45,522 nucleotides of DNA. It comes from an uncultured Acidobacteriota bacterium. GTDB lineage: Bacteria > Acidobacteriota > Vicinamibacteria > Vicinamibacterales > CAVVIG01. This document shows, piece after piece, positions 1-45,522 of this stretch (position 1 is its first letter; every line of letters starts with the position of its first letter). The notes below the pieces were generated by a model. That model saw only the letters and a list, made by a program, of their open reading frames with translations, made no database searches and had not been told where the DNA came from. The position numbers were made by a program, and so were the translations under genes. The stretch spans positions 1 through 45,522 of the forward strand of contig CADEDC010000050.1 of NCBI GenBank assembly GCA_902825985.1. Reading direction: 5' to 3'.

Positions 1-77
1 TGGTGGGCGCTATAGGACTCGAACCTATGACCTCGTGCGTGTGAAGCACGCGCTCTAACCAACTGAGCTAAGCGCCC
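1..77 (-). tRNA. tRNA-Val (anticodon CAC)
   Basis: Read on the minus strand this folds as a complete cloverleaf: a 7-bp acceptor stem (GGGCGCT with AGCGCCC), a D-loop with AGCTCAGTTGGTTAGAGC, an anticodon arm with loop TTCACAC, and a T-arm with GGTTCGAGTCC. The discriminator A and the CCA end are encoded. The anticodon is CAC, which reads the valine codon GUG. Only the start of the window lies beyond its 3' end. Confidence 0.95.
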
Positions 78-191
78 CAATGAAGGGGGATCGCCCTGCG
101 GCGACGAACCCCTAGTGTAATGCATCCGCTCGGACCGAGGCAACGCGCCTCGCGCGCTCGCCGGGAGGACGTGTCCTCGAGCCGCCGGCGG

Positions 192-1031
192 TCAGCGCCG
201 CGACTCCGGGATGCGCCGCTCGTGCGCGCCGTCGTACTGATGTCGCGAAACGTCGATCTGACGCATCGCCTTCTCGCGCGTCCGCTCCTCGTGTGCGTGC
301 GCGATCAACCCCGGGAGCCGGGAGATCAGGAAGATCGCGTTGCCGAGCTCCCCGGCGAACCCCAGGTCGGCGCAGATTGCCGCAATCGCGCCATCGACGT
401 TCACCGGGATCGGACCGATCTCCGGCTGGCGCGCCGCCAGGCCGACTTCGACGGCCCGAATCATCTGGACGTGCTCGCCATCGAGATCGAGCTCGAGCGC
501 CAGCTGGAAGAGGCGCGCGGCCCGGGGATCGCGGGTGTGCCAGCGGTGGCCGAAGCCGGGTGGCGTCTGGCCGCCGCGCACGCAGTCGTCGACCAGCTGG
601 TCGGCGGCCGCCGGCAACGACCGGCCGTCCCGCACCAGCCCCAGGCCCAGTTGCAGAAAGCGCATGCACGACTCGACGTCGCCGCCGTGATGGGGACCGA
701 ACGCCAGAACGCCGGCCGCGACGCTGTCCTTCAGTGGCGCGCCGGAGGTCGCGACCGTGCGGGCGGCGAGCGTCGACGGAGGCGTCACGCCATGATCAAT
801 CGTCGAGATCAGCACCGCGTTCAGCATCCGGCCGATCGCCGGCGTCGGCAGCTCGCCCATGAGCAGCAGGTAGACGGCATCCGCGAACGACAGCCGCCCC
901 ATCATCTCGTCGATCGCGTAGCCGCGGACCAGGATCGCATTCGGCTGGATGGACGTGATCGCTGTCTGCCAGCGGTCGCTCGTCGTACGCGGATGGGCGC
1001 GTCGTTCGACCGTCGGAATCGGTTCGGACAT
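192..1031 (-). CDS. Short citrate-synthase-fold enzyme, citryl-CoA lyase-like
   Basis: A 279-residue protein of the citrate synthase superfamily. The three catalytic positions of the family are recognisable: His80 (DHG) or His114/115 (GPHHGG), His162 (GFGHRWHTRDPRA) and Asp213 (PVNVDG). The C-terminal ISRLPGLIAHAHEER block is also typical. It is far shorter than housekeeping citrate synthase (about 380-430 residues) and lacks the N-terminal region, like citryl-CoA lyases, which split citryl-CoA to acetyl-CoA and oxaloacetate. A condensing activity (citrate or methylcitrate synthesis) remains possible. The ATG has a good AGGGAGG site 6 nt upstream. It lies 30 nt behind upp on the same strand and is probably cotranscribed with it. 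The fold is certain, the reaction is not. Confidence 0.8.
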   Translation of the reverse strand: MSEPIPTVERRAHPRTTSDRWQTAITSIQPNAILVRGYAIDEMMGRLSFADAVYLLLMGELPTPAIGRMLNAVLISTIDHGVTPPSTLAARTVATSGAPLKDSVAAGVLAFGPHHGGDVESCMRFLQLGLGLVRDGRSLPAAADQLVDDCVRGGQTPPGFGHRWHTRDPRAARLFQLALELDLDGEHVQMIRAVEVGLAARQPEIGPIPVNVDGAIAAICADLGFAGELGNAIFLISRLPGLIAHAHEERTREKAMRQIDVSRHQYDGAHERRIPESRR

Positions 1032-1061
1032 GGTCGCCTCCCTTGAAAAGGAGCCGGGACG

Positions 1062-1685
1062 CTAGGTCGTGCCGTAGAGGCGGTCGCCGAAATCGCCGAG
1101 CCCGGGCACGATGAACTTGTGTGCGTTGAGACCGTGGTCGACGACCGGCGTGAAGATGTGGATGTTGGGGAAGCGCGCTTCGAGCGCCGACACGCCCTCG
1201 GGGGCGGCGACGATACACACGACGTGGACGTGACGGGCGCCGGCATCGTGCAGCAGCTCGAGCGCGGCGATCGCGCTGCCGCCGGTGGCCAGCATCGGAT
1301 CGATCATCAGCACGAAGCTGCGCTCCAGCTTCGCCGGGAACTTGGCGTAGTACTGCGACGCGACGGCCGTGACCTCGTCGCGCTGCAGGCCGATGTGGCC
1401 GACGCGCGCCTGTGGCGCCAGCGTCAGAATCGCATCGAGCATCCCGAGTCCCGCCCGCAGCACCGGGACGACGACGATGTCGCCGGAGACGCGGCGGCCG
1501 GTGGCCGGTCCAATCGGCGTCTCTACCGTCGCGGTGACCGACGGGACATCGCGCATGGCTTCGGCGGCCAGCAGTGTCGTGATACGGGCAGCCGCCTGAC
1601 GGAAGGCGGCCGCCGGCGTGGTCTTGTCCCGCAGTTCGAGCAGCGCCTCGTGCACCAGCGGGTGATCGACGAGATGGACCGGCAC
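1062..1685 (-). CDS. upp: Uracil phosphoribosyltransferase
   Basis: A 207-residue cytoplasmic enzyme converting uracil and PRPP to UMP in pyrimidine salvage. Family signatures are complete: RRVSGDIVVVPVLRAGLGM near the middle, the PRPP loop MIDPMLATGGSA, and the uracil-binding C-terminus DHGLNAHKFIVPGLGDFGDRLYGT. Length matches the family. The start is GTG at 1685, only 8 nt behind a TATAGT hexamer and preceded by GAGGGG just 2 nt from the codon, so initiation may be on a nearly leaderless mRNA. It is divergent from the amidohydrolase gene, with only 28 nt between the two starts, and upstream of the citrate-synthase-fold gene. Confidence 0.95.
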   Translation of the reverse strand: MPVHLVDHPLVHEALLELRDKTTPAAAFRQAAARITTLLAAEAMRDVPSVTATVETPIGPATGRRVSGDIVVVPVLRAGLGMLDAILTLAPQARVGHIGLQRDEVTAVASQYYAKFPAKLERSFVLMIDPMLATGGSAIAALELLHDAGARHVHVVCIVAAPEGVSALEARFPNIHIFTPVVDHGLNAHKFIVPGLGDFGDRLYGTT

Positions 1686-1693
1686 TGCCCCTC

Positions 1694-1703
1694 ACTATAC
1701 AAT
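1694..1703. promoter_or_regulatory. Back-to-back overlapping -10 elements, upp / amidohydrolase
   Basis: The 28-nt gap between two divergent start codons contains ACTATACAAT. Read on the plus strand it gives TATACA or TACAAT, 10-12 nt before ATG 1714. Read on the minus strand it gives TATAGT, 8 nt before GTG 1685. Both would place transcription starts within a few nucleotides of the start codons. I see no convincing -35 hexamer for either direction. The two promoters would compete for the same DNA. Confidence 0.5.
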
Positions 1704-1713
1704 TTCTGCCGAC

Positions 1714-3111
1714 ATGCGCGCACATGCGATCGTGCTGACGCTGCTCACGCTGTTCGGCGCCGCGTGTCAGCCCGCCCGTCCCACCGCCGCCCTCGTCGTC
1801 CTCGGCCAGCACGTCGTCACCGAGAACCCGGCCGGCGACGTCCTGTCGCCCGGTGCGATTGCGATTGGCGGCGCCGACGGCGACACCATCCTCGCCCTCG
1901 GGACGCCGGAGGACATCCTGGCGCGCTACTCGGCGCGCGAGGTGCTCGATGCATCGAACCAGATTGTCCTGCCCGGCTTGATCAATACCCACACCCATGC
2001 CCCGATGGTCATGTATCGCGGCCTGGCCGACGACCTGGCGCTGATGGAGTGGCTGAACACGTACATCTTTCCGGCGGAGGCCAAGACCGTCTCGCCCGAG
2101 ATGGTCCGCATCGGCACGCGGCTCGCGGTGCTCGAGATGATCGAGTCGGGTACCACCGCCTACGCCGACATGTATTACTTCGAGGAGGAGATCGCGAAGG
2201 CGACCCGGGCGGCCGGACTGCGCGGCGTGCTGGGCCAGACGATCATCCAGTTTCCGGTGGCCGACGCCAGGACGCCGGCGGACGGGCTGGCGCGCGCCGA
2301 GGCGTTCATCCAGGCGTTCAAGGGCGACAGCCTGATCGTGCCGGCGGTGGCGCCGCATGCCATGTACACGCTGCCGGCCGATGTCCTGAAAGCGGCTGCC
2401 GCGCTGGGGCGGAAGTACGACGTGCCGGTCCTGATTCACCTCGCCGAGACCGAGGACGAACGGCGCCAGTCCCTGGACGCGCATCGATTGACGCCGGCCG
2501 GCTATCTCGAATCACTCGGGTTCTGGGGCCCCCGGACGCTGGCGGCGCACGGGGTCTGGGTCGACGACACCGACATGGCGATCCTGGCGCGACACCGCAT
2601 CGCCGTCTCGCACAATCCGGAGAGCAACATGAAGCTCGCGAGCGGCACCGCCCCGGTGACGCAATACCTGGCCGCCGGCGTCACCGTGAGCCTTGGGACC
2701 GACGGCGCCGCGAGCAACAACGACCTCGACATGTTCGAAGCGATGCGCCAGGCGGCCATGCTCGCGAAGCACGCAACGCGAGACCCGACCGCAGTGCCGG
2801 CGCCGCGCGCCCTGGCGATGGCCACCATCGCGGGTGCGACATCTCTCGGACTCGAGCGGCTGATTGGATCGCTGGAGGTCGGCAAGAAGGCCGACCTGAT
2901 CACCGTCGGCCTCGACGGTGCGCGGTCGACGCCGGTGTACGACCCGATTTCACATCTCGTCTACGTGGCGCGTGGTACCGATGTTCGCTCGACCGTGGTC
3001 AACGGCCGGATCCTGATGCTCAACCGGCGGACGCTCACGCTCGACCGTGCGTCGGTCATCGCCGACGCCACCCGGCTCGCCGCCGACGTTCGCGCGGCGG
3101 TGGGTCGCTAG
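1714..3111 (+). CDS. Exported amidohydrolase, MtaD/adenosine-type deaminase family
   Basis: A 465-residue metal-dependent hydrolase of the amidohydrolase superfamily, closest in motif to 5'-methylthioadenosine/S-adenosylhomocysteine deaminases. Metal and active-site motifs: NTHTHAPM (His93, His95), HAMYTLP, the HLAETEDE block and LGTDGAASNN with the metal Asp. Unusually it starts with a hydrophobic signal ending in FGAAC, which looks like a lipoprotein or secreted-protein signal, so it probably acts in the periplasm. Substrate is uncertain: a deaminated purine nucleoside would fit the neighbours upp, hpt, rpiB and deoC. Start ATG lies 10-12 nt after a -10-like hexamer and has no Shine-Dalgarno. 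Its stop nearly abuts the hpt stop on the other strand. Confidence 0.85.
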   Translation: MRAHAIVLTLLTLFGAACQPARPTAALVVLGQHVVTENPAGDVLSPGAIAIGGADGDTILALGTPEDILARYSAREVLDASNQIVLPGLINTHTHAPMVMYRGLADDLALMEWLNTYIFPAEAKTVSPEMVRIGTRLAVLEMIESGTTAYADMYYFEEEIAKATRAAGLRGVLGQTIIQFPVADARTPADGLARAEAFIQAFKGDSLIVPAVAPHAMYTLPADVLKAAAALGRKYDVPVLIHLAETEDERRQSLDAHRLTPAGYLESLGFWGPRTLAAHGVWVDDTDMAILARHRIAVSHNPESNMKLASGTAPVTQYLAAGVTVSLGTDGAASNNDLDMFEAMRQAAMLAKHATRDPTAVPAPRALAMATIAGATSLGLERLIGSLEVGKKADLITVGLDGARSTPVYDPISHLVYVARGTDVRSTVVNGRILMLNRRTLTLDRASVIADATRLAADVRAAVGR

Positions 3112-3115
3112 CCGG

Positions 3116-3643
3116 CTACGCCGGGCCGACGACGGCGATGTGGGGGAGGTTCCGGTATTGTTCCGCGTAGTCCAGCCCGTAGCCGACGACGAAGCGATCC
3201 TCCACGGTGAAGCCGATGTACTCGACCGGCACCTCCACCTGACGCCGCGACGGCTTGCTGAGCAGGCAGGCGGTCCGCAGAGTGCGCGGGTTGCGGGCCT
3301 TCAGGATTTCCTTCAGGTACGACAGGGTGATGCCAGTGTCGACGATGTCTTCGACGATGACGACGTCCTTGCCGTCGAGGGCATAGTCAAGGTCCTTCAG
3401 CATCCGGACTTCGCCAGAACTCGTCGTCCCCTTCGCGTAGCTGGAGACTGCGATGAAGTCGAGCGACACCTTGCCCTCCAGCGATCGCACGAGGTCGGCC
3501 ATGAAGATGAAGGCGCCCTTCAGCACGGCAATCAGGTGAACGCCATCCGGAAAGTCACGGTGGATGCCGGCGGCGAGTTCGGCCACGCGGCGCTGGATGG
3601 CATCGGCTGGGATCAGGACTTCGACGGGACGCAGGTCGGCCAT
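3116..3643 (-). CDS. hpt: Hypoxanthine phosphoribosyltransferase
   Basis: A 175-residue purine salvage enzyme (hypoxanthine or guanine plus PRPP to IMP or GMP). Motifs: LIAVLKGAFIFMADL, the PRPP-binding VVIVEDIVDTGITL, and the C-terminal YIGFTVEDRFVVGYGLDYAEQYRNLPHI. Length and order are typical. I start it at ATG 3643 (MADLRPVEVL), not at the TTG 15 nt upstream, because the upstream codons coincide with a TATTAT -10 hexamer that ends 6 nt before the ATG. This makes a leaderless transcript likely. Its stop codon and the stop of the convergent amidohydrolase gene together form the palindrome TAGCCGGCTA (3109-3118). Confidence 0.95.
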   Translation of the reverse strand: MADLRPVEVLIPADAIQRRVAELAAGIHRDFPDGVHLIAVLKGAFIFMADLVRSLEGKVSLDFIAVSSYAKGTTSSGEVRMLKDLDYALDGKDVVIVEDIVDTGITLSYLKEILKARNPRTLRTACLLSKPSRRQVEVPVEYIGFTVEDRFVVGYGLDYAEQYRNLPHIAVVGPA

Positions 3644-3649
3644 GGAGAG

Positions 3650-3655
3650 ATAATA
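3650..3655 (-). promoter_or_regulatory. -10 element of hpt (leaderless start)
   Basis: TATTAT on the minus strand, followed by six bases (CTCTCC) and the hpt ATG at 3643. This spacing puts the expected transcription start at the A of the ATG. No -35 match is visible. Confidence 0.5.
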
Positions 3656-3737
3656 CAAGGCTCGGGGCCGGCGTCGCCCCGCCGCCCGGGAGCGATCGCG
3701 CCAGGGACGCCAGAGACGGCAGGACTATAGAGACGCG

Positions 3738-3761
3738 CGGACGCCCGGACGCCAGGACGCC
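3738..3761. repeat. Three tandem 8-mers, (C/A)GGACGCC
   Basis: CGGACGCC, CGGACGCC and AGGACGCC follow each other without a gap, with a decayed fourth copy after them. They lie between the -10-like TATAGA (3726-3731) and the rpiB start in the presumed 5' UTR. No function can be read from the sequence; replication slippage is the simple explanation. Confidence 0.6.
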
Positions 3762-3783
3762 GGGACTGGACGCAGAGGACGCG

Positions 3784-4434
3784 ATGGCCAAACGCTTCGA
3801 CATCATCACGGAGACCGACGCCCGGACGCTCGACCGCGGCGAGACGGTGACGCTCTCCCGGTTCGGTCATGTCACGCCGCTGGCGGCCGATACGCTGCGT
3901 GAACGCCGGATCACCGTCGCGCGCGACGGCGGGGTGGCCGAGGACGACGCCTCCCTGGTGCCGCGAGCCGACATCCGGACGGTCGCGATGGCCAGCGACC
4001 ACACCGGTGTCACCCTCCGCCAGGCGCTGGTGCTCGCCCTGCGCCAGCGCGGGTTGGCGGTCCACGATCAGGGTACGCACGGCCGCGAGCCGGTGGACTA
4101 CCCGGACGTCGCCGCCGGCGTGGCACTGGCGGTGGCGCGCGGCGAGGCGGACGCCGGCATCGTCATCGACGGTGCCGGCATCGGGTCGGCCATCGCGGCG
4201 AACAAAGTGCCGGGCATTCGCGCCGTGATGGCGATGACGCCGACCGTCGCCCGCTACTCACGGGAACACAACGGCGCCAACGTCCTCACGCTCGGTGCGA
4301 CGCTGGTCAGTGAGGCCGAGGCGCGTGAGATCGTCACGACATGGCTGACGACGCCGATGCGCGAGCCGCGCTACATCCGTCGCCTGGCGAAGCTGCGCGA
4401 CCTCGAACGGCGGGCTGCCGATGCCGGACGCTAG
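3784..4434 (+). CDS. rpiB: RpiB/LacA-family sugar-phosphate isomerase with N-terminal extension
   Basis: A 216-residue protein. Residues about 60-190 are an RpiB domain ([56 protein letters not shown]), expected to interconvert ribose-5-P and ribulose-5-P. The position of the E. coli catalytic Cys is Asp129 (IDGAGIG); Cys is also absent from some other RpiB proteins such as the mycobacterial type. The first 55 residues are extra and contain ITETDAR...[14 protein letters not shown], resembling the ITEADVR...TPLARDLAKERGI module of microcompartment-associated enzymes. SD AGAGGA lies 6 nt before the ATG. deoC follows 28 nt downstream, presumably in one transcript. Confidence 0.88.
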
Positions 4435-4462
4435 CCTGCCACACCGGAAGGGGACGGGAGAG

Positions 4463-5308
4463 ATGACGCGCGACGACGTGCAGCGGTTGATTGACATCAT
4501 CGTCCAGGAGATGACGATGGCGGCAGTCGTGCCAGCCGGCGGGCGCTGCGGCTGCCACGCGGTGGCGCATGACTGCTGTCCCGATCGTCTGCGCGGCGTC
4601 GTCGACGCCGGCGCGACGCGCGTCGGCGTGCATGCCGCCGGCGGGGCGCCGGACGGCATCGCGCAGCTCATCGATCACACCCTGCTGAAACCCGACGCGC
4701 GGCGCCAGGACATCGAGGAACTGTGTCGGGAGGCGGCGCACTACCGGTTCGCCACGGTCTGCGTGAACCCGTGCTGGGTGGCCCTGTGCGCCCGTCTGCT
4801 GGCCGGCACCAGCGTGCTGGTCTGCTCGGTCGTCGGCTTTCCACTGGGCGCCACGACCGCCGATGTCAAAGGCTACGAGACCCGGCGAGCGATCTTCGAC
4901 GGTGCGAAGGAGATCGACACCGTCATCAATGTCGGGGCGCTGAAATCTGGCGATCTGGTGACGGTGCAGCGCGACATCGAAGCGATTGTCGTGCCGTGTC
5001 GTGATGGCGGCGCGCTGAGCAAGGTGATCATCGAGGCGGCGCTGTTGACCGACGACGAGAAGGTCACGGCGTGCACGCTGGCCAAGGCGGCGGGTGCCGA
5101 CTACGTGAAGACGTCCACCGGTTTCGGACCGGGCGGGGCGACTGCCGCAGACGTCGCCTTGATGCGTCGGGTGGTGGGTGCCGACATGGGCGTCAAGGCC
5201 GCCGGTGGGGTCCGCGATCTGGAGGCGCTGCAAGCGATGGTCGCCGCCGGCGCCAGCCGAGTCGGCGCGAGCGCCGGCGTCAAGATCGTCCAGCAGTCCC
5301 GCGGTTGA
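4463..5308 (+). CDS. deoC: Deoxyribose-phosphate aldolase with Cys-rich N-terminal extension
   Basis: 281 residues. The aldolase domain runs from [10 protein letters not shown] (about 71) to the end and keeps all key residues: Asp152 ([14 protein letters not shown]), Schiff-base Lys216 ([14 protein letters not shown]) and Lys245 ([10 protein letters not shown]). It cleaves deoxyribose-5-P to glyceraldehyde-3-P and acetaldehyde. Ahead of it are about 70 extra residues: an amphipathic helix ([14 protein letters not shown]), a Cys/His cluster (C29, C31, H32, H36, C38, C39) and [16 protein letters not shown]. The helix resembles encapsulation peptides of microcompartment cargo; the Cys cluster looks able to bind a metal. 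Start chosen at ATG 4463 with SD GGGAG; an in-frame ATG at 4421 overlapping rpiB is the alternative. Confidence 0.92.
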
Positions 5309-5458
5309 TCGGCGCGAAGCCGGTCCCTGCGTAGTCCAGAGCTGGTTGGCGGCGCATCGCTGAGGGCGAGTCGGTGGGTGCGGCGGGCGTCCGCTACGCT
5401 AACATGCGAAGGTCGGGCGCCGTGACCGGCACGGCCGTGGACAAAAAGGGGAGTGTGA

Positions 5459-5770
5459 GTGGCTGAACTCAGTCGTCAGGAGATGCACCGTCTGGCGCGT
5501 CTGGGCGCACAGGCGCGTCTCGAGGAAATTCGTCGCGAGGAATCCGCAATCCGCAAGGCCTTCCCCGAGCTGTTCGACAAGGCGACGCGTCCGCTGCGGA
5601 CGACGGCGGCAGGTGGCGCCGTGGCCGCAGTCGACCCGGGTGACGGCGGCGACGCCACCGCCGTTCGGCGCCGGCGCCGCCGCAGCCACATGTCGGCGGC
5701 GATGCGGAAGGCCGTGTCCGAGCGCATGAAGAAGTACTGGGCGGAACGGCGGAAGAGCAGCAAGAAGTAG
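5459..5770 (+). CDS. Small basic protein, unknown function
   Basis: A 103-residue protein I cannot assign to a named family. The N-terminal 45 residues form a charged, probably helical segment (MAELSRQEMHRLARLGAQARLEEI, AIRKAFPELF). A low-complexity Ala/Gly/Thr linker follows, then a very basic tail with RRRRRR and MSAAMRKAVSERMKKYWAERRKSSKK. The KxxSExMKKYWAxRR pattern resembles short DNA-binding helices found in nuclease-associated modules, so nucleic-acid binding is likely. Start is GTG with SD AAGGGGA. A 20-codon ORF (5404-5466) overlaps this start and could couple its translation. Codon use matches the neighbours. Confidence 0.65.
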   Translation: MAELSRQEMHRLARLGAQARLEEIRREESAIRKAFPELFDKATRPLRTTAAGGAVAAVDPGDGGDATAVRRRRRRSHMSAAMRKAVSERMKKYWAERRKSSKK

Positions 5771-5961
5771 CCGGTGCCGTCGCCGAGGTGACGGTCGGCG
5801 GGCGTCGACGGTCCCACCATCGAGTCGCGGCAGGCTGACCATCACAGCGCGTGCTTCGTGTGCCGTCCGCCCGCGCGGGAGGCGAGCTGGCGCGTCGCCA
5901 GCCCTCCTTGCCCGCCATCCGCGTCATACCACCGAACAGCATGAGCCGCGCGCGCCGGCCC

Positions 5962-5988
5962 CCGGTGGGGCGCAACGCCCCGCACCGG
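5962..5988. terminator. GC-rich hairpin between convergent genes
   Basis: CCGGTG-GGGCG, loop CAA, CGCCC-cg-CACCGG: an 11-bp stem with a 2-nt bulge. It sits between the stop of the small basic protein (plus) and the stop of amt (minus). There is no T-tract in either direction, so it is at best a non-canonical terminator. A second perfect stem, GACGGC-GAGC-GCCGTC, follows at 6001-6016. The rest of the 271-nt gap shows nothing. Confidence 0.35.
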
Positions 5989-6041
5989 ACGCGCTTCCGG
6001 GACGGCGAGCGCCGTCGCCGGCCGGGTGCGCGGCGTCCGAC

Positions 6042-7427
6042 TCACACCTGCAGCGTATTGAATCCCGAATACGCCGACTGACCGTGCTCGCCGAAGTCGA
6101 GGCCTTCTTCTTCTTCTTCCTTGCTGACCCTGAGGCCGACGACGGCCTTGATGGCGAACCAGAAGATGGCCGAGAGTACCAGGGTGTAGACGCCAACCGC
6201 CGCGATGCCCTCGAGCTGTGCGATGAGGAGCGTCATGCCGCCGCCGTTGAACAGGCCGTTGCCGGTCGCGGCACCGGTGATCTTGTCGACCGCGAAGAGC
6301 CCGACGCAGAGCGTGCCGAAGGTGCCGTTGAAGAGATGCACCGGGATGGCGCCGACCGGGTCGTCGATCTTCAGGGCGTCGAGCAGCTTGACGGCGCCCA
6401 CGACGATGAGGCCCGCCAGCAGGCCGATGATCAACGAGGCATTGACGGTCACGAACGCGCACGGGGCCGTGATGGCCACCAGGCCGGCAAGACAGCCGTT
6501 GACCGACATGCCGAGGTCGGGCTTGCCGTCCCATAGCCAGTTCAGAGTGGTCGCCGACAGCAGGCCCATGAACGCGGCGCTGTTCGTCGTCATGAACACG
6601 TGCGAGATGGCGGCCGGATCCGCGGTCATTGTCGACCCTGGATTGAATCCGAACCATCCGAGCCAGAGCACGAGGCAGCCAATGAAGCCGGATGTCATGC
6701 TGTGCGGAAGAATCGGGTTGACCGTGCCGTTCGGGCTGTACTTGCCGAGCCGCGGGCCGAGGATGAGCGTGCCGGTGAGCGCTGCCCAGCCGCCGACGCT
6801 GTGAACGACCGTCGAGCCAGCGAAGTCCCAGAAGCCGGCACCCGCCAGCCAGCCGCCGCCCCAGATCCAGTGGCCGGTGACCGGGTAGACGAACGCGACC
6901 AGAAGGAAGGAGAAGATGATGAACGAGACGTACTTGATGCGTTCCGCCACGGCACCCGACACGATGGTGGCGGCGGTGCCGGCGAACACCAGCTGGAAGA
7001 AGAATTTCGCCAGGAGCGGGATCCCGGTCCAGGCGATCGCGGTGTAGGCGCCGCTGTACGCGTCCCCGGTTGCCGGGCTGTTGTCGGTGCCGCCGAGCAT
7101 CAGCAGGCCTTCGGTGCCGAGCCAGCCGCTGCCGTTCCCGAACATCAGGCCCCAGCCGAACAGATAGAACGCCAGACAGGAGATGGCGAACACCACGAAG
7201 TTCTTGGACAGGATGTTGACGGTGTTCTTGGCCCGGCAGAAGCCGGACTCCACGAGGCCGAAGCCGAGGTTCATGAAGAACACGAGCGAGGCCGTGATGA
7301 GGACCCAGATCGTGTCGATCGCCACCGTCAGTTCTTCCGCGGTCTTCGCGTCGGCGTTGGTCGATACGCCTAGGAGGACCAGAGTGAGTAGCGCAAGCCA
7401 GCGACCACGCGGTCTGAGCAAAGTCAT
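6042..7427 (-). CDS. amt: Ammonium transporter Amt
   Basis: 461 residues with a cleavable signal (LALLTLVLLGVSTNADA) and eleven predicted membrane segments in the Amt/Mep/Rh order. Typical signatures: FFMNLGFGLVESGFCRAKNTVNI near residue 55, DFAGSTVVHSVGGWAALTG around 200, the WLGWFGFNPGST block, and the pore-lining His region near ITAPCAFV. It conducts ammonium across the inner membrane. The C-terminal tail (RVSKEEEEEGLDFGEHGQSAY) is the usual cytoplasmic regulatory tail contacting GlnK, but no glnK is adjacent here. SD AGGAGAT lies 4 nt before the ATG. A strong sigma-54 promoter lies 78 nt upstream, pointing to nitrogen control. Confidence 0.97.
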   Translation of the reverse strand: MTLLRPRGRWLALLTLVLLGVSTNADAKTAEELTVAIDTIWVLITASLVFFMNLGFGLVESGFCRAKNTVNILSKNFVVFAISCLAFYLFGWGLMFGNGSGWLGTEGLLMLGGTDNSPATGDAYSGAYTAIAWTGIPLLAKFFFQLVFAGTAATIVSGAVAERIKYVSFIIFSFLLVAFVYPVTGHWIWGGGWLAGAGFWDFAGSTVVHSVGGWAALTGTLILGPRLGKYSPNGTVNPILPHSMTSGFIGCLVLWLGWFGFNPGSTMTADPAAISHVFMTTNSAAFMGLLSATTLNWLWDGKPDLGMSVNGCLAGLVAITAPCAFVTVNASLIIGLLAGLIVVGAVKLLDALKIDDPVGAIPVHLFNGTFGTLCVGLFAVDKITGAATGNGLFNGGGMTLLIAQLEGIAAVGVYTLVLSAIFWFAIKAVVGLRVSKEEEEEGLDFGEHGQSAYSGFNTLQV

Positions 7428-7763
7428 GTCATCTCCTGGATAGTCGAACGGGCCCTACGTGCGTCGCAGCGCACAGCACGTCGACACGGTGTGCCCACCT
7501 CAAGAGCAAACAGCGCGCCACAGGTGTGGCCTATCGCAGGAGAGGAATTCGGCCGAATACGCAGCGATCGCCGCGCGCCCGACGTCTGACGCCGGCGCCA
7601 GCAGCCACAATAATGCGGGAATGCCGGGTCGACCCTACAAGTATGTGCGGTTGCGCGTGGGCGGGCTGTCGGCGCACGGACACAGGACGACGCGACTGTC
7701 GCCCTGTACCCGCGAGAACGTCAAAAATGTAGAGATGAGGGAGATGCCATGCCCGCGCACCGC
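7428..7763. other. Intergenic region upstream of amt
   Basis: 336 nt without a convincing gene. It holds the sigma-54 promoter described separately and, in the presumed amt leader, a short inverted repeat (GTGCG...CGCAC near 7458-7473). The ORFs crossing it have no family resemblance and no ribosome binding site. Nothing else is recognisable. Confidence 0.6.
7505..7520 (-). promoter_or_regulatory. Sigma-54 (-24/-12) promoter of amt
   Basis: The minus strand reads TGGCGCG-CTGT-TTGCT, against the consensus TGGCACG-N4-TTGCA/T. The invariant GG and GC are present with correct spacing. The predicted start is near 7494, leaving a leader of about 67 nt before the amt ATG. It lies in intergenic DNA, oriented towards amt, which is a classic RpoN/NtrC target. 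Confidence 0.75.
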
Positions 7764-8243
7764 CTACGGCCGGTAGGCGACGACTTCGATCTCGACGAGG
7801 GCGCCGGCGGCGGCGAGCGCGGCCACCTGCATCGCACTGCGCGCCGGCTTGTTCGGCTGTTCGCTGGTGCCGAACCACTTCGTGTACGACGCCTGCAGGC
7901 CGGCGAAATCCAGTCGGTTGCCGAGCGCCGGATCGCCTACCAGGAAGACCTGCATCTTGACGACGTGACCCATGCCGAGTCCCTGCTCCTTGAGGATCGC
8001 GGCAATCTTCTCCAGTGCGCTCTGCGCCTGCTGCTGCGTGTTGCCGTAGACCGCCGGCTTGCCGTCGGCCGCCGGCGTGACCGGCGTCGGCAGCTGGCCG
8101 CTCACGTACAGGGTATTGCCGGCCCAGACGGCCGTGGCGATCGGCGACCGGTCGTTCTGAATGTGTTTCACCTGCGCCGCCGCGGGGGCACCGCTCAGGA
8201 CGAGGGTTGCCGCGAGGGCCGGGTAGAGATTCTTCAGCATCAT
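7764..8243 (-). CDS. Exported RidA (YjgF/UK114) family protein
   Basis: 159 residues: a signal peptide (MLKNLYPALAATLVLSGAPAAAQ) followed by a full RidA domain (AVWAGNTLYVSGQLP, QAQSALEKIAAILKEQG, VVKMQVFLVGD). The substrate-binding Arg is present in PARSAMQVAALAAAGALVEIEVVA. Cytoplasmic RidA hydrolyses reactive enamine/imine intermediates made by PLP enzymes; the exported location here means the substrate is probably different. SD AGGGAG sits 8 nt before the first of two ATGs. Downstream of it, on the minus strand, lie the amt promoter and amt. A regulatory link is not evident. Confidence 0.88.
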   Translation of the reverse strand: MMLKNLYPALAATLVLSGAPAAAQVKHIQNDRSPIATAVWAGNTLYVSGQLPTPVTPAADGKPAVYGNTQQQAQSALEKIAAILKEQGLGMGHVVKMQVFLVGDPALGNRLDFAGLQASYTKWFGTSEQPNKPARSAMQVAALAAAGALVEIEVVAYRP

Positions 8244-8485
8244 GCGTCACACTCCCTTTGCACCAGCCGGGACGGCCGTCAGCCGGCCGACCGGCGGGTC
8301 GAATGTTGACCAGTTCTATCACTCGGCGGGCTGAAAGTATCCGTCTCATTCCGCCCGTCCCCGACGGTTCGGACGGCGGCCGGCGCAGCAACCGTCGCGA
8401 CCCCGGGCAGCGACGACAACCATGTACGGACGCGGCCTGGAGACCGACAGGATTGTCGGTTGTCGTCGTCGCCGCCCGCCGGGTG

Positions 8486-8857
8486 TCAGGGTTGCGGTTC
8501 TCGCTCGCGACCTGTCCCGGAGGGCCGGGTGATCTCCGACAGGATGAGCGCCAGCGCCTCCGCCCGCTCGCCACGCTCGTCGGCCGGCGCGTCGGCCAGC
8601 CAGGTGATGGCGCCACGGATGGCGTCACCGGTCAGGCGCACCAGGCGGCCATCGTCGCCCTGCAATGTGGAGAGGACCTCGCTGACGATCCGTGCGGCGT
8701 CGCTGTCGTTCGCCGCCCGATCCCAGGCGATGAAAGCGGCGGCGAAGTCGTCCCCGGCGCCGCCCGTCCCGTACACGGCGAGGAGGCGCTCGAGCCGGGC
8801 GACGTGCATCGGCGACGTGGCGTAGCGGCGGAGAAACTCGTCCTGGACGGTGCTCAT
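8486..8857 (-). CDS. Small acidic helical protein behind the DMFase-like gene
   Basis: 123 residues, not recognised. The sequence is mostly helical and acidic (MSTVQDEFLRRYATSPMHVARLERLL, DDFAAAFIAWDRAAN, ITWLADAPADERGERAEALALILSEI), without signal peptide, cysteines or membrane segment. SD GAGGAGAC overlaps the stop of the upstream dimethylformamidase-like gene and the gap is 11 nt, so the two are very likely cotranslated. It does not resemble the known small subunit of N,N-dimethylformamidase as I remember that family, so calling it a subunit would be a guess. Because the large protein is Tat-exported and this one has no signal, hitch-hiker export or a cytoplasmic chaperone role are both conceivable. 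Confidence 0.7.
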   Translation of the reverse strand: MSTVQDEFLRRYATSPMHVARLERLLAVYGTGGAGDDFAAAFIAWDRAANDSDAARIVSEVLSTLQGDDGRLVRLTGDAIRGAITWLADAPADERGERAEALALILSEITRPSGTGREREPQP

Positions 8858-8868
8858 CTGGTGTCTCC

Positions 8869-11340
8869 TCACGCTTCGGCGGTCGGGCGAGCCGCCGGCG
8901 CCGGCCCCGGCAGCGGCTCGTCCGCGGCGAATCGCCGCAGCACGTTCTCGGTGATCCGGGACACCGAGTTCGTATAGCCGTTGAACGACAGCGCGCCGCA
9001 CCACGCGATCGAGCTCGTCGAGAAGACCGCGCCCCCGTGTGGGTACTCGAGATAGACCATGTCGGCGCGCACCAGCGGGTTGACCGTGCCACCCGGGTTG
9101 GCGCCGTTCGACGTATTGATCTGTTCGACGACGTGCTGATAGGCGTCGGAGTGGCCGTACGAGGAGGCCAGGATCAGCGTATGCGGCGGCGTGCCGATGG
9201 CGAAATCGGCGCGGTCGAGCTCGGAACCGGCGGCGCCGAACTCGAGCACCAGGGATGGGTGGTTGCCGATCAACTCGCTGGCGCCGATGCCGTCGAAGAT
9301 GAACGCCGCGCGCCGGTCGAAGCTGCCGGCGGCACGTTTGTACGGTGCGTTGCGATCGAAGCCCTGCGCCGTGAAGCCGACACCGAAGAACTGCTGCGGG
9401 GCCATGCCGCGGAACCGCCAGAGACCGCCCGGCTCCCCGGTGATTGAGTGATAGTGTTCGCCGGGCGCCCCCTGCCAGTGCTCGGTGCCGTCCCGGCGCC
9501 GCACCTCGATGTAGCGGCCGCTCGGATCCATCGGTGTCACCCAATAGAACCCGTTGCCACCCATGTACATCAGACGGCCGCCGCCCTCGAGATAGCGGCG
9601 GACGCCGGTGAGCATCTCGCTGGAGTAGTACTCCGGGTGCGTCGCCGTCATCACCACCCGGTACGGGGCGAAGAGCGCCGCCCCTTCGACGTGCAGATCC
9701 TCGTCGGTGAAGAAGTCGACGTCGAACTGCTTCTCGTGCAGCCAGTCGACGAGGTGGGTGTCGGCCATGAACTGCCACGGATTGTTGGTCGTGATTTTCG
9801 GCCGCATGTTGGTCAGTGGCCGCAGCCGTGAGGAGTAGCAGACGCCGCTGCCGTCCGAGTGACGCGAGTAGATGCTCAGGGGCCGGAACGCGCTCGTCCC
9901 GGTGCCGCCGTAGGCGAGGTAGCTGAACGTCGGAATGAGCAGCGCGATGCGGGCCGTGGTCGCGCCGCCGTGCCGCGGCCTGACGACGAACGGGACATAG
10001 TCTTCGGCCGTCGCCGTGCGGAGCCGCGCGGCGTACAGCCCGCTCGGCAACGCGTCCGGCACCGTATAGCTGAAGCCGGCCCGCCACTTCGCGTCGTCGA
10101 TGTCATCGTCGTGGAAGTAGATCGCACCGTACTGGTCCGGCGCGCGCGTGTAGTCCATCACGTCGGCGGTCCAGTTGTGGCCGGTGACCGCACGCATCGG
10201 CAGGTTGATGGCCGTGCCATCCAGCCGTCGGGCCGAGCGGTCGGTGACCTTGTCGCCGCCGATGTCGGCCGAGAAATCCCACGCCGCGACGGCGTCAGCG
10301 GGCGGCCGGCCTTCGCCGACGGCGCGGATCTCGGCGGCCGACAGTGCGCGGGAGAACAGCCGCGGCCCGTCGAGTTTGCCGTTGTAGTAGCCGCCCGGGC
10401 GATCGCCGCCGGCGCCGAGCGCCGCCATCAGGAGCGGCGCCCGGTTGGTCCCGAGCGCGGCGATGCCGACCCGACGTTCGGTCGTGAGGCGTGTCGGATC
10501 GAACGTGAACTGGTTGAGCGGGTCCTGGGTGAGAACGACGCGCCGGCTGGCGGCATCGAAGGAAACGGCGATGAAATACCACGACGTCGCGACACCCTGC
10601 GGACGTTGATTCATGCCCGGAATGGCCGGCACCCACGGGCGGAGCGCGACTTCGGCGGCGACCTTCTCGACGCGTCCCTCGGCATCCGCGAGCCAGAGCG
10701 CGAGGCGGCCGGTTTCGTCGATGACGACCGCGAACCCGCCGCGGCCGGGCGCCCACTTGGTGACGAGCCCTTCCGCACCGAGTCCGGCTCCCGGCCCCAG
10801 CCGCTGCGTCGTCGGCGCGATCCAGGCCGTGACCGTCAGGCTGCCCGTCAGCGCGAGGGCCGGATGGTCGGGCACCGTCACGTAGGATCCGAGTGGCAGG
10901 TCCTGATGGAAGCCGTCGTAGTCGCGGTTGATCGGCGAGTCCAGCACGACTTCCTTGATTCCCGGACCCCTCGGGTTGGCGTCGCCGTGCACCAGCCGCA
11001 CCAGGTCGCAGCGGTAGCGCGGCGCCTCGCTGCTGACCATGAACGTGATCGTCTGGCCCGGCTGGACTCGCAGTCGGTCGGCGTAGCCGACGACGCCGCG
11101 GGTGACGAGGTTGGCGGCGACCTCCTGCCGGATATTCATGTAGCCGGCGGAGTCGGGCAGCGCGCCGGGCGGGCCCGGGACCGCCCGGGCCGGCGGTGTC
11201 TGCGCCGCCGCACCCTCGCCGGATGTCGCCACCGTGGCCGCGACGCTGGTGACGCCGATGGTTTTCAGGAAGTTGCGTCGACTGACCTCGAGCCGCCGGA
11301 TTTTTACCGCGCTGGGGGTGTCGTCATCGTGTGGAGCCAT
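8869..11340 (-). CDS. Tat-exported N,N-dimethylformamidase large-subunit-like protein
   Basis: 823 residues. The N-terminus has a twin-arginine signal (SRRNFLKTIGVTSVAATVATS, residues 20-40). Residues about 150-340 form a LamG/concanavalin-like domain (VTAWIAPTTQR, WYFIAVSFDAASRRVVL, GKLDGPRLFSRALSAAEI). The C-terminal half is the glutaminase-like DMFase domain, with TFSYLAYGGTGTSA, YSRHSDGSGVCYSS and VVMTATHPEYYS (His568, Glu570). In Paracoccus DMFase the iron is held by two Tyr and one Glu; the Glu570 motif and nearby Tyr residues fit that site. The family hydrolyses N-substituted formamides, but the substrate here is unknown. Start at ATG 11340 (MAPHDDDTPS, SD GAGG). Followed by the 123-residue protein. 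Confidence 0.78.
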   Translation of the reverse strand: MAPHDDDTPSAVKIRRLEVSRRNFLKTIGVTSVAATVATSGEGAAAQTPPARAVPGPPGALPDSAGYMNIRQEVAANLVTRGVVGYADRLRVQPGQTITFMVSSEAPRYRCDLVRLVHGDANPRGPGIKEVVLDSPINRDYDGFHQDLPLGSYVTVPDHPALALTGSLTVTAWIAPTTQRLGPGAGLGAEGLVTKWAPGRGGFAVVIDETGRLALWLADAEGRVEKVAAEVALRPWVPAIPGMNQRPQGVATSWYFIAVSFDAASRRVVLTQDPLNQFTFDPTRLTTERRVGIAALGTNRAPLLMAALGAGGDRPGGYYNGKLDGPRLFSRALSAAEIRAVGEGRPPADAVAAWDFSADIGGDKVTDRSARRLDGTAINLPMRAVTGHNWTADVMDYTRAPDQYGAIYFHDDDIDDAKWRAGFSYTVPDALPSGLYAARLRTATAEDYVPFVVRPRHGGATTARIALLIPTFSYLAYGGTGTSAFRPLSIYSRHSDGSGVCYSSRLRPLTNMRPKITTNNPWQFMADTHLVDWLHEKQFDVDFFTDEDLHVEGAALFAPYRVVMTATHPEYYSSEMLTGVRRYLEGGGRLMYMGGNGFYWVTPMDPSGRYIEVRRRDGTEHWQGAPGEHYHSITGEPGGLWRFRGMAPQQFFGVGFTAQGFDRNAPYKRAAGSFDRRAAFIFDGIGASELIGNHPSLVLEFGAAGSELDRADFAIGTPPHTLILASSYGHSDAYQHVVEQINTSNGANPGGTVNPLVRADMVYLEYPHGGAVFSTSSIAWCGALSFNGYTNSVSRITENVLRRFAADEPLPGPAPAARPTAEA

Positions 11341-11459
11341 TCGAACCTCGCGATCGGAGGAGCCGTGCCCGCCAGAGTGTAGACCGAGCGGCGGCACGAG
11401 TGCCGGCCAATCGGCGGGCGGTCAGTCGACCGGGTGCGAGCGAGCCAGGCCCCGCCCTG

Positions 11460-14054
11460 TCAGCCGATCGGGCCGATACGACGCAGCCAGACGACCGGCT
11501 GTCGCCGCGTGCGCGACTCGGCGAGAGGCACGTCGAACTCGGCCATCCAGTCATTGTCGCCGTCGGCATCGATCAGCACCTGCTGGATGCGCCACGCATG
11601 GCGATCGGCGGACGCGGCGACGTGCGTGTGGCGGAGGTTCCGCCCTTCGGGATCGAGCCGCACAACGCCGGCGTGTGACGCGCGATAGCCGTCGAGCGCC
11701 ACGCGCAGCGGCTCCACCGTCCACACCGCCGCGTCCGGCGGCCCGCCCGACGGTTCGGGCCGGGACGGCGGCGCGTCGAGCGCGTCGAGCGCCGCGGCGT
11801 GGTCGGCGATCGACCAGGCGCGAAGGAACGTGAAGATCCGCGTCCGAATCGCCGCCGTGAAGGCTTTCGTGTCACGGGTGATGTCGGCGTCCAGTTCGTC
11901 GGCGCCCGGCGGTCGCAGCCCCTCACCCTGGTCGGCGGCGCGCGCCAGCGGCTGGTAGGACGGGTCGTGCATCCGCGCCCATTCGTCCTCGAGGCTGGAG
12001 TCCACCTGGCGAAGCAGCGTCCGCAGATAGAGCTCCATCTCGAGGACCTCATCGGTCTTCACGGTGTCCGGCACCGTCTGGCTGAGCACCTTGTAGACGC
12101 TGTGCAGGTGGCGCAGCAGCAACCCCTCCGAACGCTGCAACTCGTAGTCGTAGATGTACTCGGCGAACGAGCGGAACTGTTCGAACATCTCGCGGGCAAT
12201 CGACTTTGGCCGGATGTTCTCGGCCCCGACCCACGGATGCTTGTCGGCGAATGCGTTGAACGTGTCGTAGACGAACTCGCGGAGCGGCTTCGGGTACTCG
12301 AGCTTGTCCAGCTCCTCCAGCCGTTGCTCGTACTCGACACCGTCCGCCTTCATCTGCGCCACCGCGCGGTCCTTGAGGCGATCCAGCTGCTTGCGCAGGA
12401 TGAGCTCGGGATTCTCGAGGATCGACTCGACCAGCGTCAAGACGTCCAGCGCGTAGGCCGGCGCCTGCGGATCGAGCAGCGGCAGCGTCTCGAGCAGGTA
12501 GAGCGACAGCGTCTGGTCCATCGAGAAGTCGTCCTGCAGGTCGACGTTCACGCGGACCGTGGCGCCGAGCGGTGTGCGCGGGACGATCTCCACCACGCCG
12601 CGATTGACCAGCGCCCGGAACAGCTGCCAGCCGCGGCGGCGGAGCAGCGGCTTGGCGGTCTCCGGCTCGTGGCTGTCGCGAATCAACCGCTGCATCGCGG
12701 AGCAGCCGTCGTCGGGCCGGCTGAGGACGTTGAGCAGCATGCCGTGCGTCACCTGGAAGCGTGAGACCAACTGCTCAGGCCTGGCCGCGATCAGCCGCTT
12801 GAACGTATCGAGATCCCAGTTGACGAAGTTACGCTCCGGCGGCTTGCGTTTGACGATCTTGCGACCGTCGCGCGCCGCCTTCTCGCCCAGGCGGATGTTC
12901 TCGATGACGTGTTCCGGTGCCTGGACGACCACGTATCCGCGGTCGTCGAACCCCTTGCGTCCGGCCCGGCCGGCGATCTGGTGGAAGTCACGGGCGCTCA
13001 GGTGGGCCGTCTTCTGGCCGTCGAACTTGCAGAGCCGCGTGAACAGCACCGTCCGGATTGGGACGTTGATGCCGGCGCCGAGCGTGTCGGTACCGCAGAT
13101 GACCTTGAGCAGCCCGGTCTGGGCGAGCTGCTCGACGAGCACGCGATACTTCGGCAGCAGTCCCGCATGGTGCAGACCGATGCCGTGACGCAACCACTTG
13201 CGGATGTCGGCGCCGTACGGACTGCTGAACGAGAAGCCGGCCAGTCGCGAAGCGATCTCGGCCTTCTGCTCCTTCGTGCAGATCTTCAGGCTGGTGAAGT
13301 CCTGCGCGCTGCTCGCCGCATCGGCTTGCGTGAAGTGGACGACGTACACCGGCGTTTTCTGCTCGTCGACGAGTTTTTCGATGGTGTGGGCCAGCGGGAT
13401 CTCGGAGTAGGCGTAATCGAGCGGCACCGGCCGCGTGGCGGACTTGATGGTCACGGTCGGGCGGCCGTTCAGCCGGGTGATGGCGTCCTCGAAGAACCGG
13501 GTCTCTCCCAGCGTCGCCGACATCAGCAGGAACCGCGTCTGCGGCATCGTCAACAACGGTACCTGCCAGGCGCCGCCGCGGTCGCGATCGGCGTAATAGT
13601 GGAATTCGTCCATCACGACGTCGGCGACGTTCGCCTCCCGGCCCTCCCGGAGCGCGATGTTCGACAGGACCTCGGCGGTGCAGCACAGAATGGGTGCCGT
13701 CCGGTTGACCGATGCATCGCCGGTCGACAGCCCGACGAGATCGGGACCGAACTCACGGCACAGGGCCATCCACTTCTCGTTGACCAGCGCCTTGATCGGA
13801 CAGGTGTAGACGGCCCGCTGGCCGCGCGCCAGCGCCGCGAACAGCATCGCGGACGCCACCAGGGACTTCCCCGACCCGGTCGGCGTATTGAGGATGACGT
13901 TCTTGCCCTCGAGCAGCTCGAGGACGGCTTCCTCCTGGGCCGGGTAGAGGGTCAACCGTCGGCTGGCGGTGTAGTCGAGGAAGCGGGTGAGCAGAACCTC
14001 GCTTGTCGGATCCCACTGGGCATCCGGCAGCAGGTCGCCGAGGGAGGCGGTCAT
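11460..14054 (-). CDS. DEAD/DEAH-box helicase with DUF3516 C-terminal region
   Basis: 864 residues, superfamily 2 helicase of the Ski2-like type. Motif I is TPTGSGKS (Lys63), Ia [21 protein letters not shown] (149-152, DEFH), III LMSATLG and [14 protein letters not shown]. The second half (from about 430) has no helicase motif and matches the layout of the DUF3516 region found in actinobacterial and other homologues, with long helical stretches ([32 protein letters not shown]). An RNA- or DNA-unwinding role in repair or RNA processing is expected; the biological substrate is not known. It begins 137 nt after the flavoprotein gene on the same strand; no clear Shine-Dalgarno is present. Confidence 0.92.
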
Positions 14055-14191
14055 CGTTCTCTAGTTCTACTTCATGCCGGGGCCGATCGCGACAGCGGGG
14101 ACCGGAACGACCGCGCGGTCGGCGTCTGCGCGCACCGCCCCACGGGCTCGTCTCGGCACGCGTCCGAGGCAACGGGCGCGCGCTCGTGATT

Positions 14192-14917
14192 CTATCGGCC
14201 ATCTTGAGGCGGCGGATCCTTGTAGTACTGCTCCCGGTGAATCGGGCAGACGCCGATCGCCCGGATCAGCGCCACGACGGACGCGATCATCGCGCTGCCA
14301 CCGCAGACGTAGACCGCGAGGTCGTCGACGTTCGTGACCTGCTCCTCGATCAAACGCTGGACACGACCCCGGGTACCGTCCCAGGGGTCGGCCGGCTGCG
14401 ACAGCGTGATGACCGGGGTGAACTCGGGATGCCGGGCGGCCAGCGCCGCGAGTTCGTCCTGAAAGTACAGGTCGCGTTCGCTGCGCAGCCCCCAGTACAG
14501 CGTCACCGGAGTCGGGCTCGGCAGCCGCGCGGCCAGCATCGACCGGATTGGCGCGATCCCGGTGCCGGTTGCGACGAACAGCAACCGGCGATCGGCGTAG
14601 TCGCGCAACACGAAGGTGCCGGCCGGGCCGCGAAATGTCACCTCGTCGCCGACGTCGAGCGAGAAGAGGAACCCCGATCCGGGCCCGCCTGGCACCCGGT
14701 TCAACAGCAGTTCGATGGCGTCCGTACGTGCGGGCGGCGAGACGATGGAGTAGGGACGGGTCAGGCGATGAGGCAGGCCCGGCTGGTCGACGGAGAACGA
14801 GACGAACTGTCCCGGTTCGAACTCGATCGCCGGCGGGGCCAGCAGGTCCAGCTGAATCAGCCGGACATCGTGAGTGAGGTCGGTGGCCCGCGAGACCCGT
14901 GCTGTGTACGTGTTCAT
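14192..14917 (-). CDS. Ferredoxin-NADP reductase-like flavoprotein
   Basis: 241 residues. FAD-binding barrel at residues 1-100 with RLTRPYSIVSPP and GGPGSGFL, then the NAD(P)-binding domain with VATGTGIAPIRSML, VTLYWGLRSERDLYF and YVCGGSAMI. The fold is that of ferredoxin/flavodoxin-NADP reductases or reductase components of oxygenases. No iron-sulfur domain is fused, so it must pass electrons to a separate partner, none of which is encoded beside it. ATG at 14917 follows a weak TAGAGA hexamer by 6 nt and lacks a clear Shine-Dalgarno. The neighbouring helicase gene downstream is probably functionally unrelated. Confidence 0.9.
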   Translation of the reverse strand: MNTYTARVSRATDLTHDVRLIQLDLLAPPAIEFEPGQFVSFSVDQPGLPHRLTRPYSIVSPPARTDAIELLLNRVPGGPGSGFLFSLDVGDEVTFRGPAGTFVLRDYADRRLLFVATGTGIAPIRSMLAARLPSPTPVTLYWGLRSERDLYFQDELAALAARHPEFTPVITLSQPADPWDGTRGRVQRLIEEQVTNVDDLAVYVCGGSAMIASVVALIRAIGVCPIHREQYYKDPPPQDGR

Positions 14918-15108
14918 CGACCGTCTCTACGTCCATCCTGCTCTACGGCCGCGCCACTGTGCAAACGCGGTCTGCCGGCAGAGCTGCAACCGGGCCGGAC
15001 GTGCTGGATCCGCATCCGCGTCCCGCATGACGCGCCATCGGCACCATCGACCGTTCGCAGGACCCGCGGGCCGTCGCCGGCCAAAACCGGCTACGCTGGG
15101 ACTGATTC

Positions 15109-16194
15109 ATGAACGCCATCCCTGCTCGCGCCGCCGCTCTCGTCGTCTTGATCCCGGCGTTCCTTGCGGTCGCCCCGGCTCACGGACAGCGTCCGCCGTT
15201 CACGATCGCCGGCCAGTCGATCGGCGCCGGTACGCGGCTCGATCTCGACCTGCCGGTGGCCGCCGGCGCGTCTGACCCGGCGACCCGGATTCCCGTCACC
15301 GTCTTCCATGGCCGCACGGCCGGCCCCGTGCTCGCCTTGACGGTCGGCGTGCACGGGTTCGAGTTCCCGCCCATTCTTGCCGGGCAGCGGCTGTTGTCGC
15401 GAATCGACCCGGCGACGTTGAGCGGCACGGTGATCCTCGTGCGCATCGCCCACCTGGCGGCGTTCGAGCACCGAGTACCTTACGTCAACCCGTTCGATCG
15501 CCAGAACCTGAACCGCGTCTTCCCCGGCCGGGTGGACGGCAGCCAGAGCGAACGGATTGCCTGGGTGTTGACGACGGAGGTGATGCGGCGCTGCGACGTG
15601 CACGTCGAACTGCATGGCGGGGACGGGGCGGAGTGGCTCGAGCCATTCGTCGGAATCTACGGTGGCGTCCGGGCGGCCGCGCAGTACGACATGTCGCGGC
15701 GCATGGGGCTGGCATTCGGCTTCCCGAACGTCATCAAGTATTCGATGGATACGGCGGCGCAAGTGGATGGTGGCCGCTCGCTGAACCGTCAGGCGGTGGC
15801 CGACGGCAAACCGACGATCCTCGTCGAGATCGGCGAGAACGGCCGCCGCGACGACCTGTACATCACCGCCATCGTGACCGGCGTCGAGAACCTGCTCCGA
15901 ACGCTGCGGATGGTCGCCGGCGCACCCGCAGCGCCGCGCGCTGACACCCGCTGGTTCAACGGCACGGCCGATCCGGCGAGCACGGTGAGCGGCATCTTTT
16001 CGCCGGTTGCCGCCCGGGGCCGGCCGGTGACGTCGGGCGAGCTGATTGGCATTGTCACCGACTACGCCGGCCGCGAACTGCAGCGCATCACGTCGCCCGT
16101 TGATGGGTATGCCCTGTATGGGCTCGCGGGTCCGCCCGTCCGCGCCGGGGAGGCGGTAATCACGATCGGGCTGCCGGCACCTGGACCGCTGTGA
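15109..16194 (+). CDS. Exported aspartoacylase/succinylglutamate desuccinylase-family hydrolase
   Basis: 361 residues with a signal peptide (ALVVLIPAFLAVAPAHG). The zinc-peptidase fold of the AstE/AspA family is shown by the ligands His82 and Glu85 (GVHGFEF), His169 (VELHGG) and the probable catalytic Glu240 (LVEIGENG). DRQNLNRVFPG is the typical substrate-binding block. A C-terminal beta domain (about 270-361: GIFSPVAARGRPVTSGELIGIV, SPVDGYAL) is as in the family. It should deacylate an amino acid or peptide-like substrate in the periplasm; the substrate cannot be read from context. ATG 15109 comes 11 nt after a TACGCT hexamer. Confidence 0.85.
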   Translation: MNAIPARAAALVVLIPAFLAVAPAHGQRPPFTIAGQSIGAGTRLDLDLPVAAGASDPATRIPVTVFHGRTAGPVLALTVGVHGFEFPPILAGQRLLSRIDPATLSGTVILVRIAHLAAFEHRVPYVNPFDRQNLNRVFPGRVDGSQSERIAWVLTTEVMRRCDVHVELHGGDGAEWLEPFVGIYGGVRAAAQYDMSRRMGLAFGFPNVIKYSMDTAAQVDGGRSLNRQAVADGKPTILVEIGENGRRDDLYITAIVTGVENLLRTLRMVAGAPAAPRADTRWFNGTADPASTVSGIFSPVAARGRPVTSGELIGIVTDYAGRELQRITSPVDGYALYGLAGPPVRAGEAVITIGLPAPGPL

Positions 16195-16341
16195 GGCTGC
16201 CCTCACCAGCCGACGATCTCATCCCTCGCCGGACCGCCGCCACCGCCGGCGCATCAGCCGCCGCCGGATGCTGAGTCACGGCTCCATCGCGACCGCCGCC
16301 GTGGGCTGACCGCGGCTGGAGCGAGCGTCCAGGTGAGCTGC

Positions 16342-16347
16342 TATACT
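16342..16347 (+). promoter_or_regulatory. -10 element at the head of the copper cluster
   Basis: TATACT followed by six bases (CCAACC) and ATG 16354, so the predicted transcript starts at or next to the start codon. There is no Shine-Dalgarno and no good -35. The 159 nt between the previous gene and this start contain nothing else recognisable. Confidence 0.5.
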
Positions 16348-16353
16348 CCAACC

Positions 16354-16800
16354 ATGCAGGTCGCCACGACGGTGCGGGCCGTCGCGTTCGTCATGCTGAG
16401 CATGCTCGTCGGCGGACCGGTTGCGGCGACGGCCTGTGAGCTGCGGTGTTTCCGGCACGAATCTCCGCCGGCCGCGGCTGCCCCCGCAACTCCGGCTCCG
16501 CACCAGCATCACCAGCACGCAGCTTCGCCAGCGGCCATGCCGGCCGGGTCTGACGCTCGTAGTGCCGATGGCCAGGTGATGGCGGCGGCGATCGTGCCCC
16601 GGCACTGTTGCGCCACCACGGTCGCGGCCCCGCCAGCCCGCTTCATGGCGACGCCCGTGGGGACGGAACAGCGTCAGCTCGCGGTGCTGACTCACGCCTT
16701 GCCGCCTGCGGCCGCTGACGTGGCGGCGGCACGGGTCCCGGTCGCTCGCAGCCGCCTCGTGATTCCGCCTCACCGACCACTGTCGGTCCTCCGCATCTGA
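16354..16800 (+). CDS. Secreted His-rich small protein of the copper cluster
   Basis: 148 residues, no named family recognised. A signal peptide (MQVATTVRAVAFVMLSMLVGGPVAATA) is followed by CELRC, a Pro/Ala stretch with HQHHQHA, and later PRHCCATT. Cys and His placement suggests a periplasmic metal-binding protein, and the position directly before copA and copB points to copper. An in-frame ATG at 16333 would add seven residues before the signal; I prefer 16354 because of the -10 hexamer 6 nt upstream and the better signal peptide. Start and function are inferences; the existence of the gene is fairly secure from its signal peptide and context. Confidence 0.65.
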   Translation: MQVATTVRAVAFVMLSMLVGGPVAATACELRCFRHESPPAAAAPATPAPHQHHQHAASPAAMPAGSDARSADGQVMAAAIVPRHCCATTVAAPPARFMATPVGTEQRQLAVLTHALPPAAADVAAARVPVARSRLVIPPHRPLSVLRI

Positions 16801-16812
16801 TCCGCGACCCGA

Positions 16813-16854
16813 TCTGCGTTGACGCAGAGCTCGTCCGGCCTTCGCCGGCCGGAC
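16813..16854. other. Two hairpins in the leader of copA
   Basis: TCTGCG-TTGA-CGCAGA (16813-16828) and GTCCGGC-CTTCGCCG-GCCGGAC (16833-16854) are perfect inverted repeats in the 114-nt gap between the His-rich protein and copA. They could be an operator, an mRNA stability element or an attenuator. There is no T-tract. Confidence 0.4.
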
Positions 16855-16914
16855 CGGGTGCTCTGTCGTTCGGGTCTGCCCGGCACCCGTGTCGGGTGCG
16901 GTCACGAGGTTCAC

Positions 16915-18825
16915 ATGACGGAGACATTGGCTGATCGGGCGATTTCGCCGATCACGAGGAGAACGTTCGTCAAGGGGTTGGCGGCCGGTGGCGTCGTCGC
17001 GTCGCTGGACGGCTGGGGGCAGACCGTGGCGGCACGGCCGGCAGCGGTCGCGCGGCCGGTGACGTTGAGTGGGACCGAGTTCGACCTCGAGGTCGGTGAG
17101 GCCATCGCGAACTTCACGGGCACCGACCGCACCGCCCACACGGTCAATGGGTCGCTCCCGGCGCCAACGCTGCGCTGGCGTGAAGGAGACACCGTCACAT
17201 TACGGGTCTCGAACACCTTGCGCGATCATCAGGCGTCGATACACTGGCACGGCCTGATCCTGCCGGCGAACATGGACGGTGTGCCCGGCCTCAGCTTCGA
17301 CGGCATCGCACCGGGCGAGGCCTATACGTATCGCTTTCCCGTTCGCCAGCACGGCACCTACTGGTACCACAGCCACTCCGCGTTCCAGGAACAGATCGGT
17401 CTGTACGGACCGATCATCATCGAGCCTCGCGATCCCGCGCCATTCCAGTTCGATCGCGAGCACGTCGTCCTGCTCACCGACTGGACCGACGAGCCGCCGG
17501 ACCGCATCTTCAAAAAGCTGAAGAAACGCTCGGACTACTACAATTTCCGCCAGCGCACGCTCGTCGACTTCATCCGTGACGTCCGCCGCCACGGCTGGCG
17601 CGACACCCTGGCCGATCGGCACGCGTGGGGGACGATGCGGATGAACCCGACCGACCTGTCGGACGTCACCGGCTACACCTACACGCACTTGATGAACGGA
17701 GTGCCGCCCGCCGGCAACTGGACCGGCCTGTTCCAGCCGGGCGAGCGCGTCCGGCTGCGCCTGATCAACGGCTCGGCGATGACCTATTTCGACGTCCGGA
17801 TCCCTGGCCTGCGGATGACGGTCGTCGCGGCAGACGGTCTGTACGTCCGCCCGGTCACCGTCGACGAACTGCGGATTGCCGTAGCCGAGACCTACGACGT
17901 CATCGTCGAACCTGCCGGACAGGAGGCCTACACGATTTTCGCGCAGGCGATGGACCGGACGGCGTATGCGCGCGGGACTCTGGCGATTCGCGCCGGCGCG
18001 ACCGCAGCGGTGCCGGATCCGGACCCGCGGCCGCTGTTGTCGATGGCCGACATGGGGCACGGCGACCATCGTGGACATGCGGGGACGGCGACGCCGGCGA
18101 CGCCCGGTGATGGGCTCGATCCTCACGCCGGCCACGACATGCCGGCCGGGCCGGGTGCCGCGGCCGAAACGCCGACGTTGCCGCCGGCCGGGGCGGCGCC
18201 TGGCGACGATCCACATGCCGGGCACGTGATGGCGGCGCCGGCGACGCCCGGTGATGGGCTCGATCCTCATGCCGGCCACGACATGGCCGCGATGAACGAT
18301 GCGCTGACGCATCCCGCGAGCGAACGCCACAACCCGTTGGTGGACATGCAGACAATGACACCGTCGGCGCGCCTGGACGACCCCGGCATCGGCTTGCGCG
18401 ACAACGGTCGACGTGTCCTGACCTACGCCGACCTGCACAGCCTTTCCGGAGATCCGGACGGCCGGGAGCCCAGCCGCACGATCGAGATGCACCTCACCGG
18501 CCATATGGAGCGGTTCGCGTGGTCGTTCGACGGCGTCAAGTACGGCCAGGCCGACCCGCTGCGTTTCACGTACGGCGAGCGGATCCGCATCGTCCTCGTC
18601 AACGACTCGATGATGACGCACCCGATCCATCTGCACGGCATGTGGAGCGACCTCGAGGACGAGCACGGACGGTTCCAGGTCCGCAAGCACACCATCGACA
18701 TGCCGCCCGGGACGCGCCGCACGTACCGGGTGACGGCCGATGCGCTCGGGCGGTGGGCCTATCACTGCCACCTGCTGTACCACATGGAAGCCGGGATGTT
18801 CCGGGAAGTGCGGGTGGAGGAATGA
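16915..18825 (+). CDS. copA: CopA-type multicopper oxidase
   Basis: 636 residues, exported by the Tat pathway (ITRRTFVKGLAAGGVVAS). Three cupredoxin domains carry all copper motifs: HWHG and WYHSHS in domain 1, and HPIHLHG plus HCHLLYHMEAGM in domain 3. Between domains 2 and 3 (about residues 375-470) is a His/Met-rich segment with GHGDHRGH and DPHAGHDM-like repeats, the usual copper-sequestering insert of CopA/PcoA. It oxidises Cu(I) in the periplasm. I start it at ATG 16915, which puts the Tat signal at the N-terminus; upstream in-frame codons add nothing recognisable. The stop overlaps the copB start (ATGA). Confidence 0.95.
   Translation: MTETLADRAISPITRRTFVKGLAAGGVVASLDGWGQTVAARPAAVARPVTLSGTEFDLEVGEAIANFTGTDRTAHTVNGSLPAPTLRWREGDTVTLRVSNTLRDHQASIHWHGLILPANMDGVPGLSFDGIAPGEAYTYRFPVRQHGTYWYHSHSAFQEQIGLYGPIIIEPRDPAPFQFDREHVVLLTDWTDEPPDRIFKKLKKRSDYYNFRQRTLVDFIRDVRRHGWRDTLADRHAWGTMRMNPTDLSDVTGYTYTHLMNGVPPAGNWTGLFQPGERVRLRLINGSAMTYFDVRIPGLRMTVVAADGLYVRPVTVDELRIAVAETYDVIVEPAGQEAYTIFAQAMDRTAYARGTLAIRAGATAAVPDPDPRPLLSMADMGHGDHRGHAGTATPATPGDGLDPHAGHDMPAGPGAAAETPTLPPAGAAPGDDPHAGHVMAAPATPGDGLDPHAGHDMAAMNDALTHPASERHNPLVDMQTMTPSARLDDPGIGLRDNGRRVLTYADLHSLSGDPDGREPSRTIEMHLTGHMERFAWSFDGVKYGQADPLRFTYGERIRIVLVNDSMMTHPIHLHGMWSDLEDEHGRFQVRKHTIDMPPGTRRTYRVTADALGRWAYHCHLLYHMEAGMFREVRVEE
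18093..18285 (+). repeat. 49-bp direct repeat inside copA
   Basis: Positions 18093-18141 and 18237-18285 differ at a single base (a C/T change in the His codon). Both encode the ATPGDGLDPHAGHDM unit of the His/Met-rich insert. The near-identity at DNA level indicates a recent duplication that enlarges the copper-binding segment. Confidence 0.85.
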
Positions 18826-19697
18826 AAGGGGTGCGGACAGTCGTCGCGGCTCTCACCCTGGTCGCTTGCCTGCTGTCCACGATGCCGGTTCTGGCGCAGG
18901 CGCCGACGGCAGCGGACGATCCGCACGCCGGCCATGCGCGGCCGGCAGAGGTATCGGTGCCGCCGAGGCAGGCCGATACGTCGCTACCACCGTTCATCAG
19001 GCCGTTGACCGACGAGGATCGGGCCGCCGCGTTTCCCGACCTGCACGACCGCGCGCATCCGGCGCACGGCCAGTCCATCAATTCGCTGGTGCTGTTCGAG
19101 CAGCTCGAGTGGCGGAACGCCGCTCAGGACACGCTCGCCTGGGACGTGAAGAGCTGGGTGGGCCACGACGTCGACCGGCTCTGGGTTCGCACGGAGGGCG
19201 ACGCCGAGGATGGCGGTGTGCAGGAGGCCCAGGTGCACGCGCTGTACGGCCGGGCCATCAGCCGCTGGTGGGACCTCGTCGCGGGTGTCCGGCAGGACTG
19301 GCGGCCAGGGCCGGCGCAGACGTGGGCGGCGGTCGGCATCCAAGGGCTGGCGCCATACTTCTTCGACGTCGAGGCGACCGCCTATGTTGGCGGTGGCGGG
19401 CGCACCCACCTCCGCGTGGAGACGTCGTACGACCTCCTGCTGACCAACCGCCTGATTGCGCAGCCGCTCTTCGAGTTCGAGATCGCCGGCAAATCCGATC
19501 CCCGGCGCGGCGTCGGCGCCGGCCTGACAGTCGGCGAAGCGAGCCTGCGCCTGCGCTACGAGGGCCGTCGCGAGTTCGCCCCGTACCTCGGCGTCCTCTG
19601 GCGCCGCACGTTCTTCGGCACCGCCGATCTCGCACGTCGGGATGGCCGCGAGGTGGGTGGCGTGTCGGTGACCGCCGGAGCCCGCGTGTGGTTCTGA
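18822..19697 (+). CDS. copB: Copper resistance outer-membrane protein CopB
   Basis: 291 residues with a signal peptide (VVAALTLVACLLSTMPVLAQA), a short DPHAGHA metal motif and a CopB/PcoB barrel: INSLVLFEQLEWR, WDVKSWVGHDVDRLWVRTEGD, the YGRAISRWWDLVAGVRQDW block and alternating strands ending in the aromatic VWF, as expected for an outer-membrane beta-barrel. It works with CopA in periplasmic copper resistance. Translation is coupled to copA by an ATGA overlap. No copper sensor (CopRS or CsoR) is encoded next to it. Confidence 0.92.
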   Translation: MKGVRTVVAALTLVACLLSTMPVLAQAPTAADDPHAGHARPAEVSVPPRQADTSLPPFIRPLTDEDRAAAFPDLHDRAHPAHGQSINSLVLFEQLEWRNAAQDTLAWDVKSWVGHDVDRLWVRTEGDAEDGGVQEAQVHALYGRAISRWWDLVAGVRQDWRPGPAQTWAAVGIQGLAPYFFDVEATAYVGGGGRTHLRVETSYDLLLTNRLIAQPLFEFEIAGKSDPRRGVGAGLTVGEASLRLRYEGRREFAPYLGVLWRRTFFGTADLARRDGREVGGVSVTAGARVWF

Positions 19698-19698
19698 C

Positions 19699-19727
19699 CT
19701 GACCGGCTGCTTCGCGTGCCGGATCAG
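19699..19727. terminator. Hairpin between copB and the convergent HAD gene
   Basis: CTGACCGGC and GCCGG-a-TCAG pair as a 9-bp stem with a one-base bulge around a 10-nt loop. It begins directly after the copB stop and ends at the stop of the opposing gene. No T-tract. Confidence 0.4.
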
Positions 19728-20410
19728 ACGTTCCGGGGCGCGACGGCGGCGCCGGATCGAATCCAGGCCAGCGCCTCGAACAGCGAGGCGAAGCGCTGGT
19801 GCGCGGCATCCTGCGCTTCGGCGGTCGGCTGCGCGAGGTCCGGGATGAGCAGCGGCCACAGTCCGGCGCGGCTGGCGGCGAGAATGCCGGCACTGGAATC
19901 CTCGACGGCCAGGCAATGCACCGGCGGCACGTCGAGCCGGCGCGCCGCTTCGCGATAGATGTCTGGTGCCGGTTTGCCTCGCGCGACCTGGTCGCCGGCA
20001 ACCAGCGTACGGAACCGCTCGCGGATGCCCGCCGTCCGCAGGCAGAACTCCGCCGGTTCCGTGGCGGTGGAAGTGCCGACGGCCATCGGCAGTCCGAGGG
20101 CGTCCATCCCGTCGAGAAACGCCAGCAGGCCTGCCTTGTGCGGAATGCCGGCGACGGCCACCCGTTCGTGCCAGAGCTGCCGTCGGCGACGGCGCCATGT
20201 GTCGACCGGAAACGTCGGGCCGAAGCGGTCTGCCACCTGCTGCTCGGAAACCGGCGTCGTCTGACCGATCAGTCCGGCGTAGGCGACGTCGGTGAGCTCG
20301 AACCCGAGTTCGGCGGCGGCGGTCTGCCAGGTGACCCGGTTCAGCGCTTCGGTATCGAGCATGAGGCCGTCCATGTCGAGGACGACGGCGGCGATCGTCG
20401 GGTGCGGCAT
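19724..20410 (-). CDS. HAD-family phosphatase/phosphomutase
   Basis: 228 residues, HAD subfamily IA with a helical cap, like beta-phosphoglucomutase and sugar-phosphate phosphatases. Motif I is VVLDMDGLMLDTEALN (nucleophile Asp12, acid/base Asp14), motif II the VGTSTATEP region, motif III the Lys in RGKPAPDIYREA, and motif IV VEDSSAGILAASRAG. The substrate is a small phosphorylated metabolite that cannot be specified. Start at ATG 20410 gives the conserved N-terminus; a TACAAT hexamer about 40 nt upstream is a candidate -10. Confidence 0.9.
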   Translation of the reverse strand: MPHPTIAAVVLDMDGLMLDTEALNRVTWQTAAAELGFELTDVAYAGLIGQTTPVSEQQVADRFGPTFPVDTWRRRRRQLWHERVAVAGIPHKAGLLAFLDGMDALGLPMAVGTSTATEPAEFCLRTAGIRERFRTLVAGDQVARGKPAPDIYREAARRLDVPPVHCLAVEDSSAGILAASRAGLWPLLIPDLAQPTAEAQDAAHQRFASLFEALAWIRSGAAVAPRNV

Positions 20411-20539
20411 CGTAATTGAGGGCGGTGCGCGGTCACAGGAGCGCGGCGTCTGCAATTGTACTTGGGCGCCGCCGCATCCGGCGGTTGTTGAGGTGGGCCG
20501 TGCGAGCCTGGATTGGACGACCCGGCCGGGAGCGGCAGA

Positions 20540-20568
20540 TGTAACTGATCACGCCTCATCGAGTAGTC
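20540..20568 (+). promoter_or_regulatory. Possible ECF-type promoter of the sigma operon
   Basis: TGTAAC (20540-20545) and GTAGTC (20563-20568), 17 nt apart, resemble the AAC...GTC layout of ECF sigma promoters, which often autoregulate. The match is short and the evidence is weak. Confidence 0.25.
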
Positions 20569-20617
20569 AGATTGGGGGCGCGAAATCACCAGCAACCTGG
20601 AAACCGACGAACGCCTG

Positions 20618-21196
20618 ATGGCGGCGGTGCGTGCCGGAGACGCCGGGCGGCTGGGCTGCCTGTTCGAGCGCTATCACCTGCCGCTCTACGAGTTCCTCTA
20701 CCGGACGACTGGCGACCGGCAGGGTGCCGAAGACCTGGTGCAGGACGTGTTCGTCCGCATCCTGAAGTACCGGCACACCTATCGCGACGCCAGCCCGTTC
20801 GTGACCTGGATGTATCGGATCGCCCGGAACGCCCGCGCGGACTACTTTCGCCGCCGCCGCGGAGCCGGCCTGCTGGACGCCGCGCACGTCGACGACTGCG
20901 AGTTGCCGTCGGCGGCGCCGGCCGTCACCGAGTCGCTGGTGCGCGACGCGGACGCGGCGCTGCTCCGCCGCGCGCTCATGCAGCTGCCCGACGACAAGCG
21001 CGAACTGATCGTCCTCGCGCGCTACCAGCAGCTGCCCTACGACCAGATTGCCGCGCTGCTCGACATCGAGGTGGGCGCGGTCAAGGTACGAGTTCATCGG
21101 GCGCTGAAGCAGCTCCGCGAGTGCTTCGACGACCTTGCCACCCGGAGACCATCATGGACTGCGAAGACGCCATCGTCCATATCGGACCGTTCCTGA
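20618..21196 (+). CDS. ECF RNA polymerase sigma factor
   Basis: 192 residues from ATG 20618. Region 2 (LFERYHLPLYEFLYRTTGDRQGAEDLVQDVFVRIL and the TWMYRIARNARADYFRR block) and region 4 (ALMQLPDDKRELIVLARYQQLPYDQIAALLDIEVGAVKVRVHRALKQLR) are complete. The conserved residues that normally precede region 2 (SNLETDERL) are also encoded in frame upstream, back to an ATC at 20585, but with no ATG, GTG or TTG. Start codon use is therefore unclear. It overlaps the anti-sigma gene by 43 nt, so the two are coupled. It probably controls the two DUF4097 genes behind it. Confidence 0.93.
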   Translation: MAAVRAGDAGRLGCLFERYHLPLYEFLYRTTGDRQGAEDLVQDVFVRILKYRHTYRDASPFVTWMYRIARNARADYFRRRRGAGLLDAAHVDDCELPSAAPAVTESLVRDADAALLRRALMQLPDDKRELIVLARYQQLPYDQIAALLDIEVGAVKVRVHRALKQLRECFDDLATRRPSWTAKTPSSISDRS

Positions 21197-21972
21197 ACGG
21201 CGCACTCGACCGCGACGCCGGCCGCCGGGTGCGCGAGCACCTCGCGACGTGTCCGACCTGTCAGGCCGAAGGCGATCGGCTGCGTGATCTCTGGGAGCGG
21301 CTGGGCGAGCTTCCGATCGACGGGCCGGACCGAGCCCGGATGCGCCAGCGGTTCCAGCTGGCGGTCGATTCGTTCCAGGACGGTGTCGAGCAGGAGCGCG
21401 TGCGGTGGCTCGAGCACCACTCACGGGCGCCGCGTCGGCCGGAGCCGCCGCAACGCCCCGTCGCCTGGCTGGCCGGACTTGCCGCGGCGCTGTGTGCCGG
21501 CGTCGTCATCGGCCGGGAGCTGCCGCCGCCTCCGGTGGCGGCGTCGGCCGACCTCGCGTCGCTCCGCCAGCAGCTGCATGAGACGCGGGAGATGGTGACG
21601 CTGGCACTGCTCCGACAGTCGTCGGCGACGGAGCGGCTGCGCGGCGTGACCTGGACCGAACGGATCGACACGCCGGGCGCCGGTGTCGTCTCCGCCCTGC
21701 TCGACGCCCTGTCGCACGATCCGAACGTCAACGTCCGCCTGGCGGCGATCGACGCGTTGACACGCTACGCCGATCTCCCGGGGGTCAGGTCCGGCGCGGT
21801 GGCGGCGCTGTCGGCGCCGGCGCCGCCGCTGGTGCAGGTTGCGCTCATCGATCTTCTCGTGGAGGTCCGCGAGCCGACGTCGCGTGACGCGCTGCGCCAG
21901 CTCGTGAACGATGCGGCGACAGACGTGAGCGTGCGCGACCGTGCCGCACGAGCGATTCAGGAGCTAGGGTGA
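21154..21972 (+). CDS. Zinc-finger anti-sigma factor with HEAT-like C-terminal repeats
   Basis: 272 residues. Residues 1-35 are a zf-HC2/anti-sigma zinc finger (MDCEDAIVHIGPFLNG, then the HLATCPTC HxxxCxxC core). One membrane segment (AWLAGLAAALCAGVVIG, about 106-122) follows, then a coiled-coil-like stretch. The periplasmic end (about 185-272) holds alternating helices of HEAT type: SHDPNVNVRLAAIDALTRYA, APPLVQVALIDLLVEV and DVSVRDRAARAIQELG. The N-terminus should hold the ECF sigma inactive at the membrane; the HEAT-like part is a plausible sensor or protein-binding surface. GGAGACC precedes the ATG within the sigma gene. Confidence 0.9.
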   Translation: MDCEDAIVHIGPFLNGALDRDAGRRVREHLATCPTCQAEGDRLRDLWERLGELPIDGPDRARMRQRFQLAVDSFQDGVEQERVRWLEHHSRAPRRPEPPQRPVAWLAGLAAALCAGVVIGRELPPPPVAASADLASLRQQLHETREMVTLALLRQSSATERLRGVTWTERIDTPGAGVVSALLDALSHDPNVNVRLAAIDALTRYADLPGVRSGAVAALSAPAPPLVQVALIDLLVEVREPTSRDALRQLVNDAATDVSVRDRAARAIQELG

Positions 21973-21975
21973 GAC

Positions 21976-22854
21976 ATGCAGGTACAGATCGGGCTGGTTG
22001 CCGTCGCCGGAGTGCTGCTGGTCATCGCGGCGGGCGGCGAGCCTCGCGAGCGCGGCGAATCGGCGTTTCCGTTCGAGACGCGGGATACTGTTCGCCGCTC
22101 GCTGGACGTGTCGGGGTCGGCCGGCCGGCGTCTCGAGTTGAGCAACGTCTCCGGGGCGATCGTGGTCACCGCGACGAGCGGGAACACGATTGAACTGGTG
22201 GGTGAACGGACGGTCCGGGCGAAGACCCAGGCGGCCCTCGACGACGCGCGACGCGATTCCACCCCGGTGGTGACCCAGACGCCGGACGGCGTGGTGGTGT
22301 TCGGTGCCGGTGGGGCGCGGCGCGGATGCGACGAGCGCAGCCCCGGCCGCGAGCGGTGGGATGAGCCGACCTCGCGGGTAGAGACGAGCTTCACCATCCG
22401 CGTGCCGGCATCGCTGTCGCTCCGTCTCTGCACGGTGAACGGGCGGACGTCCGTGACCGGCGTGTCTGCCGCGGTGGCGGTCACCGGCGTGAACGGGCGG
22501 GTCGAGGTCACCGGGGCGCGCGGCCCAATCGCCATCACGACGGTCAACGGTGGCGTGATCGCGGCCTTCGTCGCGCCACCCGACGGAGCGTCTTCCGTCA
22601 AGACGGTCAACGGCGACGTCGAGATGACGCTGCCAGCCGCGACGACGGCCGATGTGTGGTTGAACACGCGAAACGGTGGACTGTTCACCGACTTCGAGAC
22701 CACGCCGCTGCCGGCGCCGGTCGTGACGCCAGAGCGCCGCAACGGCATGCTCCGTTATCGCAACAGCGGTCGGCTCGGTGTGCGGATCGGACGCGGTGGG
22801 CCGGAGCTGAACCTCGAAACACTCAACGGCGACGTCCGCGTTCTGCGGCGATAG
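21976..22854 (+). CDS. Exported DUF4097-type beta-helix protein
   Basis: 292 residues, starting 3 nt after the anti-sigma stop. A signal or anchor segment (MQVQIGLVAVAGVLLVIAAGG) precedes a DUF4097 domain made of short repeating beta units: LSNVSGAIVVTATSG, CTVNGRTSVTGVS, TGVNGRVEVTGARG, TTVNGGVIAAF, KTVNGDVEM and ETLNGDVRVLR. The VNG-V pattern repeats about every 20 residues, as in a right-handed beta-helix. The family is often found with ECF or PspC-type regulators; its biochemical role is unknown. Codon use is as in its neighbours. Confidence 0.85.
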   Translation: MQVQIGLVAVAGVLLVIAAGGEPRERGESAFPFETRDTVRRSLDVSGSAGRRLELSNVSGAIVVTATSGNTIELVGERTVRAKTQAALDDARRDSTPVVTQTPDGVVVFGAGGARRGCDERSPGRERWDEPTSRVETSFTIRVPASLSLRLCTVNGRTSVTGVSAAVAVTGVNGRVEVTGARGPIAITTVNGGVIAAFVAPPDGASSVKTVNGDVEMTLPAATTADVWLNTRNGGLFTDFETTPLPAPVVTPERRNGMLRYRNSGRLGVRIGRGGPELNLETLNGDVRVLRR

Positions 22855-22863
22855 GGGAGACCC

Positions 22864-23841
22864 ATGGACAGCAAGCCTCTCGACACGACCGGACAGCCGT
22901 GGCACATCATGCGCATCGTCATCGTCTCGTGCCTCGCCGTCGGAGCCACCGTCACGGCCGCGGTGCAGCCGGATCCCTCGGCGCCGGCCGCGCAGGCGGC
23001 GGCGCGCGGCCAACGGACCGTCGTCCCGTTCAGCGAACCGGGGCGGCTGGGCACCGTTCGCGTGCGGGTCATCCAGGGCTCCGTCAGCGTGCGGGCCGGC
23101 AGCGGGCGCGACGTGACGGTGGAGGTCGCCGGCGACGTGACGCCGCGCCTCGATCGGGGGCCGGAGCGCCGGCCGGACGGCCTGCGACGGCTGACCCAGC
23201 CGGCAGGGCTGGACATCGCGGAGGAAGGGAACGTTGTCTCGATCACGGCGCGCCCTTCCGACGGCCGTGTGCTCGCGATTGAGGTGCCGACCCGCACCAA
23301 CCTGGAACTCTCCGTCGTGACCGGCAACATCTCGGTGGAGGGGGTGGAAGGGGAGATCGAGGTCAATGACGTGAACGGTGACGTCACGCTGACCGACGTC
23401 GCCGGCACCGTCGTCGCGCACAGCGTGAACGGCGGACTGCGGGCCACCATGCGACAGGTGGCGGACGCGCCGATGGCGTTCACATCGTTGAATGGCGAGG
23501 TGGACGTCACCTTGCCGGCGTCGACGAAAGGGACGTTTCGGCTGCGCAGCGATCAGGGGGATGTCTACACCGATTTCGACCTGCAGACAATGGCCCCTCC
23601 GGCCGGAGGCCCGGACACGTCGTTCGGGCCTCGGCGGCGTGCCGGGAGCGATCGCGATCGCCGCCAGGGCGCGGCGCGCGAGCGGCAGCGGCAGCGCGCG
23701 CAGGCGCAGACACGGGAGAAGGACGGCGGACGATACGCGTTGCCGATGGATCGCTCCGTCTACGGCACGATCAACGGCGGTGGCGCCGAGATCGAACTGC
23801 GCACCTACAACGGTGACGTCTTCCTGCGGAAGGGGAAGTAG
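22864..23841 (+). CDS. Second exported DUF4097-type protein
   Basis: 325 residues, a diverged paralogue of the preceding gene with the same repeating units: VTGNISVEGVEGEIEVNDVNG, TLTDVAGTVVAHSVNGG, TSLNGEVDVTLPAS and RTYNGDVFLRKGK at the end. ATG 22864 has SD GGGGAG; the hydrophobic signal (MRIVIVSCLAVGATVTAAVQ) begins 15 residues later, so a start at 22909 is also possible. A strongly basic, Arg/Gln-rich insert (about residues 255-285: RRRAGS, RQRQRAQAQTREKD) interrupts the beta repeats and is absent from the first paralogue. Confidence 0.83.
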   Translation: MDSKPLDTTGQPWHIMRIVIVSCLAVGATVTAAVQPDPSAPAAQAAARGQRTVVPFSEPGRLGTVRVRVIQGSVSVRAGSGRDVTVEVAGDVTPRLDRGPERRPDGLRRLTQPAGLDIAEEGNVVSITARPSDGRVLAIEVPTRTNLELSVVTGNISVEGVEGEIEVNDVNGDVTLTDVAGTVVAHSVNGGLRATMRQVADAPMAFTSLNGEVDVTLPASTKGTFRLRSDQGDVYTDFDLQTMAPPAGGPDTSFGPRRRAGSDRDRRQGAARERQRQRAQAQTREKDGGRYALPMDRSVYGTINGGGAEIELRTYNGDVFLRKGK

Positions 23842-23856
23842 CCGCCGCCGTGCCGC

Positions 23857-24568
23857 TCACGACGCCGTCCGCAGCGTCGCGACCTCCTCGTCGGTGAGAT
23901 GGCGCCACGCGCCGATCGGCAACGTGCCGATCCGCAGCGCGCCGATCTGTACCCGAACGAGCTTCAGGACGACGGCGCCGAGCGCCTCGACCATCCGCCG
24001 CACCTGGCGGTTCCGTCCCTCGGTGATCGTGATCTCGATGTGGGTGTACTTGGCGGAGTCGCGCAGGCGGACGACGTGAGCCGGCCGCGTCGGTCCATCG
24101 CTGAGCTCGATGCCGTCGCGAAGACGCTGCAGTTGTTCGTCACTCAACACCTTGGATGCCTTCACGAGGTACGTCTTGGGGACGTGCGACTCGGGGTTGT
24201 GTGTCGTTGGTCATCAGCAATAGGCCCGAGGTGTCGAGATCCAGCCGCCCCACCGGTGACACGAACGTCTTCAAGGCCTTCGTCAGCTCGTACACGGTGG
24301 GGCGCCCGTCTGGATCTTTGTACGTGGTGATGTAGCCGGTCGGCTTATAGAGCAGTGCGTAGACGCGATCGGCCACCTCCAGTGGCCGGCCGTCGAAACG
24401 CACGCGGTCGCGCGTCATGTCCACCCAGGTGTCGGGGTGCTGGGTCACCTTGCCGTTGATCGCGACCCGTCCTTGATGGATCCAGCGTCGTGCCTCGGTC
24501 CGCGAGCCGAGGCCTGCCTTCGAAATCACGCGTTCCAGCGTCTTGAGCGGGCGCTTCCCTGAATCCAC
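23857..24568 (-). pseudogene. Frameshifted RsuA/RluB-type 23S/16S rRNA pseudouridine synthase
   Basis: The first reading frame starts at GTG 24568 (SD GGAGG) and encodes an S4 RNA-binding domain (LERVISKAGLGSRTEARRW) and the catalytic block with GRLDLDTSGLLLMTNDT, whose second Asp is the catalytic residue. It then runs out of frame and stops at 24140. The rest of the enzyme (NPESHVPKTYLVKASKVLSDEQL to RNRQVRRMVEALGAVVLKLVRVQIG) continues in another frame down to 23857. The residues normally between NDT and the SHVPKTY block (about seven) are missing, which fits a deletion of about 20 nt rather than a single-base error. As assembled the product would lack its C-terminal half. Confidence 0.8.
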
Positions 24569-24740
24569 AGTCCTCCCATTGTGACCCACGACTCGGCCGT
24601 TCGGCAGCCGAACCCGCGGCGGGTCGGGGCCACCCACCCCCCGCGGCTACGGATGCGCTACTACCGCGAGCGTTGGAACGCGCGCGAGAAAGCGCTCACC
24701 TCGACCGGTGTTTCCAAGGATGCAGGCTGCCGCGCGGTTT

Positions 24741-24746
24741 TATACT
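24741..24746 (+). promoter_or_regulatory. -10 element of the stressosome operon
   Basis: TATACT, 9 nt before the rsbR ATG at 24756; the expected transcript would have a leader of only about 3 nt. No clear -35. The remaining 170 nt back to the pseudouridine synthase start show nothing else. Confidence 0.5.
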
Positions 24747-24755
24747 GCTGGTCCC

Positions 24756-25658
24756 ATGAACGAACCGAATAGCTCGGCACTCATTGAGATCCTCCGGCGC
24801 GACGGTCCTGACATCGTCTCAGAATGGTTGAGCCTCCTTCGTCAGACGCCCTTGGGACGACGGAGCCGAATGTCCGACGCCGACGTCGACAGCGATGCGC
24901 GCCAGTTCTCACGCGCCCTCATGGTCGCCATCGAGAGCGGCGATGTCGACGTGCAGGCCACCGCCTGGTCCGACGTCCGGGACGTACTCGCGCGCCTCTC
25001 GGAGTCGAGAGCCATCCACGGCGCCAGTCCCTCCGAGACCGCGACCTTCGTCCTGTCGTTGAAGCAGCCGATCTTCCATGCCCTGCGCCGCCGTGCGACG
25101 GATCAGAACCAGCTCGCGGATCTCATTTGGACGGCCAGCACCCTCCTGGACCAGCTGGGGCTGCTCGTCACGGAGCTGCACCAGAAAGCGCGTGAGGGGG
25201 TCATCGCGCGCCAGCAGCAGGAAATGATGGAGCTCTCGACGCCGGTCATCACCCTGTGGGAAGGGGTGCTGGCGCTGCCGGTCATCGGGACGCTCGACAG
25301 CGCCCGCACTCAGGTCGTGATGGAGAGCCTGCTGCAGCGCATCGTCGACACCGGCTCGGTGATCGCGATCCTCGACATCACCGGCGTCCCGACCGTCGAC
25401 ACCCTCGTCGCACAACATCTGTTGAAGACCGTCGCCGCCGCCCGGCTCATGGGAGCCGACTGCATCATCAGCGGCATCCGGCCGCAGATCGCCCAGACCA
25501 TCGTGCACCTCGGCGTCGATCTCAACGCCGTGACGACGAAGGCCACGCTCGCGGACGCCTTCGCGCTGGCGCTCCGGCGGCTGGGCAAGGCGGTGACCCG
25601 GACGCCGCCCCGCAGCGAATCCGCGTCGTTGACACCGGCCGCCAGTGCCGGCGCGTAG
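24756..25658 (+). CDS. rsbR: RsbR-type stressosome sensor protein
   Basis: 300 residues. The N-terminal half (1-160) is a helical RsbRD_N-like sensor domain (IVSEWLSLLRQTP and following). The C-terminal half is a STAS domain (STPVITLWEGVLALPVIGTLDSARTQ) with the conserved phosphorylation segment LDITGVPTVDTLVAQHLL and SGIRPQIAQTIVHLGVDL, nearly as in B. subtilis RsbR paralogues. It should co-assemble with RsbS into the stressosome and be phosphorylated by RsbT. The start at ATG 24756 follows a -10 hexamer by 9 nt with no Shine-Dalgarno. A Thr/Ser/Ala tail ends the protein. rsbS follows after 14 nt. Confidence 0.93.
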   Translation: MNEPNSSALIEILRRDGPDIVSEWLSLLRQTPLGRRSRMSDADVDSDARQFSRALMVAIESGDVDVQATAWSDVRDVLARLSESRAIHGASPSETATFVLSLKQPIFHALRRRATDQNQLADLIWTASTLLDQLGLLVTELHQKAREGVIARQQQEMMELSTPVITLWEGVLALPVIGTLDSARTQVVMESLLQRIVDTGSVIAILDITGVPTVDTLVAQHLLKTVAAARLMGADCIISGIRPQIAQTIVHLGVDLNAVTTKATLADAFALALRRLGKAVTRTPPRSESASLTPAASAGA

Positions 25659-25672
25659 GAGCCGAGGGCCAC

Positions 25673-26065
25673 GTGGAGCGGATTCCGATACTCAAGATGA
25701 GCGGGTTCCTCCTGGTCTCGATCCAGGTGGACATGCACGATCAGCTCGCCATGCAACTGCAGGACGACCTGACGAACCGCATCGCGACGAGCGGCGCCCG
25801 CGGTGTGCTGATCGACATCTCGGCGCTCGAGATCGTCGACTCCTTCATTGGCCGCATGCTCGCCAACATCGCGGCGATGTCACGCGTGCTGGATGCCGAG
25901 ACGGTGGTCGTCGGCATGCAGCCCGCCGTGGCGATCACGCTGGTGGAGCTGGGGATGTCGATGCCTGGTGTCCGGACGGCGCTCGATGTCGACCGCGGCA
26001 TGGCGTTGTTGAACGCTTCCCGCGCTGCCGGGGACACGGGCCACGATGACGTCCCTGTCAGCTGA
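25673..26065 (+). CDS. rsbS: RsbS-type stressosome scaffold (single STAS domain)
   Basis: 130 residues, a lone STAS domain: ILKMSGFLLVSIQVDMHD at the start, then IDISALEIVDSFIGRML with the Ser that RsbT phosphorylates in this family, and VVGMQPAVAITLVELGM. It forms the stressosome core with RsbR and holds RsbT until phosphorylated. The start is GTG 25673 with GAGGG 4 nt upstream. Its end overlaps rsbT by 20 nt, so translation is coupled. Confidence 0.93.
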   Translation: MERIPILKMSGFLLVSIQVDMHDQLAMQLQDDLTNRIATSGARGVLIDISALEIVDSFIGRMLANIAAMSRVLDAETVVVGMQPAVAITLVELGMSMPGVRTALDVDRGMALLNASRAAGDTGHDDVPVS

Positions 26066-26450
26066 ATCGCTGCCGGTGGAGACGTCGGAACATGTCGTCA
26101 GCGTCCGGCAGGCCGTACGGCGGCGCGCAGTCGAGCTTGGTTTCAGCCTGGTCGACCAGACCAAGATCATCACCGCCGCGAGTGAACTGGCGCGTAATGC
26201 CATCCAGCATGGCGGTGGCGGCGAGGTCATCATCGAAACCATCGCGCTGCAGGGACGACGTGGTCTCCGCCTTGCGTTCGCCGACCGCGGCCCGGGCATC
26301 GCCGATGTCGCCCGTGCCATGACCGACGGCTACTCCACGGCGGGGGGGCTGGGACTCGGACTGTCGGGGGCAAAGCGCTTGTCACATGAGTTCGCCATCG
26401 AGGCGGCGCCCGGGACCGGCACGCGTGTCGTGATCGTGCGGTGGAAATGA
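26046..26450 (+). CDS. rsbT: RsbT-type serine/threonine kinase
   Basis: 134 residues, a GHKL ATPase of the RsbT/RsbW group. ATP-site motifs: N-box ASELARNAIQHGGGG, G1 DRGPGIADV and G2 GGLGLGLSGAK. It phosphorylates the RsbR and RsbS STAS domains, and on release activates a downstream partner. In Bacillus that partner is the phosphatase RsbU; here the next genes are a different phosphatase fusion and a hybrid kinase. Overlaps rsbS by 20 nt and the next gene by an ATGA. Confidence 0.93.
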   Translation: MTSLSAESLPVETSEHVVSVRQAVRRRAVELGFSLVDQTKIITAASELARNAIQHGGGGEVIIETIALQGRRGLRLAFADRGPGIADVARAMTDGYSTAGGLGLGLSGAKRLSHEFAIEAAPGTGTRVVIVRWK

Positions 26451-27451
26451 ACAGCTTCCACAGCGTCATCCCGATTCGCGAGGCGAGCCAGCCGTTTGCC
26501 GCTCGCAACGCCGCCCGCGAAGCGGCCGACCTCGCCAGCTTCGGCGAGGAGGACAGTTACCGTGCCGGACTGGTCGCCACCGAGCTGGCGACCAACCTCG
26601 TGCGGCATACGGCGCTCGGCGGCGAGGTGCTCGTGCGCACGAACGCCAGGACGCCGGCCGGCGAGGTCGAGCTGATCGCCATCGATCGGGGACCGGGCAT
26701 GACGGACGTCGACGCCTGTTTTGCCGATGGTGCATCCTCGGCCGGCACGCTCGGGCTGGGACTCGGCGCCGTCAGCCGCCTGGCGGACGAGTTCGACGTC
26801 CACTCCGAACCGGGACGCGGCACGGTCGTGCTCGCGCGCCTCCGCGCCGCCCGCCAGTCGCGTCCGCCGCACGTCTACCATTGGTCGGGCATTTCCGTGC
26901 CGGTGTCGGGCGAAACCCACTGCGGCGACGCCTGGGACGTCCGCTGCGAAGGCGATCGCGCCGTGGTGATGGTCGTCGACGGCCTCGGGCATGGGCTGCA
27001 CGCGTCGACCGCTGCGACGTGCGCGGCGCGGATCTTCGGTGAGCAGACGTACGCGGGACCGGGCGACATGCTGCAACGCATCCACGCCGGAATCGCCCAC
27101 ACCCGGGGCGCTGCCGCCACCATCGTCGAGATCAGGCCGGACGATGGGGCGGCGGTGGTCGCCGGCGTCGGCAACGTCTGTGCGGTGTTGTCGGCGTTCG
27201 GTGGGTCGCGGTCCGGCGTCTCGCTGCCCGGGATCCTCGGCCATCAGATCCGCCAGGTCCGCGAGTACTCGTACACGTGGGATCCGGCAACCGTCGTCGT
27301 CCTGCACTCGGACGGCCTGACGATGCGCTGGTCCCTGGACGCCTATCCCGGCCTGCGCACCCGCCATCCGTCGGTCATCGCCGCCGTCCTCTACCGGGAC
27401 TTCAGTCGCGGTCGTGACGACGTGACGGTCGTGGTCGGGAGGAAGTCGTGA
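26447..27451 (+). CDS. RsbT-like ATPase fused to an RsbX/SpoIIE-type PP2C phosphatase
   Basis: 334 residues. Residues 1-135 are a second GHKL kinase-like domain (ATELATNLVRHTALGGEV, DRGPGM, GTLGLGLGAV). Residues 140-334 are a PP2C phosphatase with metal-binding acidic residues in GETHCGDAW, MVVDGLGHGLHAS, LHSDGLTMRW and RDDVTVVVG. RsbX in Bacillus removes phosphates from RsbR and RsbS and so resets the stressosome; the position here suggests the same job, with an added kinase-like domain. Start at ATG 26447 chosen because it overlaps the rsbT stop as ATGA. It ends with a GTGA overlap into the hybrid kinase gene. Confidence 0.88.
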   Translation: MNSFHSVIPIREASQPFAARNAAREAADLASFGEEDSYRAGLVATELATNLVRHTALGGEVLVRTNARTPAGEVELIAIDRGPGMTDVDACFADGASSAGTLGLGLGAVSRLADEFDVHSEPGRGTVVLARLRAARQSRPPHVYHWSGISVPVSGETHCGDAWDVRCEGDRAVVMVVDGLGHGLHASTAATCAARIFGEQTYAGPGDMLQRIHAGIAHTRGAAATIVEIRPDDGAAVVAGVGNVCAVLSAFGGSRSGVSLPGILGHQIRQVREYSYTWDPATVVVLHSDGLTMRWSLDAYPGLRTRHPSVIAAVLYRDFSRGRDDVTVVVGRKS

Positions 27452-29574
27452 CGGCGACGCGGCTGCTCACCGTGCGGATCGAGCGCGAGCCCGACGTCGT
27501 CGTGGCCCGTCAACGGGCGCGGCAGCTCGCCGCGGCGTTCCACTTCGACACCGTCGACCAGACGCGGATGGCCACCGCGGTGTCGGAGCTGGCGCGCAAC
27601 GCGTTTCAGTATGCCGGTGGCGGCACCGTGGAGTATCGGATCGCTGGAGCCACCGCCCCGCAGCTCCTCCAGGTGGCCGTTTCGGATACCGGACCCGGCA
27701 TCGCCGACCCGGCGCACATCCTGAGCGGCGCCTACCGCTCGTCGACCGGCATGGGACTGGGCATCATCGGCACCCGCCGGCTGATGGATCAGTTCGATCT
27801 GGCGTCGCGGCCAGGCCAGACGATCGTGACCATCGGCAAGCTGCTGCCGCCGCGGGCGCCGTTCGCCGGTGCCGCTGAGATCGCTGCCGTGTCGCAGCTG
27901 CTGACGCACCCGCTCTCGCGCGATCCGGTCGAGGAACTGCAACAGCGGAATCAGGAACTGCTGCAGACGCTCGACCTGTTGCGCGTCAGGCAGGAGGAAC
28001 TGGAGCGGGTCAATCGCGAGCTCGAGGACACGAACCGCGGCGTGGTGGCGCTCTACGCCGAGCTCGACGAGCGCGCCGATCACCTGCGCCGCGCCGATGA
28101 GGTGAAGACACGTTTCCTGTCGAACATGACGCACGAATTTCGCACGCCCGTGAACTCGATTCTGGCGCTGACCCGCCTGCTGGCGGACCGGCTGGCCGCG
28201 GCGCCAGACGAGCGCGACGAGGTGTACTACATCAGGAAGTCGGCGCAGCAGCTCTCCGACATCGTCAACGACCTGCTCGACCTGGCCAAGGTCGAAGCCG
28301 GCAAGATCGAGGTGCATCCGTCGGCCTTCGAGGTGGACGCGCTGTTCGGTGCCCTCCGTGGGATGTTGCGGCCGCTGCTGGTGAGCCAGGCCGTCTCGCT
28401 GGTCTTCGACGAGCCGCAGGACCTGCCGCCGCTGTTCAGCGACGAGAACAAGATCTCGCAGATTCTACGCAATTTGATTTCGAACGCCCTCAAGTACACC
28501 GAACGGGGAGAGGTGCGCATCTCGGCGGCGCTGGCGGCGTCGCGGGACGCCGTGACGTTCACGGTCGCCGACACGGGCATTGGCATTCCGGAGGCCGACC
28601 TGCCAAAAAGTTTCGACGAGTTCGTCCAGATCCAGAATCCGCTGCAGCGACAGACGAAAGGGACCGGCCTCGGCCTGCCGCTGTCACGCCGTCTGGCCGA
28701 GCTCCTGGGCGGGCACATCGGCGTCGACAGCGTGCTCGGCAGTGGGTCGACATTCAGATTGACCATCCCCCTGAGCGTGCCGGTGAAGGACGCGCCGATC
28801 CCGGCGCTGCAGCCGAATCGACAACCGGTGCTGGTCATCGAGGATCGCGACGAGGACCAACTGCTCGTCGAGCGGATGCTGCTGGGCACGCGGTTCCAGC
28901 CGGTGGCGGCGCGCACCGCGGCGGCGGCGGCGCTGGCGCTCGAAGCGTTCCGTCCGGCGGCCGTCGTCCTCGACACCAATCTGTACGGCGTCGATTCGTG
29001 GGACATCCTCGCGCGGCTGAAACGGGACAGCCGTCTGACGGCGATACCCGTGCTGGTCGTGTCGACGACGGCCGATCCGGCAAAAGCCTTCGCACTGGGA
29101 GCCGAGGCCTGCCAGGAGAAGCCGATCACGCGCGACTGGCTGATCACGACCCTGGAACGGGTCACCGGTCGCGATCGCCGCCTGTGCGTGCTCGCCATCG
29201 ACGACGAGGAGACATCGCGCTTCATTGTGCGCAGCCTGTTGAACAGCTCGTCGCACGAGCTGCTGGAAGCGGAGTCGGGCAGCGCCGGTCTGGCTTTGGC
29301 GCGCACCGTCGCTCCCGACGTCATCCTGCTCGACTTCAACCTCGGTGAGAGCACCGCGATCGACGTCTGCCAGAAGCTCGCGGAGGATCCGGTGACGGCG
29401 CGCCTGCCGGTCGTTGTCGTCACGTCACACGAGCTGTCGTCGGGCGAGCGGCAGGCACTCGGCGATCGACCGGTCATCGCCAAGTCCGCGATGACCAGGG
29501 ACCGGTTGCAGGAGACGATCAATCGAGCGATGCGGCGCGCCGAGCCGGCGCTCCGGGAGGGTCGTGATGAGTGA
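27448..29574 (+). CDS. Hybrid histidine kinase with N-terminal RsbT-like ATPase and two receivers
   Basis: 708 residues. Order: RsbT-like GHKL domain (1-140: VSELARNAFQYAGGG, DTGPGI, GMGLGIIG), coiled coil (about 165-220), HisKA with His229 (FLSNMTHEFRTPVNSIL), a second GHKL ATPase (NLISNALKYTERGEV, DTGIGIPE, GTGLGLPLS), receiver 1 with Asp509 (VLDTNLYG), and receiver 2 with Asp629 (LLDFNLGE). No transmembrane segment, so it is cytoplasmic. The N-terminal domain is clearly a paralogue of the adjacent RsbT (both have VDQT...SELARNA.Q..GGG). It is therefore the natural point where stressosome output could enter a phosphorelay. No DNA-binding domain. Start GTG 27448 overlaps the previous stop. 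Confidence 0.9.
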   Translation: MTATRLLTVRIEREPDVVVARQRARQLAAAFHFDTVDQTRMATAVSELARNAFQYAGGGTVEYRIAGATAPQLLQVAVSDTGPGIADPAHILSGAYRSSTGMGLGIIGTRRLMDQFDLASRPGQTIVTIGKLLPPRAPFAGAAEIAAVSQLLTHPLSRDPVEELQQRNQELLQTLDLLRVRQEELERVNRELEDTNRGVVALYAELDERADHLRRADEVKTRFLSNMTHEFRTPVNSILALTRLLADRLAAAPDERDEVYYIRKSAQQLSDIVNDLLDLAKVEAGKIEVHPSAFEVDALFGALRGMLRPLLVSQAVSLVFDEPQDLPPLFSDENKISQILRNLISNALKYTERGEVRISAALAASRDAVTFTVADTGIGIPEADLPKSFDEFVQIQNPLQRQTKGTGLGLPLSRRLAELLGGHIGVDSVLGSGSTFRLTIPLSVPVKDAPIPALQPNRQPVLVIEDRDEDQLLVERMLLGTRFQPVAARTAAAAALALEAFRPAAVVLDTNLYGVDSWDILARLKRDSRLTAIPVLVVSTTADPAKAFALGAEACQEKPITRDWLITTLERVTGRDRRLCVLAIDDEETSRFIVRSLLNSSSHELLEAESGSAGLALARTVAPDVILLDFNLGESTAIDVCQKLAEDPVTARLPVVVVTSHELSSGERQALGDRPVIAKSAMTRDRLQETINRAMRRAEPALREGRDE

Positions 29575-31075
29575 GACCAGTGCGGTCCTCCTCGTCGTGG
29601 ACGATGAGGACGCAGGGCGGTTCGTCAAGGTGCAGACCTTGAGGCGCGCCGGCTATACGGTGTACGAAGCCGCGACCGGCGCCGACGGACTGCGGCAGGT
29701 CGAGTCGCGTTCACCCGACGTCGTCGTCCTCGACGTCAACCTTCCCGACGTCAGCGGGCTCGAGGTGTGCCGGCGGATCCGCCAGCACGCGTTGGCGCCC
29801 CCCGCGATTCAGGTCCTCCAGGTGTCCAGCACGGCCGTCGATGCCAAGGACCGCGTCGCCGGTCTCGACCACGGTGCCGACGTCTACCTGACAGAGCCGC
29901 TGGAGCCGGGCGTCCTCGTCGCGACGGTGCGGGCGTTGCTGCGCGTGCGTCGCGCCGAGAAGGCATTGGCCGAGGCGCTCGAGGGCGAACGGATCGCCCG
30001 TCGCCATGCGGAGGAGGCGACGCGGCTGCGTGACGAGTTCATTGCAACCCTCTCGCACGAACTGCGGACGCCCCTCAACGCCGTCATGGGCTGGCTGTGG
30101 CAGTTGCGGCACTCGTCGCTCGATGCGGCCGCGCAGGCACGGGCACTCGACAGCCTCGAACGCAACGCCCGTCTGCAGGTCCAGCTGATCGGCGATCTGC
30201 TCGACGTGTCGCGGATCGCCAAGGGCAAGCTGCTGCTCGAGTTGAGCCGGGTGGATGTCCTCGCGGTCGTCAACGACGCCCTCGACTCGGTGTCCGCTCA
30301 GGCCGAGCAGAAGGAGCTGACGGTGCAGGTCACCGGCCGGTCGGCGACCGTCATTGCCGATGCCGGCCGGCTGCAGCAGATCGTCACGAATCTGTTGACC
30401 AATGCCATCCAGTTCACCCCACCGAAGGGCAGCATCGCCGTCACCCTCACGGCGGACGGCGATGAGTCCGTGCTCCGCATCACCGATACCGGACTCGGCA
30501 TCAGCGCCGAGTTGCTCCCTTCGGTCTTCGATCAGTTCCGTCAGGGAGCGGGTGGGCTGATGCGCAAGCACGGCGGCCTGGGCCTTGGCCTGGCCGTCGT
30601 CCGCCAGCTGATCGACCTGCACGGCGGTGCCGTGCAGGTGGAGAGCCGTGGGCCGGGGCAGGGGAGCACGTTCATTCTCCGGATCCCGCGAGAGCCGGAT
30701 TCGGCTCAGCCGCCTCTGGACCGGGCCCCGGTGCTTCGCGGCATGCGCGTCGCGATTGTTTCGCAAGAGGCCGAGTACGCGGAGCTGCTCAAGAGCGCGC
30801 TGGAGGCGAGCGGCGCCGACGTTCGGGTCATCGCGCGGGACGATGCGGGGCAGCGTGCGGGCGCCGACTTGGTCCTGACCGAGGGTGCGGCCGGAGAGAC
30901 GACGATCACCGGCGCTGGAGAGCCGCAGCGTGAGCCGTCGCCGCCCAGCCTGCCGATCGACGTCACGATGCGGGCCGCCGACGTCGTCCGGAGCATCGCC
31001 CGCTACGTCCTCGCCCGCCCTGATGCCGGCACGTCCACCGCCTCCGGCGTCCCGGCCTCAGGCACGAAAGGTTGA
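29567..31075 (+). CDS. Receiver-histidine kinase with degenerate C-terminal receiver
   Basis: 502 residues. Receiver 1-125 with Asp56 (VVLDVNLPDVSG); the usual Lys of the YLTKP segment is Glu here (VYLTEPLEPG). A linker helix leads to HisKA with His164 (FIATLSHELRTPLNAVMG), then GHKL ATPase (LLTNAIQFTPPKGSI, DTGLGIS, GGLGLGLAVV). The last 100 residues (MRVAIVSQEAEYAELL...) look like a receiver without the acidic pocket or phospho-Asp. Cytoplasmic. The start is ATG 29567 with SD GGGAGG 6 nt upstream, overlapping the previous gene by 8 nt. It can accept phosphate from, or act beside, the preceding hybrid kinase. Confidence 0.9.
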   Translation: MSETSAVLLVVDDEDAGRFVKVQTLRRAGYTVYEAATGADGLRQVESRSPDVVVLDVNLPDVSGLEVCRRIRQHALAPPAIQVLQVSSTAVDAKDRVAGLDHGADVYLTEPLEPGVLVATVRALLRVRRAEKALAEALEGERIARRHAEEATRLRDEFIATLSHELRTPLNAVMGWLWQLRHSSLDAAAQARALDSLERNARLQVQLIGDLLDVSRIAKGKLLLELSRVDVLAVVNDALDSVSAQAEQKELTVQVTGRSATVIADAGRLQQIVTNLLTNAIQFTPPKGSIAVTLTADGDESVLRITDTGLGISAELLPSVFDQFRQGAGGLMRKHGGLGLGLAVVRQLIDLHGGAVQVESRGPGQGSTFILRIPREPDSAQPPLDRAPVLRGMRVAIVSQEAEYAELLKSALEASGADVRVIARDDAGQRAGADLVLTEGAAGETTITGAGEPQREPSPPSLPIDVTMRAADVVRSIARYVLARPDAGTSTASGVPASGTKG

Positions 31076-31859
31076 GACGTACATGGCGAGCGGGGACACG
31101 GCGCCCCCGTCGAGTCGGTAAGTATGCTGTCGGTCGGCCAGATTGGCGACCGAGCGCGGCTACGTCGTGAATGTGCAGCTTCGATGCCAGCCGGCGAGGC
31201 TCGAGCCCGGCGGCGACCGGTCGGCTCCAAACCACCGGCTACCGACCGGCGTCCAGGAATTGAAGGCTGCGCGCGACTTCTGCCGGACGCTGACCTTTCA
31301 TCGCATGGCAGGACGACTTCTGGGCGGCCGGCGGAAGGCGCCGCGACCCGAATCGCAGAAGATCGCGCCGGAATCTGTTCGCGACCGACAAGTCACGAAA
31401 CTTGCAGTCTCCGGGCACCCGCATGGGTGCCGTCGTCGATGTCTTTGCCCTTCGGGTGTCGGGTGCGTCGGTGATGTTCGTGCGTCAGTGTGGTGCGTGG
31501 CACATGTTGACGCGCCAGGATGGCAAGCTGGAACCGCGTCGCGTCGTACCGGACGAGTACGCGATGGCCCTCATCGAGAGTTACGCGGTCTTCGGGCCGA
31601 CCGAACAACGGCGCTGCGCCACCCGCCGTGAGGTCGCCGACCTCGCCCTCCCTCGCGCGACCATCCGCTGAACACCTGCATCACTGCCGAGAGGCTGGAG
31701 CCTGCACGCCATGGTTCGGCACTGGTGTCCTCGTGGCACGTCGGGTACCTGGCAGTAGTCGCTGGCGGCCCTTGGGATTAGTATTGCCGAGTTCCATGGC
31801 AGGGTCGCGGCTCGTCCCCTTGTGACCTGCCCGGCACCAACCTCCGACAGGACGCACTC
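31076..31859. other. 784-nt gap between kinase genes
   Basis: Apart from the short ORF listed separately, this stretch shows no recognisable gene. It includes the palindrome CGACCGGTCG near 31215 and a TAGTAT hexamer at 31779-31784, about 75 nt before the next gene, which could be its -10. A perfect TGGCACG at 31734-31740 lacks the -12 half of a sigma-54 promoter. Confidence 0.5.
31423..31671 (+). CDS. Short hypothetical protein
   Basis: 82 residues (MGAVVDVFALRVSGASVMFV, ending LALPRATIR), no family recognised. Third codon positions are GC-rich as in real genes of the window, and the composition (FVRQCGAWHMLTRQDGKLEPRRV) looks protein-like. There is no clear Shine-Dalgarno, and a TTG 21 nt upstream could also start it. 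Coding status is uncertain. Confidence 0.4.
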   Translation: MGAVVDVFALRVSGASVMFVRQCGAWHMLTRQDGKLEPRRVVPDEYAMALIESYAVFGPTEQRRCATRREVADLALPRATIR

Positions 31860-34694
31860 ATGCCGCTCCACTACGAAGTTGCCCGGCGGCCCCCCCACGC
31901 GAGGATTGTGACGCGGGGGGCGGCGACGCCGGATGAGTTCCGTGCGATTGTCCAAGCACTCCTCGCCGACCCGCGGGTGGGTCGCGGGATGCCGGTGCTG
32001 TTCGACGCCCGTGAGAAAGCAGCCGGGTCTGACACGGCCGCGCTGCCCCAGCTCGTGGATGCGTGCGGGGAGCTCATGCCGAGCCATCCGGTCGGCCTCC
32101 TGGTGGCACCTGGCGCGGCATTCGCCGCAGCGCAGCAGCTGCGACAACTGCGGCCGGAACTGCGCCTGTTCACGGCGCCAAGCGCCGCGCTCCGGTGGGT
32201 GGACGGTGGGTCAGACGAGGCCGACGCCGACGGCGGCACGCCGCCGGAGGTGCCGCGCGACGCGGCGGCGCACCGCGATCGACCGTGCACCGTCGAGCCG
32301 CCCTTTTTGCCCCGAGCAGTCCATGTGTCAGGCGCTGCCGAGGAGACGTACCTCCTCGCCCTCCAGCTCGAGGCTGCCGGGCTCGAACTCGCGGTCCTGC
32401 CGGTCGCAACTGCCGCGACGTTTGCCGGCGCCATGGCGTCGGACGTGACACTCGTCATCGCGGATCTGCCTCTGCCGTGGCATGGGGCGGCAGACGATCT
32501 CAGCGTGATCCAGCGGACGCGGCCCGATGTGCCGGTGGTGTTCCGATGGGGCGGTGCCGGCACCTGGAGCGTCGAGGAAGGGGGCGCCCAGCTGGGCCGC
32601 CTGATACGGCAGGCGCTGGCCCTGGCACCTGAGAGCGAGCAGACGCCCGAAGAGCGTCGCCGGGTCCTTCAGGAGGTCGTGCGCTATCAGAGTGCGCACC
32701 TGCGGCTGGGCCGCCTGGACCCGTGGGAGTCCGACGACGCCCTCAGACAGGCGCTCGAGATCATGGCGGACACGGCGCTCGTCGAGCGGGTGGGCGTCTG
32801 GCGCTTGCCGGTCGACAGCGATCGGCTGGAATGCGAGGCGGTGTTCGAGCGGTCCATCCGTCGGCACGGAACGGGCGGGCACCTCGCACTCAATGCCGCC
32901 TATCGTCGCGCGATCGAGGAGGCGACGTTCGTCGCCGCGCACGATGCCGTACGCGACCCGCGCACGAGCGCGTTTGCCAGCGACTATCTGGTTCCGCACG
33001 GGATCTCGTCGATGCTGGACGCGCCGATTCGCTCGCGCGGCCGGGTGGCCGGCATCGTCTGTCTCGAACACGTTGGCCCGCCGCGGCGGTGGAACGTGAT
33101 CGAGCAGTGCGCGGCGGCAGCGTTCGCGGGAGTCGTTGGCCGGATCTTCGATGCCAGGGAACGGCGTCGGATCGACGAAGAGTGGCAGGAGTCCAGGCGG
33201 CTCGACCTCGTCGGTCGGATGGCAGCCGCGGTCGCTCACGATTTCAGCAATCTGGCCACCGTCATCGTCGGTTCGTCCGGGGCGCTGCTCGATGACGCGC
33301 CGCGGGACGACCCGCGTCGCGAAGCGCTCGTGGCCATCCACGATGCCGGGCTGTCGGCCGCGAGCCTCGTCCGCCAGCTGCGTGCGTACACGATGGCGAA
33401 GCGCACCGAGGCGCAGCCGCTCGAGTTGCGACGCGAGCTGCGGGCCCTGCAGCCGCTGGTGCAGCGGCTCCTCGGAACGACGATTCAGCTCGTGGTCGAC
33501 GTCGGCGAACATGACCTGTGGGTGGTCATGGATCCGGCCCAGTTCCAGGCGGTGGTCCTGAACCTGGCGGCGAACGCACGGGACGCTCTGACGCGCGGTG
33601 GCACCTTCGGCCTGCATCTCGACGCACCGTTGCTGCCGTCCGGTGTGCTGCCAGGTGACGCGACCGTGCGCCTGCGGGCCATCGACGACGGCATCGGGAT
33701 TCCGCCGGCAGTGCTGCCGAACATCTTCAAGCCGCTCTTCAGTACCAAGGGAGAGGGGGGAACCGGCCTCGGACTGTCCAACGTGCGGGCGATGGTGCAC
33801 CAGGCAGGCGGCACCGTGTCGGTCGAGAGCACCGCTGGTGCCCGCACCTGTTTCTCGGTGCTGCTCCCACGAACCGTCGCGCCGGCGCCGCCCGCGCCGG
33901 TGGCCATCGCGGGGGGTCTCGTGCCGCCAGCGTCGGTACCGGGCACGGTGTTGATTGTGGATGACGATCCGGCGGTCTGCGGGTTGATGAAGCGCCTGGC
34001 GGTGCGGCTCGGCTGGACCGTCGAGGCCGTGACCTCGCCGAAAGCCGCGATCGACCGCGCGCAGGCGCTGGGGACCGGGCTCGGTTTGATCGTCACGGAC
34101 CTGACCATGCGGGGCATGTCCGGCATCGAGCTGATTCATGCCGTGCGAGGCAGACATCCCGACCTGCCAGCGCTGGTGGTGACCGGGCACGCCGATGTCG
34201 AGGCGCTGTCCGACGGCACCCTGCCGCCGGCCGTCGAAGTGCTCGCCAAGCCATTCGACGCCGCGACGTTCGTCGCCCGGCTGCGTCACATGGTCAGACC
34301 GCAGTCGCCGCCGGTCGTCGAGCCGCCGGTGGCGGCACACGAGGACGTCACGGTCGTGGCCGTCGGCAGGACGGAGGAACTGCGCCAGCTGCTGACCATC
34401 GTCCTGACGACCGCGCGCTACCGTGTTGCCGTGGCCGAGGACAACGAGCGGGCGTGCGCGTTGACCGAGGGGAACCGTGCAGTGTCGGCGGTCGTGCTCG
34501 ACGGTGATCGGCCGGAGCAGCTGGCGGCGATAGTCAGCCGGTTGCGGCGGTTGGAATGGGCGCCTGGCATCGTCCTGGCCGGCGAGGCGCAGGAGATCGA
34601 GGCGGGTGCCGCCGTCGCCGTCCTGCTCAAACCGTTCGCGCCGTCGGAACTGCTCGGGGCGATCCAGGCGGTGTTGCGACTCCGGACTGTCTGA
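31860..34694 (+). CDS. Large hybrid histidine kinase with pseudo-receivers and GAF domain
   Basis: 944 residues, cytoplasmic. Order: an N-terminal SpoIIAA/STAS-like segment (1-110, HYEVARRPPHARIVTRG, VLFDAREKAAG), a receiver-like domain (about 150-260, VIADLPLPWHG), a GAF domain (about 285-435), HisKA with His460 (VAAVAHDFSN-type box AAAVAHDFSNLATVI), GHKL ATPase (LNLAANARDAL, DDGIGIPP, GTGLGLSNV), a true receiver (VLIVDDDPAV, phospho-Asp in IVTDLTMRG, Lys in LAKPF), and a last receiver-like domain lacking the acidic pair (VVAVGRTEE) but keeping LDGDRPE and LLKPF. The N-terminal STAS-like part and the position make a link with the stressosome genes plausible. Confidence 0.85.
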   Translation: MPLHYEVARRPPHARIVTRGAATPDEFRAIVQALLADPRVGRGMPVLFDAREKAAGSDTAALPQLVDACGELMPSHPVGLLVAPGAAFAAAQQLRQLRPELRLFTAPSAALRWVDGGSDEADADGGTPPEVPRDAAAHRDRPCTVEPPFLPRAVHVSGAAEETYLLALQLEAAGLELAVLPVATAATFAGAMASDVTLVIADLPLPWHGAADDLSVIQRTRPDVPVVFRWGGAGTWSVEEGGAQLGRLIRQALALAPESEQTPEERRRVLQEVVRYQSAHLRLGRLDPWESDDALRQALEIMADTALVERVGVWRLPVDSDRLECEAVFERSIRRHGTGGHLALNAAYRRAIEEATFVAAHDAVRDPRTSAFASDYLVPHGISSMLDAPIRSRGRVAGIVCLEHVGPPRRWNVIEQCAAAAFAGVVGRIFDARERRRIDEEWQESRRLDLVGRMAAAVAHDFSNLATVIVGSSGALLDDAPRDDPRREALVAIHDAGLSAASLVRQLRAYTMAKRTEAQPLELRRELRALQPLVQRLLGTTIQLVVDVGEHDLWVVMDPAQFQAVVLNLAANARDALTRGGTFGLHLDAPLLPSGVLPGDATVRLRAIDDGIGIPPAVLPNIFKPLFSTKGEGGTGLGLSNVRAMVHQAGGTVSVESTAGARTCFSVLLPRTVAPAPPAPVAIAGGLVPPASVPGTVLIVDDDPAVCGLMKRLAVRLGWTVEAVTSPKAAIDRAQALGTGLGLIVTDLTMRGMSGIELIHAVRGRHPDLPALVVTGHADVEALSDGTLPPAVEVLAKPFDAATFVARLRHMVRPQSPPVVEPPVAAHEDVTVVAVGRTEELRQLLTIVLTTARYRVAVAEDNERACALTEGNRAVSAVVLDGDRPEQLAAIVSRLRRLEWAPGIVLAGEAQEIEAGAAVAVLLKPFAPSELLGAIQAVLRLRTV

Positions 34695-34701
34695 AGGGCG
34701 A

Positions 34702-34727
34702 CGCCGGCGGGCCGCGACGCGCCGGCG
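34702..34727. terminator. Hairpin between convergent genes
   Basis: CGCCGGCG at 34702-34709 and 34720-34727 pair as an 8-bp stem around a 10-nt loop. It lies between the stop of the 944-residue kinase and the stop of the 48-residue protein on the other strand. No T-tract. Confidence 0.4.
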
Positions 34728-34729
34728 GC

Positions 34730-34876
34730 TCAGTGTCTGCGGACCATGCGCAGCATCTTGACGTTCAGGACGATGAAGCGGATGAACTGCCACGCCAGAT
34801 TGGTCCGCCAGTATTTCGTCCAGCGGGTGGGCACGGGCGGATAGTAGCTCTGCTCGAACGGCTTGCGTATCGCCAT
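34730..34876 (-). CDS. 48-residue protein directly behind sulfide:quinone oxidoreductase
   Basis: A short ORF: MAIRKPFEQSYYPPVPTRW, then TKYWRTNLAWQFIRFIVLNV, then KMLRMVRRH. It has SD AGGTGGG 5 nt before the ATG and starts 9 nt after the sqr stop, so translation right after sqr is very likely. The middle is an amphipathic to hydrophobic helix flanked by Arg/Lys and rich in Trp/Tyr/Phe, as expected for a peripheral membrane anchor. I do not recognise a family. A role as a small subunit or membrane anchor of the quinone reductase is an inference from position. Confidence 0.7.
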   Translation of the reverse strand: MAIRKPFEQSYYPPVPTRWTKYWRTNLAWQFIRFIVLNVKMLRMVRRH

Positions 34877-34885
34877 GGCGCCCAC

Positions 34886-36343
34886 CTATTCGGGAACGGC
34901 GATCCACAGCGGGTTCGCCTTGGCCTTGTACAGGAACGCATAGTGCAGCGCGTGCTTGATCCAGTGGCCGGCCAGGCCGATCTCCCCGGAGGTGTAGCGC
35001 AGATCGCGCCCGGTGTCCGGGTACTTGTTGAAGTCCGGCACAATCGGGAACACGGTCATCGAGACCGCGGTCCCGTGCACGAGGTCGGCTCCGGCCGACG
35101 CGATGCACGCGGCGCCCATATGGGCCATCGACGCCTTGCGCGTCGGCGCCTCTGCCTTGCCGGTCATCATGTCGACGATATTGAGTGCGACATGACGCGC
35201 CATCACGCCTGACGGCATCCCCGTGCGCGGCGGCGTCGGCGAGATCGGCGTGCCCGTGACGCTGGTCATCGGCTTGCTGATGGGATGGGGTGGCGCGAAC
35301 GCGATCCCGACGGCGAAGATGTTCGTGTACCTGGGGCTCTGGTACGTCTCAGGCCAATCCTCCGGTGCCCACGCGTCGAACGCCTTCTTGCGATAGTCGC
35401 CGTCCACGAACATGAACTGGCTGGGCGCGAACAGATCGGCGGTGATGTCGCGGCCATCGCGCTGAAAGGCGCGGAGGCCGACGCCGGTGAACGGCGGCAG
35501 CAGCATCGCGAAGTCATGGGTGATGCTGGCGTTCTCGCCGTCCAGCGTCTCGTAGCTGGTTTCGCCGGGCGCCACCTCGCGGACGTGCGCCCGGGTAATC
35601 CATTCGACGCCGCGTTCCGTGAACAGCGACTCGGTGAAGACACGGCTGTGCGTCACGTAGCCGCCGCGGCGCAGGAACATGCCGCCCATGCCGAAGTCGC
35701 CGAGCTCCGCCTCGTTCGAGATCCACACGAGACGAGCCCTGTCCCGCACGCCCTGCCGCCGCAGCTCGTGCTCCAGATTGAAGAGGTATTCGAACGCTGC
35801 CCCCTGACAGGTGCAGCTGCCGTGACCGGTCCCGATCAGGAACGTCTGCCGGTCGCCGCGCTTCATGCGTTGGATCGACTGCTGCAGCGCCGCCGCGGTC
35901 TGGCTGGCGTGGCCGTAGGTACACACCGAGAGGCTGTGCGCCTCCGGACCGAGGCCTTTGGTTGCGCCGAAGTTCAGCCGCGGGCCTGTCGCGTTGATCA
36001 GGAAGTCATAGTCGAGGTCGGCGGTCTGGCCCTGTCGGTCCGGCGACGTGTACTCGATGGTGACGTGGGGTGCCGGGCGATCGGCCGAGCCGTCCGGATG
36101 CAGGCTCACGGCCCTGGCTTGATGAAACGGGATCCCGAGCTTCTCGTAGACCGGCGCGAGTGGGAACGTCACCTGCTCCGGCTTCATGAACCCGGTTCCC
36201 ACCCAGATGTTGGACGGAATCCAGTTCCACTGGCTGTTGGGCGAGACGACGACCACCTCGTGTGGCGACGGCAGCCTGTGACGCGCGTGCATCGCAGCGG
36301 TGTGGCCGGCGATGCCCGCGCCAAGAATCAAGAGACGACTCAT
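34886..36343 (-). CDS. sqr: Sulfide:quinone oxidoreductase-type flavoprotein
   Basis: 485 residues, two-dinucleotide-binding FAD enzyme. GAGIAGHTAAMHAR is the FAD site (residues 8-21), NATGPRLNF the second FAD contact. Cys177 and Cys179 (GSCTCQGAAFEY) plus Cys413 (GAACIAS) are candidate redox cysteines; most SQRs use two or three. Long loops (SPNSQWNWIPSNIWVGTG, the GDFGMGGMFLRRGGYV block) follow the SQR/FCSD family. It should oxidise sulfide and reduce quinone at the inner membrane. A C-terminal amphipathic region (GEIGLAGHWIKHALHYAFLYKAKANPLW) is the expected membrane contact. Start at ATG 36343, SD AAGGACGG. Operon with the 48-residue protein. Confidence 0.88.
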   Translation of the reverse strand: MSRLLILGAGIAGHTAAMHARHRLPSPHEVVVVSPNSQWNWIPSNIWVGTGFMKPEQVTFPLAPVYEKLGIPFHQARAVSLHPDGSADRPAPHVTIEYTSPDRQGQTADLDYDFLINATGPRLNFGATKGLGPEAHSLSVCTYGHASQTAAALQQSIQRMKRGDRQTFLIGTGHGSCTCQGAAFEYLFNLEHELRRQGVRDRARLVWISNEAELGDFGMGGMFLRRGGYVTHSRVFTESLFTERGVEWITRAHVREVAPGETSYETLDGENASITHDFAMLLPPFTGVGLRAFQRDGRDITADLFAPSQFMFVDGDYRKKAFDAWAPEDWPETYQSPRYTNIFAVGIAFAPPHPISKPMTSVTGTPISPTPPRTGMPSGVMARHVALNIVDMMTGKAEAPTRKASMAHMGAACIASAGADLVHGTAVSMTVFPIVPDFNKYPDTGRDLRYTSGEIGLAGHWIKHALHYAFLYKAKANPLWIAVPE

Positions 36344-36445
36344 GGAACCGTCCTTCTGTACGTGAGATGCGGTTCCGTCCGATTGGTGACGCGCCGCCGA
36401 GCGCCTCTTCGATCGCTTCAATGACGGCTCGTGCAGCGGTCAGCA

Positions 36446-37159
36446 TTACCCGGACTGGTCGGCGCGGTCCGGCTTCGCGGTCGCCCAGCGCCGGCCGATG
36501 CGGCGCGCCTTCAGCCCGTCCAGCGCGCGCCTGGCGACGATGGGGAAGACTCCCAGGAGCGCGAAGGCGAGCAACAACCCGGGCGAGAGCCGCCAGGCGC
36601 CGAGTTGCGTGCCGGCATAGACGAACACCGCCGTGCCGGGCAGCATGCCGAGCTGGCTGACCCAATAGAACGTTCGGGGCGGCAGCGGCGTGAGTGCCAT
36701 CGCCAGGTTGACCAGCCAGAACGGGAAGACCGGCACCAGACGGATCGCAAACAGGTAGAAGGCGCCGTCGCGCTCCACCCCGGCCCGGACGCCGCTGAGC
36801 CGATTCGCGAAGCGCCGCTGCACCCAGTCGTGCGCGATGAAGCGGGCCAGCATGAAGGCCAGCGTCGCGCCAATCGAGGAGGCGAACGACACGAGCAGCA
36901 GCGCCGGCAGAAAGCCGAAGACCGCGCCACCGGCCAGTGTCATGGCCGCCGCACCTGGCAGCGACAGGGCGGTGACGGCGACATACGCGATGAAGTACGC
37001 CGCCGCCGTGCCAGCGGGATGGCGGGTCCGGTAGGCGACGAGCGCACCCCCCCGAGCGATCAACCGGTCGAAGGCCAGCTCGTGGTGGAGGCCGAGCGCG
37101 AAGAACGCGATCGCGAAGCCAAGAACCAGGGCGAGCGCACCGAGGCGGGCCTTGTTCAT
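36446..37159 (-). CDS. TVP38/TMEM64 (DedA-like, VTT domain) membrane protein
   Basis: 237 residues with about six membrane segments. The VTT signature is clear: LSLPGAAAMTLAGGAVFGFLPALLL, SSIGATLAFMLARFIAHDW and VFPFWLVNLAMALTPLPPRTFYWVSQLGMLPGTAVFVYAG. Such proteins are linked to lipid scrambling or small-molecule efflux and are often found next to flavin disulfide reductases and SQR-like genes. It is upstream of sqr (102 nt) on the same strand. Start ATG 37159 with SD GGGAGCGG. Exact function unknown. Confidence 0.87.
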   Translation of the reverse strand: MNKARLGALALVLGFAIAFFALGLHHELAFDRLIARGGALVAYRTRHPAGTAAAYFIAYVAVTALSLPGAAAMTLAGGAVFGFLPALLLVSFASSIGATLAFMLARFIAHDWVQRRFANRLSGVRAGVERDGAFYLFAIRLVPVFPFWLVNLAMALTPLPPRTFYWVSQLGMLPGTAVFVYAGTQLGAWRLSPGLLLAFALLGVFPIVARRALDGLKARRIGRRWATAKPDRADQSG

Positions 37160-37301
37160 CCGCCGCTCCCGGCCGGCCGGGCGGCCGGACCGACGCTGGC
37201 GCCCAGAGGGTCCCGATCGAGCTCGCATCGCCCTGCCATCGCTGTCATCCTAGCAGCAGGACCGAACGGCGTGGGCCGATGCGAACCGGCGCGGCTGCGG
37301 G

Positions 37302-37307
37302 TACCAT
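37302..37307 (+). promoter_or_regulatory. Possible -10 element of the ynj-like operon
   Basis: TACCAT, 5 nt before the GTG start at 37313; weaker match than the other cases in this window. It would give a leaderless transcript. No -35 seen. Confidence 0.3.
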
Positions 37308-37312
37308 GTGGC

Positions 37313-38566
37313 GTGCACATCCGCCAGCCACGTCCGGGCGTCGCCGTCCTGGTTCTCGCGCTGTGCGGCAGCGTGGCGTGTGGCGCGCCGTCGGACGACG
37401 GGACGCCGACGACCGCGGCCGCCGTGGCGGCAGCGCCGTGGGCCGACGTGGTGGCGCGCGCGCGAGGGACGACGGTCATCTGGCGGATGTGGCGCGGCGA
37501 CCCGGCGATCAACCGCTACGTCGACGGCTGGGTCGCGCCCCGCATGCGGTCGCTCTACGGCGTCGAGGTGCGGGCCGTCGAGGGGCAGAGCGCGGAGCTC
37601 GTGAACGCGCTGGTCACCGAGCGTGAAGCCGGCGGCGCCCGCGCCGGCACGACGAGCCTGATGTGGATCAACGGCGAGACCTTCGCGCAGATGCGGTCGG
37701 AACGGCTGCTGTCCGGGCCGTGGGCCGACCGCCTGCCGAACGCTGCGACCATCGACCGGCAGTCGCCGATCATCAGCCGTGATTTCGAACAGCCGACCGA
37801 CGGCTTCGAGTCACCGTGGGGCATGGTGCAGTTCGCCCTGATCTACGATCCGGCACGGACGCCGGCGCCGCCGCACTCGATCCCGGCGCTCGCCGCCTGG
37901 ATTCGGGCCCATCCGGGGCGCTTCACCCACGACCAGCAGTTCACCGGGATGACGTTCCTGAAGACGCTGATGTACGGCCTGACGGGCGGCGTCGAACGGT
38001 TCCAGGGCGGCTTCACCGACCACCGCTATCGCACGGGCCGCGAGCATCTGTTTGCCTGGCTCGCCTCGGTGCGGCCGTCCTTCTGGCGGCAAGGCACGAC
38101 CTATCCACCCGATGTGGCGGCGATGCACCGCCTGTTCGCGAACCGGGAAATCGACTTCACCATGTCGAACAACCAGAACGAGGTCGTGACCAAGGTGCGC
38201 CAGGGAATCCTGCCCGCCGGGTCGCGTGCCGTGCTGCTCGACGAGGGGACGATTGCCAACGCACACTACGTCGGGATTCCGTTCAACGCGCCGAATCCCG
38301 CCGGCGCGATGGTCCTGGCGAACTTCCTGCTGTCGCCCGAGGCACAGGTCGAGAAGCAGCGCGGCGACGTCTGGGGCGACGGTACCGTGCTCGATCCGGC
38401 GTTGCTGCCGGCGCCGTGGCCGGCCCGGTTCGCAGCCGCCGTCGCCGATGCCGCCGCGCTGCCGCACGACGAACTCGCGCGGAAGGCCCGGCCCGAAGTG
38501 CATCCCGACTACCATGCCAGACTGCTCGACGACTGGCGCCACTCGATCCGTCAGAACGCCCCCTGA
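37313..38566 (+). CDS. ABC transporter substrate-binding protein, YnjB-like
   Basis: 417 residues. Short signal with a Cys (GVAVLVLALCGSVACGAP), so secreted or lipid-anchored. The rest is a type-2 periplasmic binding fold of the YnjB (COG4134) kind: TTVIWRMWRGDPAINRYVD, LMWINGETFAQMRSE, DFEQPTDGFESPWGM, RFTHDQQFTGMTFLKTLMYG, FTMSNNQNEVVTKVRQG and VGIPFNAPNPAGAMVLANFLLSPEAQ. YnjB-type proteins resemble thiamine- and polyamine-binding proteins, but their ligand is not known. Start GTG 37313 lies just behind a TACCAT hexamer and has no Shine-Dalgarno. It overlaps the first permease gene by one base (TGATG). Confidence 0.87.
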   Translation: MHIRQPRPGVAVLVLALCGSVACGAPSDDGTPTTAAAVAAAPWADVVARARGTTVIWRMWRGDPAINRYVDGWVAPRMRSLYGVEVRAVEGQSAELVNALVTEREAGGARAGTTSLMWINGETFAQMRSERLLSGPWADRLPNAATIDRQSPIISRDFEQPTDGFESPWGMVQFALIYDPARTPAPPHSIPALAAWIRAHPGRFTHDQQFTGMTFLKTLMYGLTGGVERFQGGFTDHRYRTGREHLFAWLASVRPSFWRQGTTYPPDVAAMHRLFANREIDFTMSNNQNEVVTKVRQGILPAGSRAVLLDEGTIANAHYVGIPFNAPNPAGAMVLANFLLSPEAQVEKQRGDVWGDGTVLDPALLPAPWPARFAAAVADAAALPHDELARKARPEVHPDYHARLLDDWRHSIRQNAP

Positions 38567-39390
38567 TGCGCCGCGCCCTTCCCGCGATGCTGCTGATCAC
38601 GCCGGTGGCCATCGGTGCCGCCTATTCCGCTGCCGCCGCGGTCGGGCTCGCCGGCCCCGGTGCCCGCGGATTCACCCTCCGACCGACGTTGGCGGTGCTG
38701 TCGGCGCCAGCCACCTGGCGCAGCGTCGCCTGGACGGTTGCCGTCGGGTCGGTCGCGACGGCGATCGCCGTCGCCCTCGCCTGCTGTGCGGCGCGCTGGC
38801 TGTTGCGACGGGCGTCGTGGCAGCGGCTCGCCGTCCTGCCGATGGCGGTCCCTCATGTCGCTGCCGCGCTTGCCGCGCTGCTGCTCGTCAGCCAGAGTGG
38901 ACTGCTGTCGCGGCTCGTCTACGCCGCCGGCCTCACCCAGGAGCCGGCCGGCTTTCCGGCGCTGGTCTACGATGCCGCCGGCGTGGGGCTCGTCTTCGCG
39001 TTCGTCTGGAAGGAGTTTCCCTACCTTGTGCTCACGGCGATTGCGGTGCTGGCCACCGGGACGAACGAACTCGAAGAGGTTGCACGCACGCTTGGCGCGA
39101 CTCCCCGCCAGGCGTTCTGGCGGGTCACGTGGCCGTCGCTGTGGCGCGGGATGGCACCCGCCGTGCTAGCGACGTTTGCCTACCTGGTCGGACAGTACGA
39201 GATGCCGGCGCTGTTGGCACCGAGCGATCCGCTCGCCCTGTCGCTGCTGACCTACGAGCGATCGGTCGATCCGGTGCTGGCACGTCGTGCCGAGGCGCAC
39301 GTCCTGGGACTGCTCGCGCTCGTCCTCACGGCCGCGGTGGTCCTCGCCCACGCGCGCTGGTCGTACGGCGGGGAGGAGGGGCGGTCGTGA
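38566..39390 (+). CDS. ABC transporter permease 1 (YnjC N-half-like)
   Basis: 274 residues, about six membrane helices, binding-protein-dependent permease. The EAA loop reads EEVARTLGATPRQAFWRVTWPSL. It matches the first half of the fused E. coli permease YnjC in position; here the two halves are separate genes. Starts at ATG 38566 overlapping the previous stop, ends with a GTGA overlap into permease 2. Confidence 0.87.
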   Translation: MRRALPAMLLITPVAIGAAYSAAAAVGLAGPGARGFTLRPTLAVLSAPATWRSVAWTVAVGSVATAIAVALACCAARWLLRRASWQRLAVLPMAVPHVAAALAALLLVSQSGLLSRLVYAAGLTQEPAGFPALVYDAAGVGLVFAFVWKEFPYLVLTAIAVLATGTNELEEVARTLGATPRQAFWRVTWPSLWRGMAPAVLATFAYLVGQYEMPALLAPSDPLALSLLTYERSVDPVLARRAEAHVLGLLALVLTAAVVLAHARWSYGGEEGRS

Positions 39391-40169
39391 GGCCCCGGTC
39401 ACCGCGCTGGTTCCTGCCGCTGCTGGCCGTATGGATTGCCGCACCGATCCTGATGCTCGGCCTGCGCGCCGTCGCGCGCGGCTGGCCGTTCCCCGGGATC
39501 GTGCCGGTCGGCGGTGTCGACGCCGGTGCGTGGCTCGGCTTCGCCGACGTCCGGCTGCTCTCGGCGCTCGTCATGAGCATGGGACTGGCGCTGATCACCG
39601 GTGCGGCGAGCTGCGGGCTCGGCTTCGGCATCGCTGGGGCCATGGTGGACACGTCCCGCCGTTCCCGTACCCTGGCGATGGCACTGGCGCTGTTCTCGGT
39701 CGTCGCGCCTCCGATCGCGCTGGCCGTCGGTCTGCAGGTGGCGATGGTGGCCCTGCGCCTGAACGGAACCGTCACCGGTGTCTGGCTCGCGCACCTGGTT
39801 CCGGCGACCGGATACCTGACCCTGTTCGCCGCCGGCGTCTTCGGTGCGTTCGACTTCTCGCTGCACGACGAAGCGCGAACGCTTGGCGCGACGCGCTGGC
39901 AGGTGTTCACGCGGGTCACGCTGCCGTTGCTCGGCCCGCGGCTCGCCGAAGGCGTGCTGCTCGGTGGTCTCGTGTCGTGGGGACAGGTGGCGCTCACCGC
40001 GCTGGTCGGTGGTGGCGTCGTCCGCACGCTGCCGGTGGAACTGCTGGCGTTCGTCCGCGCCGGAGACGACCAGTTGGGGGCGGCGGCGGCGCTCGTGCTC
40101 ACGCTTCCACCGGGGCTCGCACTCGGTCTCCTGCATGCGGCGACCCGTCGATCGGGAGCCGCCCTGTGA
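39387..40169 (+). CDS. ABC transporter permease 2 (YnjC C-half-like)
   Basis: 260 residues, about six membrane helices, with an EAA loop DEARTLGATRWQVFTRVTLPLLGP. Heterodimer partner of permease 1 in the inner membrane. GTG 39387 start has SD GGGAGGAGGGG and overlaps the preceding stop; its own stop overlaps the ATPase start as GTGA. Confidence 0.87.
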   Translation: MRPRSPRWFLPLLAVWIAAPILMLGLRAVARGWPFPGIVPVGGVDAGAWLGFADVRLLSALVMSMGLALITGAASCGLGFGIAGAMVDTSRRSRTLAMALALFSVVAPPIALAVGLQVAMVALRLNGTVTGVWLAHLVPATGYLTLFAAGVFGAFDFSLHDEARTLGATRWQVFTRVTLPLLGPRLAEGVLLGGLVSWGQVALTALVGGGVVRTLPVELLAFVRAGDDQLGAAAALVLTLPPGLALGLLHAATRRSGAAL

Positions 40170-41230
40170 GCGGGGCGCGTCCCGGCCTGCACGTGACCGG
40201 CGCCCGCGTCGCATTCGGCGCGAAGACCGGGCTCGAACAGATTGCACTCGACGTGGCGGCCGGAGAACGGCTGGCCCTCCTCGGCCCGTCGGGTGGCGGC
40301 AAGACGTCGCTGCTGCGCGCGCTGGCGGGCCTCGGCGGTCTGCTCGCCGGCACGGTCCGGGTGGGCGACACCGACGTCACCGCCTTGCCGCCGGAGCACC
40401 GCGGCATCGTCTACATGCATCAGGCGCCGTCGCTGTTCCCGCACCTGTCGGTTCTCGACAACGTCGCTTTTCCGCTGGAAGTGCGTGGCATCGCCCGCGC
40501 GGCCGCCCGGCGCCGGGCAGCGGCCCTGCTGCGACACGTCCGGCTCGACGATGTGGCGTCGCGCGCTCCCGGCTCGCTGAGCGGCGGCCAGCGGCATCGT
40601 GCGGCTCTGGCACGGGCGCTGGCGGCAGAGCCGCGCGTCCTCCTGCTCGATGAGCCGTTCTCGTCGCTCGACCCGGAGCTGCGCGCCGACGTCCGCACCG
40701 CGGTCGTCGACATCCTGGCCGAGCGCAGCGGTCCCGCCGTCGTGCTGGTGACGCACGACGTCGACGAGGCGGCCGCGGTCGGCGATCGCATCGCCATCCT
40801 GCTCGATGGCCGCCTCGCGCAGGCGGGTGCGCCGTTCGAGGTGCTGGCACGCCCGGCGTCACTGGCGGTCGCCCGCTTCCTCGGGGTGCCGAATCTCCTG
40901 CGCGGACGTCGCCACGACGACGGCCTCGTCGTCTCGGCCCTCGGGGAGTGGCGGTCGCCTGGCCCTGCCGGCGCCGTGCACGTGACGATTCGCCCCGGCG
41001 CCGTGCGCGCCCGGCGGGACGCCGCCGGCCGGATTCCGGCGGTCGTGACGGCGGTCGTCGATCGGGTCGGTGCGACATGGCTGCGCGTCCGGATCGGCGA
41101 CGAGGACCTCACCGTGACCAGCGACGGCGCCGGGCGGGCGTCGCCGGGTGACACCGTCTCGCTCGTCGTCGATGGCGACGACGCGCACGTCATCGAGGAG
41201 GCGCATCCGCGGTCCCGCGATGTTCGATGA
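40166..41230 (+). CDS. ABC transporter ATPase (YnjD-like with extra C-terminal domain)
   Basis: 354 residues. Walker A LLGPSGGGKTSLLRALAG, Q-loop YMHQAPSLFPHLSVLDNV, signature GSLSGGQRHRAALARALA, Walker B VLLLDEPFSSLD and switch VTHDVDEAAAVGDR. Residues about 240-354 form a TOBE-like regulatory domain (VTIRPGAVRARRD, DRVGATWLRVRIGDEDLTV), which the shorter E. coli YnjD (about 217 residues) lacks. It powers the two permeases. Overlaps the next gene by 11 nt. Confidence 0.92.
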   Translation: MSGARPGLHVTGARVAFGAKTGLEQIALDVAAGERLALLGPSGGGKTSLLRALAGLGGLLAGTVRVGDTDVTALPPEHRGIVYMHQAPSLFPHLSVLDNVAFPLEVRGIARAAARRRAAALLRHVRLDDVASRAPGSLSGGQRHRAALARALAAEPRVLLLDEPFSSLDPELRADVRTAVVDILAERSGPAVVLVTHDVDEAAAVGDRIAILLDGRLAQAGAPFEVLARPASLAVARFLGVPNLLRGRRHDDGLVVSALGEWRSPGPAGAVHVTIRPGAVRARRDAAGRIPAVVTAVVDRVGATWLRVRIGDEDLTVTSDGAGRASPGDTVSLVVDGDDAHVIEEAHPRSRDVR

Positions 41231-41831
41231 TTACATCCGTCGTCTGAAGGACCGGCTGCTCGCACCGGTGGCGCGGCTGCTCGGCGCGCAGGTGTCGCCG
41301 AATGCCGTGACGTGGCTGGCCTTCGCGGCTGGCCTCGGCAGCGCGGCAGCGGCGCTGACCGGGCGTCACGGCCCCGGTCTCGCGCTGTGGGCGCTCAATC
41401 GCATCCTGGATGGACTCGACGGTACGCAGGCGCGCGTTCACGGCCGTCATTCGGCCTTCGGCGCCTACCTCGACATCGTGCTCGACTTCGTCGTCTACGC
41501 CGCCATCCCCGCGGCGCTGGCGTTCCATGCCGGCTCGCCAGCGGCTCTCCGTGCCGTCGTCGTCCTCATGGTCTCGTTCTACGTGAACGCCGCGTCGTGG
41601 ATGTACCTGGCCGCGCTGCTCGAACAGCGGCAGCAGGGGGCGGCGTGGCGCGGTGAGTTGACCACGGTCACCATGCCGCGCGGGCTGATCGCGGGCACCG
41701 AGACGGTGATCGCCTACAGCCTCTTCTTCCTCATGCCGTCACGGCTGCCGACGCTGTTCACCGCAATGGCCGGGCTCGTGTTCGTCAACGTCGCCATGCG
41801 CCTCTGGTGGGCGAGACGGCGACTCGGTTGA
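41220..41831 (+). CDS. CDP-alcohol phosphatidyltransferase (YnjF-like)
   Basis: 203 residues, inner-membrane enzyme. The CDP-OH-P signature D-G-x2-A-R-x8-G-x3-D-x3-D is complete: DGLDGTQARVHGRHSAFGAYLDIVLD split across residues about 64-90. Several membrane helices surround it. It joins a CDP-activated lipid to an alcohol head group. Being the last gene of an importer operon, as ynjF is in E. coli, suggests that the imported solute is its alcohol substrate; that is an inference. ATG 41220 lies inside the end of the ATPase gene. Confidence 0.88.
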   Translation: MFDDYIRRLKDRLLAPVARLLGAQVSPNAVTWLAFAAGLGSAAAALTGRHGPGLALWALNRILDGLDGTQARVHGRHSAFGAYLDIVLDFVVYAAIPAALAFHAGSPAALRAVVVLMVSFYVNAASWMYLAALLEQRQQGAAWRGELTTVTMPRGLIAGTETVIAYSLFFLMPSRLPTLFTAMAGLVFVNVAMRLWWARRRLG

Positions 41832-41840
41832 TGCCGGCGA

Positions 41841-41854
41841 CGCGACGCGTCGCG
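41841..41854. terminator. Perfect palindrome between convergent genes
   Basis: CGCGACGCGTCGCG, 14 nt, extended by GGCG...CGCC on both sides with mismatch. It fills most of the 31 nt between the ynjF-like stop and the TonB receptor stop. No T-tract. Confidence 0.35.
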
Positions 41855-41862
41855 CCGCCAGG

Positions 41863-44202
41863 CTAGAACGTGAGTTGCAGCCCGAGGCGCACCCCGCGTG
41901 GCAGGGCGGGGTGTGTGTGGAGGTCGTCGACGCCCTGCGCGGGTTCGTCGGGCAGGCGTGAGGTGTAGTAGTAGTCGATGTCGGCCACAGCCGCGTCGAA
42001 GATGTTGAACAGCTCGAGCACCAGCCGTGCCCTCGCGGAGGGACGATAGCCGACCTCGCCGTTCCACAGCGTGGTGCTCCTCGACGTGACGCTCGCATCC
42101 TCGATGAGCGGACGGGGACCAAAGTGGCGGACCCGGATGCTGCCGAACATCAGCTGCCTCGGCTCGACCGTCACGCCGGCCGCGATGACCCGGTCCAGCG
42201 CGCCAGGGATGTACCGGCCCACCGGATCATCGTCTCTGAACCGGGCGCGCGACAGCGCCAGGTCGGCGTCGACCGTCAGCCACGAGCGCAGCCGGGCGTA
42301 GTTGGTCCACTCGAGGCCGAGACGCCGGCTGGGACGACCTGCCTCAGTCGTGCCGGCGTCGCCGACGAACAGCAGTTCAGAGTCGAGCCCGAGATACCAC
42401 AGTGCCACCGTCGACTGCAGCCCCGGGATCCGCACGGTTCGCACACCGACTTCGGCGCCCCTGGCTCGCACCAGGGGAGTGACCGCCGGTGCCGGGTCGC
42501 CTGTCGCCGGATCGACCCGAATTGCCGCACCACGTGCGTCATTGCTGTGGAAGCCCATGCCACTGCTGGCGTAGACCTCCGTGCCCGACCACGGTCCGAA
42601 CGCCGCCATGAACTTCGGACTGACCAGCGCCGCCGTTCCGCTGTTCGAGTTCAGGGCGTTGTCCGACCCGACATCGAACTGGTAGAAGTCGCCGCGGAGA
42701 CCGAGCGTCGTGCGGACGAACCGCGCCCATTCGATCTCCGACTGAGCGAAGATGCCGCTCATCGTCTGACCGACGCGGTCTTCGCGCGTCGTCGACAGTC
42801 GCTGGCGGCCTTGCGTGTGGTACAGGCCGACCGGCCGCAGCCAGTCGCGACGGACACTGAGGCCGATGGCGCTCTCGGCGTGCCGTTCGAAAAAATGCCC
42901 GAGTCGACGATAGGCGACGCGGCCGCCCGCCGTCAGCCGCCGCTCGGCCTGTTCGAACTGATCGCCGCGTTCGGGATCGTCGAGGAAGTAGGTGAAGTTC
43001 GAGAAGAGGTTGAGGCTGTTCCTCAGGACGTAGGCTGTCGCGCGGACCGACGCCTCACCAAGCGGACGCTGGAACTCGGCGGTCACGCTCTGACGATTCG
43101 CCTGCCCGCCATCCGTCGAGTCGAGATTGCCGAACCGTGAAATCAACCCATCCGCGATCGCGCGGATGGCGACCTGGTCGGTCGAACTCCAGTCGGCCCA
43201 GTAGCCCATTCCCGTGAGCGAGAAACCGTTCCGGTTGGAGCCGTGGCTGTAGCGCAGCACGGTGTTGAACTTGCGGAAGTCGTCCGGCCGCGTCCATGGA
43301 CCGTCGCTGCGCCCCAGTTCGATGGCGGCGAGCACGGTGCCGCCGCCGACGTGTGGCGAGGCCGCGGCGAAGAGGCGCGCCCAGCCCTGGTTGCCGCCGT
43401 TGACCCGCAGCATCGGACGATCGAGCCGGTTGACGTAGTTGATGTTGGCGGCGCCAGCTGCCGAGAAGTCGCCTTCGTCGGCGAAGTACGGCCCCTTCTT
43501 GTACTGTACGCCGCTCACAAGCTCCGGGATGAGGAAGCTGATGTCCGAGTAGCCGTGGGCGTGCGCGCCGGTTGGGGTGTTGACCGGCACGCCGGCGACG
43601 GTGGTGGAAAAGTCGGTGCCGTGATCGAGGTTGAAACCGCGGAGATAGTACTGGTTCGCCTTGCCCTCACCACTGTGCTGGCTGGTAATCATGCCGGGCA
43701 CGGTTTCGAGGACCTCGCCGGCGCGCATGACCGGGCGCGCCTCGAGTTGCGCCGCGGTAATCGCGCCTTGACTCGCCGTCGTGGCGATGCCCACCAGGTT
43801 CTCCGCCGGGCTCTCGATGTCGGCCACGTTCCGGAACGTGTTGGTGCCGGTCACCATCACATCGGCGCTCAGGGTCAGCGTCAGCACCAGATCCTGGGTC
43901 ACGCTGTCGCCGCCGCGGACGGTGACCAGGCGGCGGACGACGTTGAAGTCGAGGAGGCGAAACGTCAGCTCCGCGCTGCCCGCCGCCACTCGATCAAAGG
44001 TGTAGCGGCCGTTCACGTCCGTGCTCTCGGTATGCTCGGCGGCGGCTACGACCAGGTCGATGCGGACGCCTGGCAGTGGATCGCCCAACTGATCGACGAC
44101 GCGACCAGCGATCCGGCCGGTCGATTGGGCGCTGACCAGCGTCGTCAGCGCGGAGAACAGGAGGAACAGGGCAGCGGCGGCGACGCTCGGTCTCTGACGC
44201 AT
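41863..44202 (-). CDS. TonB-dependent outer-membrane receptor
   Basis: 779 residues: signal peptide (AAAALFLLFSALTTLVSAQS), a carboxypeptidase-regulatory-like beta domain (GRIAGRVVDQLGDPLPGVRIDL ... GRYTFDRVAAGSAELTFRLL), the plug (VETVPGM-type motif VLETVPGMITSQHSGEGKANQYYLRGFNLDHGTDF split over residues about 160-195) and a 22-strand barrel ending in LGLQLTF, with terminal Phe. It imports a scarce substrate such as a siderophore, corrinoid, metal complex or sugar; the ligand cannot be told. Start ATG 44202 removes a Cys/Arg-rich upstream stretch that is not a signal. No TonB or ExbBD beside it. Confidence 0.93.
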   Translation of the reverse strand: MRQRPSVAAAALFLLFSALTTLVSAQSTGRIAGRVVDQLGDPLPGVRIDLVVAAAEHTESTDVNGRYTFDRVAAGSAELTFRLLDFNVVRRLVTVRGGDSVTQDLVLTLTLSADVMVTGTNTFRNVADIESPAENLVGIATTASQGAITAAQLEARPVMRAGEVLETVPGMITSQHSGEGKANQYYLRGFNLDHGTDFSTTVAGVPVNTPTGAHAHGYSDISFLIPELVSGVQYKKGPYFADEGDFSAAGAANINYVNRLDRPMLRVNGGNQGWARLFAAASPHVGGGTVLAAIELGRSDGPWTRPDDFRKFNTVLRYSHGSNRNGFSLTGMGYWADWSSTDQVAIRAIADGLISRFGNLDSTDGGQANRQSVTAEFQRPLGEASVRATAYVLRNSLNLFSNFTYFLDDPERGDQFEQAERRLTAGGRVAYRRLGHFFERHAESAIGLSVRRDWLRPVGLYHTQGRQRLSTTREDRVGQTMSGIFAQSEIEWARFVRTTLGLRGDFYQFDVGSDNALNSNSGTAALVSPKFMAAFGPWSGTEVYASSGMGFHSNDARGAAIRVDPATGDPAPAVTPLVRARGAEVGVRTVRIPGLQSTVALWYLGLDSELLFVGDAGTTEAGRPSRRLGLEWTNYARLRSWLTVDADLALSRARFRDDDPVGRYIPGALDRVIAAGVTVEPRQLMFGSIRVRHFGPRPLIEDASVTSRSTTLWNGEVGYRPSARARLVLELFNIFDAAVADIDYYYTSRLPDEPAQGVDDLHTHPALPRGVRLGLQLTF

Positions 44203-44349
44203 GGGTCCTTGGGCTCGCGAGTGGCGACACCTGCAGCGTACGGCGTCGCCGGCCGACCGGACGTGTGGCAAGTTGTCGCACGTACCCGGGTGGACCGACG
44301 GCGGGGTGGCTGCCGCCCGGGCCGGACGCCATCCGGTCGCGGGCTCGCG

Positions 44350-44355
44350 TATGAT
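44350..44355 (+). promoter_or_regulatory. -10 element before the PAS protein gene
   Basis: TATGAT, with a predicted start near 44362 and a 35-nt leader carrying SD GGGAGGG before GTG 44397. No clear -35. Confidence 0.4.
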
Positions 44356-44396
44356 CGGGCGTCACGCCGGCGGACGGTGTGCAGGGAGGGCGCGTC

Positions 44397-45002
44397 GTGG
44401 CCGATCAGGTACCGGACAGCTGTCCGCGCGTGCGCTACCGAATCAGCGCCGAAGATCGTCTCATCGAGGTCAACGACGGTTGGTCGACATTTGCCCGGGC
44501 CAATGGCGGCAGTCTGCTGCGCACGACGGTGATCGGCCGCCCGATCTGGCAGTTCATCTCCGATCCGACCACCGTCTATCTCTATCAGAGCATGGTCCAT
44601 CGCGTCCGCCAGACGGGGACACCGACGCGCTTCTGCTTCCGCTGCGACGGCCCGGCACGGCGACGTCTGTTGTCCATGCAGATCTCGCATACGGCGGCTG
44701 GGGCGGTGGAATTCGCGGTCGATCCGGTTCGTGAGGACGGCCGTCCCGCCCTGCTGCTGCTCGACGCCGCCAGCCCGCGGGGCGACCGCATGCTGACGAT
44801 GTGCGGCTGGTGCGCCCGGGCTCGCATCTCGGATGCTCGTTGGGTCGAGCTGGACGTCGCCGTTCGCGATCTCGGTTTGTTCCGCGAGCCGCCGCTGCCG
44901 CGACTCTCGCACGGGATTTGTTCGAGCTGTGCCGAGCAGGTGATCGCCGGTCTGGGCGGCAACTCGACCGCGACCACTCCCGTGACGCTCGGGGCGTTCT
45001 GA
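44397..45002 (+). CDS. PAS-like protein with four-cysteine C-terminal module
   Basis: 201 residues, soluble. Residues 1-125 follow a PAS-like pattern (YRISAEDRLIEVNDGWSTFARANGG, GRPIWQFISDPTTVYLYQSMVHRVRQTG, FRCDGPARRRLLSMQISH). The C-terminal part has MCGWCARARIS and, 50 residues later, HGICSSCAEQV, two CxxC pairs able to hold a zinc. Similar stand-alone PAS/Cys proteins occur in many environmental bacteria, without a known function. GTG 44397 chosen over the in-frame GTG at 44379 because CAGGGAGGG lies just before it. Divergent from the TonB receptor gene and convergent with a kinase gene. Confidence 0.75.
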   Translation: MADQVPDSCPRVRYRISAEDRLIEVNDGWSTFARANGGSLLRTTVIGRPIWQFISDPTTVYLYQSMVHRVRQTGTPTRFCFRCDGPARRRLLSMQISHTAAGAVEFAVDPVREDGRPALLLLDAASPRGDRMLTMCGWCARARISDARWVELDVAVRDLGLFREPPLPRLSHGICSSCAEQVIAGLGGNSTATTPVTLGAF

Positions 45003-45066
45003 ATCGCGCTGACGCGCCCTCCGGCAGTGACGACGCTCTCGCGAACGCCGCTCGTCGCCGCGTGCG

Positions 45067-45522
45067 TCAGGCGGGACCGCGGGTGTGGCGCAGGAGTGCC
45101 GTCATCACCGCCACGACTTCCGCCGGTTCGACCGGCTTCGCAATGTGCATGTCGAATCCCGCCGCGAGCGCGTCGAGGCGGTCCTGCGTGCGGGCATAGG
45201 CGGTCACCGCGATTGCCGGTGTCCGGCGTCGCTGGGCGGCAATCTCGTCGGCGCGCAGCGCCCGGAGAAAAGCATAGCCGTTCTCGCCTGGCATGCCGAT
45301 GTCGCTGACGATCAGGTCGATCGGTTCCGTCAACCGTTCGCGCGCGGTGGCGGGTGTGTCGGCATCCAGCACGCGCGCCCCGTTGGCTTCGACGATGGCC
45401 CGCAGAAGCTGTCGCGCATCGGCGTCATCATCGACGACGAGAACGGTGAGAGCCGCCAGCCGCGTGCCGTCGGCGATGACGGCGAGCGGCGCGTCGCCGG
45501 GCGGGGGCTGGAGCGGTTCGCC
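45067..45522 (-). CDS. C-terminal receiver of a signalling protein, cut by the window edge
   Basis: 151 residues are visible, 5' end outside the window. A Pro-rich linker (GEPLQPPPGDAP) leads to a complete receiver domain: LTVLVVDDDADARQLL (acidic pair), LIVSDIGMPGENGYAFL (phospho-Asp), VTAYART and HIAKPVEPAEV (Lys). The linker is like those after the ATPase of hybrid histidine kinases, so the missing part is probably a kinase; a chemotaxis-like fusion is the other option. Confidence 0.82.
   Translation of the reverse strand, partial: GEPLQPPPGDAPLAVIADGTRLAALTVLVVDDDADARQLLRAIVEANGARVLDADTPATARERLTEPIDLIVSDIGMPGENGYAFLRALRADEIAAQRRRTPAIAVTAYARTQDRLDALAAGFDMHIAKPVEPAEVVAVMTALLRHTRGPA

Follow-up and report, generated by a model that had tools for sequence, protein, structure and literature searches.

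The operon described here raises the question of why genes for an ABC importer should end in a gene for a CDP-alcohol phosphotransferase, and whether the solute taken up is itself built into a membrane lipid. It lies in a 45,522-nucleotide stretch of DNA from an uncultured Acidobacteriota bacterium, the whole of which is called the window below.

An importer operon closing with a YnjF-type phosphotransferase

Five forward-strand genes occupy positions 37313-41831 of the window. The first encodes a solute-binding protein of the YnjB family (PRK11622; 37313..38566, 417 aa, GTG start), probably a lipoprotein or otherwise bearing a signal peptide; it is followed by two ABC permeases (both PF00528), matching the N-terminal (38566..39390, 274 aa) and C-terminal (39387..40169, 260 aa, GTG start) halves of E. 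coli YnjC, by a YnjD-like ATPase (ABC_tran) with a C-terminal TOBE_2 domain (40166..41230, 354 aa, GTG start), and finally by a CDP-alcohol phosphotransferase of the YnjF subfamily (PF01066; 41220..41831, 203 aa, ATG start). The importer genes thus follow the YnjBCD order, and all five overlap: binding protein and permease 1 by 1 bp, the two permeases by 4 bp, permease 2 and ATPase by 4 bp, ATPase and phosphotransferase by 11 bp. Gene calls and Pfam assignments bear out the order, limits and overlaps given for these genes in a preliminary description of the locus.

The binding protein matches the NCBIfam YnjB model NF008633 with 408.5 bits (cut-off 203; residues 26-411 against profile positions 19-395 of 397) and Pfam SBP_bac_8 with 51.7 bits. 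Permeases 1 and 2 reach 42.6 and 41.7 bits against BPD_transp_1, and BLASTP relates them to the N half (E=2e-4) and the C half (E=3e-6) of YnjC, respectively. The split permease, pointed out in the preliminary description, is real but not unusual, as it represents the common state among YnjBCD relatives, to which the 511-aa E. coli fusion is the exception. The ATPase (ABC_tran, 108 bits) shares 37% identity with YnjD, and the TOBE-like domain ascribed to it was recovered as a marginal TOBE_2 match (PF08402, 21.5 bits, cut-off 21).

The last gene product scores 42.4 bits against CDP-OH_P_transf (PF01066, cut-off 22). The resemblance to E. coli YnjF is not due to chance, since the two proteins are related over their whole length (BLASTP E=1e-13) and E. 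coli YnjF obtains 185 bits against a subfamily profile built without E. coli. On this profile ynj-type proteins score 141-281 bits, the 281 bits of the window's own protein being partly by construction, vs. at most 84 bits for all other CDP-alcohol proteins scored. Judged by sequence, YnjF is a distinct CDP-alcohol phosphotransferase subfamily, defined in this analysis by the large score gap and by the invariant residues E161 and R194, and comprises both the window protein and E. coli YnjF.

Head-to-head with the operon, and outside the span of the preliminary description, are two reverse-strand genes. The nearer one encodes a YdjX/YdjZ-like DedA/VTT membrane protein (36446..37228; VTT_dom, PF09335, 84.7 bits, cut-off 33.9), a probable partner of the operon; downstream of it, a possible partner encodes an SQR-like pyridine-nucleotide/quinone flavoprotein (34886..36421; Pyr_redox_2), which matches SQR type III weakly (40 bits, cut-off 525). 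The 84 bp between the two divergent starts (37229..37312) are likely a shared promoter region. A TonB receptor (41863-44271) was rejected as operon partner, having no homologue in other YnjB loci; TonB receptors are conserved at Bacteroidota and Gemmatimonadota loci, unlike that of the window. Rfam returned zero matches in window positions 30000-45522.

Co-inheritance of importer, YnjF and their putative partners

The preliminary description had presumed that the importer-YnjF pairing is deeply conserved rather than restricted to a few genomes, and a neighborhood survey confirmed this. YnjB is linked to the YnjF subfamily at 19 of 82 YnjB loci, belonging to eight phyla, in different gene orders and orientations. 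Among 301 Chloroflexota genomes, YnjF occurs in 23, YnjB in 22 and both in 17, where about 2 would be expected (Fisher p=1e-18, test and counts alike ignoring phylogeny); the pair lies within 10 kb in 12 of these 17 and is unlinked in 5. The Sutcliffiella family, sampled with 18 genomes, has 13 YnjB copies, every one of them within 6 kb of YnjF; the sole genome with YnjF only still has, next to ynjF, a truncated ATPase left over from the operon. Distances between YnjF proteins also correlate with those between YnjB proteins (Mantel r 0.50, 4/10000 permutations). As the pairing is found in E. coli and across no fewer than eight phyla, importer and head-group enzyme probably serve one lipid pathway. 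YnjF is, moreover, usually accompanied by flavoproteins and by DedA/VTT proteins, putative phospholipid flippases, VTT genes being present at 13 of the 19 loci with YnjF and at 6 of the 63 others (p=1e-6); relatives carry a different flavoprotein type at the position of the window's SQR-like gene.

The best explanation, to which we assign a probability of about 0.42, is that the five genes constitute one co-inherited module, in which the imported solute is the YnjF acceptor for the synthesis of a phosphatidyl lipid and the DedA protein and flavoprotein also take part. A high-affinity importer composed of YnjB, two permease subunits and YnjD would take up a scarce, polar, hydroxyl-bearing solute; membrane-bound YnjF, predicted to adopt a PIP-synthase fold, would join it to CDP-diacylglycerol; the YdjX/YdjZ-type DedA protein may then spread the lipid across the membrane, while the flavoprotein may carry out redox chemistry whose substrate would be the solute, the lipid or a thiol/quinone partner. 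Head-group salvage of this kind is plausible but unproven: family membership, the overlapping gene order, catalytic motif, fold, recurrence and co-occurrence are computed results, and the role of the solute as acceptor, its chemistry and the flippase and redox steps are inferred from them. Its broader version, in which a widespread and undescribed module, that of E. coli K-12 included, unites importer and YnjF-type synthase with a DedA flippase and a flavoprotein of the disulfide or quinone type to salvage an environmental alcohol into a possibly redox-active phospholipid, we regard as rather doubtful.

YnjF was never near YnjB at 41 of the 82 YnjB loci, which instead have DUF2064, radical-SAM, kinase or nucleoside-hydrolase genes. 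With half of the loci holding such other enzymes, the solute is therefore not always used for lipid synthesis, and YnjB-type importers are not dedicated to it. The small-molecule kinases (APH, MTR-kinase-like) adjoining the importer at YnjF-less loci are consistent with a hydroxyl-bearing solute, and the DUF2064 neighbors resemble TIGR04282 (116 bits, cut-off 134). Arsenosugar phospholipids, an idea suggested by the DUF2064 and radical-SAM neighbors, were dropped for the window, as those genes never occur at YnjF loci and the radical-SAM representative had no match to an arsenosugar family. A strict absence of YnjF from type II genomes was likewise discarded, unlinked YnjF being present in the L054 and L059 genomes.

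The enzymes beside the YnjF-less importers, among them a nucleoside hydrolase together with an MTR-kinase-like protein, also favor a credible alternative whose odds we place somewhat short of even: the genes would be functionally linked while the solute is not a head group, YnjF, DedA and flavoprotein remodeling or making a lipid involved in the homeostasis of envelope or redox state, with YnjBCD importing another co-regulated nutrient or cofactor (nucleoside-, sugar- or thiol-like). In line with it, locus L100, remote from YnjB, combines YnjF with genes for VTT and flavoproteins, YnjF adjoins a flavoprotein in a genome where YnjB was not found (L111), and the E. coli cluster also encodes a ferredoxin-domain protein, an AhpD-like protein and a sulfurtransferase. 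Against it, the tight co-inheritance of YnjB and YnjF even when unlinked is more simply explained by substrate flow from one to the other. The identity of solute and acceptor put forward in the preliminary description is accordingly plausible but not established, given both the YnjF-less importers and the YnjF genes distant from YnjB.

Nature of the acceptor and of the imported solute

The YnjF of the window has a complete D1-D4 motif (D64, D67, D85, D89), and every residue of the active-site motif DxxDGxxAR...GxxxDxxxD is invariant across 19 homologues, the invariant positions being D64, D67, G68, A71, R72, G81, D85, D89, E161 and R194. Its structural model (pLDDT 91.8) shows the PIP-synthase fold (Z 17-20). 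According to an HMM alignment, R194 pairs with R195 of MtPIPS, whereas the counterpart of MtPIPS R155 is T162 in the window and T, G or A in the family, never Arg; MtPIPS needs both arginines (PMC4634129). With one of the two arginines for the acceptor phosphate absent, a free alcohol would be a likelier acceptor than a phospho-alcohol, which weakens the latter of the two options in the preliminary description. The same residues bear on whether YnjF is a relative of PIP or archaetidylinositol-phosphate (AIP) synthases with an inositol-phosphate-type acceptor, the importer supplying inositol or inositol phosphate. PIP and AIP synthases and AF2299/DIPPS are its closest named families and structures and R194 is retained, yet the lost arginine and scores far under the cut-offs for PIP synthase (NF045883, 46.7 bits vs. 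170) and AIPS (59 vs. 180) make this improbable.

The predicted structure of the binding protein (AlphaFold pLDDT 93.9) has sugar/polyol binders as its top VIA matches (Z 28.6), in a near tie with other ligand classes within about 1.5 Z, while the leading Foldseek matches were binders of phosphonate, iron, polyamines and hexose phosphate. For thiamine, mentioned in the preliminary description as a ligand unable to serve as head group, evidence is lacking. That YnjBCD imports thiamine or a precursor next to an incidental YnjF could draw on the faint likeness to thiamine kinase of the APH kinases near some YnjB genes (41 bits, cut-off 299); however, no TPP riboswitch was found in the window region or at 17 YnjB loci and the permeases and ATPase lie far under the ThiP/ThiQ cut-offs (ThiQ 158 vs. 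298 and 157 vs. 245), so that we deem it very improbable. Chance adjacency or purely positional conservation, for which the many YnjB loci without YnjF might speak, is already contradicted by the eight phyla, the varied orders and orientations and the co-occurrence without linkage, and deserves hardly any credit.

Comparison with known systems

The E. coli K-12 region ydjXYZ-ynjABCD/ynjE/ynjF shares with the window a YnjB-family binding protein, a YnjC/YnjD-like transporter, a YnjF-subfamily phosphotransferase and a YdjX/YdjZ-type VTT protein in one neighborhood. In the window, unlike in E. coli, the permease is split, the ATPase carries TOBE_2, ynjF is the last operon gene, and one VTT gene and one SQR-like flavoprotein gene are both divergent; ynjA, ynjE and ydjY were not found there. 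The FNR operon of E. coli is listed as ydjXYZ-ynjABCD (PMC3688515), and ynjF lies beyond ynjE on the opposite strand, not co-transcribed with ynjBCD. The ynjB-C-D-F parallel of the preliminary description holds for family relationships but not for this arrangement, and the position of ynjF outside the ynjBCD operon speaks against the salvage reading. The word ynjF is absent from the literature searched, which holds no functional paper on the gene, and YnjB appears there in expression (BaeR, FNR) or pangenome mentions only. Co-inheritance across eight phyla with a putative flippase and flavoproteins turns these orphan E. coli genes into one testable hypothesis, that YnjBCD/YnjF represent a new membrane lipid or head-group salvage route.

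The available part of a study on COG0398 DedA proteins describes them as putative phospholipid flippases, with PF07992 flavoprotein domains as their most frequent fusion (PMC10127716). The partnership of VTT proteins with flavoproteins (PF07992/PF02852 in that study) is common to both systems, as are fusions of the two, one of which occurs at our locus L091; that part of the study mentions no link to YnjBCD or YnjF.

The mycobacterial and Renibacterium PIP synthase (PgsA1) and AF2299/IPCT-DIPPS have the fold and complete motif of YnjF in common, together with one of the two acceptor-phosphate arginines. YnjF differs from them in lacking the second, in carrying E161 within a family-specific GTET/ERTEG motif, in sequence (about 20-23% identity) and in its genetic linkage to an importer.

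In rhizobia, choline is imported by ChoXWV as a free alcohol and then condensed with CDP-diacylglycerol by the phosphatidylcholine synthase Pcs. Neither YnjF (19.5 bits against Pcs, NF045887, cut-off 300) nor the transporter subunits come close to the cut-offs for Pcs and ChoXWV, but the logic, with a free alcohol and CDP-diacylglycerol joined by a CDP-alcohol phosphotransferase, is the same as the one proposed here.

Composition of the operon

The five genes at 37313-41831 (plus strand) overlap by 1, 4, 4 and 11 bases, and each assignment of the preliminary description was confirmed with Pfam and NCBIfam: a solute-binding protein truly of the YnjB family (408.5 bits, NCBIfam profile cut-off 203), two permeases, the first matching the N-terminal and the second the C-terminal half of YnjC from E. 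coli, an ATPase 37% identical to E. coli YnjD, and a CDP-alcohol phosphotransferase that can be aligned with E. coli YnjF from one end to the other (27-30% identity, E = 1e-13) and shares its GL..GTET motif near the C terminus. The additional TOBE-like domain of the ATPase was also recovered, as a C-terminal TOBE_2 match scoring marginally above threshold. Upstream, divergent from the operon, lie a DedA/VTT gene (36446-37228, 84 bp away) and, alongside it, an SQR-like flavoprotein gene (34886-36421); directly downstream, convergent on the minus strand, is a TonB-dependent receptor with a CarboxypepD_reg domain (41863-44271), of which no other YnjB locus has a homologue. Nearby, a 944-aa GAF/histidine-kinase/response-regulator hybrid (31860-34694, plus strand) is overlapped by a long antisense ORF, probably spurious.

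Recurrence of the YnjB-YnjF pairing

Scanning GTDB species contigs gave 557 confirmed YnjB relatives, of which the top 80 were retrieved together with their flanking DNA and joined to the window and E. coli, giving 82 loci (L numbers denote these and further loci); the 80 were picked by similarity to the window, and proportions among them are not population frequencies. Clustering of all neighbouring ORFs, followed by a YnjF profile search, placed a YnjF-subfamily gene in 19 of the 82 loci, from Acidobacteriota, Gemmatimonadota, Planctomycetota, Chloroflexota, Actinomycetota, Bacillota, Spirochaetota and Pseudomonadota. Subfamily members scored 141-281 bits vs. at most 84 for every other CDP-alcohol protein scored, and E. 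coli YnjF, left out of the profile, reached 185. The pairing is thus widespread, in eight phyla, and not limited to a few genomes.

Both genes are scarce in the window's own phylum, where 5 of 297 genomes carry YnjB and only 3 carry YnjF; two genomes have both, and there the genes are linked. A YnjF-subfamily gene from the window's order (L095, G054:C16:67729-68328; 171 bits) has a long open frame (683 aa), and no YnjB was found in its genome. Among 18 Sutcliffiella-family genomes YnjF occurs in 14 and YnjB in 13, every YnjB gene (13/13) lying within 6 kb of YnjF; the lone YnjF-only genome keeps beside its intact ynjF a truncated ATPase gene (L106:7268-8533), a relic of the operon. YnjF was found in 23 and YnjB, over the cut-off, in 22 of 301 Chloroflexota genomes; 17 carry the two together, where 1.7 would be expected (Fisher p = 1e-18, kinship between genomes ignored), the pairs lying within 10 kb in 12 cases and not in five. 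Several YnjB genomes with no linked copy carry an unlinked YnjF elsewhere. YnjB and YnjF distances are correlated (Mantel r 0.50, 4 of 10000 permutations), and a functional link between importer and transferase is very likely.

Acceptor of the transferase and imported solute

The AlphaFold model of the window YnjF is confident (pLDDT 91.8), its catalytic motif is complete, and the best-matching solved structures are phosphatidylinositol-phosphate (PIP) synthases, AF2299 and IPCT-DIPPS (Z 17-20). Inositol-phosphate use by the mycobacterial PIP synthase MtPIPS needs R155 and R195 (PMC4634129); in an HMM alignment (about 23% identity) R195 corresponds to the invariant R194 of YnjF and R155 to T162, where no family member has arginine. 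As inferred from this low-identity alignment, the lack of an R155 equivalent argues against a PIP synthase and favours a free alcohol as the putative acceptor. The YnjB model is also confident (pLDDT 93.9); VIA ranked carbohydrate binders top (Z 28.6, a lead of about one unit), and the leading Foldseek matches are proteins that bind phosphonate, iron, polyamine and hexose phosphate. No TPP riboswitch was found in the window region or in 17 loci.

The proposal that YnjF attaches the imported solute as a head group, made in the preliminary description from a pairing correctly observed, is the best single, though unproven, explanation, with a probability of roughly 0.4. Nearly as plausible is that importer and YnjF are linked while the imported substrate is something other than the head group. 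A second type of locus, 41 of the 82, never has a linked YnjF (p = 2.5e-7; 82 loci); there YnjB is accompanied by DUF2064, a radical-SAM protein, kinases resembling APH or methylthioribose kinase, a nucleoside hydrolase or two unassigned families, and a TonB receptor is frequent. Neither locus type is a single clade in the YnjB tree. YnjB-family importers therefore feed more than one pathway. The presence of kinases points to a solute that bears a free hydroxyl.

In five Bacteroidota loci (L081, L086, L042, L080, L090) genes for a nucleoside hydrolase and for a kinase resembling methylthioribose kinase come after the importer, and radical-SAM, DUF2064 and TonB receptor genes are frequent companions; such a set may serve to salvage a 5-modified nucleoside. 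Two adjacent families (L051:3223-3852 and L051:3761-4498; homologues in 10 loci) also recur beside YnjB importers, neither matching anything in Pfam or in NCBIfam at E 0.001.

Putative membrane and flavoprotein partners, and known systems

VTT genes accompany 13/19 YnjF loci vs. 6/63 others (p = 1e-6). Three Chloroflexota loci (L107, L108, L110) share the layout YnjF-VTT-(flavoprotein)-YnjB-permeases-ATPase; in L100 the YnjF-VTT-flavoprotein cluster stands alone on its own contig, and YnjF lies beside a flavoprotein in L111, from a genome in which no YnjB match was obtained. The Bacillota loci L084 and L092 additionally encode an LPG_synthase_TM/flippase-like protein. Repeatedly present in Chloroflexota, next to YnjF or importer genes, is an FAD protein of geranylgeranyl-reductase/halogenase-like type (L071:10146-11852, L109:5371-7089, L110:5466-7217). 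A TIGR03169 (Nterm_to_SelD) flavoprotein lies near YnjF at L015:4349-5638 (minus strand; 333.5 vs. cut-off 310), and L101:9595-10716 and L079:16151-17218 look similar by eye or by a Pyr_redox_2 match only. At L091:1861-4020, L033:1947-4241 and L070:5779-8247, VTT and flavoprotein signals lie within or close to a single long reading frame.

In the L091 frame a VTT domain and a MerA/lipoamide-dehydrogenase-like flavoprotein clearly form one fusion protein. PMC10127716 describes COG0398 DedA proteins as putative flippases of phospholipids whose commonest fusion partners are PF07992/PF02852 domains, and L091 shows this fusion. The likeness to E. coli ynjB-C-D-F needs one correction: in MG1655 ydjXYZ-ynjABCD, an operon listed in the FNR regulon (PMC3688515), is followed by ynjE, and ynjF lies on the other strand; selD also sits in the ynj region. 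The split permease noted in the window is the usual state, and because most relatives keep two separate permease genes, the E. coli fusion is the exception. The VTT genes ydjX and ydjZ adjoin ynjABCD in E. coli, and the window likewise has a VTT gene beside its operon.
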